Of a stretch of DNA of 58,437 nt, positions 1 to 58,437 are shown in pieces. The position numbers and the translations under genes were made by a program. A model generated the notes under the pieces. That model saw only the letters and a list, made by a program, of their open reading frames with translations, was not told the origin of the DNA and did no database searches. Each line of letters starts with the position of its first letter. Position 1 is the stretch's first letter. Origin of the DNA: a virus; IMG/VR virus record IMGVR_UViG_3300027816_000115, positions 1 through 58,437 of that record; one strand, written 5' to 3'.

Positions 1-44
1 CTTGATCTGATCACCATGGATAACCAATAACAGTTGCTTGCAAC

Positions 45-59
45 ACACCCGCAGGGTGT
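45..59 (+). other. Small perfect hairpin upstream of the first promoter
   Basis: ACACCC (45-50) and GGGTGT (54-59) form a six-base-pair stem around a GCA triloop, directly upstream of the first promoter element. No T-run follows, so it is not a convincing terminator. It may insulate the promoter from upstream transcription or be part of an RNA from beyond the left edge. Bases 1-44 hold nothing I can identify. Confidence 0.35.
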
Positions 60-106
60 ATAGCACACAGAGCAAACACGGTTTTTTACTGATAATACGT
101 ATGGGC
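56..106 (+). promoter_or_regulatory. Early promoter element P1
   Basis: Copy 1 of the repeated element: AACACG at 75-80, nine bases, TGATAAT at 90-96. The downstream ATGTAA box is degenerate here (ATGGGC). The preceding GTGTATAGCA (56-65) is identical to the sequence before P2 (283-292), so the P1/P2 pair looks like a duplicated block. No substantial open reading frame follows before P2, so P1 may drive a non-coding leader. Confidence 0.55.
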
Positions 107-290
107 CTGACCTTGAAATAGAGTCGGAAGAGTAGACTCCGTCCTACCCGGTGTTTTCGTAGAGATCACCTAACCTACTAAGATTGGAAAAAGGTGACGT
201 TAGCCTACTATTTATTAACTTAAGACCCTAATGTCACACTTTTCTCAAAATCCGTTGGGTCGCCCACGTACTTTACCACATCGTGTATAG
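107..290 (+). other. Non-coding leader with alternative hairpins between P1 and P2
   Basis: About 180 bases without a convincing gene. GAGTC (121-125) pairs with GACTC (135-139). GTGACGTTAG (194-203) pairs with CTAATGTCAC (228-237) with one G-T wobble and is followed by ACTTTTCTC, so it is terminator-like. TCACCT (166-171) can instead pair with AGGTGA (192-197), which overlaps the first arm of that hairpin. The two folds exclude each other, as in an attenuator. The same inverted motif recurs at 8284-8327. An 18-codon frame starting in the second arm (ATG at 231) is probably not a gene. The regulatory reading is inference. Confidence 0.35.
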
Positions 291-336
291 CATACAGTCC
301 GAACACGAGATCATTTTGATAATATATATGTAACCA
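281..336 (+). promoter_or_regulatory. Early promoter element P2
   Basis: Copy 2: AACACG at 302-307, nine-base spacer, TGATAAT at 317-323, then ATGTAAC starting at 328. Upstream GTGTATAGCA matches P1. A 27-codon frame (368-451) follows. Confidence 0.7.
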
Positions 337-367
337 AAAGTAACAAAGTATAAGTAAAATGGTTGAA

Positions 368-451
368 ATGACCATAATTTTAGAGAAATTTAACGTAAGA
401 TGTAGAGAATCAAGGTATTATACCCTCCTTACTATTTTTTCTAACAAATGA
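368..451 (+). CDS. Possible 27-residue early peptide
   Basis: A short frame (starting MTIILEKFN, ending FSNK) lies about 35 bases downstream of P2 and ends just before P3. It is basic and has no recognisable motif. The only support is its position between two promoter copies in a region where every other P-element precedes a gene. It could be untranslated leader sequence. Confidence 0.25.
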   Translation: MTIILEKFNVRCRESRYYTLLTIFSNK

Positions 452-460
452 TTTATCACC

Positions 461-506
461 TTTTACAATCTAGATACGATTGGGTATTGATAATATAAAT
501 GTAAGA
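461..506 (+). promoter_or_regulatory. Early promoter element P3
   Basis: Copy 3: TTTACAATCTAGATACG with its GATACG at 473-478, nine-base spacer, TGATAAT at 488-494, ATGTAA from 499. It precedes the 32-codon and 57-codon frames at 530 and 656. Confidence 0.7.
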
Positions 507-529
507 TTAACAAGCTAATTTAAACGATT

Positions 530-628
530 ATGAAGAATTATTCTAGTGCCTTTAGGGTTGTAGTATTAAAATTGAAATTTGAGTTCTTAGAGGGAGCTAA
601 AAACGCCGCTTGGGCGATGAGAAGATAG
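530..628 (+). CDS. Small early protein, 32 residues
   Basis: The frame begins MKNYSSAFRVV about 25 bases downstream of P3, preceded by an A/T-rich GATTATG start context like other genes here. It is basic, with a central hydrophobic/aromatic stretch and AAWAMRR at the end. I do not recognise it. Its position as the first frame after a promoter favours translation, but the short length leaves real doubt. Confidence 0.35.
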   Translation: MKNYSSAFRVVVLKLKFEFLEGAKNAAWAMRR

Positions 629-655
629 TGTTTAACCATTAAAATGTAGTTAATT

Positions 656-829
656 ATGAAAAGAATAGATTTTGAGACCGATATGGGTAGTGGTTATATA
701 GAGTATATTCACCGAGATGATACTTTTAAGAATGATACATTTGATGTTATAGTGGAGGAGGTATATTCTTTCTATGATGAAGATGATGTTGTTGCGGATA
801 TTGAGAAAAATATTTATAAATACATTTAA
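656..829 (+). CDS. Small acidic early protein, 57 residues
   Basis: It starts MKRIDFETDMGSGY after the TTAATTATG context that recurs at start codons across the window. The protein is strongly acidic, with a run of D/E residues around FYDEDD (about residues 39-44). No family is recognised. Small acidic early proteins are often host-takeover or inhibitor proteins, but nothing here proves that. It lies 12 bases upstream of the next gene in the P3 transcription unit. The opposite-strand frame over this region is a shadow. Confidence 0.6.
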   Translation: MKRIDFETDMGSGYIEYIHRDDTFKNDTFDVIVEEVYSFYDEDDVVADIEKNIYKYI

Positions 830-841
830 AATATAGAAATT

Positions 842-1057
842 ATGACAATGAAAGAATTGTGTGAGTACTCGGAACGTACTCGTAAGTTTAGGAACAATGC
901 CCATTTAGAGTTGGTTCGATCGGAACATGGTGAGATACGTTGTTTCACGGCTAAGGAGAATAAGCAAGTTGTAACTCACGGCAAGAGTGTATTTAGAAAG
1001 GGTAAGACCCATGCTTTTACGAGATTGTGGAACCACTACAATGTACCTATAGTGTAA
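842..1057 (+). CDS. Small basic early protein, 71 residues
   Basis: MTMKELCEYSERTRK opens a basic, hydrophilic protein rich in Arg, Lys and His, with no membrane segment or known motif. The start at 842 fits the AAATTATG context; an ATG two codons later is also possible. It follows the 57-residue gene by 12 bases and ends immediately before P4, so it is likely the last gene of the P3 unit. The basic composition would suit nucleic-acid binding, which is inference only. Confidence 0.6.
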   Translation: MTMKELCEYSERTRKFRNNAHLELVRSEHGEIRCFTAKENKQVVTHGKSVFRKGKTHAFTRLWNHYNVPIV

Positions 1058-1060
1058 TGT

Positions 1061-1105
1061 GTTTACAAGCCGAATACGATTAAGTGTTGATAATATATAT
1101 GTAAC
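1061..1105 (+). promoter_or_regulatory. Early promoter element P4
   Basis: Copy 4: TTTACAAGCCG followed by AATACG at 1073-1078, nine-base spacer, TGATAAT at 1088-1094, ATGTAAC from 1099. It sits 4 bases after the upstream stop codon and sets the start of the next gene at 1122. Confidence 0.75.
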
Positions 1106-1121
1106 AAAAAAATATAATAAT

Positions 1122-1325
1122 ATGAATTTAGATTTTAGAAAATTGAGTATGAGTGACCAACATTTAGCTATGGCTAATTTAATAAGAATTGAAAACGGTT
1201 CCCCTAATTTCTTGGCTTACTTATTTGCTAATGAAAGTTATGATGTGTACGGTTGGTTTAGTTTCGACAAAACAATTGAAGGTTGGGAATATTGGATTAA
1301 CTTAAAATACGAACAAAATGAATAG
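1122..1325 (+). CDS. Early protein of unknown function, 67 residues
   Basis: The frame is open upstream to 1059, but that ATG lies inside P4, so the start MNLDFRKLSM at 1122 (context AATATG, about 17 bases after the ATGTAAC box) is chosen. The sequence includes LSMSDQHLAMANLIRIENGS and a Trp/Tyr-rich end. The C-terminus overlaps the next gene by 8 bases, suggesting translational coupling. No family recognised. Confidence 0.65.
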   Translation: MNLDFRKLSMSDQHLAMANLIRIENGSPNFLAYLFANESYDVYGWFSFDKTIEGWEYWINLKYEQNE

Positions 1326-1584
1326 ATTAGTAAAAAGCGAAAGTGTATATTGGTGTAATGATGATGACCGTTATATACGTGTGTTTAAAGTAGGTATGGA
1401 AGTAGTTGGTATAAACTATATGCAAGGTGATGAGTTAGATTTGTTTGAAGAACGTTATAAAGATATTGACGAAGACTTGACTAACTTCTATAATGCCCTT
1501 AGTCCTTACTTAAATGGTGATACCGAAATTGATCGAATCAACCAAGCAACATGGGCACACTTTGATTATAAAAATAACTATTAA
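1318..1584 (+). CDS. Early protein of unknown function, 88 residues
   Basis: It begins MNRLVKSESVYWCNDDD and is acidic overall (DEDLTNFYNAL near the middle). It overlaps the upstream gene by 8 bases and is followed after 9 bases by the next, in the P4 transcription unit. There is no membrane segment, zinc motif or recognised domain. Confidence 0.65.
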   Translation: MNRLVKSESVYWCNDDDRYIRVFKVGMEVVGINYMQGDELDLFEERYKDIDEDLTNFYNALSPYLNGDTEIDRINQATWAHFDYKNNY

Positions 1585-1593
1585 CCAAATAAT

Positions 1594-1926
1594 ATGGCAA
1601 ATAAAATAACAATGGATTCGGTACATGCTTTTGTAATAGGTAAACCGTTTCGACGTGAAAATATGGATGTTGAAATTGATGGCGATAATGTGTACTTAAA
1701 ATTACACGGTAATATCATTGCCTTACGTTCTAATCTTGATGGTAAAGTTTATATTCGCAATTGCGGTTGGGAAACAAAAACAACTAAGGAGCGGTTGAAT
1801 TGGTTGCTATACACGTACAACTCTCCGTTGAAAATCCGTCAAAAAAATTGGGTGTGGTATCTTGGTGATGAACAATGGGACGGCGATAAAACTTATATAT
1901 ACAAGCCGAGCACGGCCGCTAATTGA
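1594..1926 (+). CDS. Early protein of unknown function, 110 residues
   Basis: MANKITMDSVHAFVIGKPF opens a mixed-charge protein with alternating beta-like segments and many Trp residues towards the C-terminus (WVWYLGDEQWDG). It may be a compact beta fold. I do not recognise it. Its TGA stop (1924-1926) is part of the TGATAAT box of promoter P5, so coding sequence and promoter share bases. Confidence 0.65.
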   Translation: MANKITMDSVHAFVIGKPFRRENMDVEIDGDNVYLKLHGNIIALRSNLDGKVYIRNCGWETKTTKERLNWLLYTYNSPLKIRQKNWVWYLGDEQWDGDKTYIYKPSTAAN

Positions 1927-1943
1927 TAATATAAATGTAACTA
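1898..1943 (+). promoter_or_regulatory. Early promoter element P5 overlapping a stop codon
   Basis: Copy 5: ATACAAGCCG, AGCACG at 1909-1914, nine-base spacer, TGATAAT at 1924-1930, ATGTAAC from 1935. The spacer is unusually G/C-rich (GCCGCT). The upstream gene's TGA stop is embedded in the TGATAAT box. Confidence 0.75.
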
Positions 1944-1955
1944 AAAATAAATAAT

Positions 1956-2147
1956 ATGGGAGTATATCCAGTAACAAAAGAATATAGTGTTGAAGTAGTT
2001 GAAACACTTATTAGAATAGTAACCGTTGAAGCAACGAGTGAAGAACAAGCAATAGAGTTTGTAATGTATGACTATAACAATGCGGAATTAGTATTGGATA
2101 GCGATGACTTTTTTGATGTAGAATTTGAAATTGTAAATAGAGATTAA
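1956..2147 (+). CDS. DpnD/PcfM-like small protein, 63 residues
   Basis: The pattern YSVEVVETLIRIVTVEATSE, then AIEFV and ELVLDSDDFFDVEFE, resembles the C-terminal domain of the DpnD/PcfM family (Pfam DpnD-PcfM), common as stand-alone small proteins in Firmicutes and Bacteroidota plasmids and phages. The family's molecular role is not established. The protein is acidic, 63 residues, the usual size for the lone domain. It is the first gene after P5. Recognition is from memory of the motif, not a search. Confidence 0.6.
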   Translation: MGVYPVTKEYSVEVVETLIRIVTVEATSEEQAIEFVMYDYNNAELVLDSDDFFDVEFEIVNRD

Positions 2148-2148
2148 T

Positions 2149-2271
2149 ATGGAAGAATATAGCGGTTGTTGTGGTGCACCAAGACACCATGTATTTAATG
2201 AACTTTGTGCCGACTGTTTAGAGCATTGTTCCTTTGAAGAAGAATTTGACGAAGATGGATTTACAATCTAA
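2149..2271 (+). CDS. Small zinc-ribbon-like protein, 40 residues
   Basis: The product contains CCGAPRHH near its start and CADCLEHC in the middle, two Cys/His clusters that look like a minimal zinc ribbon, followed by an acidic tail (FEEEFDEDGF). Similar tiny CCGA...CxxC proteins are common in Bacteroidota phages; function unknown. The ATG overlaps the upstream gene's AATATG end region, and the TAA stop lies within promoter P6. Confidence 0.6.
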   Translation: MEEYSGCCGAPRHHVFNELCADCLEHCSFEEEFDEDGFTI

Positions 2272-2303
2272 ACACGATTATAAATTGATAATATAAATGT
2301 AAC
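2258..2303 (+). promoter_or_regulatory. Early promoter element P6
   Basis: Copy 6 and closest to consensus: TTTACAATCTAAACACG with AACACG at 2271-2276, nine-base spacer, TGATAAT at 2286-2292, ATGTAAC from 2297. The upstream zinc-ribbon gene ends inside it at 2271. Confidence 0.8.
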
Positions 2304-2315
2304 AAATAATAAATT

Positions 2316-2483
2316 ATGAGACCACCATGCCCGCCTTTCAGTCCTTGTTGGTGTGAACAAAATCCAACAAACCCAAGATGCTCTGAAACATTACCACTAT
2401 CAAGTGAAGTATTCTCAGCAATAGTGTCTTTGTTAATAATATATGTAGCTCATAGATTTCTTAAAAATAAATTAAAACAATAA
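2316..2483 (+). CDS. Cys/Pro-rich small membrane protein, 55 residues
   Basis: The N-terminus is rich in Pro and Cys (MRPPCPPFSPCWCEQN). One hydrophobic segment (about residues 33-48, FSAIVSLLIIYVAHRF) and a Lys-rich C-terminus follow, the layout of a single-pass membrane protein with a Cys-rich outside or luminal head. It is the first gene after P6. No family recognised; a membrane-targeted early function is inference. Confidence 0.55.
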   Translation: MRPPCPPFSPCWCEQNPTNPRCSETLPLSSEVFSAIVSLLIIYVAHRFLKNKLKQ

Positions 2484-2495
2484 ATAAAAATTAAT

Positions 2496-2705
2496 ATGGT
2501 AAAATTAAAATATCGTTTTGAAGAAATATTAGTTGCTTATAAAACTTATGGCAATTATAGAATGGCTACTCGTGAAGACCCCGAAGAATATCCTGAAGTA
2601 GTAATTTATGAGGTTTATTTTAACAATGTAAATATATTACCAATACTCAGTGAAACCGATCAAGATGAAATTTATGAACTATTAAATGAACACTTATATG
2701 GATAA
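2496..2705 (+). CDS. Early protein of unknown function, 69 residues
   Basis: MVKLKYRFEEILVAYKTYG opens an acidic protein with two predicted beta-rich halves and a helical end (ETDQDEIYELLNEHLYG). It overlaps the following 51-residue gene by 8 bases. There is no known domain. It belongs to the P6 transcription unit. Confidence 0.6.
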   Translation: MVKLKYRFEEILVAYKTYGNYRMATREDPEEYPEVVIYEVYFNNVNILPILSETDQDEIYELLNEHLYG

Positions 2706-2853
2706 TGCAGAAAACTTTAATGAATGGATGCGAGACGTAGTAAAAAGTTATTACTATTCTGATAACGAAAAAATGCTCGCTGCTTTTAACACAATGACAG
2801 ATAAAAATGGAAGAAACTATCAACCACCGCGCGTACCTAAAAGCATTAGCTAA
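2698..2853 (+). CDS. Early protein of unknown function, 51 residues
   Basis: The frame MDNAENFNEWMRDVV to VPKSIS begins within the last codons of the upstream gene and overlaps the next gene by 47 bases in another frame. The long overlap is unusual for this genome, so either this frame or the next gene's chosen start may be wrong. The product is small, helical-looking and mixed in charge. Confidence 0.45.
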   Translation: MDNAENFNEWMRDVVKSYYYSDNEKMLAAFNTMTDKNGRNYQPPRVPKSIS

Positions 2854-3013
2854 GGTTACTACACTTGCTTTTGATATTAAAAAATGCAAAGAAGATTTAA
2901 GATGGGATACCGGTAACGGTCCTTTATCAACAGAACAATTAGAATGTTGTCTACGTTCTGCTCAACGTGAATATGATATTTGGAATTATATACTTAAAAT
3001 TACAGAAAAATGA
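2807..3013 (+). CDS. Early helical protein, 68 residues
   Basis: MEETINHRAYLKALAKV opens a Lys/Glu-rich protein, probably all-helical, with a CxxxxLR and LECCLRSAQ segment. It overlaps the upstream frame by 47 bases and the downstream start (3010) by 4 bases (ATGA coupling), which supports its end point. Function unknown. Confidence 0.6.
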   Translation: MEETINHRAYLKALAKVTTLAFDIKKCKEDLRWDTGNGPLSTEQLECCLRSAQREYDIWNYILKITEK

Positions 3014-3189
3014 AAAAAATTAAATTTTTAAAGAACAACTTAATCCGTATCAACGGCGTGCTATACACACCATATTGTGTTGGCGATTTACCACAAACTT
3101 TCGGCTTTATAACAAACGAAGAAAAAGATCAAGTAGGTGTGTACAACTGGTTTAACTATAAAGGTTTTACCTATATTATAAAACCATAA
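3010..3189 (+). CDS. Early protein of unknown function, 59 residues
   Basis: It starts MKKIKFLKNNLIRING at an ATGA overlap with the upstream stop. It is basic at the N-terminus and aromatic-rich towards the end (VYNWFNYKGFTYIIKP), consistent with a small beta fold. I do not recognise it. It belongs to the P6 transcription unit and lies 9 bases before the next gene. Confidence 0.6.
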   Translation: MKKIKFLKNNLIRINGVLYTPYCVGDLPQTFGFITNEEKDQVGVYNWFNYKGFTYIIKP

Positions 3190-3198
3190 AATAACTAT

Positions 3199-3423
3199 AT
3201 GGATAAATTAGTAAAATTAACTGATATTAAAGATGGCGTAGTATATTATACTGACACTGTCAAAGACTGTGAAGTAATACTAAACAAAATATTAAATAAA
3301 ACTATATATTTTGATATAGTCTCCGAAAGTGATGGTGATTATATACTTGAACCCGACGGCACTATAGCCTTTCCACTTCAAGAAGATTTAGAATTTATTG
3401 AAAAAAATACCGATACAGTCTAA
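3199..3423 (+). CDS. Acidic early protein, 74 residues
   Basis: MDKLVKLTDIKDGVVYY opens a strongly acidic product with FDIVSESDGDYILEPDG in the middle. The stop codon lies inside promoter P7, repeating the stop-in-promoter arrangement of P5 and P6. There is no recognised family. Small acidic early proteins can be DNA-mimic or inhibitor proteins, but that is speculation here. Confidence 0.6.
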   Translation: MDKLVKLTDIKDGVVYYTDTVKDCEVILNKILNKTIYFDIVSESDGDYILEPDGTIAFPLQEDLEFIEKNTDTV

Positions 3424-3456
3424 ACACGATAACAAATTGATAATATTAATGTAATT
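3410..3456 (+). promoter_or_regulatory. Early promoter element P7
   Basis: Copy 7: ATACAGTCTAAACACG with AACACG at 3423-3428, nine-base spacer, TGATAAT at 3438-3444, ATGTAA from 3449. It overlaps the end of the upstream gene. Confidence 0.75.
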
Positions 3457-3470
3457 AAAAAATAAACAAA

Positions 3471-3800
3471 ATGAGTGAAGAAAAAACAACTATTTCATTA
3501 GAGCAAGCGGTTAGTCGCTTTAATGATTTTCAAAAAAACGGATTGAACACTGTAACAATCGAGGATGTATTAACTATATTAAACCAAGTACAAAATGGAT
3601 ATAGTGAAGATGTAATATCTAAAACATTAGAAGCTGTACTTTCAAATTTTGAATATGATGAATTTGTAAGTTGTGAACCCGAATTGCACGGCAGCTATGG
3701 CGATAGTTATTCACTTGAAATGAATACTAGCTTTGATGATAGAGAATTTAAAAGATGCTTTACCATGGATTTTATGGGACATTTAGAAACAGAAGAATAA
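3471..3800 (+). CDS. Early protein of unknown function, 109 residues
   Basis: MSEEKTTISLEQAVSRF opens an acidic protein. The first half looks helical (FNDFQKNG, EDVLTILNQVQNG); the second half is rich in Tyr/Ser/Glu (HGSYGDSYSLEMN) and beta-like. It is the first gene after P7. The last base of its TAA stop is shared with the next gene's ATG (TAATG), indicating coupled translation. No family recognised. Confidence 0.65.
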   Translation: MSEEKTTISLEQAVSRFNDFQKNGLNTVTIEDVLTILNQVQNGYSEDVISKTLEAVLSNFEYDEFVSCEPELHGSYGDSYSLEMNTSFDDREFKRCFTMDFMGHLETEE

Positions 3801-4051
3801 TGAAAGCAAAACAAATTAAAGATTATATAGAAGAATGTTTACAGCAAACGCCAAGGCATGATTGTGTTGCTTTGGCGAAGGCCATAACAAAAGCAAGTAA
3901 ACAATTTGATCAAAATGAATTTGATATGATGCACCTATTATTAGAAAATCAACCAATAGGCAATTACACACATAGCTATGGTTTTCATACCGCATACGGC
4001 AGAGAACTTATAAACACCATGCAAGATTATTATTATAAATTTAACAAATAA
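3800..4051 (+). CDS. Early protein of unknown function, 83 residues
   Basis: The frame is open to 3755 but the TAATG overlap at 3798-3802 marks MKAKQIKDYIEECLQ as the start. The product is helical, with HDCVALAKAITKASKQF and a Tyr-rich tail (DYYYKFNK). Unknown function; second gene of the P7 unit. Confidence 0.65.
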   Translation: MKAKQIKDYIEECLQQTPRHDCVALAKAITKASKQFDQNEFDMMHLLLENQPIGNYTHSYGFHTAYGRELINTMQDYYYKFNK

Positions 4052-4063
4052 AAAAATTAGAAT

Positions 4064-4339
4064 ATGAATACAATTAAAACAGTAGAAGACTTTAAAAAGT
4101 TTGTAGGCAATGAAGGCAAATTATTTAGTGTAACATTCACTAAACTTGACGGATCTAAACGTAAAATGGTCGCAAGACTAGACGTAAGAAAGTTCCTTAA
4201 AGGAGGGCAGTTATTATATAATCCTAGATCACGTAACAATATTATAGTATTTTCAATGCAAGAAGGTGATTACCGTACAATTAACATTGATAGATTATTA
4301 AAAGTAAAAGCATATAATACTACCATTCAAGTAGGGTAG
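4064..4339 (+). CDS. WYL_2-like (DUF2693) Sm-fold protein, 91 residues
   Basis: Residues about 15-85 follow the pattern of the WYL_2/DUF2693 family: FSVTFTKLDGSKRKMVARL, a basic loop, IIVFSMQEGDYRTINIDRLLKVK. The family is a short SH3/Sm-like beta barrel abundant in Bacteroidota phages and plasmids, thought to bind nucleic acid or ligands. The length is typical. It is the third gene after P7 and is followed directly by P8. Assignment is from the DGS-R...R.I..D motif only. Confidence 0.5.
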   Translation: MNTIKTVEDFKKFVGNEGKLFSVTFTKLDGSKRKMVARLDVRKFLKGGQLLYNPRSRNNIIVFSMQEGDYRTINIDRLLKVKAYNTTIQVG

Positions 4340-4376
4340 TTACAAACATAACACGAATATTAACTGATAATAAATT
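4339..4376 (+). promoter_or_regulatory. Early promoter element P8
   Basis: Copy 8: GTTACAAACATAACACG with AACACG at 4350-4355, nine-base spacer, TGATAAT at 4365-4371. The downstream ATGTAAC box is degenerate (TTAAAC). It precedes the GP88-family gene. Confidence 0.65.
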
Positions 4377-4388
4377 AAACTAAACAAA

Positions 4389-4994
4389 ATGAATTTACTA
4401 ACTCAAAACTCTAAGCTTCGTAAAACTAGTAAGCTACTTGGTGTAAAAGTTTTTAACTTTGGTATACCAGCATATAAGTCAGCAAGCGGTAAATTAACTT
4501 GCCCATTTGCTGATGAATGTGTTAAATTCTGTTATGCACAGAAAGGCGCATATATTTGGTCTAATGTTAAACCTGCATTTGAAAAGCGATATGAGCTAAC
4601 TCGAAGTGACGAGTTTGTTAGCAAAATGTCAGACGAGTTATTTAAGAAGCGCCCTGACTATGTAAGAATACATGACTCCGGTGATTACTACAGCAAAGCA
4701 TACCTACAAAAATGGATTGATATTGCTAATCTATTCCCAGAGATTAAGTTCTATAGTTATACTAACTCTGTAGCAATGTTAAAAGAAGCTAATTTACCAT
4801 CTAACTTTGATGTAATCTTTAGTGACTCTGGTAAACAAAAAAATATGATTGATGTAATCAATGATCGTCACACTAAAATCTTTTCTTCTAAGCAAGCTCT
4901 TGAAGATGCTGGCTATGTTAATGCTAGCGAATTAGATTTGTATGCAACTAAATGGTTTAGTAATAACAATAAAGTTGGTTTGGTATTTCATTGA
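4389..4994 (+). CDS. GP88-family (Gene product 88) protein, 201 residues
   Basis: This matches the phage GP88 family: CPFADECVKFCYAQKGAYIW (about residues 37-56) with its Cys cluster, RIHDSGDYYSKAYLQKW (about 93-109) and the closing FHxx-type end KVGLVFH. GP88 proteins are widespread in actinobacteriophages and other phages; their biochemical role is unknown, though the Cys cluster could bind metal. Length is within the family range but the Cys-rich C-terminal segment of longer members is missing. It is the only gene of the P8 unit and ends two bases before a candidate folded RNA. Confidence 0.75.
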   Translation: MNLLTQNSKLRKTSKLLGVKVFNFGIPAYKSASGKLTCPFADECVKFCYAQKGAYIWSNVKPAFEKRYELTRSDEFVSKMSDELFKKRPDYVRIHDSGDYYSKAYLQKWIDIANLFPEIKFYSYTNSVAMLKEANLPSNFDVIFSDSGKQKNMIDVINDRHTKIFSSKQALEDAGYVNASELDLYATKWFSNNNKVGLVFH

Positions 4995-4996
4995 TA

Positions 4997-5147
4997 TATG
5001 GCACTGTAAGTGCTATACACTGTTGATCTCTGGGACTATGTAAATTTACTCCGCTAAGTTCGGTTGTAGTCGAATTGCAAATAAAGAATTTAACCGGTTT
5101 GCAGATCAACATATCGTCAACACTGGCAAGACGTAAAATTTGCCATA
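4997..5147 (+). ncRNA. Candidate multibranched structured RNA
   Basis: There is no open frame here but many nested complementary segments: TATGGCA (4997-5003) with TGCCATA (5141-5147) closes the domain; TGTTGATCT (5021-5029) with AGATCAACA (5103-5111); GACTA (5034-5038) with TAGTC (5067-5071), enclosing CCG/CGG (5051-5063); TGCAAA (5076-5081) with TTTGCA (5098-5103); CGTC (5115-5118) with GACG (5130-5133). A competing 8-bp hairpin, ATGGCACT/AGTGCTAT (4998-5016), would disrupt the closing helix, which could make it a switch. It matches no RNA family I know. It lies between the GP88 gene and tRNA-like genes. Confidence 0.5.
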
Positions 5148-5196
5148 GCTAGCTAAGCTGTGAAAAGCGCCGGAACTTATAATCCGCTAGAAGCTA

Positions 5197-5301
5197 AGTC
5201 AGGTGGCGGAATTGGTAGACGCAACCCCGAACTGCTTGTAAAAGTGGGTAATTAGATAATCGTAAGCTAATTATACAGGTTCGAATCCTGTCCTGACTAC
5301 A
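5197..5301 (+). tRNA. tRNA-like gene 1 (class II, Leu-like D arm, abnormal anticodon arm)
   Basis: Acceptor AGTCAGG (5197-5203) pairs perfectly with CCTGACT (5292-5298). T8 is followed by a Leu-type D arm (GCG-GAATTGGTAGA-CGC). A variable arm AATTAG/CTAATT (5250-5255/5267-5272) marks a class II tRNA. The T arm ACAGG-TTCGAAT-CCTGT is perfect. The anticodon region is abnormal: ACCC (5224-5227) pairs with GGGT (5246-5249) around about 18 bases, with an inner ACT/AGT and loop GCTTGTAAA, so no standard 5-bp stem and 7-base loop forms. The anticodon cannot be read with confidence. CCA is not encoded (ACA instead). Confidence 0.6.
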
Positions 5302-5318
5302 ATAAAAGAGTAAATAGT

Positions 5319-5417
5319 ATGAAATTAGAAGAACAAATCGGTGTTTTTATAGTTATAGGTTTTGTGATGATTCTATTTATTATAGGTGTTGCAATTTTTG
5401 ATAAAGATAAACATTAA
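5319..5417 (+). CDS. Single-span mini membrane protein, 32 residues
   Basis: MKLEEQIGVFIVIGFVM leads into a hydrophobic core of about 20 residues (8-27) and ends FDKDKH. This is the layout of a tiny inner-membrane peptide. It lies between the two tRNA-like genes, with GTATG as start context. It could be an early membrane-active peptide or a holin-like protein. No homologue recognised, and small size limits confidence. Confidence 0.45.
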   Translation: MKLEEQIGVFIVIGFVMILFIIGVAIFDKDKH

Positions 5418-5425
5418 CGAAACAT

Positions 5426-5526
5426 AGTCAGGTGGCGGAGAGGAAACGCTAACTATGAATAGTCTGAGGAATGGAACATAGTCCTATACTCCAATGACCG
5501 CAGGTTCGAATCCTGTCCTGACTACA
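5426..5526 (+). tRNA. tRNA-like gene 2 (same acceptor stem and T arm, abnormal anticodon arm)
   Basis: Acceptor AGTCAGG (5426-5432)/CCTGACT (5517-5523) is identical to tRNA-like gene 1. The T arm GCAGG-TTCGAAT-CCTGT differs by one base. A D arm GCG-GAGAGGAAA-CGC is present. Between D and T arms lie 49 bases with no normal anticodon stem-loop; the best helix is ACTATG (5452-5457) with CATAGT (5477-5482) around 19 bases. AACATAGTC occurs twice (5422-5430 and 5475-5483). It may be a tRNA mimic, a degraded tRNA or an unusual class II tRNA. Confidence 0.45.
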
Positions 5527-5547
5527 AATTATAATAAAAAATAATAT

Positions 5548-5595
5548 TCGTTTACAGTCTGAACACGAATAACAATAGATAATAATAATGTAACA
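5548..5595 (+). promoter_or_regulatory. Early promoter element P9
   Basis: Copy 9: TTTACAGTCTGAACACG with AACACG at 5562-5567, nine-base spacer, AGATAAT (one mismatch) at 5577-5583, ATGTAAC from 5588. It is the last recognisable copy and precedes the gene run starting at 5610. Confidence 0.7.
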
Positions 5596-5609
5596 AAAAT
5601 CAATTAATT

Positions 5610-6047
5610 ATGAATATATTTTATTTAGATAGAGACCCTTATAAAGCGGCTGAGATGCATTACGGAAAACACGTAGTCAAAATGGTATTAGAAGCTGCTC
5701 AATTATTATGCACAGCTCATCATATTGCTGGTGACGGTAATGTACCATACAAAAAAACACACATGAATCATCCATCGGCAGTATGGGTACGATCATCAAA
5801 AGCAAATTACATGTGGTGTTATGAATATATGTTAGCACTTGGTAAAGAATATACAAAGCGATATGGCAAATCACATTTAACAATTGAAAAATGCCGTGAC
5901 GTTTTATATAATATACCAAATAATATTACTATTGAAGATTTTTGTGATCCACCTCAATGTATGCCAGACGAATATAAAATGGCGGATGCTATACAAGGTT
6001 ATCAAAAATATTACGAATTTGGAAAAGCACACTTAAAAGATAAATAA
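5610..6047 (+). CDS. Phage MNIFYLD-type protein, possibly pyrimidine-dimer glycosylase-like, 145 residues
   Basis: It starts MNIFYLDRDPYKAAEMH and carries KHVVKMVLEAAQLL, then THMNHPSAVWVRSSKANY, then PPQCMPDEYK. This layout is common in phages of marine bacteria and is often annotated as pyrimidine dimer DNA glycosylase-like because of distant similarity to T4 endonuclease V relatives. I see the conserved His/Lys and NHPSxxWVR motifs but cannot verify catalysis. It is the first gene after P9. A DNA repair role is plausible, not shown. Confidence 0.5.
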   Translation: MNIFYLDRDPYKAAEMHYGKHVVKMVLEAAQLLCTAHHIAGDGNVPYKKTHMNHPSAVWVRSSKANYMWCYEYMLALGKEYTKRYGKSHLTIEKCRDVLYNIPNNITIEDFCDPPQCMPDEYKMADAIQGYQKYYEFGKAHLKDK

Positions 6048-6048
6048 T

Positions 6049-6312
6049 ATGAAATACTACGATTACGACAAAGCAAAAGACCTAATTAGAAAATACAAAA
6101 AAGATAGAGGTTTAATACGAGCTTGCCTTGGCATGAAAGAAGATTGGTATTGGACAGCAGAAGATGTATGGTTAAATGGAAAGTATGTAACAAGACTTAA
6201 TGAAAAAACAGAAATAGGTGGAATTAATAAAAGTTATTGGGCAACACCTGTATTAGAATTAGAAACAGATGACAATTTAGTAATCACAATAGACTGTTAT
6301 AAATATGAATAA
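6049..6312 (+). CDS. Unknown protein, 87 residues
   Basis: MKYYDYDKAKDLIRKYK opens a protein with a Lys/Arg-rich helical first third, then KEDWYWTAEDVWLNGK and a beta-like C-terminal half ending IDCYKYE. The central WYWTAEDVWLNG resembles a small conserved motif seen in Bacteroidota phage proteins, but I cannot name a family. It starts one base after the upstream stop and overlaps the next gene by 8 bases. Confidence 0.6.
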   Translation: MKYYDYDKAKDLIRKYKKDRGLIRACLGMKEDWYWTAEDVWLNGKYVTRLNEKTEIGGINKSYWATPVLELETDDNLVITIDCYKYE

Positions 6313-6490
6313 GCCACAAATAATTGAAGAATTAGAATTAAGTATATATATGCTTGATCTATCCGATAATACATTGATAGCTAATAAGCTTAGAAGAATC
6401 AAAGAATCATTAAAAAATGAATGGGATCTTAGCGATTTTTATATGGAATTAATGAAAAAAGAACTTTATTATTATGAAAAACAGTTATAA
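6305..6490 (+). CDS. Small helical protein, 61 residues
   Basis: MNKPQIIEELELSIYML opens a fully helical-looking, Leu/Glu/Lys-rich product (NTLIANKLRRIKESLKNEWD). It overlaps the upstream gene by 8 bases, consistent with an operon. No known domain. Confidence 0.55.
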   Translation: MNKPQIIEELELSIYMLDLSDNTLIANKLRRIKESLKNEWDLSDFYMELMKKELYYYEKQL

Positions 6491-6493
6491 CTT

Positions 6494-6904
6494 ATGAAAA
6501 ACACTTATAAAAATAGATATGGTGATATTTTCGCTTTCGAGTTACAAGAAGATGGTAACATCTTATGGTCTGGTAATTTTAAATATTGTAGATTTGGAAT
6601 GCCAAATGACTATACGAGAGCTTATAAAGAATATGTAGACGACAATTGCAATAGCGACCACTGTATGTCATTAAAACAATTTAAAGAAGAGGTGCATAGA
6701 TATGACGATGAAACTCATCAGTATATTTATGACAAGTATGTTAGAATGGTTGATTGCTTAAGAGATAAAATAGATATGATAGATCCTTCAGGTGGTCCAT
6801 ATATAACTGTTGGTATGAATATGAAACGTTTTGGTTTTGAAAATTCAATAGTAAAAGATTTTGAAGTGCATAAAGATGGATATTTAATTATAACTGAAAA
6901 ATAA
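6494..6904 (+). CDS. Unknown protein, 136 residues
   Basis: MKNTYKNRYGDIFAFEL opens a mixed alpha/beta protein rich in Tyr and Asp (DNCNSDHCMSLKQF, DRYDDETHQYIYDKY). DPSGGPYITVGMNM in the last third is glycine-rich. No motif I can assign. It lies 3 bases after the upstream gene and 3 before the next. Confidence 0.6.
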   Translation: MKNTYKNRYGDIFAFELQEDGNILWSGNFKYCRFGMPNDYTRAYKEYVDDNCNSDHCMSLKQFKEEVHRYDDETHQYIYDKYVRMVDCLRDKIDMIDPSGGPYITVGMNMKRFGFENSIVKDFEVHKDGYLIITEK

Positions 6905-6907
6905 ACT

Positions 6908-7120
6908 ATGACACCAAAAGAAAAAGCGAAAGAGTTAATGTTAAAGTATTATGACTTAATTGAAATGAGCACTGTTAGTTTTTCAAAACAATGCGCATTA
7001 ATAGCAGTTGATGAGATACTGAAAATTATTCCAAAATTTGAATATGGTCAAGGCGAAAAAACCACAACTAAAGAATATGATTACTGGGAAGAAGTTAAAC
7101 AAGAAATAGAAAAATTATGA
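6908..7120 (+). CDS. MTPKEKA-type small phage protein, copy 1, 70 residues
   Basis: The start MTPKEKAKELMLKYY, the middle SKQCALIAVDEILKIIP and the end YWEEVKQEIEKL mark a small helical protein often seen in Bacteroidota phages. A paralogue lies at 19223-19414 with the same ends (MTPKEKA..., YWQEVKQETEKL). Both copies end in an ATGA overlap with the next gene. The role is unknown. Confidence 0.65.
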   Translation: MTPKEKAKELMLKYYDLIEMSTVSFSKQCALIAVDEILKIIPKFEYGQGEKTTTKEYDYWEEVKQEIEKL

Positions 7121-7368
7121 GTACAGTATTCGGAATATTACAAGTTAAAGTTGAACACGAAAAGTTAGTAGACCAAGATGGTGATCTGTTAAATTATATA
7201 TCTCACGAAATTTTTGAACCTGTATTTTTTAGAGGAGCAAATAGTAGATGGTTAAAGAATTGGGCAGAGCTTTTAGATAATGACACAAAAGTTTATGCCA
7301 TAGATAATACACAGCAAGGTATTTTTACCATAAAAGATTGTAAAGAATTTTTAAAAAATAAATTATGA
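7117..7368 (+). CDS. Unknown protein, 83 residues
   Basis: It starts MSTVFGILQVKVEHEKL at an ATGA overlap with the upstream gene. SHEIFEPVFFRGANSRWLKNWAELLDNDTKVYAIDN looks like a compact alpha/beta domain. No family recognised. It overlaps the next start by 4 bases. Confidence 0.6.
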   Translation: MSTVFGILQVKVEHEKLVDQDGDLLNYISHEIFEPVFFRGANSRWLKNWAELLDNDTKVYAIDNTQQGIFTIKDCKEFLKNKL

Positions 7369-7547
7369 AATTACAGCTTACTACATACGGAAAAACAATG
7401 ACTATTGAAACAGAACACAGCGATGTTTCTTTAGAAGATTACTTTGAAGCATTTGAAGGCTTGCTTGTTCAAGCTACATTTGAGCAAAGAAGTATTAGAG
7501 AATTTATAATAGAATTAGGCGAACACTATAAACATTTATACTTATGA
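7365..7547 (+). CDS. Unknown acidic protein, 60 residues
   Basis: MKLQLTTYGKTMTIETEH opens an acidic product with SLEDYFEAFEGLLVQATF and a helical end. Similar short proteins with a beta hairpin followed by one helix are frequent in phages of Bacteroidota, without a known role. It is coupled to both neighbours by ATGA overlaps. Confidence 0.55.
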   Translation: MKLQLTTYGKTMTIETEHSDVSLEDYFEAFEGLLVQATFEQRSIREFIIELGEHYKHLYL

Positions 7548-7705
7548 AACCAACGAAAGAACAATTAGAAGAAATTAAAGAAAAGTATATTGATGTACAA
7601 GAAGATATATTATTAGACTCAAATAATAGACCATATGTACAAACAAAAAATGGCAAAATGTATTTGTCAGCTAAAAATAAATATCATTATACTATAAAAA
7701 ATTAA
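7544..7705 (+). CDS. Unknown protein, 53 residues
   Basis: The frame MKPTKEQLEEIKEKYID to KYHYTIKN starts at an ATGA overlap with the previous gene and is followed after 2 bases by the next. The first half is helical and charged; the second half (NNRPYVQTKNGKMYLSAKN) is beta-like. The double operon fit supports it; function unknown. Confidence 0.6.
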   Translation: MKPTKEQLEEIKEKYIDVQEDILLDSNNRPYVQTKNGKMYLSAKNKYHYTIKN

Positions 7706-7707
7706 TT

Positions 7708-8013
7708 ATGACTTACGAAAAATTTGAAAAAATTATGTTAGCTTTAAATAAGTCTAGACAAAATACAGATCTTTTATATAGGCATGGCGTAGATATAACT
7801 GAAATAACAGATCATTTACAAACTATAATAGAAGATTTATTAGGATTTATTTTTACTAAAGAAGGCAAAGATTGGATAGAATGGTTTATATATGAAAAAG
7901 ATTTTGGAGAACGTGAAGATATAAAAGCTTGGGATGCAGATAAAAATGAAATAGCATACGATATAAAAAGTTTATATGAATTATTAATTAACGAATACTA
8001 TAACAAAAAATAA
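7708..8013 (+). CDS. Unknown acidic helical protein, 101 residues
   Basis: MTYEKFEKIMLALNKSR opens a helical, acidic protein with YRHGVDITEITDHLQTIIEDLL and KDWIEWFIYEKDFG. The EWFIYEKDFG segment is shared with many small phage proteins that follow the pattern 'helix-helix-W-FIYE'. No function is known. It lies 2 bases after the previous stop and 2 before the next start. Confidence 0.6.
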   Translation: MTYEKFEKIMLALNKSRQNTDLLYRHGVDITEITDHLQTIIEDLLGFIFTKEGKDWIEWFIYEKDFGEREDIKAWDADKNEIAYDIKSLYELLINEYYNKK

Positions 8014-8015
8014 TT

Positions 8016-8273
8016 ATGACAGACGAACAAATCGAAAAATTAGCAGAATTAGTTTTCCAAAAATTATTAGCTAAACAAAAAGAATGGGACGAGCAATATA
8101 ATACTGATATTTATACTGAGATAGAAATTCCAGACTCAGTAGCTATAGCAACACAGTTAGCAGTAGCAGAAATGTTATTAAAACAATATGTTGAAGAAGA
8201 AAATTATCGGCTTGCTAGTGAAATGCAAAAAACAATAGAATTATTAAATAACAAATTAAATGAAATGAAATAG
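8016..8273 (+). CDS. Unknown helical protein, 85 residues
   Basis: MTDEQIEKLAELVFQKL, then long acidic helices (AIATQLAVAEMLLKQYV, LASEMQKTIELLNNKL), suggest a coiled-coil dimer. No enzyme motif. It is the last gene before the short intergenic region with the inverted motif at 8284-8327. Confidence 0.6.
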   Translation: MTDEQIEKLAELVFQKLLAKQKEWDEQYNTDIYTEIEIPDSVAIATQLAVAEMLLKQYVEEENYRLASEMQKTIELLNNKLNEMK

Positions 8274-8327
8274 TTGACAAATAGTGACGTCAGCTAATTA
8301 AGTTATTAAAATAGCAAGCTAATGTCA
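8274..8327 (+). promoter_or_regulatory. Inverted motif and possible promoter at the start of the HTH gene
   Basis: TTGACA (8274-8279) is a possible -35 box but no clean -10 follows. GTGACGTCAGC (8284-8294) and GCTAATGTCAT (8318-8328) form an imperfect inverted repeat 35 bases apart. A near copy with 34-base spacing lies at 194-237. The second arm contains the start codon of the 8322 gene. It could be an operator, or an RNA hairpin that controls translation. Confidence 0.4.
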
Positions 8328-8942
8328 TACGATAGAAATTTAGAATACTTAAATAAAAAAAGAGTGATATATAGACGCGGACCAATAAATGATAAGCCAA
8401 CAGAAGAATTTAGTTGGGGTAGTTATTATGAAGAAGGTACAAAAGAATGTTATGAACTATTTCGTAGTAGTGCAAAGATAACTACGTATAAATCATTACG
8501 CTGGCATTTATACGTTCTTTGGTATCTAAATAATAATCTAGATCAAAATGCTTTTGAAGATATTGTTAGGTATGTATGTGATAAAAAAAATGGGTTTATA
8601 ACTTTTACAGTTAGCGAACAATTATTACAGAACATGATGTATGATATATCTCTTAAAGACCTTGAAGAACCACCATATAATAAAACAAGAAAGATAATCT
8701 TTAAAGACAACAGTGGGCTTACATTAAACGAGAAGCTAAGCATAGTTGGTAAAATGATTGGTAAAACTAAAAAGGTTAATGAGTCTGATATATACGATGT
8801 TATGCTATACATGCACGATGTCGGACAAAAAATAACAATTAAAAAAATTGCAGAGCATTTTGGTTGTGCAATTAGAACAATACATAGAAACATGAGTAAT
8901 GAATTAAAAAAAGAAAAAGAAATCCTTAATCAAGAATTATGA
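8322..8942 (+). CDS. HTH-containing DNA-binding protein, 206 residues
   Basis: The C-terminal quarter carries a helix-turn-helix: VGQKITIKKIAEHFGCAIRT (about residues 165-184), followed by IHRNMSNELKKEKE. The rest is mixed with aromatic residues (LRWHLYVLWYLNNN) and no known enzyme motif. It is probably a phage transcription or replication regulator. It overlaps the next gene by 4 bases, and the sigma factor is the second gene downstream. The inverted motif in its leader could be its own operator, which is inference. Confidence 0.6.
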   Translation: MSYDRNLEYLNKKRVIYRRGPINDKPTEEFSWGSYYEEGTKECYELFRSSAKITTYKSLRWHLYVLWYLNNNLDQNAFEDIVRYVCDKKNGFITFTVSEQLLQNMMYDISLKDLEEPPYNKTRKIIFKDNSGLTLNEKLSIVGKMIGKTKKVNESDIYDVMLYMHDVGQKITIKKIAEHFGCAIRTIHRNMSNELKKEKEILNQEL

Positions 8943-9139
8943 AACAGTTTATAATATTTTTTATAACTTGGGTAGCAAGTAATCTATCTGTCCCGTTTTG
9001 GGTTATTGGACATGTACATTTAACATTAAACGTTTATCATGACATACATGAAATAATAACCTCATTTGGAATGAATATATTAGTTGCCATAGGATTTTGG
9101 ATCGAATGGAAAAATAACATAAAACAAAACAGAAATTAA
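8939..9139 (+). CDS. Small membrane protein, 66 residues
   Basis: Two hydrophobic stretches, about residues 4-24 (FIIFFITWVASNLSVPFW) and 43-57 (FGMNILVAIGFWIEW), indicate two membrane spans, with a Lys/Asn-rich C-terminus. It starts at an ATGA overlap with the HTH gene. It could be a membrane-remodelling or superinfection protein; there is no evidence for a particular role. Confidence 0.55.
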   Translation: MKQFIIFFITWVASNLSVPFWVIGHVHLTLNVYHDIHEIITSFGMNILVAIGFWIEWKNNIKQNRN

Positions 9140-9141
9140 TT

Positions 9142-9906
9142 ATGAAAAGCTACAACATACCAAATTATATAAGGTACAAAGAAGATATAGCTCGTGTTAA
9201 TAAGGATAATAACGAAATAGATTTTAAATCATATTCTAGAGATCAGCTTATAAGTAAGTTTTTACCATTAGTAGAAAATATAGCTAAAAAGTTTTCAACA
9301 ACAACGCAAGCTTCTGGTATATTAGATATTACAGATCTTATTCAATATGGTTCAATTGGATTAGTATTAGCTGTTGACAAAATAGAATGGAGCACAATAA
9401 GCTCTTCTGTTGATCAAGAAAAAACAATTAAGTCGTTTCTATCAAAAAGAATTAAAGGCTCGATTAGAAGGGCTATAGATATTAATAGAGGCGCTATTAA
9501 AATTCCAGAGCATAAGCTAAATGAAATTAGAAAAGATAATGGTCAAGATCATCAAATGGCTGCATTGTTTTTTAATTCTATATTTCTTAGTATTGATGAA
9601 CAAATGAGCGATGAAGACGATGAGAATATGTTATACCAAATACCGGATAGAGCAGAGCCGTATAACATTGATAAAATGAATAGGTTCCTTAAAGAGTTAT
9701 TAGAAAAACATTTAACATATACGGAATATCATGTATTAAGTTTAAGTTATGGATTAGATGGCGATAAATATCCAGCTAATGCAATAGCAGATTTTTTAGG
9801 TATTGAAGGAGCAAGCGCTTATATTAGAATTTCAGAAATTAAGAAGCAAGCAATCGCTAAATTAATTGCTAACGTTGATTCCTCACAAGTCATTGATTAC
9901 CTATAA
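9142..9906 (+). CDS. Sigma-70 family RNA polymerase sigma factor, 254 residues
   Basis: Region 2 is visible: FLPLVENIAKKF, then DLIQYGSIGLVLAVDK and FLSKRIKGSIRRAID (about residues 35-115). Region 4 follows at LTYTEYHVLSLSYGLDG with the HTH AIADFLGIEGASAYIRIS (about 190-240). Region 1 is absent and region 3 is replaced by an acidic linker (DEQMSDEDDENM). It should bind host core RNA polymerase and direct it to phage promoters, possibly middle or late genes. It may be linked to the P-elements, although those are upstream of it. Length fits phage and sporulation-type sigma factors. Confidence 0.85.
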   Translation: MKSYNIPNYIRYKEDIARVNKDNNEIDFKSYSRDQLISKFLPLVENIAKKFSTTTQASGILDITDLIQYGSIGLVLAVDKIEWSTISSSVDQEKTIKSFLSKRIKGSIRRAIDINRGAIKIPEHKLNEIRKDNGQDHQMAALFFNSIFLSIDEQMSDEDDENMLYQIPDRAEPYNIDKMNRFLKELLEKHLTYTEYHVLSLSYGLDGDKYPANAIADFLGIEGASAYIRISEIKKQAIAKLIANVDSSQVIDYL

Positions 9907-9998
9907 GTTAAATTAAAATTCGTCACAAAAATATACTAAATATGGGACAAAATACGTAATTATTATAATATAAAAACTAAACAATTAAATTTTATTAT
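9907..9998 (+). promoter_or_regulatory. AT-rich intergenic region, possible divergent copy of the promoter element
   Basis: ACAAAATACG (9947-9956) followed by TATAATATAAA (9963-9973) vaguely resembles the AACACG/TGATAAT pair but the spacing and second box do not match. It may be a sigma-factor-dependent promoter for the Erf operon. I see no hairpin or open frame. Confidence 0.25.
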
Positions 9999-10571
9999 AT
10001 GGCAAAAAAAGAAGAGCAAACATTATCTTTACATGAAAAGTTGTCAAAGATTCAAGTTGAATTTAAAGCTAATAAAAGTAAGTACAATTCATTTGGAAAA
10101 TATAACTTTAGATCAGCAGAAGATATATTAGAAGCGTTAAAACCTTTTAATGAAAAGTATGGGGTTTATTTTGTAGTTAAAGAGCATGTAACATACAATG
10201 GATCATTACCTATTATGTTATCAAATGCTACAATTTATGATATTAATGGATCAGATTCTATTGAGGCAACAGCTGTTGTAGGTGTTGATTTAGTTCAAAA
10301 AGGTATGCAGACACCGCAAGCATTTGGATCAGCATCATCTTATGGTAAAAAATATGCTTTAGGAAATCTGTTATTAATTGATGATACTCAAGATGCCGAT
10401 GCAACTAATACACACGGCAAAACAACTGCTCCTGTTACAAAGAGTAAATTAGATGTAGGAGATGCGGCATTTGAAAAAGCAAAAGCATTTATTGCTAATG
10501 GTGGATCGTTAGATGCAATCAAAACAAAATACGATTTAACGGCGGCTGCATTAAAAGAATTAACACCATAA
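9999..10571 (+). CDS. erf: Erf-family single-strand annealing protein, 190 residues
   Basis: The N-terminal two thirds match the ERF superfamily: SLHEKLSKIQVEFKANKS, YNFRSAEDILEALKP, then QAFGSASSYGKKYALGNLLL and DDTQDADAT (about residues 8-140). These proteins form rings on single-stranded DNA and anneal complementary strands in phage recombination. The C-terminal 40 residues look like a separate small helical module. It lies 4 bases before the PD-(D/E)XK exonuclease, the usual recombinase-exonuclease pairing, with SSB nearby. Confidence 0.85.
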   Translation: MAKKEEQTLSLHEKLSKIQVEFKANKSKYNSFGKYNFRSAEDILEALKPFNEKYGVYFVVKEHVTYNGSLPIMLSNATIYDINGSDSIEATAVVGVDLVQKGMQTPQAFGSASSYGKKYALGNLLLIDDTQDADATNTHGKTTAPVTKSKLDVGDAAFEKAKAFIANGGSLDAIKTKYDLTAAALKELTP

Positions 10572-10575
10572 ATAT

Positions 10576-11316
10576 ATGACAGAAGAACAAATTAAAAATG
10601 TATTAAAACAACTAGAAAACGATGAGCATTATTATGGAGACCTGGGAAAAAAGTTTTTATCTAACTCCGACATCAGGTCATTATTAAAAGATCCATTAAC
10701 ATTCAAGCAACCAATAGTAGGTAATCCAAATTTAATTAAAGGCGCTTATTTTCACACATTAATATTAGAACCTGATAAACTAGAAAAGATTAAGATCATT
10801 GATACAACGACACGTAATACTACAAAGTATAAAGAACTTTCAATGGGTGAAATGTGTTTATTACAACATGAAGCAGACTCAATAGAATTATTAAGAGATG
10901 CAGTGTTAGAAAATTCAATGACACGTGATCTAATTAGAGATATAGATGTTGAGTATGAAGTACCTGGATTAATAGAATTAGAAGGCGAATGGTGGAAATT
11001 AAAAGCAGATATTAAGAATAATACGCAAGGTTTAATAGTAGATTTAAAAACAACATCTGACATAGATAAGTTCAGATACTCCGCAAAGGAATATAACTAC
11101 GACAGCCAAGCGTATATATATTCTAAGTATTTTAATTTAGATATGGTATTTATTGCTATAGATAAAACGTCAAAGAAAATTGGATTATATGATTGCTCAC
11201 CACAATTTTTAGAAAGCGGTAAATATAAAGTAGAAAAAGCAGTTGAAACATATCGACTGTTTTTTAAAGATGAAAATTTTAACTTAAAAGATTATTGTAT
11301 AACAGAAACACTTTAA
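10576..11316 (+). CDS. PD-(D/E)XK (YqaJ/RecB-like) exonuclease, 246 residues
   Basis: GAYFHTLILEPD with H60, then WWKLKADIKNN with D145, LIVDLKTT with D156 and K158, and YNYDSQAYIYS (Q178, Y180) form the PD-(D/E)XK core of PDDEXK_12/RecB-type phage exonucleases. It should degrade double-stranded ends to expose single strands for the Erf protein encoded just upstream, like the lambda Exo-Bet pair. The length is typical. It overlaps the ATG of nothing downstream; the lipoprotein gene starts 5 bases after the stop. Confidence 0.8.
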   Translation: MTEEQIKNVLKQLENDEHYYGDLGKKFLSNSDIRSLLKDPLTFKQPIVGNPNLIKGAYFHTLILEPDKLEKIKIIDTTTRNTTKYKELSMGEMCLLQHEADSIELLRDAVLENSMTRDLIRDIDVEYEVPGLIELEGEWWKLKADIKNNTQGLIVDLKTTSDIDKFRYSAKEYNYDSQAYIYSKYFNLDMVFIAIDKTSKKIGLYDCSPQFLESGKYKVEKAVETYRLFFKDENFNLKDYCITETL

Positions 11317-11321
11317 ACATT

Positions 11322-11492
11322 ATGAAACAATTAACATTAGTATTAGCAATTTTAGGAATTATTATGGTATCTTGTAGAGAATCAGCAACTGTAGAAGAAA
11401 CACCAGTAGTAGATTCAGTTGAAATAAAACAAACACCAGCTGATACATTAAAAACAGATACGGTAGTAGTAGATTCAGTAACTAATAAATAA
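11322..11492 (+). CDS. Small lipoprotein, 56 residues
   Basis: MKQLTLVLAILGIIMVSC is a short lipoprotein signal with the lipobox LGIIMVSC (Cys18); the mature part is acidic and Thr/Val/Asp-rich (VVDSVEIKQTPADTLKTD). The frame is open to 11295 but the ATG at 11322 gives the signal peptide and lies 5 bases after the upstream stop. A lipoprotein between the exonuclease and SSB genes is unusual. It could be a superinfection-exclusion protein or an outer spanin; its early location favours the first. Confidence 0.6.
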   Translation: MKQLTLVLAILGIIMVSCRESATVEETPVVDSVEIKQTPADTLKTDTVVVDSVTNK

Positions 11493-11498
11493 TTATAT

Positions 11499-11819
11499 AT
11501 GGCGAGTATTATTAAATGTTCAATTAACTTAAATGAAATTCCAAAACACAAAATCATCGATGGAAAAAAAGGAAAGTATCTCCCTATCACCATTACATTA
11601 AATGATGAAGTTGATCAGTTTGGTAACCAAGGACCAGTAATGGTTGAACAATCAAAAGAAGAGCGTGAATCAAAAGCTGCTAAAGTTTATTTAGGCAATG
11701 TAAAAGTTGTATGGACAAATGGCCAAAATGTTAATGCATCAACAAATGATCAACAAAAACCAGGAGCTAGACAACCGGCACAATCTTTTGCACCACAAGC
11801 AGATGATTTGCCATTTTAA
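11499..11819 (+). CDS. ssb: Single-stranded DNA-binding protein, 106 residues
   Basis: The short beta-rich N-terminal part is followed by a Gln/Pro/Ala-rich linker and an acidic tip ending DDLPF (102-106), the hallmark of bacterial-type SSB tails that recruit partner proteins. KAAKVYLGNVKVVW in the middle fits a small OB fold. It is the third gene after Erf and exonuclease and precedes the primase-helicase. It is shorter than E. coli SSB (178 residues) but similar to other phage SSBs. Confidence 0.7.
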   Translation: MASIIKCSINLNEIPKHKIIDGKKGKYLPITITLNDEVDQFGNQGPVMVEQSKEERESKAAKVYLGNVKVVWTNGQNVNASTNDQQKPGARQPAQSFAPQADDLPF

Positions 11820-11894
11820 ACTTATAGATTTAAATTAAAAAATAAACTTTAAGCTTATAAATTTAAAAATAATTAAACAATCTAATTAAATACA
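11820..11894 (+). other. AT-rich intergenic region with a short direct repeat
   Basis: CTTATAGATTTAAATT (11820-11835) is repeated as CTTATAAATTTAAAAA (11853-11868). The region is almost pure A/T with no hairpin or match to the P-element. It may hold a promoter or an unwinding site. Nothing else is visible. Confidence 0.3.
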
Positions 11895-13628
11895 ATGCAA
11901 GTAAACAGAACCGAAATAAATGGATTCCAAATAGATACTTTTAATCAGCATGGATTAGAAGAGAAAACCCAAGGCATTTGTCCATTATGTTCACACAATA
12001 GAAAAGGTGAACACAAAAAAGCAAAATGTGCATCTTATGATTGGGAAACAGGAATTGGTACTTGCCACAATTGTAATAAGTCATTTCAATTACATACTTA
12101 TAAGAGAAAAGGCGAAACGCAAAAAGTATATGTAAAGCCAGATAGAGACGCTGTTCTCGACTCTGGCTTAACTTATCCTTTATCAGATAAGGTTGTAGAA
12201 TGGTTTGCAACAAGAGGCATATCAAAAAACACATTAGAAGAATTAAAAGTTACAGACGGTACAGAGTTCATGCCGCAGACAAGCAAGATTGAAAACGTAA
12301 TAAAGTTTAATTACTTTATTGGCGATGATCTTGTTAATATAAAGTATAGAGATGGTCGTAAACATTTTAAACTTTATAAAGGAGCAGAAAAAGTATTTTA
12401 CAACATCAACAGTATAGTCGGTTGGGATTATTGTATATTAGTTGAGGGTGAGATGGATGTCTTAGCTCTTGCTGAAGCAGGAATAACAAACGCTATTTCA
12501 GTACCTAATGGTGCGACACTACATACAAATAACTTAGAATACCTAGATAATTGTATAGATTATTTTGAAGACAAAAACAGAATAATCATTGCAGTAGATT
12601 CAGATGAAGCTGGTCAAGCGTTACAATCTGAATTGATTAGAAGGTTAGGATCTGAAATTTGTTATATAGCAACGTTTGAAGATTGTAAAGATGCAAACGA
12701 ATATTTATTAAAGTATGGTAAAGAAGCTTTAGCTCAAAGAATTGGTAAAGCTAAACCTGTTCCATTAGAAAATGTTACAACATTTAAAGATATAGAAGAT
12801 GAGATTACGGACTTTGTTAGGAATGGTTTCAAGCCTGGTTTCCAAGTTGGGTTACCTAATTTCGATGATATATTCAGCACTTATACTGGCCAGTTTATTA
12901 CTGTTACTGGTGTGCCTAGTTCGGGCAAGTCTGATTTCGTTGATCAAATGGTTGTAGGTTATAATAAAAACTATGGCTGGAAAACAGCTTATGCTTCGCC
13001 AGAAAATACACCAACTTATTTACATGCTCATAAGTTAATGCGTAAAGTCTGGGAAGGTATGCCTACAGAAGCAGATATTTATTCAGAAAAATGGAATCAA
13101 GTAGCAGATCATGTTAATGATAACTTTTTCTTTATTGATATGGAACGATATACATTAGACGCTGTTCTTAAAAAAGCAGGAGAGCTTGTAAAAAGAAAAG
13201 GTATTAAATGCTTAGTTATAGATCCATTTAATAAAGTTAGAGACACAAATGCTGAGTCTGCTGATGTCAATGCTTATACATTAGAATATCTAACTAAGAT
13301 TGAAATATTTGCTAAAAAATACGATGTGCTTGTTATGATCGTTGCTCATCCTACTAAAATGTACAAAGATAAAGATGGCAAAATTGAAGAACCAACTATG
13401 TACAATATTAAAGGCGGTGGTGAATGGTATGACGCATCATATCATGGATTATTAGTTCATAGAGATTATGAAAACAAAACTGTTAAAGTAAAAGTATTAA
13501 AAGTTAAGTTTCAAAATCTTGGTGAGAATGGTGCTGAATGTCATTTTGTTTGGGAACCTAAATCTGGTTGCTTTATACCACATATACCAATAGATGCTTC
13601 CAACGATAAATTACCTTGGGAAATATAA
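11895..13628 (+). CDS. T7 gp4-type bifunctional DNA primase-helicase, 577 residues
   Basis: A four-Cys zinc ribbon (C29, C32, C57, C60) is followed by a TOPRIM domain with EGEMD (184-188) and DSDEAG (235-240), then a DnaB-type ATPase with Walker A GVPSSGKSD (339-347) and a Walker B-like CLVIDPFN (about 434-441). It synthesises primers and unwinds DNA 5' to 3' at the fork as a ring. Length matches T7 gp4 (566). The last base of its stop overlaps the next gene's ATG (TAATG). A partner DNA polymerase gene is not in the window. Confidence 0.9.
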   Translation: MQVNRTEINGFQIDTFNQHGLEEKTQGICPLCSHNRKGEHKKAKCASYDWETGIGTCHNCNKSFQLHTYKRKGETQKVYVKPDRDAVLDSGLTYPLSDKVVEWFATRGISKNTLEELKVTDGTEFMPQTSKIENVIKFNYFIGDDLVNIKYRDGRKHFKLYKGAEKVFYNINSIVGWDYCILVEGEMDVLALAEAGITNAISVPNGATLHTNNLEYLDNCIDYFEDKNRIIIAVDSDEAGQALQSELIRRLGSEICYIATFEDCKDANEYLLKYGKEALAQRIGKAKPVPLENVTTFKDIEDEITDFVRNGFKPGFQVGLPNFDDIFSTYTGQFITVTGVPSSGKSDFVDQMVVGYNKNYGWKTAYASPENTPTYLHAHKLMRKVWEGMPTEADIYSEKWNQVADHVNDNFFFIDMERYTLDAVLKKAGELVKRKGIKCLVIDPFNKVRDTNAESADVNAYTLEYLTKIEIFAKKYDVLVMIVAHPTKMYKDKDGKIEEPTMYNIKGGGEWYDASYHGLLVHRDYENKTVKVKVLKVKFQNLGENGAECHFVWEPKSGCFIPHIPIDASNDKLPWEI

Positions 13629-13978
13629 TGGGTAGTGGATTTAAAAAAGGAAAAGCAATAGACATGGGTAATTATGTAGCTAAAAGTAGAGAACAAGATG
13701 CTTATGTGTGGTGTATACACAACAATATATTAATTGCCCCAAAAGCTAAAAGTAATACTGAATGGTATATATGTATTACTTTAAATGGTAAAACAACACA
13801 AAGTCCATTAGCTTATGAGAAGATTGAAATATGGAAAGAGATTTACAAGTTTTATACATATTATTATGATAAGCACAGCGGTGTGAAAGTTATAAAAGAA
13901 GTTCAACCTAAGAAATATATAAAAGAAGAACCAATAAAACCTAAACCAAAACAAATAATAAATGAACAACTATTTTAA
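13628..13978 (+). CDS. Unknown basic protein, 116 residues
   Basis: The start is the ATG at 13628 (TAATG overlap with the primase-helicase); a TTG upstream at 13616 is less likely. MGSGFKKGKAIDMGNYVAKS, a Trp/Ile-rich beta-like core (YICITLNGKT) and a Lys/Pro-rich tail (IKEEPIKPKPKQ) suggest a small nucleic-acid-associated accessory protein. It overlaps the ThyA-like gene by 17 bases. No family recognised. Confidence 0.55.
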   Translation: MGSGFKKGKAIDMGNYVAKSREQDAYVWCIHNNILIAPKAKSNTEWYICITLNGKTTQSPLAYEKIEIWKEIYKFYTYYYDKHSGVKVIKEVQPKKYIKEEPIKPKPKQIINEQLF

Positions 13979-14747
13979 TACAGAGACATACGAAGACCAA
14001 TACAAAAAAATACTATGGAAGTGTCTTAACAATGGTGTAAATCGCGAGGATCGAACCGGTGTTGGCTGCAAATCTATATTCAATGCAAGTTTAAGTATTG
14101 ATCTTAATAATGGCTTTCCGTTAATAACAGGTAGAAAAATGTTTCAAAAAACTTTTGATACAGAGTTTGAATGGTTTATGAATGGTGAAACTAATATACA
14201 AAGATTTAGAGATGCTGGTGTAAAAATATGGGATGCTTGGGCAGATGAGAATGGCGATCTTGGTCCAGTATATGGACATCAAATGCGTAATTTTAACGAT
14301 CAAAATATAGATCAGATGCAAATGCTTATTAAAGGATTAATTGACAATCCGGATAGCCGTAGACACATTATAAGTTTATGGAATCCTGCACAATTAGATC
14401 AAATGCAATTACCTCCTTGTTATTTGTATTTTCAATTCTTTGTAGAACGTGATAGACTTAATATGTTTGTTGTTCAAAGATCTGGAGATATATTTTTAGG
14501 TATACCGTATGATGTAGCATTGTTTTCAAAAATACTTTTGTATGTTGCAGAAAAAACGAACTTAAAAGCGAATTGTATTGACATTCAAATTGTGGACGCC
14601 CATGTGTACAACAATCAACATGATGCTATACACAAATATCTTTGTCAAGAAACTTTTCGAGCTCCTGGCTATATTTACAAAAACGGAGCATTATCCTTAA
14701 TAAATTATAAACACGGCCCAGTAATTACAGCAAAAGTGGCCATTTAA
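13962..14747 (+). CDS. ThyA-family enzyme with dCMP-type active site, 261 residues
   Basis: ThyA fold is clear: NREDRTGVG near the N-terminus, EFEWFMNGETNI (E68), GPVYGHQ, RRHIISLWNP, the nucleophile C153 in LPPCYLYFQ, RSGD (173-176) and DAHVYNNQ. The residue that is Asn in thymidylate synthases (in FLGxPxN) is Asp184 here (LGIPYDVALF), the change that defines T4-type dCMP hydroxymethylase, and the usual His after Cys is Tyr154. So the substrate is probably dCMP and the product 5-hydroxymethyl- or 5-methyl-dCMP, not dTMP. Overlaps the upstream gene by 17 bases. Confidence 0.85.
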   Translation: MNNYFNTETYEDQYKKILWKCLNNGVNREDRTGVGCKSIFNASLSIDLNNGFPLITGRKMFQKTFDTEFEWFMNGETNIQRFRDAGVKIWDAWADENGDLGPVYGHQMRNFNDQNIDQMQMLIKGLIDNPDSRRHIISLWNPAQLDQMQLPPCYLYFQFFVERDRLNMFVVQRSGDIFLGIPYDVALFSKILLYVAEKTNLKANCIDIQIVDAHVYNNQHDAIHKYLCQETFRAPGYIYKNGALSLINYKHGPVITAKVAI

Positions 14748-14759
14748 TCTAAATTATGT

Positions 14760-15011
14760 ATGGAACAAGAAACACTTGAAGAAGCTGGTGTTGCTTATGC
14801 GAAAACAGTAAATCAAAACCACACTTCTCATATGTTAGGATTTTACAATGGTGCTAAATGGCAACAAGAAAGAATGTATAGTGAGGAAGATATGAAATTT
14901 GCTTATGAACAAGGCGTAAGATTGGCTTTAATTAGCCAATCTACTTTAGCGCTACATAAAGGAGAGTTTCCAACACCTAAAGAATGGTTTGAACAATTTA
15001 AAAACAAATAA
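14760..15011 (+). CDS. Unknown protein, 83 residues
   Basis: MEQETLEEAGVAYAKTV and FYNGAKWQQERMYSEEDMKFAYE mark a small protein widespread in Bacteroidota phages and prophages, helical and acidic, ending in PTPKEWFEQFKNK. The function is unknown. It lies between the ThyA-like and HNH genes. Confidence 0.6.
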   Translation: MEQETLEEAGVAYAKTVNQNHTSHMLGFYNGAKWQQERMYSEEDMKFAYEQGVRLALISQSTLALHKGEFPTPKEWFEQFKNK

Positions 15012-15015
15012 GATT

Positions 15016-15357
15016 ATGAAAAAAGATTTTACTAAATGTAATTGGGATAATTGTAATAACGATAGAGTTTATAAAACTAGCATCTATTGCAAAGAGCATA
15101 ATAATCTTTATAGTTTATCTAGGAAATTTGGCATTAGTAAAGATGAAGTAATAATGTTAAGAAATAAAAAATATTGTGATATTTGCGAAAATCCATTTTT
15201 AGATAGTAAAATTTATATTGATCATTGCCATACAAATGGAAATGTTAGAGGAGTATTGTGTATACACTGTAATATTTTATTAGGCCATTCATTTGATAAT
15301 ACTGATATTTTAAACAAAGCAATAACTTATTTAAACAAAAATGAAAGAAAATACTGA
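15016..15357 (+). CDS. Endonuclease VII-like HNH nuclease, 113 residues
   Basis: CDIC (C54, C57), YIDHCHTNGNVRGVLC with D69-H70-C71-H72 and a second CIHC pair (C82, C85) followed by N86 are the treble-clef His-Me finger core of the endonuclease VII family (Pfam Endonuclease_7), which cleaves Holliday junctions in T4 or acts as a free-standing homing-like HNH. An extra Cys cluster (C8, C13, C25) precedes it. The frame is open to 14989 but the start at 15016 avoids overlap. Overlaps the next gene by 17 bases. A second copy is at 47108-47440. Confidence 0.8.
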   Translation: MKKDFTKCNWDNCNNDRVYKTSIYCKEHNNLYSLSRKFGISKDEVIMLRNKKYCDICENPFLDSKIYIDHCHTNGNVRGVLCIHCNILLGHSFDNTDILNKAITYLNKNERKY

Positions 15358-16264
15358 AATTTCACCTCCTGCCTATTATATTTATCACATTCCTGGCAAA
15401 AAAATTGGAGTTACACGTAATCTTAATAAGAGAGTAGAGTTTGCTCAAGGATATACTCCTAGTGAATATGAAGTGCTTGAAACTAGTAATAACATACATT
15501 ATGTTTCAAGTAGAGAACGAGAGTTACAAAGATTATACGGTTACAAAGTTGATCGAGATTCCTATAAACAAGTAGTAGAAAATAATAATAAACTAAAAAA
15601 CCGACAAAAAATGAAATTAAATATCACTGAACAAACAGTTACATTCCCATGCCCGTCAAATAAACTTAAGGGACAGCTTTTAGACGCATTAGGGCTTGAA
15701 TTTGAAACACAATTTGGCAGATATGTACTAACCAATGAATTAATAGATTGGATTGATCAGAACGCTTCAGTTTCAATGTTTAATAATAATAGAAGTTTCG
15801 TATATAATAAGGCATTACATAATGCTTTTAATACTTCTAAGCCAAACAAAAAAGAAGAATCATTTAATACTGATATACGTAGACAATTAAATGAGATGAT
15901 TACTGAAGCTTTATCATCAAATATGATTGCACAAGAAAGAGCGTCTAATAAAAATAGTAATGAAGTTACAAATGTATACGACTTAATTAGAAGTTGGGCA
16001 AATGATAAAGGTATTTATAAATCAGGTGATTCTAAAACACAATATGTTAAACTTATGGAAGAATCTGGTGAATTAGCAAGAGCAATCTTAAAGCAAGACA
16101 AACCAGAAATCAAAGATGCAATTGGCGATATGATTGTTGTATTAACTAATCTTGCATATTTAGAAGGTTTTGATGTTGAGGATTGTGTTACATCTGCTTA
16201 CGATGTTATTAAGAATAGAAAAGGTAAAATGGAAAACGGAACTTTTATGAAATCTACATTATAA
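15341..16264 (+). CDS. Fusion of a GIY-YIG-like domain and a MazG-like pyrophosphatase, 307 residues
   Basis: Residues about 10-75 resemble a GIY-YIG nuclease-like module: YYIYHIPGKKIGVTRNLNKR and SSRERELQRLYGYKVD. The C-terminal 90 residues are MazG-like: KLMEESGELARAI and IKDAIGDMIVVLTNLAYLEG provide the EExxE and ExxD metal ligands. MazG enzymes hydrolyse dNTPs or alarmones. The central 110 residues are unassigned. It overlaps the HNH gene by 17 bases and is followed after 1 base by a second MazG-like gene. Confidence 0.6.
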   Translation: MKENTEISPPAYYIYHIPGKKIGVTRNLNKRVEFAQGYTPSEYEVLETSNNIHYVSSRERELQRLYGYKVDRDSYKQVVENNNKLKNRQKMKLNITEQTVTFPCPSNKLKGQLLDALGLEFETQFGRYVLTNELIDWIDQNASVSMFNNNRSFVYNKALHNAFNTSKPNKKEESFNTDIRRQLNEMITEALSSNMIAQERASNKNSNEVTNVYDLIRSWANDKGIYKSGDSKTQYVKLMEESGELARAILKQDKPEIKDAIGDMIVVLTNLAYLEGFDVEDCVTSAYDVIKNRKGKMENGTFMKSTL

Positions 16265-16265
16265 T

Positions 16266-16712
16266 ATGAACAAACAAGAAATTGAATTTAGAGACCCAGT
16301 TGTACAACAAGTTGTAAATAAGTTTGTATCAAGATCTGATGTTGGCTTTGCTAAATATGGTAAAACTATGATTGATGACAAATCTGATATTAAAGCTTGG
16401 CTTAATCATGTCCAAGAAGAGTTAATGGATGCAACGTTATATATTCAAAGGCTAAAAATTGAAATTGAAGATGTATTAGAAGATTTATGGATTGAGCGTT
16501 CTAAAGCAAATTTTATTGATGTTGTAGATCCTGAAATTGTTTCTACATTTAAAGGATTTGAAATTCTTGCTGAGCCTAAAAAAAAGAAAAAGAAAAAAAA
16601 GAAAAAAGAAGCTTATCAAGTAGGTAGAGGCGATACATATTCTTTTACTATAGATGACGATATTGAATGGAATCGCTGTTGTACTAATTGTTGTATGAAT
16701 GAAAAAATCTAG
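16266..16712 (+). CDS. MazG-like/dATP-dGTP diphosphohydrolase N-domain protein with a poly-lysine tract, 148 residues
   Basis: FAKYGKTMIDDKSDIKAWL and HVQEELMDATLYIQRL (about residues 28-65) match the HxxEELxDxxxY helix of phage MazG-like or dATP/dGTP diphosphohydrolase N-terminal domains. After about residue 100 comes a run of ten lysines (encoded by the A-rich tract 16577-16609), then a Cys pair region (CCTNCC) at the end. It overlaps the endonuclease gene by 14 bases. Frameshift on the A-tract would be possible. Confidence 0.55.
   Translation: MNKQEIEFRDPVVQQVVNKFVSRSDVGFAKYGKTMIDDKSDIKAWLNHVQEELMDATLYIQRLKIEIEDVLEDLWIERSKANFIDVVDPEIVSTFKGFEILAEPKKKKKKKKKKEAYQVGRGDTYSFTIDDDIEWNRCCTNCCMNEKI
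16577..16609 (+). repeat. A-rich homopurine tract encoding poly-lysine
   Basis: The sequence consists of AAA/AAG lysine codons without a pyrimidine over about 30 bases. It could be prone to polymerase or ribosome slippage and may also be an assembly error hotspot. Confidence 0.6.
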
Positions 16713-17151
16713 AAAAAAAGGTCCAGTAAAATCAAAAAAAATAATATATGATGGTATCACTTTTGCTTCTGGACTTGAAAAGTATATGTACAAAGCTTTA
16801 AAAGAAGCTGGTATAGATTTTGAATACGAGGGGGTAACGTTTGAATTGTTGCCCTCTTTTATCTTTGAAAATGTTTGTATGGAACGGCAATCAAATGGTA
16901 AAGGAGATTTCATGAATAGAGGGTTAAAAAAGATATTGAATCTTAAATATACACCAGATTTTGTTGGTGATAACTTTATAATTGAAACTAAAGGTAGAGC
17001 TAATGAATCTTTTCCATTGCGATGGAAACTATTTAAAAAATGGATGATGGATAATAAAGATTATCGGCCATTATATAAACCACAAAATCAATCGGAATGT
17101 GATACTACTGTAAAATTAATATTAAATAACACCAAACAAAAAAAGAAATGA
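16699..17151 (+). CDS. PD-(D/E)XK endonuclease (T7 endonuclease I/DUF1064-like), 150 residues
   Basis: GITFASGLEKYMYKAL (Glu in GLE), LKYTPDFVGDNFIIETKG (Asp in PDF, E-x-K in ETKG) give the E...D...ExK catalytic set of small phage endonucleases such as DUF1064 and T7 endonuclease I relatives. It may resolve junctions or degrade host DNA. It overlaps the previous gene by 14 bases and the next by 4 (ATGA). Confidence 0.65.
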   Translation: MKKSRKKGPVKSKKIIYDGITFASGLEKYMYKALKEAGIDFEYEGVTFELLPSFIFENVCMERQSNGKGDFMNRGLKKILNLKYTPDFVGDNFIIETKGRANESFPLRWKLFKKWMMDNKDYRPLYKPQNQSECDTTVKLILNNTKQKKK

Positions 17152-17297
17152 ATAAATTTAGTGAAAAAAGTTGGTCAATATCAGTTGGCATATACACAGG
17201 CATTTTATTAGGATTTAGAAGTTACGTTGAAAAAAGTTACACTACATACGTAATATATTTACCATTTATAGACATTGCATTAGAAATTGATAATTAA
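17148..17297 (+). CDS. Small hydrophobic protein, 49 residues
   Basis: MNKFSEKSWSISVGIYTG leads into a mildly hydrophobic product (ILLGFRSYV, YVIYLPFIDIAL). It is possibly membrane-associated. It starts at an ATGA overlap with the endonuclease gene and ends 8 bases before the RNR gene. Function unknown. Confidence 0.5.
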   Translation: MNKFSEKSWSISVGIYTGILLGFRSYVEKSYTTYVIYLPFIDIALEIDN

Positions 17298-17305
17298 AAA
17301 TAAAT

Positions 17306-19174
17306 ATGAGCCTTAGTTTAGATAAACAAATCTTAAGTTCTATAACCGTATATACAAAATACGCAAAATATGTTCCGTCAAAAGAACGAAGAGAAACGTG
17401 GGAAGAATTAGTAACAAGGAATATGGATATGCACAAATCCAAATTTCCACAAATGAAAGAACAAATTGAGCAAATATACAAAGACTTTGTATTTACTAAA
17501 AAGGTTTTACCTTCGATGCGAAGCTTACAGTTTGGTGGTAAAGCTATTGAGCTTAATAATGCTCGTATTTATAACTGTGCTTTTTTACCTGTTGATAATA
17601 TTCGTAGCTTTTCCGAGACTATGTTTTTATTACTTGGCGGAACTGGTGTTGGATATTCGGTACAGAATCATCATATTGATAAATTACCTGAAATAAGAAA
17701 ACCTAATTATGATCGTAAAAAACGTTATGTCGTTCAAGACAGTATTATTGGCTGGGCCGATGCGGTTAAAACATTATTCAAGTCATATACGGGAGAGTTA
17801 ACTTCACATATTGAATTTGATCTTTCTGATATACGTCAAAAAGGAGCATTACTAGTTACAGCAGGTGGTAAAGCGCCAGGACCGGAGCCATTAAGATTAG
17901 CATTGGTTAAAATTGAAGCTATCTTAAGAGAAAAAGAAGATAGATCAAAACTAACAGATATTGAGTGCCATGATATTCAATGCTATATTGCTGATGCGGT
18001 TTTAGCTGGAGGTATTCGTAGAGCAGCAATGATTTCATTATTTGATCTTGATAGCACAGCAATGTTAAATTGTAAAGCTGGTAATTGGTGGGAAGAAAAT
18101 CCACAAAGAGGTAGAGCTAATAATTCTGTTGTTTTATTACGTCATAAGATTGACAAGAAAACATTTGATAAAGTATGGGAAAGAATTGAAGCATCAGGAT
18201 CTGGTGAACCTGGTATTTATCTTACCAACGACAAAGATTGGGGAACTAATCCTTGTTGTGAAATTGCTTTAAGACCATATCAGTTTTGTAATTTAACAGA
18301 AATTAATATGGCGGATATTGATAGTCAAGAAGAATTTAATGCAAGAGCATCTGCTGCGGCATTCTTGGGAACACTACAAGCATCGTATTCAGACTTTCAT
18401 TACTTACGTGATATATGGAGAAAGAATACAGAAAAAGACGCATTATTAGGAGTGTCCATGACTGGCATTGCCTCTAAATCAAACTTAGAATTAAATTATG
18501 AAGAAGCAGCAAAAGTTGTTAAAACTACTAATAATGAAATTGCTAGTCGCCTTGGTATTAATCCTGCTGCTCGTACTACAGCCGTCAAACCAGCAGGAAC
18601 TACTAGTCTTGTTCTTGGCACTTCTAGCGGTATTCACGCTTGGCACAATGATTATTACATTAGAAGAATGCGATTAGGTAAGAATGAAGCAATCTATTCT
18701 TATCTTGCAATAAATCATCCAGAATTGCTTGAAGATGAATATTTTAATCCAACATTACAATCAGTTATTTCAGTTCCTCAGAAGGCTCCAGATGGCGCTA
18801 TAACGCGTCATGAATCCACGTTAGATCTATTAGAAAGGGTAAAACTTATTTCTAAAGATTGGGTTAAAACAGGACATGATAAAGGTAATAATACTCATAA
18901 TGTATCTTGTACTGTATCAGTAAGGGATGATGAATGGAAAATTATTGGTGAATGGATGTGGGCAAACAAAGAATATTACAACGGATTATCTGTCTTGCCT
19001 TATAATGGCGGTACATACAAGCAAACTCCGTTTGAAGATTGTACAAAAGAGGTATATGAGCAAATGATGTCTACTTTAAAAAACGTTGATTTATCAAAAG
19101 TGATTGAAATACAAGATGATACTAACTTTGTTGATTCAGCAGCCTGTGGAGGAGGGAATTGTGAGATTGTATAG
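17306..19174 (+). CDS. Class II (adenosylcobalamin-dependent) ribonucleotide reductase, 622 residues
   Basis: Monomeric class II RNR: C91 (YNCAFL) and C328 (FCNLTEIN) form the likely redox pair, C317 in NPCCEI is the thiyl radical residue, and C614/C619 near the end (ACGGGNC) are the shuttle cysteines. AGTTSLVLGTSSGIHAW and RRMRLGKNE are further RNR motifs. It makes deoxynucleotides from ribonucleotides, independent of oxygen, provided the host has vitamin B12. No ATP-cone is visible. Length is shorter than Lactobacillus RTPR (739) but normal for phages. It follows the nuclease block and is last in the main metabolic run. Confidence 0.9.
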   Translation: MSLSLDKQILSSITVYTKYAKYVPSKERRETWEELVTRNMDMHKSKFPQMKEQIEQIYKDFVFTKKVLPSMRSLQFGGKAIELNNARIYNCAFLPVDNIRSFSETMFLLLGGTGVGYSVQNHHIDKLPEIRKPNYDRKKRYVVQDSIIGWADAVKTLFKSYTGELTSHIEFDLSDIRQKGALLVTAGGKAPGPEPLRLALVKIEAILREKEDRSKLTDIECHDIQCYIADAVLAGGIRRAAMISLFDLDSTAMLNCKAGNWWEENPQRGRANNSVVLLRHKIDKKTFDKVWERIEASGSGEPGIYLTNDKDWGTNPCCEIALRPYQFCNLTEINMADIDSQEEFNARASAAAFLGTLQASYSDFHYLRDIWRKNTEKDALLGVSMTGIASKSNLELNYEEAAKVVKTTNNEIASRLGINPAARTTAVKPAGTTSLVLGTSSGIHAWHNDYYIRRMRLGKNEAIYSYLAINHPELLEDEYFNPTLQSVISVPQKAPDGAITRHESTLDLLERVKLISKDWVKTGHDKGNNTHNVSCTVSVRDDEWKIIGEWMWANKEYYNGLSVLPYNGGTYKQTPFEDCTKEVYEQMMSTLKNVDLSKVIEIQDDTNFVDSAACGGGNCEIV

Positions 19175-19222
19175 TTACCTTGGAACAAGATGTTGGATTT
19201 ACACTTTATACTTAAATAAATT

Positions 19223-19414
19223 ATGACGCCAAAAGAAAAAGCATTGTATCTACTAAATTTATCAACTTTAACAAATTTTGAAGAAGCAAAAAAAATAGCA
19301 TTAATGATAGTTAATGAGATATTAAATGAATTTCCAAATGGATTTAATAATAATTTTGAAATGAAAAGAAAACTTTATTGGCAAGAAGTAAAACAAGAAA
19401 CAGAAAAACTATGA
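19223..19414 (+). CDS. MTPKEKA-type small phage protein, copy 2, 63 residues
   Basis: This is a paralogue of the gene at 6908: MTPKEKALYLLNL at the start, ALMIVNEILNEFP in the middle, YWQEVKQETEKL at the end. It has lost the SKQCA segment. It ends in an ATGA overlap with the next gene, as the first copy does. Role unknown. Confidence 0.6.
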   Translation: MTPKEKALYLLNLSTLTNFEEAKKIALMIVNEILNEFPNGFNNNFEMKRKLYWQEVKQETEKL

Positions 19415-19623
19415 AAGAGCAAACATTAGTTGAAATGAAAAATAAGGTTGACGCAATCACAAGAGTGCTTCAACAAATGATTTACGAACAAGATAATTTG
19501 CGAACATTATCTATAGGCATGATGGAAACAATAAAACTAATGCCTGGTTATGATGATGCTATTAAGCAGATTACCGAAAAAACAAAGGAGCAAGTAGAAG
19601 ATGCTCCAAGGTTAGAAGTTTAG
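19411..19623 (+). CDS. Helical protein, 70 residues
   Basis: The chosen start MKEQTLVEMKNKVDAIT at 19411 overlaps the upstream stop by 4 bases; the frame is open 33 bases further up. The product is a long amphipathic helix (VLQQMIYEQDNLRTLSIGM, KQITEKTKEQVED), probably a coiled coil. It is the last gene of the + strand arm. Confidence 0.6.
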   Translation: MKEQTLVEMKNKVDAITRVLQQMIYEQDNLRTLSIGMMETIKLMPGYDDAIKQITEKTKEQVEDAPRLEV

Positions 19624-19640
19624 TTTATTTTATTAATCAG

Positions 19641-19680
19641 AAAAGGGGACCGCGAATTATCACGAGTCCCCTTTTTTCGG
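19641..19680. terminator. Bidirectional terminator between the convergent arms
   Basis: AAAAGGGGAC (19641-19650) pairs perfectly with GTCCCCTTTT (19666-19675), continued by TTC. The loop contains a partial inner stem (CGCG/CACG). On the - strand the stem is followed by TTTTC. It lies between the stop codons of the two arms (19623 and 19724) and should stop both transcripts. Confidence 0.85.
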
Positions 19681-19723
19681 TTAAGGAATATTTAGGTATG
19701 GTGCCTATTTCTATTCATTCCTT

Positions 19724-22700
19724 TTAATCACCGCCAATTTTTCTTTTCTTTTTCTTAGGAAAAACACCTGTTTCATAATAAATTCCTCTCTCCTCCGGCG
19801 TCATAGCGTCTAAAATTTTATCCTTAGCACTTCCTTTTTTTGATTTTCTTTCAGCCTCTTCCATGTAAAAAATTTCTCGTTCTTCTGGTGTCATTTTATC
19901 TAAAGCATCCTCCCTTTCTTTTTTGTTTTTAGCTTTAGTTTCTATTGATTTTATAATACCTTCTTCTTTTCTTTTTACTTTAGCAGCGGCTTTAATTAAT
20001 TCATTTTCTTCATTCTTAACATTTAATTCCCATTCTTTCCATCCTAGCATTAAAGCAGCTCTTTGTAATTTTGTATTACGAGAATCCAAAGCTTCTGAAA
20101 CATTATCTATTTTTTCAACAAGACGATCTAATGGTACATTTGTAGTTGCTACAGCAATGTTACCAACTATTGAATAATTAGGACTAAGATTAAGTCTACC
20201 ATCTCTTGTAATTTCCCATCCTCTTTCCTCTATTACATCTTTCTCAAACTTTTTAATTCTATGTACACCATATAATTTTCTAGCTTTTGAACTTATAGGA
20301 GGAGATATGCCGGCAACAGCTAATATTGTATAAGCATGATCGGCAAACATTTCTCTTTGCTCTTGTTTATTATATTCCATTACGGCATTTTTAATAGTAG
20401 ATATTAATGCACCTGTTATACCAGACCCTCTTAATACTGTATCAGCCATTCCGTTTAGAATATTAATAGTTTTATCTTCTTGCTTTTTCTTTAACTTGTC
20501 ATACTCAGCTCTTTGTTCCTTTGACATTTTAGCTAAAACTTCTTCTTCCTCATCTTCAAAAGGTAAAAACAATGCCGATTGCAAAGCCGAGAATATAAAG
20601 TTTTGTAATGCTCCATAATATAATATTTTTGACATATTAGTTTTCCAGTCTCCACGCTTATTAACTAAGTCTAAAGTAGCTTTCTTTATCAATCTATTAT
20701 ATTGTAAAGGAGTATTAGCAAAAGCTAATACAAGACGTCCTAATGAGGTTGTTTGCTGTTTTGATATATACAATGGATCAGCGGACTGCATGGATTGATC
20801 AGAGATCATTGAAAAATCTAACCAAGCTTTATCTTCTGCTTCTTTTTTTGTATTTATCAAATTGCCATCTTCATCTGCTTGTTTTAAATAAGTATTAACT
20901 CTATTTCTATAAAATGCAGCACCACCAATTGCAATAGAAAAACTATCTGCAGCTTGTGTAGGTGTAAACCCTATTTTTTGTAGATATGAAAGAATACCTC
21001 TAGCTTTATTTTTAGCACTATTAGCAGCATTAGCAATCTCAGCTTGTGTAACATCTGCTTTTAATCCAGCTCTTCGTTCTCTCATTTTATCTGAGTTAAT
21101 AATCATAGCGAAATCTGTCCAATATTGCTTTTGATTTGCAAATGCTTTTGCCGCCATTAAAGGATTATTATCATTCCAGTTTAAATAGTTGATTGAAGAT
21201 ATTGTTTGCAATATAGCGGAACGAACATTAAAGAACATGATTGCAGCAGTAGATCCGTTTATCCAGTTCATCCAACGATTAGTTAGAGCGTCAGTGCCTT
21301 CAGGTCTATTCTTACCATTCTTCATTCTATATAAAGCATCCTCAAGAGCTATCCTTACATTCGTTCCATATATAGCTTGTATCTTGTTTAAATTTTCAGT
21401 CGAGAAAATAGCATTGGCATTTTCTATAAATTCAGCCAACCATTGTTTTCTACCATCACCTTCTGTAATATTATGTAGATCAGAAATAATAGTTTCGCTA
21501 TCCCATGTATCAGAAGGTTCCATCCAGCCACCGTCTTGTCTACCTGCTATAGATAAGGCTTCGGCAAAAGAAAGTAAATTGGGATCGGTTTTAACAAGAT
21601 ATACTAATTTATTTTTATCTTTCCTGTTTAATCCCGGTATTTCTATATTATTCTTATTCCATAAATATACCCTTATAGCTTGATCATAAGTAAACTGCTT
21701 ATCAGGAGTAAGTTTTTCTAATTTAGATTTAATATCCGGAAATTCAGATAACAATGCTTTGTATTCTTTTTTTATAGATTGCCTAACAGAATCTAAGGCA
21801 TTTATTCCTTTTACATAAGGTATAACTAAATTTTTATCAAAAAATTGCTGGTCTAATTCTCCTTGTTTGCCTTTGCCTGAAAACATGTAGGTTGTTAATC
21901 CCCTAAAGTCATCTGCAGATGGCGGTACGAAAAATGATAAGTTTCTTACTTTTGCTCCTTTTCTTTTTGCAACAACATCAGAAAATTTCTCATAAGAAGG
22001 TATGGCTTTATTGCGTTCAAGCATATCATTAAATTCGTAGTCTAAAGACTTACTAAATTTAGGTCTTGCTTTCCATTTAGTATCATTATTAATCCATTCA
22101 TTTAATTGTTTTTCTGCAGATTTAATAGTCTCTAAATTAAGAGCATTATTTACCGCTGCCATTAAAGGTCCACCTTCGTTTTCACGATCCTCAATTATAT
22201 CAAAAGCATAATCAACAGAACTAACCATTCCGTCTATTGTTTTATCTTCAAGAATACCCCACCATTCCTCTATAGATTTATTAAGATCATTTAATACATC
22301 AAAAGAAGTTTCCGCATCTATTCTTCTAATATTATTTGCAGTAATATAGTCAGATACTACCGTAATACCTTTGTTATCTTTGTTAAAGGAGTTTAAATTA
22401 TTTTCTAAAGACTTAGAGTGCATGCTGTTTCTTTTTCTTTGCATAACAGCATTGACCTTGTCGTTTATATCCTTTAAACTTAATTTAGAAGCTATTTTAT
22501 CAATATCCTTAGCTGCTTTTTTATTTATATAAAAATAAATTCTAGGTCTTAAATAACCATTCTTTTCTATTTTTAATTCAACTTGCGCAGTAATAATATC
22601 GGTATCAGTTATTTCATATTTTTCTAAAAAATCAGCTCCAAAATAATCTGTTAAAGAAGTTCCAATTACTAATAAATCGTTACTAAAAGCTTTATTATTA

Positions 22701-25700
22701 TTGATATCTTTTATACTATCAATAGATAAATCTATTTTAAATATAGTTTTTTTACCTTTTAATAAAGATTTCAACCCCTCAACATCTTTTATTTTATATC
22801 CACCGCTTTCTGTCTCATTTGTTAAATAATCTCCAATTTGTTTAAATAAATTTGTTTCTTTAAAATCATTATATTCTTCTATTATTTTTTTACCCCAATC
22901 GGTTCCAGAATATTTAGTTTTTACAACATTAAGCGTAGCGGATGTCATTCTTGCAAATATATCTTTTTTTATTTCAACGATAACTTTTAAAGCGTTATCT
23001 GTTTTAATATTTTTTAAACTTTTGCCTTCGCTTATTAAAACGTCTGGAACATAATTATTGTTACCACCAAATAGTTTATAAATATAATTTTTTGATAAAC
23101 GACTTTTTATTATTCCGCCTATAAATTTTTCATGTTTATAATGAGCTATTTTATCTAATACGTCATTATATTTTGTAAATAGCTCTTCTAAGTCGTCGTC
23201 TGTAAATCCATTTGTGATTAATTTATTATATAAAGCTTTAAATGGATTATATTCTCCTTTTCTTTCTATCATTGCTGCATTAAAACTGCTTTTTTCTATA
23301 AGATAACTTATTCCATCTGTAAGTTCTTTTTCTGTTAAAGAAAATTTAATATTGCCGCGCTCCGCTAGTCTATTAAATTCTTCTACTATTATTCTTTCAG
23401 TAATAGCACCTTTTAACTCTTGATTTCTGTTTAATGCTTCAGCTATAATACCATCATTAGCAATATCGTCAGATATAATATCAAATGAAACCTCTTCCGC
23501 TAATACTTTAGCCAAAGCTTCTTTTCTTCCTCTAATTATATTACCCGTCTCTAAGTCTATAATAGATGATAAAAATTCTGTAGTTGACACATTCTTATTA
23601 ACTTCAGGCAATCTTCTAACCATTTCATGGCCAGCTGTTCTACCTGCTAAATCAACGTCTACAGATTCTCTGTCTATTTTTTTACCAACCCATTCTGGAT
23701 AATTAAGCCAACGGCCATTTACTCTTTTTTGTATTGCAAAAGGCATACCTCCTAATACTTTATTCCCTTGATCTTTACCCATTAACCAAGTAGTCGTCAT
23801 ATTTTCAAGAATGGTTTTTTTGTTAACAATTAACCAATTTTGTAACTCTTGATTTTCTTTACCGCCCATTGCTTTCTTAATATCAATGTCAGCCTGCTTA
23901 CCCATTTCATCTCTTATTTCTGCAATTAGAGGAACAACAGTTTTATTCAAAGATGTTTTTTCATTAATCTTTGATTTCAATGTTCTTACAACAGGTAATA
24001 TTTTAGTCTGAATATTTTCAATAACATCGGGACTAAATACGCCTGACTCCAATATGTTCTGGAAACGTTTTCTTTCAGGCAATGACGGTTTAGTTACTTC
24101 AACATCCTCGTTAGCTAACTTGGTCATTTCAGTAATATCCTCAGTAAACACAACGTTCGCAACTTCGCCACTTTTTAAAGCAGCTCTCATACGGTTTATA
24201 TATTGTGCATTTATATATCCATATAAACTGTTGTTTCTAGATGGATCAAACTTAGCAATATACGGTATCATCGATGTTCTAACATAACTAGTCATCTCGT
24301 CCATATCAAAACCGTCTAATCCCCCTTTATCTTTATTTGTAAAATCTATAACTGTCCCTTTATTGGTTCTCCAGTTTCTTGATTTTACTTTAACCATTTT
24401 ATCAAGTTCACTATATATAGTTGGATTACCAGGATCAAAACCTTTTGGGTCATTACCAATAGCATCAAGTTTAGCTTTAGCTTTAGCCGCTACTTCACTT
24501 ATTTCTATATCTTCTTTTGATTTTGGCTCTTTAGGTTTTGCTTCTTTTTTCTCTGCTTTTTTAACCTCTGGCTCTTTACTTAAACCAGTTTTTTGTTCTT
24601 CATATTCCTTACGTTTTAATTCGGCTTCCTCTTTTTCAAGAGCAATCATTTTTCTTTCGTAAGTATCATAATCAATTTCACCGTCATTAAGTTGTTCATC
24701 TAAAGCATCCATTCTTTCTTCAATAGACTTAGAATATTTTACAGTTGTTGATATCGGTCTTCCGTCTAATAATTCTTTAGCGCGAGTGCTTATTCTCCCT
24801 TTACTAGCATTTGATTGGTAATCTTTTAGAAAATCATAAAAATCTCTACCTTCACTAAACTTAGCATTAGAAAACCCTAGTTTTCTTAAAACTTTTAGAA
24901 TTGGTCTAGAAGCTCTTCTTAGTACATCTTTAACTTGATTTTTACCACCAATTTGCCCATAAGCAATAGCATCAATAAAAGCAGTAAAATACTCCTCTAA
25001 ATTATCATCACTTAATTTACCAGTATCTTTGTCTAAATAATTTTCATCAATACGTTTTTGAATTATAGCTCTTTCCTTTGCAGTTAATACAGATAAAAAT
25101 CCATTAACTACTTTTTTTCTTTCCATAGGGTCACTAAGAGCTTTAGCTAATACCTTATGTAAAAATTCATGCTGAGCAACATTGATTGCTCCTTTTGCAG
25201 AAGCCATACTAAGATTGATAACAGATTGGCCATTTGATAATTCAAATCCATCTGATTTTGCTCCTTCTTCTACTTCGGCATTTATTTGATCATCAGATTT
25301 TATATATAAATCCGGGTCTACAGCCGTATCTGCAGGTAATTCGCCGGATGATATTTTTTTATTAATATCATCTATTTGTTGCTTAATAATATTATTTTCT
25401 GCAACTAACCATTCTTTGTAAGCCTTCTTAAGTCCCTCAATAGTTTCAAATACGGCAATAGAACCTTGATTACCTATTTTATTAGATATTTCCTCTTCGC
25501 CTAATGTAGATATAATTTTTTTAATATTATCAACACTGGTATTAATTATAGCTTTGTTGCTTATTATTTTATTTATTTGAGCATATTGACCAGTTAATAA
25601 ATATTCTCTCTTTTCTTCTAATTTATTAAATTCATTTTTTAATTCAGCAGCTTTATCTTTTTTTATTTCTGGCGAAAAGTTAGATTGAGATAATTCTATA

Positions 25701-27865
25701 TATGAATTTCTTAAATCTTGTTGTTTTCTATTTATATCTAAAACAGCGGTCATGTCTTCCGTTGACATATCATAGACTCTATCCTCCGAATTTTCAATAA
25801 CTTTTATTGACTCATTCGATAATGTTTTTATTTCAGATATTATTTCTTCACTTTCCTTAACAGACAGTTTTGCATTTGTTTGCAATTCTGTTTGCAAAAA
25901 ATCTATACGATCCATTATACTCTTACTAGCAGTCATTTCTTGAGCTGTAGCATAATTTTTTAATTCTTTTGCTACAAGAAGAGAAACTCCTCCACCCATT
26001 TGGGTTCCACCCCCCATAAACGCTCCTCCCGCATAAGCTTCTTTAAACCTTTTAGATCTTTCTGATGGAGCTACAGTTTTTCCAAGTAAATGCTCGTCTA
26101 ACAGCATATTTAATCCCTCTGTCAATACTTCAGTACCACCCTCAATTTGACTTTCAATACCAACTGTTCCAATGGTTTTTAAACTTGATTTAATAAAGTT
26201 TTCTTTAAATATTTGTCTGGACTGAGTATCAACAGAAGACATGACTTTTTTCATATTGTCAAACATTCTTAATGTACCTAGTTTTTCAGGTATAAATTCT
26301 GAAAGTGCAAATCCATAACCAGCTAATAATTTAGTACCTAAGTCGTAGTTAGACCCAAGTTCATCTTCCATTTCTTGGATTTTTTGTCCCCCTGATCCTA
26401 ATGACACAGCAGCGGCTCCGTAGGATCCTCCGAAATACATTGCAGCATATACTGGAATTTGTTCAAATAATAAACCTGAAAAATATTTACCAAAGTCAGC
26501 GAAGGAGTTAACATCATCAAAAGATGTGGTTTTTACATTTTCTTTAAATTTATTACCAACTCTTATATTAGCTTCACCAACTTCACTTAATAAATTGCCT
26601 ATACCATCTGTTATTCCTAAAAATGACTCTCCGTAATCAATAGTATCACCTATTATCTTTGCTGATCCGCCAAGAATATTAATACTAGTACCAACAAACC
26701 TAGAAATACTAGATTCAATATCATTATAGTTGTATTTAAAATATTCTAATTTTTCCTCATCACTTTTTATTTTATCAATATAATTTGGAAAATTTTCATA
26801 TATTCCTTCTAAACTAGTTTTTGCTTTGTTAGCTGAATTTCTAAGGTTCTCGTATGTAGCTATTTCATCATTAGTAACTTTTCCCTCATTATAGAAGGTT
26901 TTAAATTTTTTAGCATATTCTTCAAATCCGGCTAATTCATTACTATAGGTTTTAGCCAATATGGTTTGTTGACGGGCTAAATCAGATGATACTAATACGT
27001 CTTGTATTGCTCTAATTTTAAGTTTTTCTTTTTGAATAGCAACTTCAGGCATCCATGTGGGTTGACTGTCCCAGTACTCTTCAGCGGCTTTGCCTTCTTG
27101 TATTAATATTTTTTCTTTATAAAATATTTCTTTAGCAAGAGCGTCAACATCTTCAGCACTTATTTTCTGACCTTTTTTCTTTCTTTTTGATAATATGCCT
27201 ATAGCTTGCTTTTTTTCTTTCTCTAATGGCTTAAATGGGGATATAGTCAAATCTATTTCAGCACCAAGAGCTTGACCTACCATAGAAACTGGTCCTAATA
27301 CAATATCATTAAGCCAATTTTTACTGCCTTCTCTTATATAATCTATAGCCTGTGAATCGTTTATTTCGTCATTATATAATTTATCAATTAAACCATAATC
27401 AATTGGTTTACTTTTTATATAATTAATTACTTCAGATTCTTTACTTTCTAGTTCTTCCCATTCCTGTTTAGCAGGCGTTTTAGGAAGATTAGCTAGCGTT
27501 TTATTAAACTCTTCTGCTGGATTTAAAATAGATTGCAATTGATCTTTTTGTCCAAAAGGAAAATTTGCATTTTGTTGATCTATAAAATTTGAAACTTCCT
27601 CAGTGCTTTTCTTTATATTAGCTGCTTGAACTTTTTTAGCTTGTTTAAATTTGCCAAGAAAATCACCTTTAGGCTCTTTTTCCTCTTGATTACTCCAAGG
27701 ATATGTTTTTTTAGTTTGTTTTGTAACTGTTGAAGTTGTAGAAGATTTTCTTTTTAAACCTTTACTTTTTATAATGGCACTAGCCGAGGTTTTTTGCTCG
27801 GCTGCCATTTTATTTATTTGATCTTCTGTATATATTTGCCCAGAGGCATCAGTGTATTCAAACAT
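19724..27865 (-). CDS. Giant polyvalent virion protein with an HEFLH metallopeptidase-like motif, 2713 residues
   Basis: Largest gene of the window and last of the late arm. It starts MFEYTDASGQIYTEDQI and ends with a Lys-rich tail with two MTPEEREIFYMEE/MTPEERGIYYETG repeats. An HEFLH motif (about residue 898) in INVAQHEFLHKVLA resembles zinc peptidases. A segment near residue 1200 (KFDPSRNNSLYGYINAQ) recalls motifs of other large phage polyproteins, and around residues 2100-2400 several hydrophobic helices occur (IMFFNVRSAIL, LGRLVLAFANTPLQY). Such proteins are usually packed in the capsid and ejected with DNA. It may combine peptidase, ejection and DNA-associated roles; functions of parts are inference. 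Confidence 0.6.
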   Translation of the reverse strand: MFEYTDASGQIYTEDQINKMAAEQKTSASAIIKSKGLKRKSSTTSTVTKQTKKTYPWSNQEEKEPKGDFLGKFKQAKKVQAANIKKSTEEVSNFIDQQNANFPFGQKDQLQSILNPAEEFNKTLANLPKTPAKQEWEELESKESEVINYIKSKPIDYGLIDKLYNDEINDSQAIDYIREGSKNWLNDIVLGPVSMVGQALGAEIDLTISPFKPLEKEKKQAIGILSKRKKKGQKISAEDVDALAKEIFYKEKILIQEGKAAEEYWDSQPTWMPEVAIQKEKLKIRAIQDVLVSSDLARQQTILAKTYSNELAGFEEYAKKFKTFYNEGKVTNDEIATYENLRNSANKAKTSLEGIYENFPNYIDKIKSDEEKLEYFKYNYNDIESSISRFVGTSINILGGSAKIIGDTIDYGESFLGITDGIGNLLSEVGEANIRVGNKFKENVKTTSFDDVNSFADFGKYFSGLLFEQIPVYAAMYFGGSYGAAAVSLGSGGQKIQEMEDELGSNYDLGTKLLAGYGFALSEFIPEKLGTLRMFDNMKKVMSSVDTQSRQIFKENFIKSSLKTIGTVGIESQIEGGTEVLTEGLNMLLDEHLLGKTVAPSERSKRFKEAYAGGAFMGGGTQMGGGVSLLVAKELKNYATAQEMTASKSIMDRIDFLQTELQTNAKLSVKESEEIISEIKTLSNESIKVIENSEDRVYDMSTEDMTAVLDINRKQQDLRNSYIELSQSNFSPEIKKDKAAELKNEFNKLEEKREYLLTGQYAQINKIISNKAIINTSVDNIKKIISTLGEEEISNKIGNQGSIAVFETIEGLKKAYKEWLVAENNIIKQQIDDINKKISSGELPADTAVDPDLYIKSDDQINAEVEEGAKSDGFELSNGQSVINLSMASAKGAINVAQHEFLHKVLAKALSDPMERKKVVNGFLSVLTAKERAIIQKRIDENYLDKDTGKLSDDNLEEYFTAFIDAIAYGQIGGKNQVKDVLRRASRPILKVLRKLGFSNAKFSEGRDFYDFLKDYQSNASKGRISTRAKELLDGRPISTTVKYSKSIEERMDALDEQLNDGEIDYDTYERKMIALEKEEAELKRKEYEEQKTGLSKEPEVKKAEKKEAKPKEPKSKEDIEISEVAAKAKAKLDAIGNDPKGFDPGNPTIYSELDKMVKVKSRNWRTNKGTVIDFTNKDKGGLDGFDMDEMTSYVRTSMIPYIAKFDPSRNNSLYGYINAQYINRMRAALKSGEVANVVFTEDITEMTKLANEDVEVTKPSLPERKRFQNILESGVFSPDVIENIQTKILPVVRTLKSKINEKTSLNKTVVPLIAEIRDEMGKQADIDIKKAMGGKENQELQNWLIVNKKTILENMTTTWLMGKDQGNKVLGGMPFAIQKRVNGRWLNYPEWVGKKIDRESVDVDLAGRTAGHEMVRRLPEVNKNVSTTEFLSSIIDLETGNIIRGRKEALAKVLAEEVSFDIISDDIANDGIIAEALNRNQELKGAITERIIVEEFNRLAERGNIKFSLTEKELTDGISYLIEKSSFNAAMIERKGEYNPFKALYNKLITNGFTDDDLEELFTKYNDVLDKIAHYKHEKFIGGIIKSRLSKNYIYKLFGGNNNYVPDVLISEGKSLKNIKTDNALKVIVEIKKDIFARMTSATLNVVKTKYSGTDWGKKIIEEYNDFKETNLFKQIGDYLTNETESGGYKIKDVEGLKSLLKGKKTIFKIDLSIDSIKDINNNKAFSNDLLVIGTSLTDYFGADFLEKYEITDTDIITAQVELKIEKNGYLRPRIYFYINKKAAKDIDKIASKLSLKDINDKVNAVMQRKRNSMHSKSLENNLNSFNKDNKGITVVSDYITANNIRRIDAETSFDVLNDLNKSIEEWWGILEDKTIDGMVSSVDYAFDIIEDRENEGGPLMAAVNNALNLETIKSAEKQLNEWINNDTKWKARPKFSKSLDYEFNDMLERNKAIPSYEKFSDVVAKRKGAKVRNLSFFVPPSADDFRGLTTYMFSGKGKQGELDQQFFDKNLVIPYVKGINALDSVRQSIKKEYKALLSEFPDIKSKLEKLTPDKQFTYDQAIRVYLWNKNNIEIPGLNRKDKNKLVYLVKTDPNLLSFAEALSIAGRQDGGWMEPSDTWDSETIISDLHNITEGDGRKQWLAEFIENANAIFSTENLNKIQAIYGTNVRIALEDALYRMKNGKNRPEGTDALTNRWMNWINGSTAAIMFFNVRSAILQTISSINYLNWNDNNPLMAAKAFANQKQYWTDFAMIINSDKMRERRAGLKADVTQAEIANAANSAKNKARGILSYLQKIGFTPTQAADSFSIAIGGAAFYRNRVNTYLKQADEDGNLINTKKEAEDKAWLDFSMISDQSMQSADPLYISKQQTTSLGRLVLAFANTPLQYNRLIKKATLDLVNKRGDWKTNMSKILYYGALQNFIFSALQSALFLPFEDEEEEVLAKMSKEQRAEYDKLKKKQEDKTINILNGMADTVLRGSGITGALISTIKNAVMEYNKQEQREMFADHAYTILAVAGISPPISSKARKLYGVHRIKKFEKDVIEERGWEITRDGRLNLSPNYSIVGNIAVATTNVPLDRLVEKIDNVSEALDSRNTKLQRAALMLGWKEWELNVKNEENELIKAAAKVKRKEEGIIKSIETKAKNKKEREDALDKMTPEEREIFYMEEAERKSKKGSAKDKILDAMTPEERGIYYETGVFPKKKKRKIGGD

Positions 27866-27884
27866 AAATACTTAATTTAATTTA

Positions 27885-29336
27885 TTACTTTTTCTTATAA
27901 CCAATTCGGCTTTTTATACCTTCTTCGCTAATTTCATTACCTACTGCTCTGCCGTCTTTGAATTTATACCACTTTTTATTGTTATATATAAATGTCTCGC
28001 CAGCGGGACTATTTACTCGCACTCCTTCACCAACGCCTTTTTCCTCTCTATCAGCAGCAGGGGTCTCAAATATGTTTTCTAAAGCTTGTTGTGTTTGAGA
28101 TTTTGTAGCTGGTTTTTTCTCTTTAGATGGTTTAGCTGTTTTAGGTTTAGTCGGTTTTGGATCTTCTTGTAATAATACATTAGAATCTTCTCTAAGTATA
28201 TCTTGTTCTTTAGCTATTTGTGTGTTTATAAAGTGATCCTTATAAGCCGCAATAGCTTGTTCTTTTTCGATGTTATCTAATAACCCGTCTGAATCAAAGT
28301 ATATAGGTTTTAATCCAGCCGCTTCTCTATATTTATTAACAGTATTATTTGTATGCAACATTAATTCTTCATCTGTCAATCCAGCAATTTGTGCATCTAA
28401 TTGCGTAGCTATAGCAGCCTCTATTTTTTTATAATCAGGTTTGGCTACTAATTTATACACGTTTGATCCTTTACCACCAATATATTTTTTTTCTGTTTTA
28501 ATATTACCATCAGTGTCTTTTTCTAAAAAGTTGTCAGTGATTCTGCCGGTGGCTTGAGATCCAGCTTCGGGATCTTTTGGATTTACAGGAACAGTTTCAA
28601 ATACAGTATTATTATTTACTTTTATACTTTCATTATTAGCTGTTTGGTCTGGCACAAGTTTTATATACTCATTACCTAAATCCCCTATTTTCTTTAATTT
28701 AGAAGCAGAATATTCTTTTACTAGTTCTCCTGTATCATCGTAGATTTCCCAAACAAGATTATTTGGATTACCATCTTTATAAACTGCTTTTTTGGTACCT
28801 CCTAATTTACCTTGCATTATACGTAATGCTCTAACATCTTCGGCAGCCATATCTATAGCTAATCCTCCAGGGCTACCTAATGGTTTTCGTAATGCTTCAT
28901 CAACATCTTCAGCATAGGAAGATATATCGCCTAAACTTACTGAAAAGTTACCAGATATAGTTGAATTTATATCTGCCAACTTTTGCATAGCTTTTTGTCT
29001 ATCTTGACCAGTTATAGTATTATTTAGCAAACCTGATTTTAGCTTTACAGCTTCTTGGATCAATGGTTCAAAAGTTCCAGCCACATCTAATTTGCTATCA
29101 GTAGTTTCTATTTTGTTTACAGCTGTTCTAAGAGCAAAAGAATATTCATCGGTCTCTTTATTAACTTCCTCTATCTTTTTTTGATTTTCTTCTAATTTTT
29201 TTTGAATTTCTTTTTGCTTAGCAGAGTAACTTTGTGCAAAGTTTGCAAAAGATCCCGCTATTGATTCTTGTAGATTTCTAAAATGCTGACCTGTTTGAGT
29301 ATCAACTATTATTTGTGGATTACTGTATGCTCCCAT
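27885..29336 (-). CDS. Coiled-coil virion protein, 483 residues
   Basis: It starts MGAYSNPQIIVDTQTGQHF, then carries a Lys/Glu/Gln coiled coil (KEIQKKLEENQKKIEEVNKE, about residues 40-62) and a long mixed region, ending IKSRIGYKKK. No catalytic motif. It lies between the ejection-like protein and the giant protein, a position typical of internal virion or tail-associated proteins. The name is by position only. Confidence 0.5.
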   Translation of the reverse strand: MGAYSNPQIIVDTQTGQHFRNLQESIAGSFANFAQSYSAKQKEIQKKLEENQKKIEEVNKETDEYSFALRTAVNKIETTDSKLDVAGTFEPLIQEAVKLKSGLLNNTITGQDRQKAMQKLADINSTISGNFSVSLGDISSYAEDVDEALRKPLGSPGGLAIDMAAEDVRALRIMQGKLGGTKKAVYKDGNPNNLVWEIYDDTGELVKEYSASKLKKIGDLGNEYIKLVPDQTANNESIKVNNNTVFETVPVNPKDPEAGSQATGRITDNFLEKDTDGNIKTEKKYIGGKGSNVYKLVAKPDYKKIEAAIATQLDAQIAGLTDEELMLHTNNTVNKYREAAGLKPIYFDSDGLLDNIEKEQAIAAYKDHFINTQIAKEQDILREDSNVLLQEDPKPTKPKTAKPSKEKKPATKSQTQQALENIFETPAADREEKGVGEGVRVNSPAGETFIYNNKKWYKFKDGRAVGNEISEEGIKSRIGYKKK

Positions 29337-29339
29337 ATA

Positions 29340-30353
29340 TTATATTTGTTTAAATTCCACATCAATTAAAGAATAATCAACTTGATAATAGCCATCATTA
29401 GTTTTAGACACAGCAAAAGAAGGAACTTCATCAGCCATAACTCCCTGCCATAACCCTTTGCCAAATTTATCATCCTTATATTTAAAAGAATATATATTTA
29501 ATCCACTTGGCGATATACCAATATTTTCAATATTCGTCTTTAATATTCTGTCAGACGGAGCAAATGCGCTAGCTAATCCACCAGCAAGAGATCTAACCTG
29601 AGAATTAGTTGGCGAGTTGCTTCCACTGCCGGTGTTGCTTGCGGCCATAGAAGAAGCAATAGAACCTAAACCACCAATCATACCTGTTAATGCCCCCATT
29701 TGATCTGCTCTAGCTTGCGCCGCTTGTGCTTGTGCTTGTTGCATTTGTCCAGCAACCCTATCCATTTGAGCTACTTCCCTTCCTTCTCTTACGCTAAACA
29801 TAAATTGTTTACCTGCAACATCCGCTTCTTGCACTCTTTGAGCTTCTGACATTTGAATGCCTTGTAGTCTTTGAGCTTCAGACATTTTTAATTGCTGCAA
29901 GTTTTGTTCTCCTTGAGCTCGTAGTTTTTGATTTTCACTCTCTTGTTGTTCAATATTAGCAGAAATTTCTTTTTTACTTTGTAAAGCAGCTTGAGCTAAT
30001 GCTGTAGCTCCTCCAGCGCTAGCTCCTGTTTGTTGTAAAGTATCTAATGTATTTGCTAATGACATATCTGCTTGTTCAGCTTGAAATTCTGCCGCTTTTG
30101 TAGCAACACCTAAACTAGCATAAGGATTTGATACCATTCCTGTTAGATCAGAAGCTAAAGAACTAATATCTCGTACACCTGAATAAGGATTTATAATTGC
30201 TTGTCGTGATCTTTCTAATCTAGCCAATTCAGCAGCTTTAGCCCGAGCTTCTCTTTCTGCTCTCTTTCTGGCTTTTCTGGCACTACCCATGCCTATAATT
30301 CCTGATACTATTGTGGCTCCGCCTCCAATAGCACCTGCTACTACCATAGTCAT
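29340..30353 (-). CDS. Ejection-like virion protein with C-terminal S74 autocleavage chaperone, 337 residues
   Basis: The N-terminus has a Gly/Ala hydrophobic segment (VVAGAIGGGATIVSGIIGMG) followed by an Ala/Arg/Glu-rich coiled coil, as in internal virion proteins of short-tailed phages. The last 71 residues are a Peptidase_S74 domain: SDRILKTNIENIG with S267 and K272 as the cleavage dyad, GVMADEVP and VDYSLI. The S74 domain helps trimerise fibres and then cuts itself off. Its presence on an internal-looking protein is notable. The fragment remaining would be about 266 residues. Confidence 0.65.
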   Translation of the reverse strand: MTMVVAGAIGGGATIVSGIIGMGSARKARKRAEREARAKAAELARLERSRQAIINPYSGVRDISSLASDLTGMVSNPYASLGVATKAAEFQAEQADMSLANTLDTLQQTGASAGGATALAQAALQSKKEISANIEQQESENQKLRAQGEQNLQQLKMSEAQRLQGIQMSEAQRVQEADVAGKQFMFSVREGREVAQMDRVAGQMQQAQAQAAQARADQMGALTGMIGGLGSIASSMAASNTGSGSNSPTNSQVRSLAGGLASAFAPSDRILKTNIENIGISPSGLNIYSFKYKDDKFGKGLWQGVMADEVPSFAVSKTNDGYYQVDYSLIDVEFKQI

Positions 30354-30356
30354 ACT

Positions 30357-30830
30357 CTATTCGTTTAAAAGTTTATATTCTTTATATTCTTCATAAGACT
30401 TGCATGTCAACATATTTTCTAATGTTTCAATGTCTGTTATATTATCTGGGTTTGGATATACATTCACAAATATAGAATTTTCAACTGCATGGATTACTCT
30501 TTTTGTTCCTTCTGGTGCATGTACATAACAAGGCGCTATATAATGATTAATCCCTTCGTCTGTTGCTACTGTAATTTCTCCTTTTAATAAAAACCAAGTG
30601 TGTGATATTTTATATAGTTTTCCGATAACAAATCCGTTTTTTTCCATGAACATCTCTCTAATGTAAATGCCTTCTGAAAATGAATGTTTTAGCGGGAACA
30701 TATCAGAATTTCCCTTTGCTATTAAAGGAGTATCCATTGCTAGCATTGTTGATTCTAATTGTTCCACTTTATTTATGAACTCAGTATTTATTAACCGATG
30801 TTCTTGATTTGATTTAATTTTATTTTCCAT
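30357..30830 (-). CDS. Cupin-like protein, 157 residues
   Basis: REMFMEKNGFVIGKLYKISHTWFLLKGEITVATDEGINHYIAPCYVHAPEGTKRV forms a typical single-domain cupin pattern (beta barrel with G-x-L-K-G-E and PEGTxR). Cupin-like proteins are found next to tail genes in many phages of marine bacteria, of unknown role. It overlaps neither neighbour and lies 3 bases from the ejection-like gene. Confidence 0.55.
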   Translation of the reverse strand: MENKIKSNQEHRLINTEFINKVEQLESTMLAMDTPLIAKGNSDMFPLKHSFSEGIYIREMFMEKNGFVIGKLYKISHTWFLLKGEITVATDEGINHYIAPCYVHAPEGTKRVIHAVENSIFVNVYPNPDNITDIETLENMLTCKSYEEYKEYKLLNE

Positions 30831-30836
30831 TTATAT

Positions 30837-32300
30837 TTAATAACTTGACAATGAAAATACAGAACCCACACTAAAAAGTTCTTTTATCCCACCCGGATTT
30901 GTAACGTTATCAGTTGACAATGTAACTGTAGCATATCTGCCTTTTATCCCTGTCATTTGAGAACCATAGATTACTTCTCCGTCAGTAGGTACACTATTAT
31001 TGTTTAAGTTTGCGTAGTATTTATTTTCCTTTCTATCAAAACCATAACGATAAATTGGCTGAGTCAATGGTGAAGGATATGCATTGCCTAATCCGTCATA
31101 AGCTCCTTTTATGTAACTTGGTACTTGAGCAACAGTATCTGATGTTGAAATCCAAGATCCAGGAGTTGATCCTGCATCAAACTTTTGGGCATCGGATATA
31201 AAACTATCAACTTGCCAACCATTGTCTCCTTCGTAATTTACAGTTTTAAAGTTTTTACTTACGGAAGGATTTTCATTAATTACTAAAGTTATAGACGATG
31301 CGTTTGTTACCCCGTAAAAAGATCCTACTGGAGAGCTATTACTATAATGTGACCAAAGCTTACCGTCTTTTAATGAATATACTTTACTTCTTACACTAAA
31401 CAATTGTGTTGGTTTAAAAGTAAAAAATCCAGTAAAACCCGTTACTAATTCATCAAAATTAGTAGTAGCATAATATTCATTTGGATTAGCAGGACTTGTT
31501 TGTAAAGATAAAACATATTGTTTATTATACATGTCCCATCCTCCTATTATATTGCCAGTTCCATATTCAGGAATTGGTGAATTTATATTATTGAATGCAT
31601 CTCTAAAAAAGTCGGTCATTCCATATTCTGATATTTCTGTTATACCGTCTTGAGACAATCTAAGTACAGCGTTTCTAAATCTATCAGTAAAATATTTTCT
31701 ATATCCATATACAGCAAAACTTGTTGGGTCTTTACTAATACCATAATTACCCGCGTAAGCTTGAATATCACCAATTACAGCAAAAGCAGATGTTACTGTT
31801 CCGCCTCCTTCAGCTGAATAAATAGCATCTTTATCAACTAAAGCTCTACTTACTTTATCTTCTTGGAATATAATTAAGTTAGTATCTTCCGCATATAACT
31901 TTTGTATAGATCCATTTGCAGGGTTTAAACTTTTTGTTATTTCTTCACCTACTGAAAACTGATTGGTATTATTTGTGCCTGTCCTAGAATTATAAATTCC
32001 AGAATATATCAAAGAACTAGAACGTATAGACGCCCCATTATCTTCATCCACTATATATGCTTTTGGTCCAAAATCAACAGTTGTATTATTAAATCCTCCT
32101 TGTATTCTAGATTCTTCAATAACCCATTCACCATAATTATCACCTAAAGCATTTAATAAGTTAGGAGAAGGGTATCCTCCAATTTGCTCAGGGATACCAA
32201 AAGATCCTCCATATATAGGATTATAATCCGATGTTTCATCACTTAATACTTTTTTTAACAAAAATGTATTAAAATATTTAATTTCTATTGCAGCTGCCAT
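30837..32300 (-). CDS. Tail structural protein, 487 residues
   Basis: It starts MAAAIEIKYFNTFLLKKVL and is rich in Tyr, Asn, Gly and Ser with repeated beta segments (FSVGEEITKSLNPANG, LYAEDTNLIIFQEDKV). There are no enzyme motifs. The gene follows the 1135-residue tail protein and precedes the cupin gene. By position and composition it is a tail tube, hub or nozzle protein of a short-tailed virion. Confidence 0.55.
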   Translation of the reverse strand: MAAAIEIKYFNTFLLKKVLSDETSDYNPIYGGSFGIPEQIGGYPSPNLLNALGDNYGEWVIEESRIQGGFNNTTVDFGPKAYIVDEDNGASIRSSSLIYSGIYNSRTGTNNTNQFSVGEEITKSLNPANGSIQKLYAEDTNLIIFQEDKVSRALVDKDAIYSAEGGGTVTSAFAVIGDIQAYAGNYGISKDPTSFAVYGYRKYFTDRFRNAVLRLSQDGITEISEYGMTDFFRDAFNNINSPIPEYGTGNIIGGWDMYNKQYVLSLQTSPANPNEYYATTNFDELVTGFTGFFTFKPTQLFSVRSKVYSLKDGKLWSHYSNSSPVGSFYGVTNASSITLVINENPSVSKNFKTVNYEGDNGWQVDSFISDAQKFDAGSTPGSWISTSDTVAQVPSYIKGAYDGLGNAYPSPLTQPIYRYGFDRKENKYYANLNNNSVPTDGEVIYGSQMTGIKGRYATVTLSTDNVTNPGGIKELFSVGSVFSLSSY

Positions 32301-32332
32301 ATAATTATTATCACTTATTTATTGTATTAATT

Positions 32333-32364
32333 ACGGTAGAACAATATAAAAATCATTCTACCGT
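32333..32364 (-). other. Intercistronic hairpin after the large tail gene
   Basis: ACGGTAGAA (32333-32341) pairs with TTCTACCGT (32356-32364), nine perfect base pairs with a 14-base loop, between the stop of the 1135-residue gene and the next start. No T-run follows on the - strand, so it is more likely an RNA processing or stability hairpin than a strong terminator. Confidence 0.5.
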
Positions 32365-32369
32365 TATTA

Positions 32370-35300
32370 TTATATAGGTTCTATAAACATTCCCCCTACT
32401 CCGCCTTCTGTAAAGAAATAATTTACTTCTATACTAAAAGTGTAAGTACCTTCTGTTAGTTCAAAATCATCATCTGAAAACCCGCTTTCGCCACTACCAT
32501 TAGCAGACTTAATCAATGTCCCCTCCCCAGTAATAGTAACATCGGATACAACAATGGCATCAACAGTAGACGGAAATGATCCAGCTCTAATTCTAGCGGT
32601 AATACCCTCCTCAACAATTATTGTACCAGAAGAAAAGAAATATCCTGCTGGTTCACTGCCTGTTGATATTATTCCAGGTCCACCAGAGGTTACTTGCCAT
32701 GTTATACCTGTTTCAGATGTATATCGAACAACAAAAGTAAAGTCGTCATAAAGCCCGCCTGCATCAGTTAATCTTATTGTTAGACTATATGATCCAGGAT
32801 ATATATCACCAGAAGGTTGTGTTAACTCTCCTGTAGTTGGGTTTATAGAAAATTCGTCACTTCCACCAACTATTGACCAAGTAAGATCATCTTGATCCTT
32901 GCCTCCGAGTGAATTAGATCCATTGTTACCTTCAAATTGAAAAACAAAAGTTTCGTTTAAATCTTTGAACAATGGATTGCTAGGGAAAGTTGTTATAGTA
33001 GGAGTCACGTTACTTAATGCTCCTAACTTTTCAAATTCTGTTGTTGTAGGTGGTGAAAATGTATCTACAGTAATATAGAATGTATATGAATCTAAAGTGT
33101 TCGCATTGAATCCATAATAAAAATAATCAGTAGTCTCTATATTAAATAGTCCGGGTCCTGCTCCTGCTGTTAAATTAAATAAAGCTGTTTTATCGTCGTT
33201 ATTTTCATTTTGCACTGTAAAACTTATATCACCAATAGGAATAATTAATGGAGCACCTATTAAATCTGAAAAATAAAAATCTTCTACTGCTTTATAACCT
33301 ATTTCTGCCGATTCCGGTAAATTAAACAACCAATCTTGTATTGCTGCCGGAGCATCAGACCCCTCTAAAATTGCTTCATTTAATTCGCTTATTATTCCAG
33401 CTGTTGATGTTTCCCAATATAAATCTAATCTTGAGTCAAATGGATCAGTTTCACAAACGGCTAATCTTATAGTTTTAAGAGGTTCAGCCGTGCCTGCTTC
33501 TAATGTTGTAATACCTAATTTTGTAGCAGTAGATAATCTAGCTATCAAAGGATTAGATATATTTTGATAAAATTGATCATATTCAGGAGGAGGCGGTGGT
33601 GTAATAGGATTTGCTCCAGGGAACAATGAATTTAATGTTGCTATTGTATTAACAAAAGAGAAAGTATTGCTTGGATAAAACTGTTCATTATAAAAATCAG
33701 GTAATAAAGTATCATATATATTATTAACCCTAGAGTATAACTTTACACTACTTCTATATTGTTCTTGTGTACCGCTAACATCATTTAAGTCTCTAGGTAC
33801 TTTATTTATATTGTCGCCGATTAAAACAAAATGTGATGTTTTATCAAGTTCTTTTGTTGGATCTTCAGGATATGAAGCCATCATTCCAGGTAAATAAACA
33901 TTATAATAATCTTGTTCTGTTTGTTTTACAACAACCTTATAAGAATACCATCCAAGAGGATTATAATCTTCAGATTCAGAATCTCCATTATATACGCCAG
34001 GCCAATCAGTTATGCCATTGGCACCTATCTGTTCATTAAACAACATTTTAAATGATAATCCAGGCCATTGATTAACTATGCCATCTGCGGGTATTCCGCT
34101 ATCAGTGGACGTTTCTGCCTTATATGGCACATATAGAGATGCTGCTTTAAAATTAGGATTAAATGAAGAAATAGCGTTAGATAGTATAACACCTGATTGT
34201 CTTCCAAATTTGTCACTTAAAACAATTCCTATCTCATAATTCCTATTTTGTTTTACAGAATGATTTGGATATTCAATTATACTAGTTGTATTTGCATCAA
34301 TATCAAACCCTGCTTTTTCATTACAAACTACATTGTAATTTAAAAATTTTGGATACCCTTGTTTGTCTTGATAATTACTATAAACAACTCTATTACTTAT
34401 AATTTCTTGACCTAAAGCTTTTACTGGAGTTTTATCATATACTCTAATTAAATCTCTCTCAGGTAAAGTTTTAAATGGTTTCTTAGACTGATAGTTATAT
34501 ATATATACATCTGAAGTACCTGCTTGAGCTGCTATTTCGGAAACCGGTATAACATCTACAACTTGTACGGCTAACCCGTCAGACTCCTTATATAATATAT
34601 CTATTTCAGATATTTTACAAGTCGATTGTAATTCATTTGCTGGACAAGGTAATTTTATTTGTAAAAATATATTATTTACCTTATTAATCATAAAAGAAAC
34701 TATCGTACTTCTATATGCAGCTGTTTCATCGTCTACAGGAGCTTCTGGTAAACTATCTGGATTATCATATAAAAAATACCCATCTTGCTTTGGTATATAT
34801 GCTATTTGTGTAAATGGAGCAAATATAGAATATTCATTATCATCAAATCTATATCTATAACTAAATCTAATAAATTTGTCTTCTAAATATGAAGGATCCC
34901 CAATAAAGTCTGGATTATAATATGGATTAGCATTAAACTTTATCTCTTGATTGTTTGCCAATGTTATATTTTCAGAAACAACCACCGTAAAAGATATTGG
35001 ATTATACGTTACTACTCTTACTCCTAAGGGTATACCTGCTCCGGATACTATTTGTCCTGGCTCAGGATAAGGTATTGTAATTGGATCATCTATTATAAAA
35101 GTATCTGTTGCTGTAATTGCACCATCTACTGTTGCGGTTAAACCATAAGGAGGAAGAAACTCACTGGTAACATCATACATTGTGGTCTCATATTCATCTT
35201 CAACCAACGCACTTTCCGTATACAAATCTATTGCATATACAGGACTTAATTTAGCAACTGATATTTGATCTTCTGTTACATAATATGTACTTGAATTTAA

Positions 35301-35777
35301 AGCTCTATTTACGTTTATTTTCCTTGGTTGATTTCTATTATCGGTCCAGAATAATAAATCTTCTAAAAGATTAACTCCTATTACCGGAGCATTTTTTGAG
35401 AAATTTAAGAAAGCGCCTTCAACTAATTTAATTGAAGTATTCTGTAATATGTTATATACATATATATAATTTTTTGCACTAACTGAATATTGCGGTGTAG
35501 CGTTAGTATCTGTATAATTAGTTAAAAATAAAAATACTCTATTATTTGCAGTATCAACAAAATAACCAATGCAATCAAGTCCTTCACTTTCTGTTAAATT
35601 ATTAAAATCAATAACTAATTGATTACCTAGTATTGTTTGTAAAGTTCCAACATCAGAGTTTTCAGACTTGCTTATTTGTAAATTTATGGCATTACGATAT
35701 TCATTTTCAGGAATAAGCCTGTCATCAATATCTTTGTTCATTCTGCCACCTGTAAAATTATTTTTAGTTTCTGCCAT
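32370..35777 (-). CDS. Large tail hub/stabilisation-type protein, 1135 residues
   Basis: The N-terminus FTGGRMNKDIDDRLIPENEYRNAINLQISKSENSDVGT is the signature of the large tail or stabilisation protein found in crAss-like and other Bacteroidota podophages. About 450 residues of beta-rich tail-hub sequence follow. Residues about 920-1015 (ETFVFQFEG, GELTQPSGDIYPGSYSLTIRLTD) look like an Ig/cadherin-like module. The C-terminal 100 residues are Gly/Thr-rich. It lies next to the adaptor genes, consistent with a tail hub that may also carry a receptor-binding part. Confidence 0.65.
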   Translation of the reverse strand: MAETKNNFTGGRMNKDIDDRLIPENEYRNAINLQISKSENSDVGTLQTILGNQLVIDFNNLTESEGLDCIGYFVDTANNRVFLFLTNYTDTNATPQYSVSAKNYIYVYNILQNTSIKLVEGAFLNFSKNAPVIGVNLLEDLLFWTDNRNQPRKINVNRALNSSTYYVTEDQISVAKLSPVYAIDLYTESALVEDEYETTMYDVTSEFLPPYGLTATVDGAITATDTFIIDDPITIPYPEPGQIVSGAGIPLGVRVVTYNPISFTVVVSENITLANNQEIKFNANPYYNPDFIGDPSYLEDKFIRFSYRYRFDDNEYSIFAPFTQIAYIPKQDGYFLYDNPDSLPEAPVDDETAAYRSTIVSFMINKVNNIFLQIKLPCPANELQSTCKISEIDILYKESDGLAVQVVDVIPVSEIAAQAGTSDVYIYNYQSKKPFKTLPERDLIRVYDKTPVKALGQEIISNRVVYSNYQDKQGYPKFLNYNVVCNEKAGFDIDANTTSIIEYPNHSVKQNRNYEIGIVLSDKFGRQSGVILSNAISSFNPNFKAASLYVPYKAETSTDSGIPADGIVNQWPGLSFKMLFNEQIGANGITDWPGVYNGDSESEDYNPLGWYSYKVVVKQTEQDYYNVYLPGMMASYPEDPTKELDKTSHFVLIGDNINKVPRDLNDVSGTQEQYRSSVKLYSRVNNIYDTLLPDFYNEQFYPSNTFSFVNTIATLNSLFPGANPITPPPPPEYDQFYQNISNPLIARLSTATKLGITTLEAGTAEPLKTIRLAVCETDPFDSRLDLYWETSTAGIISELNEAILEGSDAPAAIQDWLFNLPESAEIGYKAVEDFYFSDLIGAPLIIPIGDISFTVQNENNDDKTALFNLTAGAGPGLFNIETTDYFYYGFNANTLDSYTFYITVDTFSPPTTTEFEKLGALSNVTPTITTFPSNPLFKDLNETFVFQFEGNNGSNSLGGKDQDDLTWSIVGGSDEFSINPTTGELTQPSGDIYPGSYSLTIRLTDAGGLYDDFTFVVRYTSETGITWQVTSGGPGIISTGSEPAGYFFSSGTIIVEEGITARIRAGSFPSTVDAIVVSDVTITGEGTLIKSANGSGESGFSDDDFELTEGTYTFSIEVNYFFTEGGVGGMFIEPI

Positions 35778-35783
35778 TATATT

Positions 35784-37019
35784 TTAGTGTTTAATCCATT
35801 TAGATTTGCCTCGCATTACCTGTACAATCTCATGTAGCTTAATATTAGATAAGCGTATTTTAGCATTTCTTAATTTAGCAAATTTTTCTTTATTAAATCT
35901 TTGCACAAGGTATTCAGGTGAATCTCTTCTTGTAGCAATTACAGCATGTAAAATATAAGCATACATTGCGTCTTCCGCCATTTTAGGCATTCTTGAATCC
36001 AAATCATACGCTAGTCCATCTGAAATATAATCTAGGGTAATTATCATGTTTATTAAATTGCTAGAAAAAGAAATTTTACCTTCTCTATCATTTATTGTAA
36101 ACCAACCATTACCTTGTGAATATTGAGGATCCAATCCGTATCTTCTACCTACAGGTCCCCAATTATCACTGTCATAATTGTCATAATTTACACCTGAATT
36201 AATTCCGTCCCAACTGGCCAAATACATACCATCAATTAAGTTAGTATTAGCTCTTCTCCATCTGTCTTCTATTATAGGACTTGTCTCTATGTTGTCATTA
36301 AATGCGTCTTGTATTTCAACTCCAAAATCGTCCTGTAAAGGAGCTTCTGATGGATTTGAGGTTAAGTTATTAGCTGGATAAATTGGATGCTTTACGCCAA
36401 GCCTATCGACCCAATACATACCCACATAATTAACATAATCCTGTGGTAATACAACACTTAATGAATGGGGGATAGTTAACTCTTGAGATTTAATACTTTT
36501 AAGAGTATCATAGCTAAATTCTTGCATTGCACGTTTGGCATGAAATATAACATCAGTTCTTTTAACATCTGATATTATTTTACCAGGACCAACGTATGCT
36601 ACCATAAAATTATTTACTACATCAACTAATTTTATATATTGGTAACCTCCATAGTTTTGCTCAACAATATTGCCATAAGCATTATTGTCTCCATAATTAC
36701 CACCATCTAATTTTTTTAATTGTACAACTATATATTCACCATTATTGGGTATATACGATGTAAATACTATATTATTATCACTTACCGTATAATTTCCAAT
36801 AAACTCCGTAAAAGTACCTGGTAATCCTGTTGGACTTGTATATAGTTTAAAATTATTTAAAGGGTAATTAAAATCATTTGGATCGCTTGAATAAAAAACT
36901 AAATCAGTATTAAAAGTAGTTTTAAAACCTTGTTCGATTCCATCTCCTACAAAACTTTGTACACCTTCGTAGTATTGTCTATTTGTCTCGGTAATTAAAC
37001 CGCCATTAGGCATTGGCAT
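35784..37019 (-). CDS. Head-tail adaptor/tail protein, 411 residues
   Basis: DVKRTDVIFHAKRAMQEFSYDTLKSIKSQE and YVGMYWVDRLGVKHPIYP are conserved segments of an adaptor-type protein in phages of Bacteroidota (T7 gp11-like position). Charged helix followed by beta-rich region. It lies between the small adaptor gene and the large tail gene. The N-terminal 150 residues (with QGFKTTFNTDLVFYSSDP) look like an added beta domain. Confidence 0.6.
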   Translation of the reverse strand: MPMPNGGLITETNRQYYEGVQSFVGDGIEQGFKTTFNTDLVFYSSDPNDFNYPLNNFKLYTSPTGLPGTFTEFIGNYTVSDNNIVFTSYIPNNGEYIVVQLKKLDGGNYGDNNAYGNIVEQNYGGYQYIKLVDVVNNFMVAYVGPGKIISDVKRTDVIFHAKRAMQEFSYDTLKSIKSQELTIPHSLSVVLPQDYVNYVGMYWVDRLGVKHPIYPANNLTSNPSEAPLQDDFGVEIQDAFNDNIETSPIIEDRWRRANTNLIDGMYLASWDGINSGVNYDNYDSDNWGPVGRRYGLDPQYSQGNGWFTINDREGKISFSSNLINMIITLDYISDGLAYDLDSRMPKMAEDAMYAYILHAVIATRRDSPEYLVQRFNKEKFAKLRNAKIRLSNIKLHEIVQVMRGKSKWIKH

Positions 37020-37024
37020 ATTAT

Positions 37025-37771
37025 TTATGATTTAGAGTTAATTTCTTCTTGTTGAGATTTTTGTGCTGCAACTTGTACAACTTCAGGGTCACGTATTATA
37101 ACTCCAGCATATAATAATATTTTTGTTATAACATTAGTTTGTTCAGAGGCATCTAATTCAAATTGAACAGATGTCGATGGAGAATAAATATAAGGACCAC
37201 TTATCCATGGCACACCACCTATCCCAGTGTAGTTCCAGACAACATTATTTGGCTTTCTAATATATGAAACGCTTATATCGCTTTTAATATCTTTAGGCCA
37301 TACATATATTTTGGGATTTAAAGTGCTACCACCCCCAGTTCCTACAGTAGAATTTTCATATACATATACCGGAAATTGTTTTGTAGGTTTTGAAATTGGC
37401 GATAAATTAAGATATAATAGATAGTCTTTTTGAACACGTTCAACTTCTATTTCATCTTTATATATTACTGTACCAATCTTATGTAGATCTGCTGGCACAA
37501 TAAAATATTCTTGGCTTAATGGAAGAGTACAATTGCCAAATGTTTTGAATATAGATATTTGGTTATCTATATTTTTTTGTCTATCGGCATATTCCGTATT
37601 AGATTGTGGAACTCTTAGTTGTTGGTTTAAATCATCAAAATAAGATTCAAATATTTCTAATTGAACCTGTGTTGCTACTTTGTTAAACTCATCAGGAGTC
37701 ATGTACCCTCTTTGTTCTTTATTAAGAATAGAAAGTACCGTTTTGTAAACTGTATCTACGTTTATTGCCAT
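37025..37771 (-). CDS. Head-tail connector/ring protein, 248 residues
   Basis: MAINVDTVYKTVLSILN and NKEQRGYMTPDEFNKVATQVQLEIFESYFD resemble the helical start of the small connector proteins preceding tail genes in these phages. Beta-rich centre (YVWPKDIKSDISVSYIRKP). By position between the capsid-associated gene and the adaptor gene, it is a neck ring protein. Confidence 0.6.
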   Translation of the reverse strand: MAINVDTVYKTVLSILNKEQRGYMTPDEFNKVATQVQLEIFESYFDDLNQQLRVPQSNTEYADRQKNIDNQISIFKTFGNCTLPLSQEYFIVPADLHKIGTVIYKDEIEVERVQKDYLLYLNLSPISKPTKQFPVYVYENSTVGTGGGSTLNPKIYVWPKDIKSDISVSYIRKPNNVVWNYTGIGGVPWISGPYIYSPSTSVQFELDASEQTNVITKILLYAGVIIRDPEVVQVAAQKSQQEEINSKS

Positions 37772-37797
37772 TTTTCTGTTTTTATTATAATATTTAG

Positions 37798-37829
37798 GCA
37801 GCTACCGCGTTTATTTACGCAATAGCCGC
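37798..37829 (-). other. Intercistronic hairpin
   Basis: GCAGCTACCGCG (37798-37809) and CGCAATAGCCGC (37818-37829) form a 12-base stem with one mismatch and G-U/G-T wobbles, between two structural genes. There is no T-run on the - strand. RNA processing or stability element is the likely role. Confidence 0.45.
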
Positions 37830-37849
37830 CCATATATTAGTATTACGTA

Positions 37850-38635
37850 TTATTGAAGTTTTTTCTCAATAGATTGGAAGATTTCAATACCTTCATCTGT
37901 TTTGAAAAATGCAGCCATAGCCGAATACGGGTTTTCATCAAAAGGTACAGTCATTAATTTTTTACCATTAGCTGCCCATTTGAAATCACGTTGGTCTGGT
38001 GATAGCTTTATAATGTTAGCTTCGCATGCTTTGATAGCAAAATTACGTAGCTGAATATTTTCATCATTAACCAAATCTAAAAATAGACCCGGGTTCCTTT
38101 TAGCAAAAATTAATAAATCTCTTTTAATTTCTTTAGAAGTCATCTTAGATACTTTTGAACCTAATTCAACACGCAAAATTGCTTCTGCTTGATCGATGTC
38201 CATTGATGATGCCGCCGTCATAGCTTCTAATTCTTTTTCTAAATCATCTAATTCATTAACAGCAATTTTAATTGCATCAAATTCTTTATATTTTTTATTA
38301 AGTAAAGGATGATAAAGAGATAATAATTTTTGTAAGTTTTGTTTTTCTTTTGGTACTGTTAGCACTCCTTCTTTAAACACAATATGACCTAGAGTAGCTT
38401 CTCCTTTTTGTTCATCCACAAATGGTGAATTTTGATTTGTAGCATACCTTAGTTCTCTTTGTTCTTGTGCAGCCACATCAAACCATAATAAAGGAAATCT
38501 TCTTGAGTGTCTTGATGATATTGTATAAGTTAATGGACTATATGGTCCTAATAATAGATATGTTCTATCTTTAATCTCCCAAGTATCCTTGGTAGTTTGT
38601 TTCTCTTTTTGTGAGTTTGTATTTTCTTTTGACAT
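37850..38635 (-). CDS. Capsid-associated protein of unknown role, 261 residues
   Basis: It starts MSKENTNSQKEKQTTKD (disordered, charged), then TYLLLGPYSPLTYTISSRHSRRFPLLWFD, a helical Glu/Leu-rich middle, and NGKKLMTVPFDENPYSAMAAFFKTDEG near the end. The same layout occurs beside MCP genes in other phages of marine bacteria, where it may be a head decoration or cargo protein. The name is by position. Confidence 0.5.
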   Translation of the reverse strand: MSKENTNSQKEKQTTKDTWEIKDRTYLLLGPYSPLTYTISSRHSRRFPLLWFDVAAQEQRELRYATNQNSPFVDEQKGEATLGHIVFKEGVLTVPKEKQNLQKLLSLYHPLLNKKYKEFDAIKIAVNELDDLEKELEAMTAASSMDIDQAEAILRVELGSKVSKMTSKEIKRDLLIFAKRNPGLFLDLVNDENIQLRNFAIKACEANIIKLSPDQRDFKWAANGKKLMTVPFDENPYSAMAAFFKTDEGIEIFQSIEKKLQ

Positions 38636-38672
38636 GATATAATATAATTAATTAATCTTTTGTTTAAAGAGT

Positions 38673-38703
38673 AAAAATCACCCCCGCAAATTCAACGGGG
38701 GCA
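38673..38703 (-). terminator. Terminator after the major capsid gene
   Basis: CCCCCG (38681-38686) pairs with CGGGGG (38696-38701), loop CAAATTCAA. Read on the - strand, the stem is followed after three bases by TTTTT (complement of 38673-38677). It lies just downstream of the MCP stop codon. It should partly terminate, so that MCP mRNA exceeds that of downstream genes. Confidence 0.75.
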
Positions 38704-38726
38704 AAATTTACACTATTATTTTAGCA

Positions 38727-40187
38727 CTATGCTAATACAGCGCTAGAAGTGAATAACACAAAGTTATTAGCACCTTGAACACATAAACATCTTTCAGACA
38801 AGAAGTTTACCTCCATTGCATCTAAGTCAGAAGTATATGCTCCACCAACAGAACCTAATACCCAAGATTTCATTCTTCTATCGTCAGCTTGAGAAGCTCT
38901 ATAACGAACATGTAAGAATGGTCTACGGATATTTGTTCCTAAAATTTGGTCATAAACAGTTGAAGTTCCTGCAGGTACAAGTACACCATCAATAGCAGAC
39001 TCAGCAACAGCTCCACGAGTTGAAGCATCATTTAAGTATTTCCAATCTGTTTTATAGAAATCGTAAGAACCTCTACGGAAACCAGAGAAACCTAAGTTTA
39101 ATGCCATTTCAGAAGAGTTTTCAAATAAACCATAAGCAACCCCTCCATTAACTCCAGAAGATAAGTTAGCAAGCATATCATCAAAGTCTAATGAAGTCTG
39201 ACGGTTTAAGAATAACATGTTCTCTTCAATAGCTCCTTGAGTATCTAAGTTTCTTAAGATTGAATCAAATTCTGATAAACCACCACCAGCAGTAAAGTTG
39301 TTTAATACATTACCTCTTTCTTGGATAGCAGCGAATAAACCTTGAGTACCTTTTTTACCAGCAGCTAAAGCAGCAGATCCAGCAGCAGCTAATTCTCCTT
39401 CTACTACAGCCATTTCTAAGTAATCTTCAAAACGTAATCTTGTTTCAGACTCTGCTTTTAAATACCACATAAATCCACCAGCTCCATCTTCAGTAGCAAT
39501 TTCTACCCATCCGATTTGAGCTGTGTCAGATCCATTAACAACATATTTGTTACGGATAATGATAGGAGAGTTAGAGAATTGAGTAAAGCTTGGCTCAATA
39601 CTTACATAGTCATCATTTACTAAAGTAGATCCTTTTTTATACTCAGAACCATAAACAAAGATTTTTAAGTCTTCTTGTCCGTCTGTAAATCCAGCAGCAG
39701 CTAATGTAGCAGCAGTATAAGGAGCAACAGTTAAGTCACCAGTGATAGGATCACTTGCAGTAACAATAGCTTTAACCTCTAATCCTGTAGCAGGATCTAA
39801 AATAACAATAGTTTGGTTAATAGAGATAACGTTTTGTACGAAATCATTAGGATTAGCTGGAGTTAAGTCAACTGGGATAACTAATGTATTTCCAGCAGCA
39901 CTATCTACTTCAACTCCTGTGTAAGCAATGTGTAATCTGTTTTGTTCTGACCAAATAACTTGATCTGATGCCATTGGCATTTCAGCACCAACCATACGTA
40001 AGAATCCGGAAAGAGTTCTATTCCCATAACGCTCTACTTCTTGTTCGTAGATTTCTGGTAAATATTGTTGTGCAAAAGATACGAAATCCGCATTATTAGG
40101 ATCCGTAAAGTTTAAATAGTTAGTTTCTAAAGCTTGTTGTTTTTGAGACGGTTTAATGGTCCCAAACGAAGGCGTTACATCTGCCAT
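38727..40187 (-). CDS. Major capsid protein, 486 residues
   Basis: FAQQYLPEIYEQEVERYGNRTLSGFLRMVGAEMPM near residues 43-77 is typical of MCPs of crAss-like and related Bacteroidota phages; the rest is Ala/Gly-rich with beta-strand pattern as expected for the HK97 fold (AAGSAALAAGKKG, LSGVNGGVAYGLF). Position after portal and scaffold genes and before neck genes, plus a strong terminator downstream, supports it. About 486 residues is a normal size. Cleavage site not identified. Confidence 0.8.
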   Translation of the reverse strand: MADVTPSFGTIKPSQKQQALETNYLNFTDPNNADFVSFAQQYLPEIYEQEVERYGNRTLSGFLRMVGAEMPMASDQVIWSEQNRLHIAYTGVEVDSAAGNTLVIPVDLTPANPNDFVQNVISINQTIVILDPATGLEVKAIVTASDPITGDLTVAPYTAATLAAAGFTDGQEDLKIFVYGSEYKKGSTLVNDDYVSIEPSFTQFSNSPIIIRNKYVVNGSDTAQIGWVEIATEDGAGGFMWYLKAESETRLRFEDYLEMAVVEGELAAAGSAALAAGKKGTQGLFAAIQERGNVLNNFTAGGGLSEFDSILRNLDTQGAIEENMLFLNRQTSLDFDDMLANLSSGVNGGVAYGLFENSSEMALNLGFSGFRRGSYDFYKTDWKYLNDASTRGAVAESAIDGVLVPAGTSTVYDQILGTNIRRPFLHVRYRASQADDRRMKSWVLGSVGGAYTSDLDAMEVNFLSERCLCVQGANNFVLFTSSAVLA

Positions 40188-40199
40188 AATCTTTTAATT

Positions 40200-41402
40200 T
40201 TAATTGTTAAATTTGTTTTTTATTCTCAATTTTGTAGAATCAACACCATTAACTGCTTTTATCTTAAAACCATTTACAAATATTTCACCGCTTGATGTTT
40301 GTCTCGGAGCGGTTGATACATTGTTTGATTTAGCGGTAATTTCTTTAATTGCGTCGGCTTTACCTTGCTCGTAAAAATGATGAGCTAAAGTATCTACATT
40401 TTCAGCAGCATACATTGCTTTGTGATAACCTTTCAAATCTGTTACTTCACCCTTATCATTCAAGAACTTCTTGACTAGGTTAGTAATGTTTGATTGTTTT
40501 TCAGCTACCGTCTCAGCGTTTTGAACTCCATATCTAAAATTTTTATCACCTAATTTAAAATCAAAACCTTTGAAATCTTGAGTGAAAAAACTTTTTGTGT
40601 CGCTCTTAAACCTTGAGTGTTGGCTTTCAACAACTTCCTGCTCTTGTTGGTATCGGTTAAAAAAGTCAATTGCTTTTTGTTGATCTTTATTAATACTTGG
40701 TCGTAACTTTACTTCCTCATAATATTTAGATTTAAGATCTTCTAAAAAACCTTTTGCTTTTGCAACCTCTTCCTTAAACGCTAATTTCTTTTTACGGATT
40801 TCACGTTCATCGTCCTCGTCTTCATCGTATGCAAAACGATCGTCCATTAGGAAATCAATTTCGTCATCATTCAGATGAGGTCTAGTTTTTTTATAATATT
40901 CTTTTAATAATAATTCGTTATTAACACTTGAGTAATCAGCATTCAATCTAACATAATCTTCTACTGTTCCTCCAGTCTCTTCCATAAATGAAATCAACTT
41001 TTCAATGTTTTCTGGTAATTGTTTACCTGTAGTCTCCGCTGTATTCACAGCCTCTATAGCTTCTTCTTCTAATTCTCTAGTGCTAATAGCTACTTCTTCT
41101 TCAGATATTTCTTGTATTACAGTAACCGGCGTTACGTTAAGTTCAGTTACTTCTTTTTCGGGGACAACTTTTTCGGTAACGATTTGATCGATTTGGTTTC
41201 CTTGCTCCACTTCTTGCAATCCCACTTCGGGCTGTTTTGGCTGTAACAAGCTTTCATTTGTGCTTTGCTCTTGAATGGCATTATCTTCTGTTTTAGTTTG
41301 TAAATCTACTTTTGTAACTGTCGCAGGCTTATTTAATTTTCTAGCCGCAGGTTTTGGTTTTTGTAATTTAAAACTACCTTCTTGTTTTACTTCTTGTGAC
41401 AT
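40200..41402 (-). CDS. Scaffold/capsid assembly-like protein, 400 residues
   Basis: Highly charged: N-terminal half rich in Gln/Glu/Lys/Val (EVTELNVTPVTVIQEIS, acidic), middle EDEDDEREIRKKKLAFKE, later long helices (FLEDLKSKYYEEV). No catalytic motif seen. It lies between portal and MCP, the classic place of a scaffolding protein. The C-terminal part (IFVNGFKIKAVNG) may bind the capsid protein. Inferred from place and composition. Confidence 0.65.
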   Translation of the reverse strand: MSQEVKQEGSFKLQKPKPAARKLNKPATVTKVDLQTKTEDNAIQEQSTNESLLQPKQPEVGLQEVEQGNQIDQIVTEKVVPEKEVTELNVTPVTVIQEISEEEVAISTRELEEEAIEAVNTAETTGKQLPENIEKLISFMEETGGTVEDYVRLNADYSSVNNELLLKEYYKKTRPHLNDDEIDFLMDDRFAYDEDEDDEREIRKKKLAFKEEVAKAKGFLEDLKSKYYEEVKLRPSINKDQQKAIDFFNRYQQEQEVVESQHSRFKSDTKSFFTQDFKGFDFKLGDKNFRYGVQNAETVAEKQSNITNLVKKFLNDKGEVTDLKGYHKAMYAAENVDTLAHHFYEQGKADAIKEITAKSNNVSTAPRQTSSGEIFVNGFKIKAVNGVDSTKLRIKNKFNN

Positions 41403-41433
41403 GATATAATAATATAAAATTAGTTAATATTTT

Positions 41434-43836
41434 TTACATAAGACCTAAGTCAAATTCTGCAGCACCGGTATTTTCAAAATCTTTTGGCATAGTATTGTTT
41501 TTTCTTTGCTCAATTAATTCTGATTGTTGTGTTGCTTGTATTTTTGTTCTTTGATCTTTTCTATCTTCCATTTGATTTAATTTAGTATTGGCAATATCCA
41601 TTTGCATTTTTGCTAACTCTAAATCATATTGGAATTGTTCTGCTAAAAGTTGTTTTTTAATTTCTAACTCTTGCATCATTCTTTGTATCTCAAATTGAGA
41701 TTTTGATTGTAGCACTTGTATTTCAGTTTGAGCTATAGCTTCTCTCTTTTGAACTTCAGCCATTGCTGCTGCTTCAGAAGCTTGAGCTTGAGCTTCACCT
41801 TGTGCTCTGATCATTTCTTGTTGATTAGCTTGATCTCTTTCTTGTTTCTTCTTCTTTTTAAATTTCAATGCTTGATTTGCTAATCCAATATTATTTATTT
41901 GGTTTAAATCAATAACATCTTCTAAGTCGATATTGCCTGATTGTAGTGCTATTTGAACATTTCTTTCAAAAGCTGCTTTTTCTTCTTCTTCAGGTTCTAA
42001 TTCAAGGAATATACCAAAGTCATGCAGATTTAGATTTTCAATTTCTTTTAAAGTCTCTACATTAAATAAAGATATACTTTCTATTAATGATTGTTTTGTT
42101 AACGGAAAATTAAGTGAATCTCCAATTCTTAAAGAAACATTCTCACAAGTTCTTAATGTTAAATATAAACTTGCGTCTTTTATATGTCTTGTTGCTGTAT
42201 TTGAATTTGCAGCAGCCATTTTTTGTAATCCAACTAAAGCATCTTTGTCTGGCGTACTACCATCTCTAGCTTCATTTAATCCGGTAACATCGCGGATCAT
42301 TTGTAAATAGTATTGGTATGTGCCTATAAGTGCTTGTATCTTAGCATTACCATTCGATGTTTGTAATTCTTGAATTGGTACTTTACCTTGATTAAAACCT
42401 CCGTCTTGAGACATAGATCTACCTACAATACTACCTGTTTGGAAATACATATTAAGAGCTTCTGCTGGATTATAATTGGTACCATTACCTAAATCAACTT
42501 CGGCTAAACCATCTACATCTACGAATACACCATCTGGTACCATTCTAGATAATACTTGTTGTAATTTAAGGTGAGTTAATTGGATCATATCTGCAAATGT
42601 AGTAGTTCTACTTACTAATGATTCAATTCTACCTTTATACATTCTAGGAGCACAGACAGTATAATTCATCTGTACTTTTGTTGTATCAGCAAATGGGCGA
42701 GTCATATTTTCTGACAACTTCCATTCTAACATTTTTTCATATCCAAGAATTTTGGCTCCTGTATATAATACTTCAATGCTTCTTGATACCCTTTTAAAAT
42801 TATCATTTTCTGGCGGATCAAAACTATCGTCTTTTTCAATAGCTTTCTCCAGCCCTTGTTCTGTTTGTTTTATTTTAAATACTTGATTTGAATATGTTTT
42901 GTATTCAAAATATAATACTTGAACAGTTGTATTATCATTACTTTGTCCAGGATAGTTACGAATATAATTCATGTCTCCTGGGAACTTTTCAATTTCTTTT
43001 AAGTCTTCTTCTGACAGATGAGGAAATTGCTTTTTTAATTCTTCTAAACTTATAGCTTTTACTTCTCCAACATAATATATATCTTCAAAGTTTGGATCTT
43101 CTGTATAAGAATATACTAAATTAGCTGGATCAACATAGTCGATAACTATCCCATTAGCGGGATTCCATGATGTTTTAGCACATGCAATACCAATAACTGC
43201 TAAATCATAATTAAGTCTTTTAGCGATTAAATCGTATTTATTTGTAGCTAAAACCTGATTAATAACTTCTTCTTCAGCAATCTCAATTGCAGGCTTATAA
43301 TCAAGCTGCAATCTCATTTCTAATTCTTCTGTTGATTCTGGTAAGTTTTCAGGATCTGTTGTATTATATAGATTAACCCCTAATTTACTTTGTATTTCAT
43401 CAAGTAATTCACGAGCCATCATATCTCGCATTATACCTGACGCATATTCTGTTTTGGCTTTTGTAGCTGCAGGGTCTTGAGCATAAGCTCTTATACTATA
43501 ACTTTTATTAGAAATACCATTAACAACAATATCTACAAATTTAGGTAAAATAGGAATAGGTTTCCAATCTAAGTTTAAATAAGATAAGTCACCATTAACA
43601 GCTAACTCATCTTTATATTTTTGTATAGGCTGTTCACCTCTTGCATAAAGTCTTAGTCTATGAAAGTTTTGCCAGTTTGATCCAAATCTATCATTTCCAG
43701 CTCCACCAACACGATCTCCTCTAAACCATTCATTTTCGATAGCCCTACCTACAAGTGTTCCATATTCTAATGTTTGCTTCACTTGATCAGGTACTACCTG
43801 ACTAGGGAAAGAACTATTGCTATTAGTATAAATCAT
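41434..43836 (-). CDS. Portal protein, 800 residues
   Basis: Large mixed alpha/beta protein (MIYTNSNSSFPSQVVPD at the start) with Trp-rich WNPANGIVIDYVDPANLVY, and a Gln/Glu-rich C-terminal coiled coil (about residues 640-780, e.g. EIQRMMQELEIKKQL). This matches portal proteins of short-tailed Bacteroidota phages. It forms the dodecameric DNA channel at one capsid vertex. It lies directly after the terminase gene (3-base gap). Confidence 0.8.
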   Translation of the reverse strand: MIYTNSNSSFPSQVVPDQVKQTLEYGTLVGRAIENEWFRGDRVGGAGNDRFGSNWQNFHRLRLYARGEQPIQKYKDELAVNGDLSYLNLDWKPIPILPKFVDIVVNGISNKSYSIRAYAQDPAATKAKTEYASGIMRDMMARELLDEIQSKLGVNLYNTTDPENLPESTEELEMRLQLDYKPAIEIAEEEVINQVLATNKYDLIAKRLNYDLAVIGIACAKTSWNPANGIVIDYVDPANLVYSYTEDPNFEDIYYVGEVKAISLEELKKQFPHLSEEDLKEIEKFPGDMNYIRNYPGQSNDNTTVQVLYFEYKTYSNQVFKIKQTEQGLEKAIEKDDSFDPPENDNFKRVSRSIEVLYTGAKILGYEKMLEWKLSENMTRPFADTTKVQMNYTVCAPRMYKGRIESLVSRTTTFADMIQLTHLKLQQVLSRMVPDGVFVDVDGLAEVDLGNGTNYNPAEALNMYFQTGSIVGRSMSQDGGFNQGKVPIQELQTSNGNAKIQALIGTYQYYLQMIRDVTGLNEARDGSTPDKDALVGLQKMAAANSNTATRHIKDASLYLTLRTCENVSLRIGDSLNFPLTKQSLIESISLFNVETLKEIENLNLHDFGIFLELEPEEEEKAAFERNVQIALQSGNIDLEDVIDLNQINNIGLANQALKFKKKKKQERDQANQQEMIRAQGEAQAQASEAAAMAEVQKREAIAQTEIQVLQSKSQFEIQRMMQELEIKKQLLAEQFQYDLELAKMQMDIANTKLNQMEDRKDQRTKIQATQQSELIEQRKNNTMPKDFENTGAAEFDLGLM

Positions 43837-43839
43837 TTA

Positions 43840-46059
43840 TTATATTATTTTTGAAGTATTGCCACTATTATTATATTTCTTAAAATTTAAAGGCACAGAC
43901 CTTTTATCTGTTTCGTAAATAGGGGAGTACATGTGCCTATTGCATGCCATTATAGCTAAACCGGAACTAATAGAAGCATCGTGTTTTGTTCTATCATTAA
44001 TATTAAATCTTGCCCAGTCATTCAATGTCCTTTGAAAATACATATCCCCGTGATTGTCTCCTTGAACACCTACATAGTTTTCTATATAAGTTTCAATTGC
44101 AGCCGCATGAGCTTGTATAATATCTTGACCAGAGTTTGGTATACCGCCAATTTCTTTTTCAGTAGGGGATAATTTATTCCAAGTCTTATCCGGTCTATTC
44201 ATAGAAAAACCTCTATATCCTCTGCGCTTAAAATAATACAGCAATCGAGCTTTATTATTCTCTGCTAATATAGGCATTCCATAAAACACACAAGCCATTA
44301 AAACTTCTTCAAAAAATATTTCGGCTGTTTGAGGCCTAGCTATATATTCTAAAAAGAAATGGTTTGCAGGAATATTTTCCATTGAAAATTTTGTTAATCC
44401 ATGCAAGGATCCATTAGATCCCCTTGTATCAACAGTTCCTGATATATCATAACTATCACACCCAAAAGCGCCACAATGTTCATTACCAGGATATTTAAAC
44501 CCATCTTTTATTATTACGCGGTTTTGTAAGTATTTATCCGGAACCCAACTAACTAAAAATCTGCCATCAGGATTTGGGTAAAATAATACTTTAGAATCTT
44601 GTATTCCATTCTCCCATTGAAAACTTCCTCTTGTTATAACATTTGTATTTCGTAAATCATCATTATAATCAATCTGCTCATATATCTTTGTCAGATTAAA
44701 TAATGCTTGTTTTGCCTCATCTCTAAATGCGTGTTGTTCTGTTCTTGGAAATTGTCGATAATATTCATTTAAAGCATCTGAGTTTCCTTTTAAACCTTCA
44801 ACTTCATTTTGCCAATGCTCAATAACTCCTATCTCAATCCAATTACCGTCAACGCCCTTTATAGGTTTTTCCGGAGTGTCGAAGACAGGTAAGCCATAAG
44901 TATCAATGAATCCCTCGTACGACCATTCCATAGGTATGAACAAACTATATAATCCTGAAGCAGTCTGTCCATTGCGGTTTCTTTTCGTAATGTCGGATTC
45001 ATAATAAAGCTTTTTAAAATTTTCGCCTCCCTTATCTAAAGCATTTGATGTTGAACCCATCATACACTTACCAATAATTCTTGCTCCTAATCGTAAACAA
45101 GTTTTAGTAACTCGCCAGTTGTTTAATATATTATCTGGACGTTCCCATTTACCACTTTCGTCATGTACTAATAACTTTAACTTTTCACCATCATAAGAGT
45201 TGTCTCCAGTGTTTTTCCAGTCAATAGTTGTATCTAGTCCATCTAATTCTTCTAACTTTTCATTAGCATCAAGTTTCTTACGAGTAAGCTTTGATGCTGG
45301 TATTCTATATGCTAATTCTGTTTTTGGTCTATCCATACCATCCTGGATAGGTTTAAAAAAGAATGGGTAATTTATAGATATTGGTACAACTTTGTCTGTA
45401 AACATTTTTTTAGCGTCTGCTCCCGACTTAGAAAGTATACCATATCTTGAATCACTTGATATGGTCGCTTGATTAACTAATTCTGCAGATGACATAAATG
45501 AAAATCCTGAACGTCTATTTTTTAAATAGGCCATACCATAACATCTATTGTCTGCTTTACAAGCTTCCCAAAATATAAAGAATAATCTATTAGATTCTCT
45601 AAAATCTGGCGCACCAATATCTATCTTGCTCCATTGCAAGTACATATAATGAGTACCCGTTATATAAGTTGGTTTTCCGTTATTATAAAATGAAAAACCC
45701 TCTTCTCTATTTTTAAATTCTTGATCAATATAATCATACCAATTTTCTTTAAAAGTATCTGGATATTTGTTCCAGTCAAAAACACTTTTTATTTTTGACA
45801 ATTCTTTTGGTAATTCTATTTGTTCCCAATATTGATCTTGTGGTTTATTAGACCTTTTATATGCATCCTCTATTAAAGGTAAAGCAATTTTAAGGTTTTG
45901 AATTTCATATATTTCACCAATCTTGCCTGTCTTACTTATAACAACAACATCATGCTCGCGGTTATAACCGTACTCCCATTTGTTATGTCTGTTCTTTTGT
46001 TTTATTATATTTGGCTTAATATGATCAGTGACTTCTCTATATAAAGTTTGTTCGTACAT
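43840..46059 (-). CDS. terL: Large terminase subunit, 739 residues
   Basis: Packaging ATPase and nuclease. The Walker A position reads KNRRSGFS (180-187), lacking the usual Gly-Lys. Walker B is LLVHDE (296-301), and GSTSN (about 335-339) is a coupling motif. The nuclease half has FGCDSYD (D535, D538) and ILAEN (E600), the RuvC-like acidic triad. It cuts and pumps concatemeric DNA into procapsids. Position before portal fits. 739 residues is on the long side, as in other marine podophages. Confidence 0.8.
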   Translation of the reverse strand: MYEQTLYREVTDHIKPNIIKQKNRHNKWEYGYNREHDVVVISKTGKIGEIYEIQNLKIALPLIEDAYKRSNKPQDQYWEQIELPKELSKIKSVFDWNKYPDTFKENWYDYIDQEFKNREEGFSFYNNGKPTYITGTHYMYLQWSKIDIGAPDFRESNRLFFIFWEACKADNRCYGMAYLKNRRSGFSFMSSAELVNQATISSDSRYGILSKSGADAKKMFTDKVVPISINYPFFFKPIQDGMDRPKTELAYRIPASKLTRKKLDANEKLEELDGLDTTIDWKNTGDNSYDGEKLKLLVHDESGKWERPDNILNNWRVTKTCLRLGARIIGKCMMGSTSNALDKGGENFKKLYYESDITKRNRNGQTASGLYSLFIPMEWSYEGFIDTYGLPVFDTPEKPIKGVDGNWIEIGVIEHWQNEVEGLKGNSDALNEYYRQFPRTEQHAFRDEAKQALFNLTKIYEQIDYNDDLRNTNVITRGSFQWENGIQDSKVLFYPNPDGRFLVSWVPDKYLQNRVIIKDGFKYPGNEHCGAFGCDSYDISGTVDTRGSNGSLHGLTKFSMENIPANHFFLEYIARPQTAEIFFEEVLMACVFYGMPILAENNKARLLYYFKRRGYRGFSMNRPDKTWNKLSPTEKEIGGIPNSGQDIIQAHAAAIETYIENYVGVQGDNHGDMYFQRTLNDWARFNINDRTKHDASISSGLAIMACNRHMYSPIYETDKRSVPLNFKKYNNSGNTSKII

Positions 46060-46331
46060 TATTTAGACCTCCCTTCTGCAAATCCTTTAAAAACTTTTAC
46101 TTCTGTAGTTTTTTCAGACTCCTCTATCATTCGCTCTTCTTCTTGTATTCTATTAAGGATTTCAAGGGCATCAAAAATAGCTAGCTTTTTTGTAGCTGCT
46201 GCGTTCTTTAATCTATCAGCAGATATATCATCTCCACTATCTACAATTTTTTCTTCAGCTACTTTTATTAATTCCTCAACTGCTTTTTGCCCAGCTCGGA
46301 TTATATTCAGCTTCGTTTCCTTTATATTCAT
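46059..46331 (-). CDS. Putative small terminase subunit or packaging protein, 90 residues
   Basis: Helical acidic protein with SADRLKNAAATKKLAIFDALEILNRIQEEE, a pattern found upstream of TerL in other phages of Bacteroidota. By position (it directly precedes TerL with a 1-base overlap) it is the likely small terminase, though no HTH can be proven. It overlaps the gene upstream by 56 bases in a different frame. Confidence 0.45.
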   Translation of the reverse strand: MNIKETKLNIIRAGQKAVEELIKVAEEKIVDSGDDISADRLKNAAATKKLAIFDALEILNRIQEEERMIEESEKTTEVKVFKGFAEGRSK

Positions 46332-46887
46332 ATTTAATTACAATATCATTAGATTTCATACAATATAATCTCTGGCCATCTATAATAAACTCAAATTCAC
46401 CATAAGGTTTATATCCAACTAGGTCACCAGGAGTGATTTTAAGCTTGTTTAAGGAATCATTTCCATATTTTAATATTCCAATATGTTTACGTTCTTTATC
46501 TAGCTTAAATTGATCAGTATTCTTTATAGGTTTTACAAAACAACGATCCCCATAAGATTTCCATTCACCATCTCTATTATATAAATAGATTTGATCCGAT
46601 GAACAAAAATATAAATCTTCTTTAAAATATGATCGACTATTCTTTTGTTTACCTTTAATATCATAAAAGCGTCTAAATACATTATGATGTATTACAACAA
46701 TATCACCAGGTTTTATATCCGTTTCAAAAGCTAAAGGCACAGAAACAACTTCTGCTAATTTATTAACTGATTTAAAACTTTCTATTCTGGTATTCAATAT
46801 TAATTGATTCCCATCAATATCAATGCTGTTATTGTATCTAGATCCTACCGGTTTAATTATAAAATCAAATACAGCTGTCATATTCAT
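46276..46887 (-). CDS. GroES-like two-part protein, 203 residues
   Basis: Residues about 45-105 (VVSVPLAFETDIKPGDIVVIHHNVFRRFY) and 145-190 (LKITPGDLVGYKPYGEFEFIIDGQRLYCMKSNDIVIKYE) each resemble the GroES beta-barrel (GDxV..., IDGxxLYxMxxxDI). A real GroES/GroEL pair lies 4 kb upstream in the same arm. It could be a specialised co-chaperonin or a GroES-derived structural protein. Its start uses TAATG overlap with the preceding gene. Confidence 0.55.
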   Translation of the reverse strand: MNMTAVFDFIIKPVGSRYNNSIDIDGNQLILNTRIESFKSVNKLAEVVSVPLAFETDIKPGDIVVIHHNVFRRFYDIKGKQKNSRSYFKEDLYFCSSDQIYLYNRDGEWKSYGDRCFVKPIKNTDQFKLDKERKHIGILKYGNDSLNKLKITPGDLVGYKPYGEFEFIIDGQRLYCMKSNDIVIKYEYKGNEAEYNPSWAKSS

Positions 46888-47111
46888 TAGTATTCTAAAT
46901 CATATTCAACAGATATTGCCATATTTGAATTAAATTTTTTCCATGGCATTACTTCATCTTCTTTCTTAATATATATATTGTAGGAGTTGTCCTTTTCATC
47001 AAATAGTATATAGGAGATTTTATGCCCCCCGTATACTTCTTGGTTTATTGAATAGTGCATAGCGTTTTCTTTATAATCTGGTCCAATGCTTATTTTTCTT
47101 ATAGAATTCAT
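46887..47111 (-). CDS. Unknown protein, 74 residues
   Basis: MNSIRKISIGPDYKENAMHYSINQEVYGGHKISY opens a small protein with alternating charged and aromatic residues and beta-like segments. No family known. It overlaps the HNH gene (4 bases, ATGA type) and the GroES-like gene (1 base). Confidence 0.6.
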   Translation of the reverse strand: MNSIRKISIGPDYKENAMHYSINQEVYGGHKISYILFDEKDNSYNIYIKKEDEVMPWKKFNSNMAISVEYDLEY

Positions 47112-47440
47112 TTTTTTAAATATTTAATTGCATTTATAAACATTTCTATGTTATCATTAAAATGAGCCAGCCCTAAATTACATTTTCTGCATAAAATACC
47201 CCTAATATTGCCGGATAAATGGCAATGATCAATAACTTTATCTTTTCCAAAGCATTTTGATTTACATATTTCGCAAGTATCTTCTAATAATAAGTCTAAG
47301 ACTTGTTCTTCCGTAATTTTATATCTCAAAGCTCTACACTTTAAATTTCTACAAGACCTACAATATCTGCTATTATCAACTAATTCGGATTCTATCAAAC
47401 ACAATTTACATGAACCAGTTTTTCTAACTATTGAATCCAT
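47108..47440 (-). CDS. Endonuclease VII-like HNH nuclease, copy 2, 110 residues
   Basis: Two zinc pairs CEIC (C56, C59) and CRKC (C84, C87) flank the His-Me core VIDHCHLSGNIRG (D71, H72, C73, H74). An extra four-Cys cluster precedes it (CKLC, CRSC). It is about as long as the + strand copy at 15016 and shares the DHCH-GN-RG core. Location between late genes suggests a mobile HNH gene that has inserted, rather than the resolvase of the morphogenesis module. Confidence 0.75.
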   Translation of the reverse strand: MDSIVRKTGSCKLCLIESELVDNSRYCRSCRNLKCRALRYKITEEQVLDLLLEDTCEICKSKCFGKDKVIDHCHLSGNIRGILCRKCNLGLAHFNDNIEMFINAIKYLKK

Positions 47441-47694
47441 TATTGCTCTTGATTTGGTGTTTGCTCAATCTCAGTATATGATCCATCAGATAGATCGATA
47501 TTGATTGCTCCGTATTCTTTTTCCAATTCAAGTTTGAATTCTTCTGAGTTTCTATTTACTTCAGCAACTTGATGTAATAACGCATGTTTTTGTGTTTCTA
47601 ATAAACCAATATTAGATAGTAATGTCGCTAAGTCTTTTTGATGCTTAGTAATAGTTTCTAATTGTTCTTTTGTAATTTGTCTTACTACTTCCAT
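47440..47694 (-). CDS. Coiled-coil phage protein, 84 residues
   Basis: The start is taken at the internal Met (MEVVRQITKEQLETI), because 17 codons upstream would overlap the tRNA-like gene. Helical, Gln/Glu/Leu-rich (LLSNIGLLETQKHALLHQVAEV, FKLELEKEYG), ending with an acidic tail. This type is widespread in phages of Bacteroidota without a known role. It overlaps the HNH gene by 1 base. Confidence 0.6.
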   Translation of the reverse strand: MEVVRQITKEQLETITKHQKDLATLLSNIGLLETQKHALLHQVAEVNRNSEEFKLELEKEYGAINIDLSDGSYTEIEQTPNQEQ

Positions 47695-47719
47695 TTTATT
47701 TAATTTAATTGTTAATATA

Positions 47720-47793
47720 GTAGCAACGTCATGGAATCGAACCAAGTTATGCGGGCTTATGAGACCCGTGAGATACCTTACCTCCCACCTGCT
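47720..47793 (-). tRNA. tRNA-Met-like gene (CAT anticodon)
   Basis: On the - strand the anticodon arm is clean: CGGGT-CTCATAA-GCCCG, giving anticodon CAT (Met), followed by a 5-base variable region. The T arm CTTGG-TTCGATT-CCATG has one mismatch. D stem GGGA/TCTC is present. The acceptor stem is weak: TAGCAG can pair with TTGCTA but two extra bases (AC) sit before its 3' strand. It overlaps the end of the upstream gene (stop at 47778). It may be a degraded or unusual Met tRNA. Confidence 0.5.
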
Positions 47794-48029
47794 ATTTTTT
47801 TAAATATTCTGTTATATAAACTTTCTTTTTTTAATGACACTTCTAAAACAATGTCACCAGGAAAAGTATAATCTCTCCCTGGCTTCATTACTTTTTTATT
47901 ACCTAAATTATCTATACCTAAAACATCAAACTCAACATCTTTCATTGTTATGTTACCACTAGGTATTACATTATATGGTTTGTTTTTGTCTTTGCTATTT
48001 TTTTTATAGCCTGTTTTAGATATATTCAT
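47778..48029 (-). CDS. Unknown basic protein, 83 residues
   Basis: MNISKTGYKKNSKDKNK opens a Lys-rich protein with beta-like segments (GNITMKDVEFDVLGIDNLG, YTFPGDIVLEVSLKK). It could be a small head or baseplate accessory protein. The last codons overlap the tRNA-Met-like gene, so transcript processing would cut off its end. No family recognised. Confidence 0.55.
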   Translation of the reverse strand: MNISKTGYKKNSKDKNKPYNVIPSGNITMKDVEFDVLGIDNLGNKKVMKPGRDYTFPGDIVLEVSLKKESLYNRIFKKIAGGR

Positions 48030-48031
48030 AA

Positions 48032-48541
48032 TTATCTAGTTGTAATTCTTCCTCTGTTTTTCATAGATTGAATTTGTTCCGGAGTGCTAGGGGCTGTTCT
48101 TCCAGATCCTAAATTTGCAAATCCTGCATTTTTACTAGCTTGAGACGTTTTAATCTTATTTGCTCTTTCAACATCTTTTACTAATTTTTCAGCTTCTGCA
48201 CCTCCTGTTGGAGAAGTTGGATTCCATTGAACACTTTTCACAAGTCCTCCTTTAGTGTCTCGTTCTTCAAGAAACCCACCTACTTTTTTTGTAGTGTGAA
48301 TTGCAGGATTACTTTTTGCAACACCAGATTGTGGGTCTAAAGAAATTTGTTGACCTTTTTCAATATTTTCTTTACCTTTATTAGACTCAATAGCTTTATT
48401 AAATTTATCAACAGCTGTTGTGTGCTTTTTTGTATATTCAAAATCAAGTTGCTTCATTGGAGAACAACTCATTAACGTTGGAGGAAGACCTCTTCCTGTT
48501 TTAGGCATAGATCCTCTGCCTGGTGTTTGTTTGTAAGCCAT
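48032..48541 (-). CDS. Disordered phage protein, 169 residues
   Basis: The N-terminus MAYKQTPGRGSMPKTGRG, then PPTLMSCSPMKQLDFEYTKKH, is seen in many phages of Bacteroidota as a conserved small protein with the 'KTGRG..L....PMKQ' pattern. The rest is low-complexity and Lys/Gly/Thr-rich. A virion or DNA-associated accessory role is likely; unknown. Confidence 0.55.
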   Translation of the reverse strand: MAYKQTPGRGSMPKTGRGLPPTLMSCSPMKQLDFEYTKKHTTAVDKFNKAIESNKGKENIEKGQQISLDPQSGVAKSNPAIHTTKKVGGFLEERDTKGGLVKSVQWNPTSPTGGAEAEKLVKDVERANKIKTSQASKNAGFANLGSGRTAPSTPEQIQSMKNRGRITTR

Positions 48542-48551
48542 TTTTTTTGTT

Positions 48552-48908
48552 TTAATTGTTTAGTTTTCTTTTATATATTAACGTGCCAGAATGTTTTGAT
48601 ACAACATCTTCTACCATAGTATCATTATTTAAAAAAACAACTTTACCAACCGCTGCCCAATTATTAGGAGCATAATATGTTTCCATATAAAGAGCTCCTT
48701 CGTGAATTTTATATGACAGAACATCAATTGGTTCATTGATTTCTTTTAATATAATAGTTATTTTTAATTCTTTTTTATTCACAATCTTAAATTCAACATT
48801 GTGAAATTCTGTTTCCCAATTACCTTCTAAAAATTTAGGTGTTAATTTTTGAGCATTAACAAATGAAAAAGCCAATAATAATACTAATGTTAATAATAAA
48901 TTTTTCAT
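48552..48908 (-). CDS. Secreted lipocalin-like protein, 118 residues
   Basis: A clear Sec signal peptide (MKNLLLTLVLLLAFSFVNAQ) with NAQ at the cut, the flavobacterial signature, is followed by a small beta-rich domain starting TPKFLEGNWETEFHNVEF and ending GTLIYKRKLNN, reminiscent of lipocalin-like host proteins. It looks like a host-derived gene. Possible role: periplasmic or surface protein expressed late. No homologue proven. Confidence 0.6.
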   Translation of the reverse strand: MKNLLLTLVLLLAFSFVNAQKLTPKFLEGNWETEFHNVEFKIVNKKELKITIILKEINEPIDVLSYKIHEGALYMETYYAPNNWAAVGKVVFLNNDTMVEDVVSKHSGTLIYKRKLNN

Positions 48909-48949
48909 AATAAATTAAATTAAAGTTATAATATTATTATTACGCAAAT

Positions 48950-49264
48950 TTATTGTTTTTTATAAGCTTCCATCTCCCATGGTAGGTTTTTGGCACCCTC
49001 ATTCATATTAGAGCGAGAGTACCTTTTTCCTTTCCAATAAACATTGTTTTCATCGTATCCTAAATCGCCTCTTTTTATTTGATCTACATGTACCATCTCA
49101 TGTTCAACCGTTTTATTCTTTTTTAGCTCAATAGGAGATACATTCTTATTTATTAGTATTGTACCATTTGATTGCGCCATTCCGAGAATATTGTCATCCA
49201 TGTCCTTACTATATATTGGCGTATTATGCATATTATAAGGAGGACCTGACATTTTAAATGCCAT
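48950..49264 (-). CDS. HExxH metallopeptidase-like protein, 104 residues
   Basis: KTVEHEMVHVDQIKRGDLGYDENNVYWKGK contains HEMVH, followed by WEMEAYKKQ with a possible third Glu ligand. The gene product resembles small phage proteins of zincin type with no signal peptide. Substrate unknown: it could be a prohead or virion protease or a lytic accessory. It lies next to late structural genes. Confidence 0.6.
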   Translation of the reverse strand: MAFKMSGPPYNMHNTPIYSKDMDDNILGMAQSNGTILINKNVSPIELKKNKTVEHEMVHVDQIKRGDLGYDENNVYWKGKRYSRSNMNEGAKNLPWEMEAYKKQ

Positions 49265-49270
49265 GCTTAT

Positions 49271-49540
49271 TTAGCATTTTTTCATTTTAGCAACAGGTAA
49301 CTTTTTTTTAGCCATACCTTTTTTCTGCATAACCGGAGTCGTTGATGTTTTTGTTTTAACAGCTACATTTTTGCCTCCTGGCTTTGGCTCAGGCGTTGTT
49401 GTTTTTGTTGCAGTAGTTGCTGCTGTAGAAGCAGGTGATGCTTTTTTTGCTTTAGCTGCTGCTCTTCTTCCTTGAGCTTTAGACCCAGATTGCACTTTTG
49501 ACCTAACTTCACTTATTACTTCTTGTGCTACGTTTCTCAT
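49271..49540 (-). CDS. Basic Ala/Lys/Thr-rich protein, 89 residues
   Basis: The sequence is low complexity: KAQGRRAAAKAKKASPAS, TKTTTPEPKPGGKN, KKGMAKKKLPVAKMKKC. This resembles histone-H1-like or DNA-compaction tails, so it may bind DNA inside the capsid or be a disordered linker. No family proven. Confidence 0.5.
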   Translation of the reverse strand: MRNVAQEVISEVRSKVQSGSKAQGRRAAAKAKKASPASTAATTATKTTTPEPKPGGKNVAVKTKTSTTPVMQKKGMAKKKLPVAKMKKC

Positions 49541-49560
49541 CTTATTTATATTTTTAATAT

Positions 49561-49728
49561 TTATTTTTTATTTTTTATCTTGTTTTCAAAATGACTATGT
49601 ATTTTAATAATAGTATAACCAATAGAAAGCATAAGTAAAATTATTTTTAATATTGGCTCAATGGCTGTTAATGATAAAGAAAAAGCTATTATATTTAAGC
49701 CATATAGTCTAATGTCTTCTACTCCCAT
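49561..49728 (-). CDS. Small membrane protein with holin-like layout, 55 residues
   Basis: MGVEDIRLYGLNIIAFSLS, then TAIEPILKIILLMLSIGYTIIKIH, gives one or two short hydrophobic segments and a Lys-rich C-terminus, like small phage holins or T4 T-like mini-membrane proteins. It starts with TAATG overlap with the upstream gene. Another holin candidate lies at 53600 next to the peptidase, so this may be a second holin or an unrelated membrane protein. Confidence 0.5.
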   Translation of the reverse strand: MGVEDIRLYGLNIIAFSLSLTAIEPILKIILLMLSIGYTIIKIHSHFENKIKNKK

Positions 49729-49943
49729 TACATTCTACATTTTGCTCGTTGTGTAATAGGCGAAGAGTCATATTTGCATCCAGCAAGTTTTATTTTCATT
49801 CCGTTCTTACCACTACTAGATCCTTCTCCTTTAGGGTAATTAGTCATATCTAATGGTCCATCCCACAAATGATTTAATCCAGAAACACCTGGTTTTTCCA
49901 TTTTAATTAAGTGAGGTTCTTTTTCGTTATTAATGAATTTCAT
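49728..49943 (-). CDS. Unknown protein, 71 residues
   Basis: MKFINNEKEPHLIKMEKPGVSGLNHLWDGPLDM with GSSSGKNGMKIKLAGCKY at the end is Gly/Lys/Ser-rich. Likely a small virion protein. Start context is AAATTATG-like. No family known. Confidence 0.5.
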   Translation of the reverse strand: MKFINNEKEPHLIKMEKPGVSGLNHLWDGPLDMTNYPKGEGSSSGKNGMKIKLAGCKYDSSPITQRAKCRM

Positions 49944-49960
49944 AATTTTTTAATTTATAA

Positions 49961-50248
49961 TTAGTAGGTTAGTTTATTCATTTGTGTAGGACTAATAGCT
50001 CTATCATAAGTTCCTTCCATTGGTACACCAAAAGCACCAGTCATTGTAGCTTGAGCATTTGGATTAAATGTTACAGGAGCACCACTTGGTTTTATACCTG
50101 GATTAAATGACTTAGGCGTTGGTGGTGTAATAGGAGTAATAGGAGAACTCATATCTGTAACAGTCGGAGTGCTTGGCGTTATTGTTGGATTATTTATAGC
50201 CGCACTAGGGTTACTCACAGGATTCATTAATTTACTACTGTATCTCAT
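49961..50248 (-). CDS. Pro/Thr-rich protein, 95 residues
   Basis: Almost half of the residues are Pro, Thr, Ser or Asn (NPSAAINNPTITPSTPTVTDM, TPITPPTPKSFNPG). It is probably disordered, perhaps a tail or capsid linker. Overlaps the next gene (50245) by 4 bases. Confidence 0.5.
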   Translation of the reverse strand: MRYSSKLMNPVSNPSAAINNPTITPSTPTVTDMSSPITPITPPTPKSFNPGIKPSGAPVTFNPNAQATMTGAFGVPMEGTYDRAISPTQMNKLTY

Positions 50249-50691
50249 CTTGTTTTATCTTTGTTTAAATTATTTATTGCTGTTCGTAATACAATATCAG
50301 TATATGTATTATTTTTCATTATTTTATTACTTCTTGCTGTTGTTGGAATATCCTCTTCTCCAAGCATAATTCGGTACATTCTATTTATTAGTTGTTTGCA
50401 CTTGAAAGAAACTTTATATATGTTATATTTCTGGGTTGTATGGTTTCTATTTCTCCATACTACTATCCATCCTTCTTTTAACAAATTGTTCCAGCGCCTA
50501 TTATCCCAACTATATGCGTATGTACCTATCTTATAATCTTGCTTGGTAAAATATTCCATGCAATCAAAATATACTAATAATTCTAAATCAGCATCTGTAA
50601 GATCATAATTTCTACAAGCCCATTTACGTATTACTCTATAATGCTTTAATATCCCAAGATCCTTTATATCTTTTGCTTCTAGTTTTCTCAT
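50245..50691 (-). CDS. Winged-helix-like protein, 148 residues
   Basis: Helical protein with HYRVIRKWACRNYDLTDADLELLVYFDCMEYF and RWNNLLKEGWIVVWRNRNHTTQKYNIYKVS, a helix-turn-helix followed by a beta wing, as in MarR-like DNA-binding proteins that occur in phages of Bacteroidota. It may regulate late genes. It overlaps the GroES gene by 4 bases. Confidence 0.55.
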   Translation of the reverse strand: MRKLEAKDIKDLGILKHYRVIRKWACRNYDLTDADLELLVYFDCMEYFTKQDYKIGTYAYSWDNRRWNNLLKEGWIVVWRNRNHTTQKYNIYKVSFKCKQLINRMYRIMLGEEDIPTTARSNKIMKNNTYTDIVLRTAINNLNKDKTR

Positions 50692-50948
50692 AGAACTATT
50701 ACAACATCCTGCAATCTTATAACCTGGTAATCGTTTCCTTCGAACTCTATTCCATGACCCGCAGCCTTATCATAGTAAATAACATCTGCTTGCTTTATAC
50801 ATTTAATATCATCACTTACTGAAACTACAATAGCTTCTTTATATCGGATGTTTTCTTTATCTTTTTCTTTTAATAATAATCCGTTTTCTGTTTTTGATAA
50901 TCCTACCTTCTTAGGTAAAATTATAATGTTATTACCTATTGCCTTCAT
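50688..50948 (-). CDS. groES: GroES co-chaperonin, 86 residues
   Basis: The GroES beta-barrel pattern is clear: MKAIGNNIIILPKKVG, LSKTENGLLLKEKDKENI (mobile loop), EAIVVSVSDDIKCIKQADVIYYDK, GNDYQVIRLQDVVIVL. The C-terminus is close to family consensus (D-V-x-x-VL). It overlaps the GroEL gene by 17 bases in another frame. It should form the lid of the phage or host chaperonin. Confidence 0.8.
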   Translation of the reverse strand: MKAIGNNIIILPKKVGLSKTENGLLLKEKDKENIRYKEAIVVSVSDDIKCIKQADVIYYDKAAGHGIEFEGNDYQVIRLQDVVIVL

Positions 50949-52494
50949 TGATTCTTAAATTATTAATTACACAATCAGTTGACAATATTGTAATAGCTAC
51001 AGATGCTGCATTTTGTAATGCGCTTTTTGTAACAGATAAAGGATCTATAATTCCTGCTTCAATCATATTAACTACTTCTCCTGTTATTGCATTTAATCCG
51101 GATCCTTCTAAGCGATTATCTTTATAATCTGGTATATCAATACCTGCGTTAGTTAATATTGTCTTAAACGGAGCCTTAATAGCTTCTAACAACACATCTC
51201 CTCCATTTTTAATAACTTCAATTTTATTAGAAGCATCTAAAAGAGCAATTCCTCCTCCAGGAACAATACCCTCTTTGATTGCGGCTTTAGTTGCGCAAAT
51301 CGCGTCTTCAACTCTATCTGCTTTTTCTTTTAATTCAATATCAGAACCAGCGCCAACTTTCACTACTGCTACTTTGGCAGATAATCTAGCAAGTCTTCTT
51401 TCTAATCTGATTACTTCTCCTGGTTGTAGGTTGCCTTCTAACTGTGATTTTAATTCATTAATTAAAGTTTGAACTTCATCCGTAGTTTCTCCTACATGTA
51501 ATATGGTTTCTGTATCGTTAGTTATTGACTTTAAACAACTACCTAAACAGCTTATATCTATAAGATCCATATCATCACCAAGATCTTCATTTATAATAGT
51601 AGCGCCTGTTAACAATGCCAAATCAGATAATGTATCTTTTTTGCTTACGCCATAAGTTGGTGCATTGATAACATTTACTTTTATATTTCCTTTCACTTTA
51701 TTCATTGCCAGAGCAGTTAAAACAGTTTGCTCCATATCTGCAATTATAAGCAAAGGTTTATTTGCTTTTATAACGTATTCTAAAACCGATTGTATTTGCC
51801 TTATTGTTTCAACTGGAGATTCAACAAGTAATACTAATGGATTTTCTAATTCAGCAACTCTCTTGTTTGGATTAGTAATAAAATGTGAATTTACTAAGCC
51901 TTTATCATATTGAACACCATCAATAACTTCTATTTCAGTTTCTGCATTTGGTGATGTTTCCATCATAACTATTCCCGTTTCACCAACAGCTCTAAAAGCA
52001 TCCGCAATAATTTTACCTAAGTTAGCATCATTGTTTGCTGATATAGTAGCAATGTTATCTATCATATCTCCAGTCACTGGTACTTTAATAGATTCTAAAT
52101 ATGCAACAACTTGTTCTACTGTTGATTCAATACCTTCTTTTAATTCTCTTTGACTTAATGAATCCTGAGCTGCATAAGCTTTTTCTAAAATTGCATGAGC
52201 TAATACCGTAGCGGTTGTTGTTCCATCTCCTGCTTCCTTAACCGTTTTTCTAGCAGCTTCTTTCAAAAGTCTTGCTCCCATATTTTCTACGGGATCTAAT
52301 AATGTAATACTATCCGCAACTGTAACACCATCTTTTGTGATTAGTGGTCTACCCTTACTATCTTCTAGCATTACACATTTTCCACCAGCACCTAACGTTG
52401 AACTAACAGCTTTTGTAAGTTTCTCGATACCAGCAAAAACATTATTCCTAGCTTCTTTGCCAAAGCTAAGATTCTTTACTATTTCATCACTCAT
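50932..52494 (-). CDS. groEL: GroEL chaperonin, 520 residues
   Basis: Full-length chaperonin: SKGRPLITKDGVTVADSI and EAGDGTTTATVLAHAILE (nucleotide-binding loops), EGIVPGGGIALLDA (C-terminal equatorial), matching GroEL throughout, though shorter than E. coli GroEL (548) and without the Gly-Met tail. It helps fold phage capsid proteins or host factors. GroEL/GroES in phages is known but uncommon. The order groEL then groES is inverted compared with the usual groES-groEL operon. The gene follows the lysis genes in transcription. Confidence 0.9.
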   Translation of the reverse strand: MSDEIVKNLSFGKEARNNVFAGIEKLTKAVSSTLGAGGKCVMLEDSKGRPLITKDGVTVADSITLLDPVENMGARLLKEAARKTVKEAGDGTTTATVLAHAILEKAYAAQDSLSQRELKEGIESTVEQVVAYLESIKVPVTGDMIDNIATISANNDANLGKIIADAFRAVGETGIVMMETSPNAETEIEVIDGVQYDKGLVNSHFITNPNKRVAELENPLVLLVESPVETIRQIQSVLEYVIKANKPLLIIADMEQTVLTALAMNKVKGNIKVNVINAPTYGVSKKDTLSDLALLTGATIINEDLGDDMDLIDISCLGSCLKSITNDTETILHVGETTDEVQTLINELKSQLEGNLQPGEVIRLERRLARLSAKVAVVKVGAGSDIELKEKADRVEDAICATKAAIKEGIVPGGGIALLDASNKIEVIKNGGDVLLEAIKAPFKTILTNAGIDIPDYKDNRLEGSGLNAITGEVVNMIEAGIIDPLSVTKSALQNAASVAITILSTDCVINNLRINEGNR

Positions 52495-52551
52495 AATTTA
52501 ATTGAATTTAATTTAATATATATATTACCTGTTTTAAGCGAAATTTACATA

Positions 52552-52980
52552 TTATATACTTCTTAATTGAAAGTGCATCCCATCTTTCCTAGTCCATACT
52601 CCACCCCATTCAAAACCACAATCCGTAAAGCACTTTACTAATCTAGGTGACATAGTAGGTTCTTTACCTAAACCATTCCAAGCAGCATTTATATCTATGG
52701 CTATTCCCCAAGAATGCAAAGACATTGACTTCAATCCTCTTTTTCTTCTAACGTTAAAACAACCGTCCCATGTTTTTAGTTCCTCTATTAAGCCTCTATC
52801 TTTTATGTTAGAGAAAGCTTGCATTAACGGCCCTATCATTAACTTATTACAATACAGTCTTTTTGGAATAACACCTAATTCTAAATGTGTAGGTACATCC
52901 CATAAAGTCATATACTTTAATTCATTAGTTGGAATCGTTGGATCTCCCCATTTTTTTAAACATTCTGCACTTGTTACCAT
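52552..52980 (-). CDS. M15-family peptidase endolysin, 142 residues
   Basis: SLHSWGIAIDIN (H89, D96) and DGMHFQL (D133, H136) are the zinc-binding SxHxxGxAxD and HxH-type motifs of M15 peptidases (D-Ala-D-Ala carboxypeptidase/L-Ala-D-Glu endopeptidase). These are common phage endolysins. It has no signal peptide, so export needs a holin, which fits the neighbour at 53600. Size is typical for single-domain M15 lysins. Confidence 0.8.
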   Translation of the reverse strand: MVTSAECLKKWGDPTIPTNELKYMTLWDVPTHLELGVIPKRLYCNKLMIGPLMQAFSNIKDRGLIEELKTWDGCFNVRRKRGLKSMSLHSWGIAIDINAAWNGLGKEPTMSPRLVKCFTDCGFEWGGVWTRKDGMHFQLRSI

Positions 52981-52986
52981 TACTTA

Positions 52987-53607
52987 TTATTTTTTATTTA
53001 ATTTAATTTTCCAATATGTTCCTACACCAAAAGTAAAACTTCCATCAAAATTTATCCCCACGTTTGCTTGATATATTCGATCTTTTTTATCCTTATATAC
53101 TAATCCTGGAGTTATTGCTTGCAAAGCAGTTGTATTACCGAATACATTTCCTCCTACATAAAGTTGACGCCTTGGCTTTTCTTTTTCTACTGTAGTAATT
53201 GTTTTTGTTATATAAGGTATTTTATAATCTTTTACGTAAGTTCTTTTACCATATAACTTATTAATCCAAACCGTATCTTTAACTACTATTGATCCAAGAC
53301 TATCTAGTTTCAATGTATCAACATAAACTCTTTTAGTTAAATGTTCTTTTAAAAGATCTTGAAATCTTGCTTTACAGGTATCTAAAGTTTCTCCTGGCGT
53401 ATATTCAGGTTTATCAATAGGCACATATTCTGTATGTATTACTTTTACATCTTTTGTAATAGTATCATGAATATGCTTATAAACGGTATCTGTTTTGATT
53501 GTCGTTTGCTCTTCCGCTGAACCAAAAATACCATCACATGATCTCTGTAATAATATAATTGCAACCAATGCAACAATAACTAAATATAACAATCTATTCT
53601 TAACCAT
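52987..53607 (-). CDS. Spanin-like membrane-anchored protein, 206 residues
   Basis: The start MVKNRLLYLVIVALVAIILLQ at 53607 gives a strong N-terminal membrane span; the frame is open 69 bases further. LLQRSC resembles a lipobox-like Cys at residue 24, so a lipoprotein anchor is also possible. A charged helical periplasmic part (TKTDTVYKHIHDTITKD, CKARFQDLLKEHL) and a Gly-rich beta-barrel-like end (VGGNVFGNTTALQAITPG, GSFTFGVGTYW) follow. Next to M15 and holin genes it fits a spanin (inner or unimolecular). Confidence 0.55.
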   Translation of the reverse strand: MVKNRLLYLVIVALVAIILLQRSCDGIFGSAEEQTTIKTDTVYKHIHDTITKDVKVIHTEYVPIDKPEYTPGETLDTCKARFQDLLKEHLTKRVYVDTLKLDSLGSIVVKDTVWINKLYGKRTYVKDYKIPYITKTITTVEKEKPRRQLYVGGNVFGNTTALQAITPGLVYKDKKDRIYQANVGINFDGSFTFGVGTYWKIKLNKK

Positions 53608-53800
53608 TTGATTTAGCTTTAAATAAACGTTCAACAATATTAGTAACACCTTCAATCGTAATATAAGATGTACCAATTATAACCCAATCAGTTGAAGTTA
53701 TAACTCCAGAGAATAATCCAACGGAAGCTACAACAAAAACCGTTAACTTACGACTCACCCATTTATTTAGGAATAAATCTATTTTTTCTTTTCTACTCAT
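53600..53800 (-). CDS. Holin-like protein, 66 residues
   Basis: Charged start MSRKEKIDLFLNKW, then two hydrophobic segments (VFVVASVGLFSGVI about 22-35 and WVIIGTSYITIEGV about 39-52) and a Lys-rich tail. It overlaps the spanin-like gene by 8 bases and is followed by the M15 gene. This is the likely holin of the lysis cassette. Confidence 0.6.
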   Translation of the reverse strand: MSRKEKIDLFLNKWVSRKLTVFVVASVGLFSGVITSTDWVIIGTSYITIEGVTNIVERLFKAKSNG

Positions 53801-54786
53801 TAGTATATTTTGTTTAATATAAATATATCACTATAGATACTGTTTGACGCATTTGTACTACCCCATTGAACTGTAACATCTAAAGTATTACTAACAGTTG
53901 TGTCAAATGTAGTATTGTTTATATTATTGAAAGCAAATCCTTCAACTGTTGCATTGTTTGTTTTTGTATAATGGAATGTTGCTAATGTAACTATTGAAGC
54001 AACTCCTGCTGCTCCTAATTGTCTTATTGTAAAATCCACATTCAAACTCCAAATATCACTTATTATTGAGTTTGTTAATGTTTGAACTCCACTATCTAAA
54101 AGTACAACGGAACCTGCTTTAACTCTTATTCTAATAGTTTGATTATTTGCTGCATTCATAACACCGCCAAAAACAGCTTTAAAGCTATCTCCAACATTAA
54201 AACTATTTGCGGGGATGATTAATGACCCTTCTCCACCATTTATTAATGTGCTTTCAGCAGTTGTCCCTGTTATAATAGTAGAGTTTCCTGTTTGCGCAAA
54301 TAAACCATAATTAATTGTTTCTGGTATATCTGATAAATATGCTACTGTTCCTGAAGCGTCTTGAAAAGTTGCTGTTCTATTATTTGTTAATACCGAAGGT
54401 TTTTTAATTTGAAAACTAAACGCTGTAGATAAATCATCTAAACGTAACGTATCTTGAGCTATATACCCTAAATCAACTCCTTCGTTGTCAAAAAAGTTAA
54501 TTCTATTTTTATCCCCTGTAATAGAAACATATCCATTTCCTGATGGTGCATGAGGGTTGTACAAATATAAACTACCAATAGAAGCGTCTAGTAAAGATAC
54601 ATTGCCTGCTGTTAATACTTGATTTAATGTAGGAGCATAATTAGAAGACACATAGTCTAAAAGCGCATCAGCCGTGAAAGTTATATTTCTAGCGGTGCCG
54701 TTATCTTCGTTTTCAAATCTGGTAGCTATTAATAGATCTGAATTGTTTAATGTTGTAACCCTTGGGTAACTGTAAATTATTGCCAT
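53800..54786 (-). CDS. Tail fibre protein, MAIIYSYP type 1, 328 residues
   Basis: N-terminus MAIIYSYPRVTTLNNSDLL is shared with the gene at 57026 and probably attaches the fibre to the virion. The following beta-rich repeats (LVTAGNVSLLDASIGSLYLYN, FFDNEGVDLGYI, DASGTVAYLSDI) resemble phage fibre/adhesin modules with T-arm-like FQDASGTVAYLSD. C-terminal half Thr/Asn-rich. One-base overlap with the holin gene. Receptor unknown. Confidence 0.6.
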   Translation of the reverse strand: MAIIYSYPRVTTLNNSDLLIATRFENEDNGTARNITFTADALLDYVSSNYAPTLNQVLTAGNVSLLDASIGSLYLYNPHAPSGNGYVSITGDKNRINFFDNEGVDLGYIAQDTLRLDDLSTAFSFQIKKPSVLTNNRTATFQDASGTVAYLSDIPETINYGLFAQTGNSTIITGTTAESTLINGGEGSLIIPANSFNVGDSFKAVFGGVMNAANNQTIRIRVKAGSVVLLDSGVQTLTNSIISDIWSLNVDFTIRQLGAAGVASIVTLATFHYTKTNNATVEGFAFNNINNTTFDTTVSNTLDVTVQWGSTNASNSIYSDIFILNKIY

Positions 54787-54800
54787 TTTTTAAATTTTTT

Positions 54801-56720
54801 TTATATGTTATAACTTGCTACAATAGCTCCTACAGATTCTACACTTGCAGGATTATTTGGTATTAAATCTGTTTTTGTTTTAATTGCTAAAGAAGTTGTT
54901 TCTGTTGCAACATCCGTTAATGTATCTGTAACAGCTTTAATAGCTGCAATATCAGCATTGTCTGGAGCAACATAAGATGCTGTTGCAAGTCTTGAACTTA
55001 CTTGAGCGTCTAAATTATCTTTTACTAATTTACCAAAACTTCCTGATGTATTAAAATCAGTTGAAGATAATAGTTTAGTAAATATTTCAGTAGCTATTAA
55101 AGCAGGAGTTGTTGAGTATGTACCAGTTGTATTATCTGTAGGAACCCCAAAAAGTACATTACTTGGATTTGGTACTATTAATGTTCCTGTTAATTCTAAA
55201 GAGGGACCATAAGTAACACCGCTTCTTACATTAGTTGTAGCAGGATTTCCTAAAGCTACTCCAGCAGTATATAAAGTTCTTGTAACTGTGTTTGTAGAAT
55301 CTTTAAATTGCCACGAAGTAACGTTGTTATCTATTACTACTCTACCTGCATAAATAGCTGCGTATGTATCTGTGTGAATTACATTACCTCTAACCTTTAC
55401 AAAAGTTGTTAAAAGTCCTTGCACCGCAGGAGAGCCACTTCCTGAAGTTGTTACTCCTAATAAATCAATAGTTGCAGGAGCAGTTGTGTTTAAAATAGCA
55501 GGAGCACTTGCACTTCCATTTGTGTTTCCAACTACATTGATATTAGTTGTTACAGTTGAACTTATAGCAGCATTAGTACCCGCAATTGTATTACCTGTTA
55601 AATTATAAGTCGATAATGTTGAAATTCTTAAAGCAACTCCATTTGTAGTTAGTGTAGCAACAGCACTTCCAGTAATTGTGCCCGTGTGGTTTATTATACA
55701 ATTTGAATTTACATCTATTGTATTAACTGTATTTGTTTGATTACTTGCGCAATCTATATTTCCTATTATATTTATAATTCCATTTGAATTTATTGAAAGT
55801 GTTCTTCTTGTTCCAACTGAACCACCTACAAAAGAAATATCCAAATTTCCTAAAATGTTAAACGTTCCTGTTCCATTAAAATTTATAAGTGTACTACTCG
55901 TTACTGCAAAATTATGATTACAATTACCATTAAATGTAGCACTATTTCCGCTTGCTAAATCAAACAATAAAGTTGGTGTTGTATTACCTACCGCAATAGC
56001 GTTTGAAGCAGCACAAGTTAAATTACCACCATTTGCAAATTTGAATTGACCACCTGCAACTATACCACCATATAGGTTAGTTACTTCTGACATTTCAAGT
56101 TCTGCTATTGCAACTGTTGAACCGCCTTGTGTTGCAGTTACATTTATTCTGTAATAAGTATAGGAAGTAGTATTTGCAGAAATATCAAAAGAATAAAATG
56201 TAGAAACTCCTGTGATAAAGTTTGTTTGTGTATCTATTGTTACCCACGTTGAACCATTATTACTACCTTCAAAAGTCCAAGTTCTTGGATTTTTTGCATT
56301 ATTTGAATCACTAAAAAAACCATATCTTTTTATTATTTTTCCTGTTGGGAATTGATATGATAACCAACCCGTATTAGTACCTGATGGAGTATTCCAAATT
56401 GTTCCTGTATTTCTATCAAAAGCATTCCAAGCAGCAGTTCCGCCTGCAGCACTACTCGCAGCAGCAGCACCACTTGGTGTAGTATTTGAACTCATCTGCG
56501 GAATAGACATTAACGCTAAATTCGTAGGTGGTGTAAATGCAGTATTTCTTATAGTATTTGCATTTCTTGTTCCGTCTATTGTAACAGTGAAGTTATTTGA
56601 ATATACATCATCAGCACTTGTAGGTAATACAGAAGAATTAGCAAAATATCCAAGACTATCATCTTGCCACGTTGCTAAACTACTCCAATTCCCGTTTGCG
56701 ACTGCTCTATAATTAGCCAT
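54801..56720 (-). CDS. Adhesin with G8-like and discoidin (F5/8C) domains, 639 residues
   Basis: NGNWSSLATWQD (about 10-20) and DDVYSNNFTVTID (37-49) are G8-like. Residues about 75-212 form an F5/8 type C carbohydrate-binding domain: AWNAFDRNTGTIWNT, WLSYQFPTGKIIKRYGF, FEGSNNGSTWVTID, YYRINVTAT. After it, beta-helix-like Asn/Thr repeats (GNCNHNFAVTSSTLINF, ...NVVGNTNGSASAP) continue to the end. Such layouts bind surface glycans. The discoidin domain appears inserted in the G8/beta-helix part. Confidence 0.65.
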   Translation of the reverse strand: MANYRAVANGNWSSLATWQDDSLGYFANSSVLPTSADDVYSNNFTVTIDGTRNANTIRNTAFTPPTNLALMSIPQMSSNTTPSGAAAASSAAGGTAAWNAFDRNTGTIWNTPSGTNTGWLSYQFPTGKIIKRYGFFSDSNNAKNPRTWTFEGSNNGSTWVTIDTQTNFITGVSTFYSFDISANTTSYTYYRINVTATQGGSTVAIAELEMSEVTNLYGGIVAGGQFKFANGGNLTCAASNAIAVGNTTPTLLFDLASGNSATFNGNCNHNFAVTSSTLINFNGTGTFNILGNLDISFVGGSVGTRRTLSINSNGIINIIGNIDCASNQTNTVNTIDVNSNCIINHTGTITGSAVATLTTNGVALRISTLSTYNLTGNTIAGTNAAISSTVTTNINVVGNTNGSASAPAILNTTAPATIDLLGVTTSGSGSPAVQGLLTTFVKVRGNVIHTDTYAAIYAGRVVIDNNVTSWQFKDSTNTVTRTLYTAGVALGNPATTNVRSGVTYGPSLELTGTLIVPNPSNVLFGVPTDNTTGTYSTTPALIATEIFTKLLSSTDFNTSGSFGKLVKDNLDAQVSSRLATASYVAPDNADIAAIKAVTDTLTDVATETTSLAIKTKTDLIPNNPASVESVGAIVASYNI

Positions 56721-56723
56721 AAA

Positions 56724-57014
56724 TTATAAACCTTTTGCGTTAATAAATCCTTGTAAAGCATACATGATTGCTCCGGCTGCTTGAATGGCATCATCATCAC
56801 CACTTTCGAACACGTCTAGGTAGTTTATAGATGTAGAATAATCAGGTAAGCTTTCTGAACTTCCATCCTCTAAAACTCTGTAAGGTGTTAGTTTCATAGC
56901 TACACTACCCCCTACATCATTTGGCTTAATCAATGGTGATACAGCTAAATTTACTAAAAAGTATGGATAAACATTTCCTTCTACTTCGATTGGATTTGTA
57001 CTTACTATTGGCAT
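56724..57014 (-). CDS. Small virion-associated protein, 96 residues
   Basis: MPIVSTNPIEVEGNVYPYFLVNLAVSPLI opens a beta-rich, mildly acidic protein with IQAAGAIMYALQGFINAKGL at the end. It lies between fibre genes, likely a fibre accessory or chaperone. It lies 3 bases upstream of the discoidin-domain gene, 12 after the fibre gene. Confidence 0.5.
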   Translation of the reverse strand: MPIVSTNPIEVEGNVYPYFLVNLAVSPLIKPNDVGGSVAMKLTPYRVLEDGSSESLPDYSTSINYLDVFESGDDDAIQAAGAIMYALQGFINAKGL

Positions 57015-57025
57015 ATTATTTTATT

Positions 57026-57829
57026 TTAGAATGGAACCGAAGTCCATGTTACGTTATTACTTACTGTCGTTGTTACACTGCCATTTAAGGCAACTGTTAT
57101 TTTTGTTATTGTCCAAACTGCTTCACTCTCTAAACTTCCAAATGGAGCATATCCGCAATAATTTATATTACCATCTTGAAGATTCCTTCTTATTGGCAAG
57201 TTTGAATATATAGGTATATTAAGAGTACCACTAATAAATGTTGCTGGTCCTGATGATCCTGTAGTAGTTAAATTAATATCACTACCAGGATTTATATTCG
57301 GATTAACGAATCCAGGATAAATAGCAAATCCATAAAACTTATCTTCTTGTATAGAGCCATTAGCATTGACCGCTTCTATTACGATGTCATAGAAATTAGG
57401 CTCTCCTATAGATTGTGTAATACTAATAAACTTATAAATACCAAAGTTATTCAAATCATCCGCCTGAGCTATAATTATAGCTTGATCTATAAATGTATTT
57501 ATATAATCTATCATTAGATTACCAGAAGTAGCAAATTTACTAATTCTAATAGTTGTTATACTATTAAAGTTAGTACCCGTTCCTCCTCCTGCTACAAAAC
57601 TTAATGATCCTGGTTTTCTACCAAGTGCAATGTTGTTTTGAAAAAAGAAATTGTTTTGACCGGTTATAGCTATAGAACTAGTTTCGTTATAAAACTCAGC
57701 AATAGAGCTAACCTCAAAGTTCTTTGTTACATTCCTCCTTTTACCATTAACTACTCTTGTTGAAGTACCAACTATAACATCAGTAGATAATATATCTGTA
57801 TTTTTTGGGTAACTATATATTATCGCCAT
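57026..57829 (-). CDS. Tail fibre protein, MAIIYSYP type 2, 267 residues
   Basis: It shares the start MAIIYSYPKNTDILSTDVIV (with GxxR/RNxT) with the gene at 53800; the remainder differs (ITGQNNFFFQNNIALGRKPG, NINPGSDINLTTTG). This suggests that one anchor domain is used for two different fibre tips. Gly/Asn-rich C-terminal part. Upstream of the small protein at 56724. Confidence 0.6.
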   Translation of the reverse strand: MAIIYSYPKNTDILSTDVIVGTSTRVVNGKRRNVTKNFEVSSIAEFYNETSSIAITGQNNFFFQNNIALGRKPGSLSFVAGGGTGTNFNSITTIRISKFATSGNLMIDYINTFIDQAIIIAQADDLNNFGIYKFISITQSIGEPNFYDIVIEAVNANGSIQEDKFYGFAIYPGFVNPNINPGSDINLTTTGSSGPATFISGTLNIPIYSNLPIRRNLQDGNINYCGYAPFGSLESEAVWTITKITVALNGSVTTTVSNNVTWTSVPF

Positions 57830-57857
57830 TGATTTGTTTTTTTTATTATATTAATGA

Positions 57858-58157
57858 TTAATAGAGCTCAGAACTTACCGATTCGCATTTAACATTAGGT
57901 GGGAATACAACTGTAGTAACATTATCACCAGGAGCTAATTCAAGAGTGTTAAGTATGGCTTGAAAAGCTTTCTTTGTGGTGTTAATATCCTCATCGTCAA
58001 ATTCATCTCGTATTTCTACTAGAGTCTTTCTGTTTTCTAAGTATATTGTTATCGTTCCGACACCTGTTATATACATGGCTAGCACCGTATTATAATTTAT
58101 CGTACCTGGCAATATGTTCCCTTCTTCTGGATATAATATTGTTATTAAATCTACCAT
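57858..58157 (-). CDS. Small virion protein, tandem paralogue A, 99 residues
   Basis: It begins MVDLITILYPEEGNILPG and contains DINTTKKAFQAILNTLELAPGD and VVFPPNVKC. The partial gene to its right has the same pattern (DVNTTKIGLQSIFNAIQ, VNFPKNIQC), so they are tandem duplicates. They may be fibre-associated subunits. Not recognised as a family. Confidence 0.6.
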   Translation of the reverse strand: MVDLITILYPEEGNILPGTINYNTVLAMYITGVGTITIYLENRKTLVEIRDEFDDEDINTTKKAFQAILNTLELAPGDNVTTVVFPPNVKCESVSSELY

Positions 58158-58175
58158 AATTTATTTTTTTTATTA

Positions 58176-58437
58176 TTATACTACAACATTAAAACCTACA
58201 CACTGTATATTTTTAGGAAAATTAACCTGTACAATTTTCCCCCCAGGTTGTGTTTGAATTGCATTAAATATAGATTGCAATCCGATCTTTGTAGTATTTA
58301 CATCCGTGCCGCTTATTGTATTTGTTATTGCTAATTGTATAAATATATTGTTATAAAGTATCTCAATAGTTTCTTTCCCTTTTAATCGAATATTATTTAT
58401 TGCATCATAATTTAATATAAGCGGTAATGGGATCTCT
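58176..58437 (-). CDS. Small virion protein, tandem paralogue B (partial, cut by the right edge)
   Basis: The - strand frame runs off the right end of the window; the visible last 86 codons end NFPKNIQCVGFNVVV. The stretch GTDVNTTKIGLQSIFNAI aligns with the neighbouring gene at 57858, and both share a hydrophobic end after FPxNxxC. The start lies beyond the window. Confidence 0.6.
   Translation of the reverse strand, partial: EIPLPLILNYDAINNIRLKGKETIEILYNNIFIQLAITNTISGTDVNTTKIGLQSIFNAIQTQPGGKIVQVNFPKNIQCVGFNVVV

What the first reader, a model, noticed from the sequence alone, without database searches (positions are those of the whole stretch)
56..5595. Nine copies of a long, rigidly spaced promoter-like element
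In the first 5.6 kb, nine + strand copies show AACACG (or GATACG/AATACG/AGCACG), exactly nine bases, then TGATAAT (AGATAAT once). AACACG-type boxes start at 75, 302, 473, 1073, 1909, 2271, 3423, 4350 and 5562. TTTACA-like bases precede most. I counted the spacing for each copy and it never varies. Each copy stands before a gene or gene cluster, and none was noticed elsewhere. This differs from the usual Bacteroidota promoter pattern (TTG with TAnnTTTG), so it may be read by a modified host polymerase or by an RNA polymerase encoded outside the window.
Basis: seen in the sequence. Interest (0 to 1): 0.75.

Follow-up and report, generated by a model that had tools for sequence, protein, structure and literature searches.

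The report
Phage promoters matching its sigma factor
A virus that probably infects flavobacteria carries nine near-identical on-switches in front of its first genes; they belong to a promoter type shared by many related uncultured viruses, unlike the bacterium's own promoters, and found together with a viral sigma factor that probably makes the host's RNA polymerase read them.

Summary
The nine copies are real. A matrix trained without the window and its close relatives ranks exactly these nine first, with nothing else positive. The element is longer than described: TTACAAnC-nn-AAYACGA-N8-TTGATAATATAAATGTAAC, about 43 bp, rigid spacing throughout. It recurs 210 times in 21 related phage contigs, on the early-gene strand, 0 times in reversed sequence. 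It lies about 20 nt upstream of start codons, with a purine at the expected +1 in 251 of 251 sites: a promoter.

The likely reader is encoded inside the window: a sigma-70-family protein (9142-9906). All 16 near-complete element-bearing contigs profiled have it, and 45 of 48 loci picked only by this sigma carry 4-13 elements. The cultured relative elemo and the uncultured MW202828, both without the sigma, lack the element and use host-type TAHHTTTG promoters instead. A sister group keeps the GATAAT half but has another upstream half, CACGGACTTA-N15-GATAAT.

Promoter: about 0.95. Read by host core polymerase plus this phage sigma: about 0.7, with no experiment. Unsolved: what reads the AAYACGA box, and how transcription starts before sigma is made. 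New variant of a known kind.

The parts
65..107 (+). Element 1 (atypical: CACACAGAGCAAACACG-N9-TGATAATACGTATGGG); predicted +1 = G103; drives a non-coding RNA
292..334 (+). Element 2; predicted +1 = G330; ATG 359 (30 codons)
463..505 (+). Element 3; predicted +1 = G501; ATG 530 (32 codons)
1063..1105 (+). Element 4; predicted +1 = G1101; ATG 1122
1899..1941 (+). Element 5; predicted +1 = G1937; ATG 1956
2261..2303 (+). Element 6 (best match to consensus, score 60.5); predicted +1 = G2299; ATG 2316
3413..3455 (+). Element 7; predicted +1 = G3451; ATG 3471
4340..4382 (+). Element 8 (downstream part diverged, no TGTAAC); predicted +1 = A4378; ATG 4389 (GP88-family gene)
5552..5594 (+). Element 9 (AGATAAT); predicted +1 = G5590; ATG 5610; last element before the gene run that contains P0003 and the sigma factor
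9142..9906 (+). P0001, sigma-70-family protein (254 aa; regions 2, 3.0, 3.2 and 4, no region 1): probable reader of the elements
   Evidence: PHROG 351 'RNA polymerase sigma factor' E=9e-19, 22/22 family members; PDB profile hits SigA 4e-9 and FliA 6e-9; Foldseek of the AF2 model to SigA 4g7h_F E=8.5e-7, prob 1.00
8322..8942 (+). P0003, 206 aa, N-terminal domain without known relatives plus C-terminal helix-turn-helix; almost always just upstream of the sigma gene; possible co-regulator
196..235 (+). Imperfect inverted repeat GACGTTAG-N24-CTAATGTC in the tail of the presumed non-coding transcript from element 1
8286..8326 (+). Same inverted repeat; its right arm contains the start codon of P0003 (CTA-ATG-TC); possible autoregulatory site
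48931..48961 (-). Late-strand promoter-like motif AAAAA-N13-GTAATAATAATAT
37834..37864 (-). Late-strand promoter-like motif AAAAA-N13-GTAATACTAATAT

Best explanation
The nine elements are promoters for the phage's first gene block. They are read by the bacterium's core RNA polymerase carrying the phage's own sigma factor P0001 (9142-9906) instead of the host primary sigma. With +1 set at the conserved purine (position +28 from AAYACG), the element resolves into a -35 box TTACAAnCT (-38 to -30), a spacer box AAYACGA (-28 to -22), a -10 box GATAAT (-12 to -7) and a conserved start region ATATAAATG(+1)TAAC. Sigma region 2 reads GATAAT and region 4 probably reads the -35 box. AAYACGA is either also read by this holoenzyme or by an unidentified helper. 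Because the sigma gene lies in the gene run that starts at element 9, expression is probably self-reinforcing after a start-up step not visible in the sequence. Shown: the elements, their spacing, strand and position, conservation, the sigma homology, and the association between sigma and element. Inferred: that they are promoters, that P0001 binds them, which region reads which box, and the timing.
For: Promoter: 210 sites in 21 contigs, one strand per contig (one contig has two weak end hits), none in reversed sequence; 155/210 within 60 nt of an ATG ORF against 16% for random positions, and 4/210 inside an ORF against 54%; purine at +1 in 251/251 and leader median 20 nt, IQR 18-24. Sigma as reader: motif-blind test, 45 of 48 loci chosen by sigma alone carry 4-13 elements on the sigma strand; 393 elements in the 80 loci, none on the other strand, none in controls; sigma present in 16/16 near-complete class A and 10/10 class B contigs and in 0 of 2 outgroups. 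Relatives without the sigma (elemo, MW202828, phi19:3, Calle_1) have no element. Elemo and MW202828 are enriched in host-type TAHHTTTG boxes between genes (18 vs 5 and 13 vs 1 reversed), sigma-positive contigs are not (109 vs 122; Fisher p = 0.001 for the pooled groups). The sigma has FliA-like -10-reading residues (RIKGSI vs RIKGAI in A. aeolicus FliA), and the FliA -10 is GCCGATAA (PMC2859248). A sister group keeps GATAATATA-n-ATG in the same register with a different upstream half, as expected if the same sigma reads the -10.
Against: No transcript data. Co-occurrence is within one phage lineage, so other core genes co-occur equally (31 families shared by A and B contigs). An apparent link between sigma residue 118 and the base before GATAAT was not specific when P0003 was used as control. 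No sigma region 4.2 residue tracks the switch of the upstream half, which occurs at two places in the sigma tree. Absolutely rigid spacing is unusual for sigma-70-family promoters. Phage sigmas known so far mostly serve middle or late genes, and here a separate late-strand motif exists that could be the true target of P0001. A sigma made from these promoters cannot start them.
Confidence: 0.7

Rival explanations
1. The elements are early promoters read by the host polymerase with a host sigma (primary or alternative); the phage sigma P0001 serves only the late strand, as in phage 7-11.
For: Early genes of most phages use host sigma, and the start-up problem disappears. A distinct late-strand motif AAAAA-N13-GTRATAATAATA exists in the same contigs (44 copies, 1 on the other strand, 0 reversed), and phage 7-11 sigma serves late promoters only (PMC8948821).
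Against: Elements lack the host -7 box TAHHTTTG (PMC6847099). Elemo and MW202828, relatives without P0001, do have such boxes. The late motif is also absent from the relatives without sigma and shares an [AG]ATAAT core. In one genome for each of 84,980 species a strict form of the element turned up in 9 stretches, 4 of them on two phage-like contigs and 5 apparently coding coincidences, so no host regulon with this promoter was seen.
Confidence: 0.15
2. The elements are promoters of a phage RNA polymerase, injected with the DNA as in crAss-like phages and N4, or encoded in a missing part of the genome.
For: Rigid spacing is typical of dedicated polymerases; the phage is distantly crAss-related (muzzle domain), and N4 and P23-45 carry virion RNA polymerases (PMC4496689 and PMC10770324, abstracts; crAss-like phages from memory).
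Against: The 2713-aa virion-type protein has no RNA polymerase match in Pfam, PHROGs or PDB sequences, and its sigma-like stretch fails HHalign. A GATAAT -10 box 7 nt before a purine is sigma-70-like.
Confidence: 0.07
3. The elements need sigma P0001 plus a second DNA-binding phage protein (P0003 or another) that reads AAYACGA, like T4 MotA with sigma-70. This is a refinement of the best explanation, not an exclusive alternative.
For: AAYACGA sits where sigma rarely reads bases; it is absent from class B while sigma region 4.2 is unchanged; P0003 is an HTH protein next to sigma in 75/80 loci.
Against: P0003 is equally present in class B contigs, and its own inverted-repeat site at its start codon looks like a different target. 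No A-specific DNA-binding gene was found.
Confidence: 0.3
4. Not promoters but binding or processing sites (replication iterons, antitermination or leader RNA elements).
For: Many copies, long conserved sequence, all in one region.
Against: Fixed orientation and about 20-nt distance to start codons, copies in front of many unrelated genes, downstream TGTAA kept in only 138/251, purine at +1 in every copy.
Confidence: 0.04

Closest known systems
Phage 7-11 / phiEco32 sigma factors (SaPh711_gp47, phi32_gp36) and their promoters (PMC8948821, PMC4331800)
   Same: A phage-encoded sigma redirects host core polymerase to a repeated phage-specific motif; 7-11 gp47 also has region 4 and a bipartite motif (GTAAtg-16-aCTA); start sites 6-9 bp from the -10-type element.
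   Different: There the sigma serves middle or late genes and host sigma-70 serves early genes; here the motif stands before the early-type gene block, has four boxes over 43 bp, occurs up to 15 times per genome, and host-type promoters seem depleted.
Sigma-28 / FliA promoters (TAAAGTTT-N11-GCCGATAA)
   Same: GATAA core at -10; sigma P0001 shares RIKGAI-type residues with FliA in the -10-reading helix.
   Different: Different -35 sequence and spacing, extra AAYACGA box; P0001 keeps a SigA-like region 3.0 (IPEH) and matches SigA equally well.
Bacteroidota sigma-ABfr promoters (TTTG / TAHHTTTG)
   Same: Same probable host group, A-rich leaders without Shine-Dalgarno.
   Different: No TAHHTTTG; TATAAATG agrees with it in only 6 of 8 positions and the T-8/T-7 bases are mostly A; the strongest block is the upstream GATAAT.
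T4 middle promoters (MotA box + -10) and T4 late promoters (gp55, TATAAATA)
   Same: Fixed upstream box plus -10; TATAAATG resembles TATAAATA (from memory).
   Different: 43-bp multi-box architecture; MotA, AsiA and gp55 homologs were not specifically searched for.
crAss-like, N4 and P23-45 virion RNA polymerase promoters
   Same: Dedicated early promoters with fixed geometry in related or comparable phages.
   Different: No RNA polymerase found here; a sigma factor is present instead.

Membership tests
Promoters of a phage-encoded sigma-70-family factor | Phage encodes a recognisable sigma with regions 2 and 4 | tested here: met
Promoters of a phage-encoded sigma-70-family factor | Repeated phage-specific -10/-35-like motif upstream of phage genes in fixed orientation | tested here: met
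Promoters of a phage-encoded sigma-70-family factor | Motif and sigma occur together and are absent together | tested here: met
   limited to one phage lineage
Promoters of a phage-encoded sigma-70-family factor | Sigma directs core polymerase to the motif in vitro or in vivo | not testable with these tools
   needs biochemistry
Bacteroidota sigma-ABfr promoters | -7 element TAHHTTTG | tested here: not met
Canonical sigma-70 promoters | TTGACA / TATAAT with a 16-18 bp spacer that tolerates variation | tested here: not met
   spacing invariant; consensus differs; outside the elements TTGACA-N16-18-TATAAT has 0 matches in intergenic DNA
Sigma-28 (FliA) promoters | TAAAGTTT-N11-GCCGATAA | tested here: not met
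   only the GATAA core shared
Promoters of a virion or phage RNA polymerase | RNA polymerase encoded by the phage | tested here: inconclusive
   no match in the largest and other searched window proteins; most small proteins not searched, contig may be incomplete

The most novel reading that the evidence does not exclude
A large lineage of uncultured flavobacterial phages has left the host's promoter code entirely: even its first genes are read by a phage sigma factor, which must then enter the cell with the virion or be primed another way, and its early promoters are modular, with interchangeable upstream halves (AAYACGA class or CACGGACTT class) joined to one -10 half. A virion-delivered sigma factor would be a new way to start infection.
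Probability: 0.15. Interest if true: 0.85.

Novelty: new variant of a known kind. Interest (0 to 1): 0.6.

Why it matters
It pairs a phage sigma factor with its probable promoter in an abundant, almost uncultured phage group (at least 394 stretches of viral contigs encode a relative of the sigma), gives exact start-site predictions, and suggests that this lineage abandoned the host's unusual Bacteroidota promoters. If P0001 works with Flavobacterium core polymerase it would also give an orthogonal promoter-sigma pair for a phylum where standard E. coli promoters fail.

Tried and rejected
(1) Giant protein 19724-27865 as RNA polymerase or injected sigma: a stretch 'FDPSRNNSLYGYINAQYINRMRAAL' looked like sigma region 2, but HHalign against the sigma family gave probability 0.7% and database searches found nothing. 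(2) Sigma residue 118 covarying with the base before GATAAT: strong in 23 contigs but no longer specific in 56 loci with P0003 as control; withdrawn. (3) TTTG-N19-TAnnTTTG enrichment in the contigs: largely caused by one conserved coding sequence (FFVEKDRLNMFVVQRSGD-like). (4) Hits in bacterial genomes: 5 of 9 read as the end of a reading frame (LQSEYE..LII, read by eye) rather than promoters, the other 4 are on two phage-like contigs. (5) Gene present in class A and absent from class B as reader of AAYACGA: only small early proteins of unknown function were found. (6) P0003 fold: confident AF2 model (pLDDT 88) but no PDB match below E 0.38. (7) RNA structure of the element-1 transcript: no fold better than shuffles. 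(8) Literature search for this motif: nothing found, in an open-access library only.
Full report
OBSERVATION. To test them without circularity, a position matrix was trained on 219 sites from other contigs, leaving out the window and its nearest relatives. The nine positions come out as the nine best in the window on both strands (scores 60.5 to 8.5), the next best is -3.9, and the best score per dinucleotide shuffle averaged -7.0, never above 13.6. Copy 75 is weak by score but conserved in six contigs in front of the same non-coding RNA.

THE FULL ELEMENT. Scanning the window and 20 related contigs found 210 copies and none in reversed sequence. The consensus is cTTACAAnCtnAAYACGA-N8-TTGATAATATAAATGTAAC, 45 bits. 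Four boxes have fixed distances: TTACA-5-AAYACG-9-TGATAAT-5-TGTAA. For AAYACG to TGATAAT there are 126 matches at 9 and none at 5-8 or 10-13. A model-free gapped-word search of intergenic DNA returns the same element as its top signal. GATAAT is present in 245 of 251 sites.

WHY A PROMOTER. All copies in a contig lie on one strand, that of the early-type genes (one contig, G072, has two weak hits at its ends on the other strand). 155 of 210 are within 60 nt of an ATG ORF (random positions 16%) and 4 of 210 lie inside an ORF (random 54%). Seven nt after GATAAT is a purine in 251 of 251 sites, followed by an A-rich leader with median 20 nt to ATG. In copies that precede a non-coding RNA the same position is followed directly by the conserved RNA sequence. 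The transcription start itself is inferred, not measured. 'Early' is inferred from gene content and position, not from timing data.

WHO READS IT. The window encodes P0001, a sigma-70-family protein: PHROG sigma family E=9e-19, all 22 family members match; Pfam region 2 in 21 of 22 and region 4 in 17 of 22; PDB profile matches SigA and FliA; the AF2 model matches SigA chains, E=8.5e-7. Its residues in the -10-reading helix resemble FliA (RIKGSI / RIKGAI), whose -10 is GCCGATAA (PMC2859248).

Association was tested from both sides. Of 50 records checked (44 picked by the motif), 40 encode P0001; several of the rest are visibly incomplete. In the reverse, motif-blind direction, 80 loci were picked by sigma sequence alone: 45 of the 48 with at least 8 kb upstream carry 4-13 elements on the sigma strand; the 80 loci hold 393 elements, none on the other strand or in controls. 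The cultured relatives elemo, phi19:3 and Calle_1 and the uncultured MW202828 have neither sigma nor element.

THE HOST PROMOTER CODE. Flavobacterium promoters have TAHHTTTG at -12 to -5 (PMC6847099). In intergenic DNA elemo has 18 such boxes against 5 in reversed sequence and MW202828 13 against 1; sigma-positive contigs have 109 against 122. phi19:3 and Calle_1 show little enrichment (14 vs 12, 15 vs 10), so the contrast rests mainly on the two closest sigma-free relatives. The sigma lineage also has a different late-strand motif, AAAAA-N13-GTRATAATAATA, 44 copies in 19 contigs, 1 on the other strand, 0 reversed, absent from the four relatives; it shares an [AG]ATAAT core, so the same sigma might read both.

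A NATURAL EXPERIMENT. Two of the three loci with sigma but no element led to a second promoter class: CACGGACTTA-N15-GATAATAT, 86 sites in the contigs fetched, none in controls, spacing again rigid (48 of 48 at N16 counted from CACGGACTT). The GATAAT half is in the same register and nearly identical; the upstream half differs, sharing ACnnACT with class A. All ten near-complete class B contigs carry the sigma. The switch happened at two places in the sigma tree, and no residue of sigma region 4.2 follows it. The third locus (L327, contig G085) has two class A copies elsewhere in its contig.

WHAT IS NOT SHOWN. No transcript data were available for these uncultured phages. Association in one lineage cannot by itself tell sigma from other core genes. 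The first covariation signal did not survive a control and is withdrawn. If P0001 reads its own upstream promoters, something else must start the cycle: basal host transcription, an unrecognised host-type promoter, or sigma carried in the particle.

COMPARISON. The nearest experimentally known systems are phages phiEco32 and 7-11, whose sigma factors redirect host core polymerase to phage motifs (PMC8948821). There the sigma serves middle or late genes and host sigma-70 serves early genes. Here the motif stands in front of the early-type block, with more and more rigidly spaced boxes. Membership in 'promoters of a phage-encoded sigma' is supported on every feature that could be tested; direct binding could not be tested.

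ASSESSMENT. Promoter about 0.95; read by host core polymerase plus P0001 about 0.7; help from another protein for AAYACGA about 0.3 (compatible with the former). New variant of a known kind.

Noticed in passing
196-235 and 8286-8326 (+): Second repeated element: imperfect inverted repeat GACRYTAG-N23-26-CTAATGTC, 42 copies in sigma-lineage contigs, 0 in reversed sequence. In 18 of 25 contigs one copy sits at the P0003 start, usually with the start codon inside the right arm; others lie in non-coding early DNA like decoys. Suggests autoregulation of P0003 at DNA or RNA level.
   Followed up: partly
103-150 (+): Conserved non-coding RNA start GGGYCTGRCYYTGAAATA..GTCGRAAGAGTAGACTCCGTCCTAC directly after element 1, in six contigs; no Rfam match and no significant fold.
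   Followed up: partly
48931-48961 and 37834-37864 (-): Late-strand promoter-like motif AAAAA-N13-GTRATAATAATA at up to four unrelated gene starts per genome, incl. upstream of a GroEL-length gene in relatives.
   Followed up: partly
L359, L372, L381-L414: Sister phages use another early promoter class, CACGGACTTA-N15-GATAATAT, with the same sigma family.
   Followed up: yes
5197-5299 and about 5427-5525 (+): A tRNA with a long variable arm (Rfam 40.9 bits; ARAGORN finds none) and a second tRNA-like repeat with the same ends that no model recognises; in some relatives a sequence ending CCTGACTAC directly precedes an element.
   Followed up: partly
4996-5196 (+): 201-nt apparently non-coding stretch between the GP88-family gene and the tRNA that folds slightly better than shuffles (z -1.4).
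   Followed up: no
19724-27865 (-): 2713-aa protein with an HEFLH zincin-like motif and a sigma-region-2-like stretch, with homologs across the lineage; not recognised by Pfam, PHROGs or PDB.
   Followed up: partly
L227-L231 (contig G050): The 93-kb contig G050 also contains genes of an unrelated phage (Phage_portal, Terminase_3, Phage_capsid), with several host-type TAHHTTTG boxes in front of genes there; chimera or two phages joined.
   Followed up: partly
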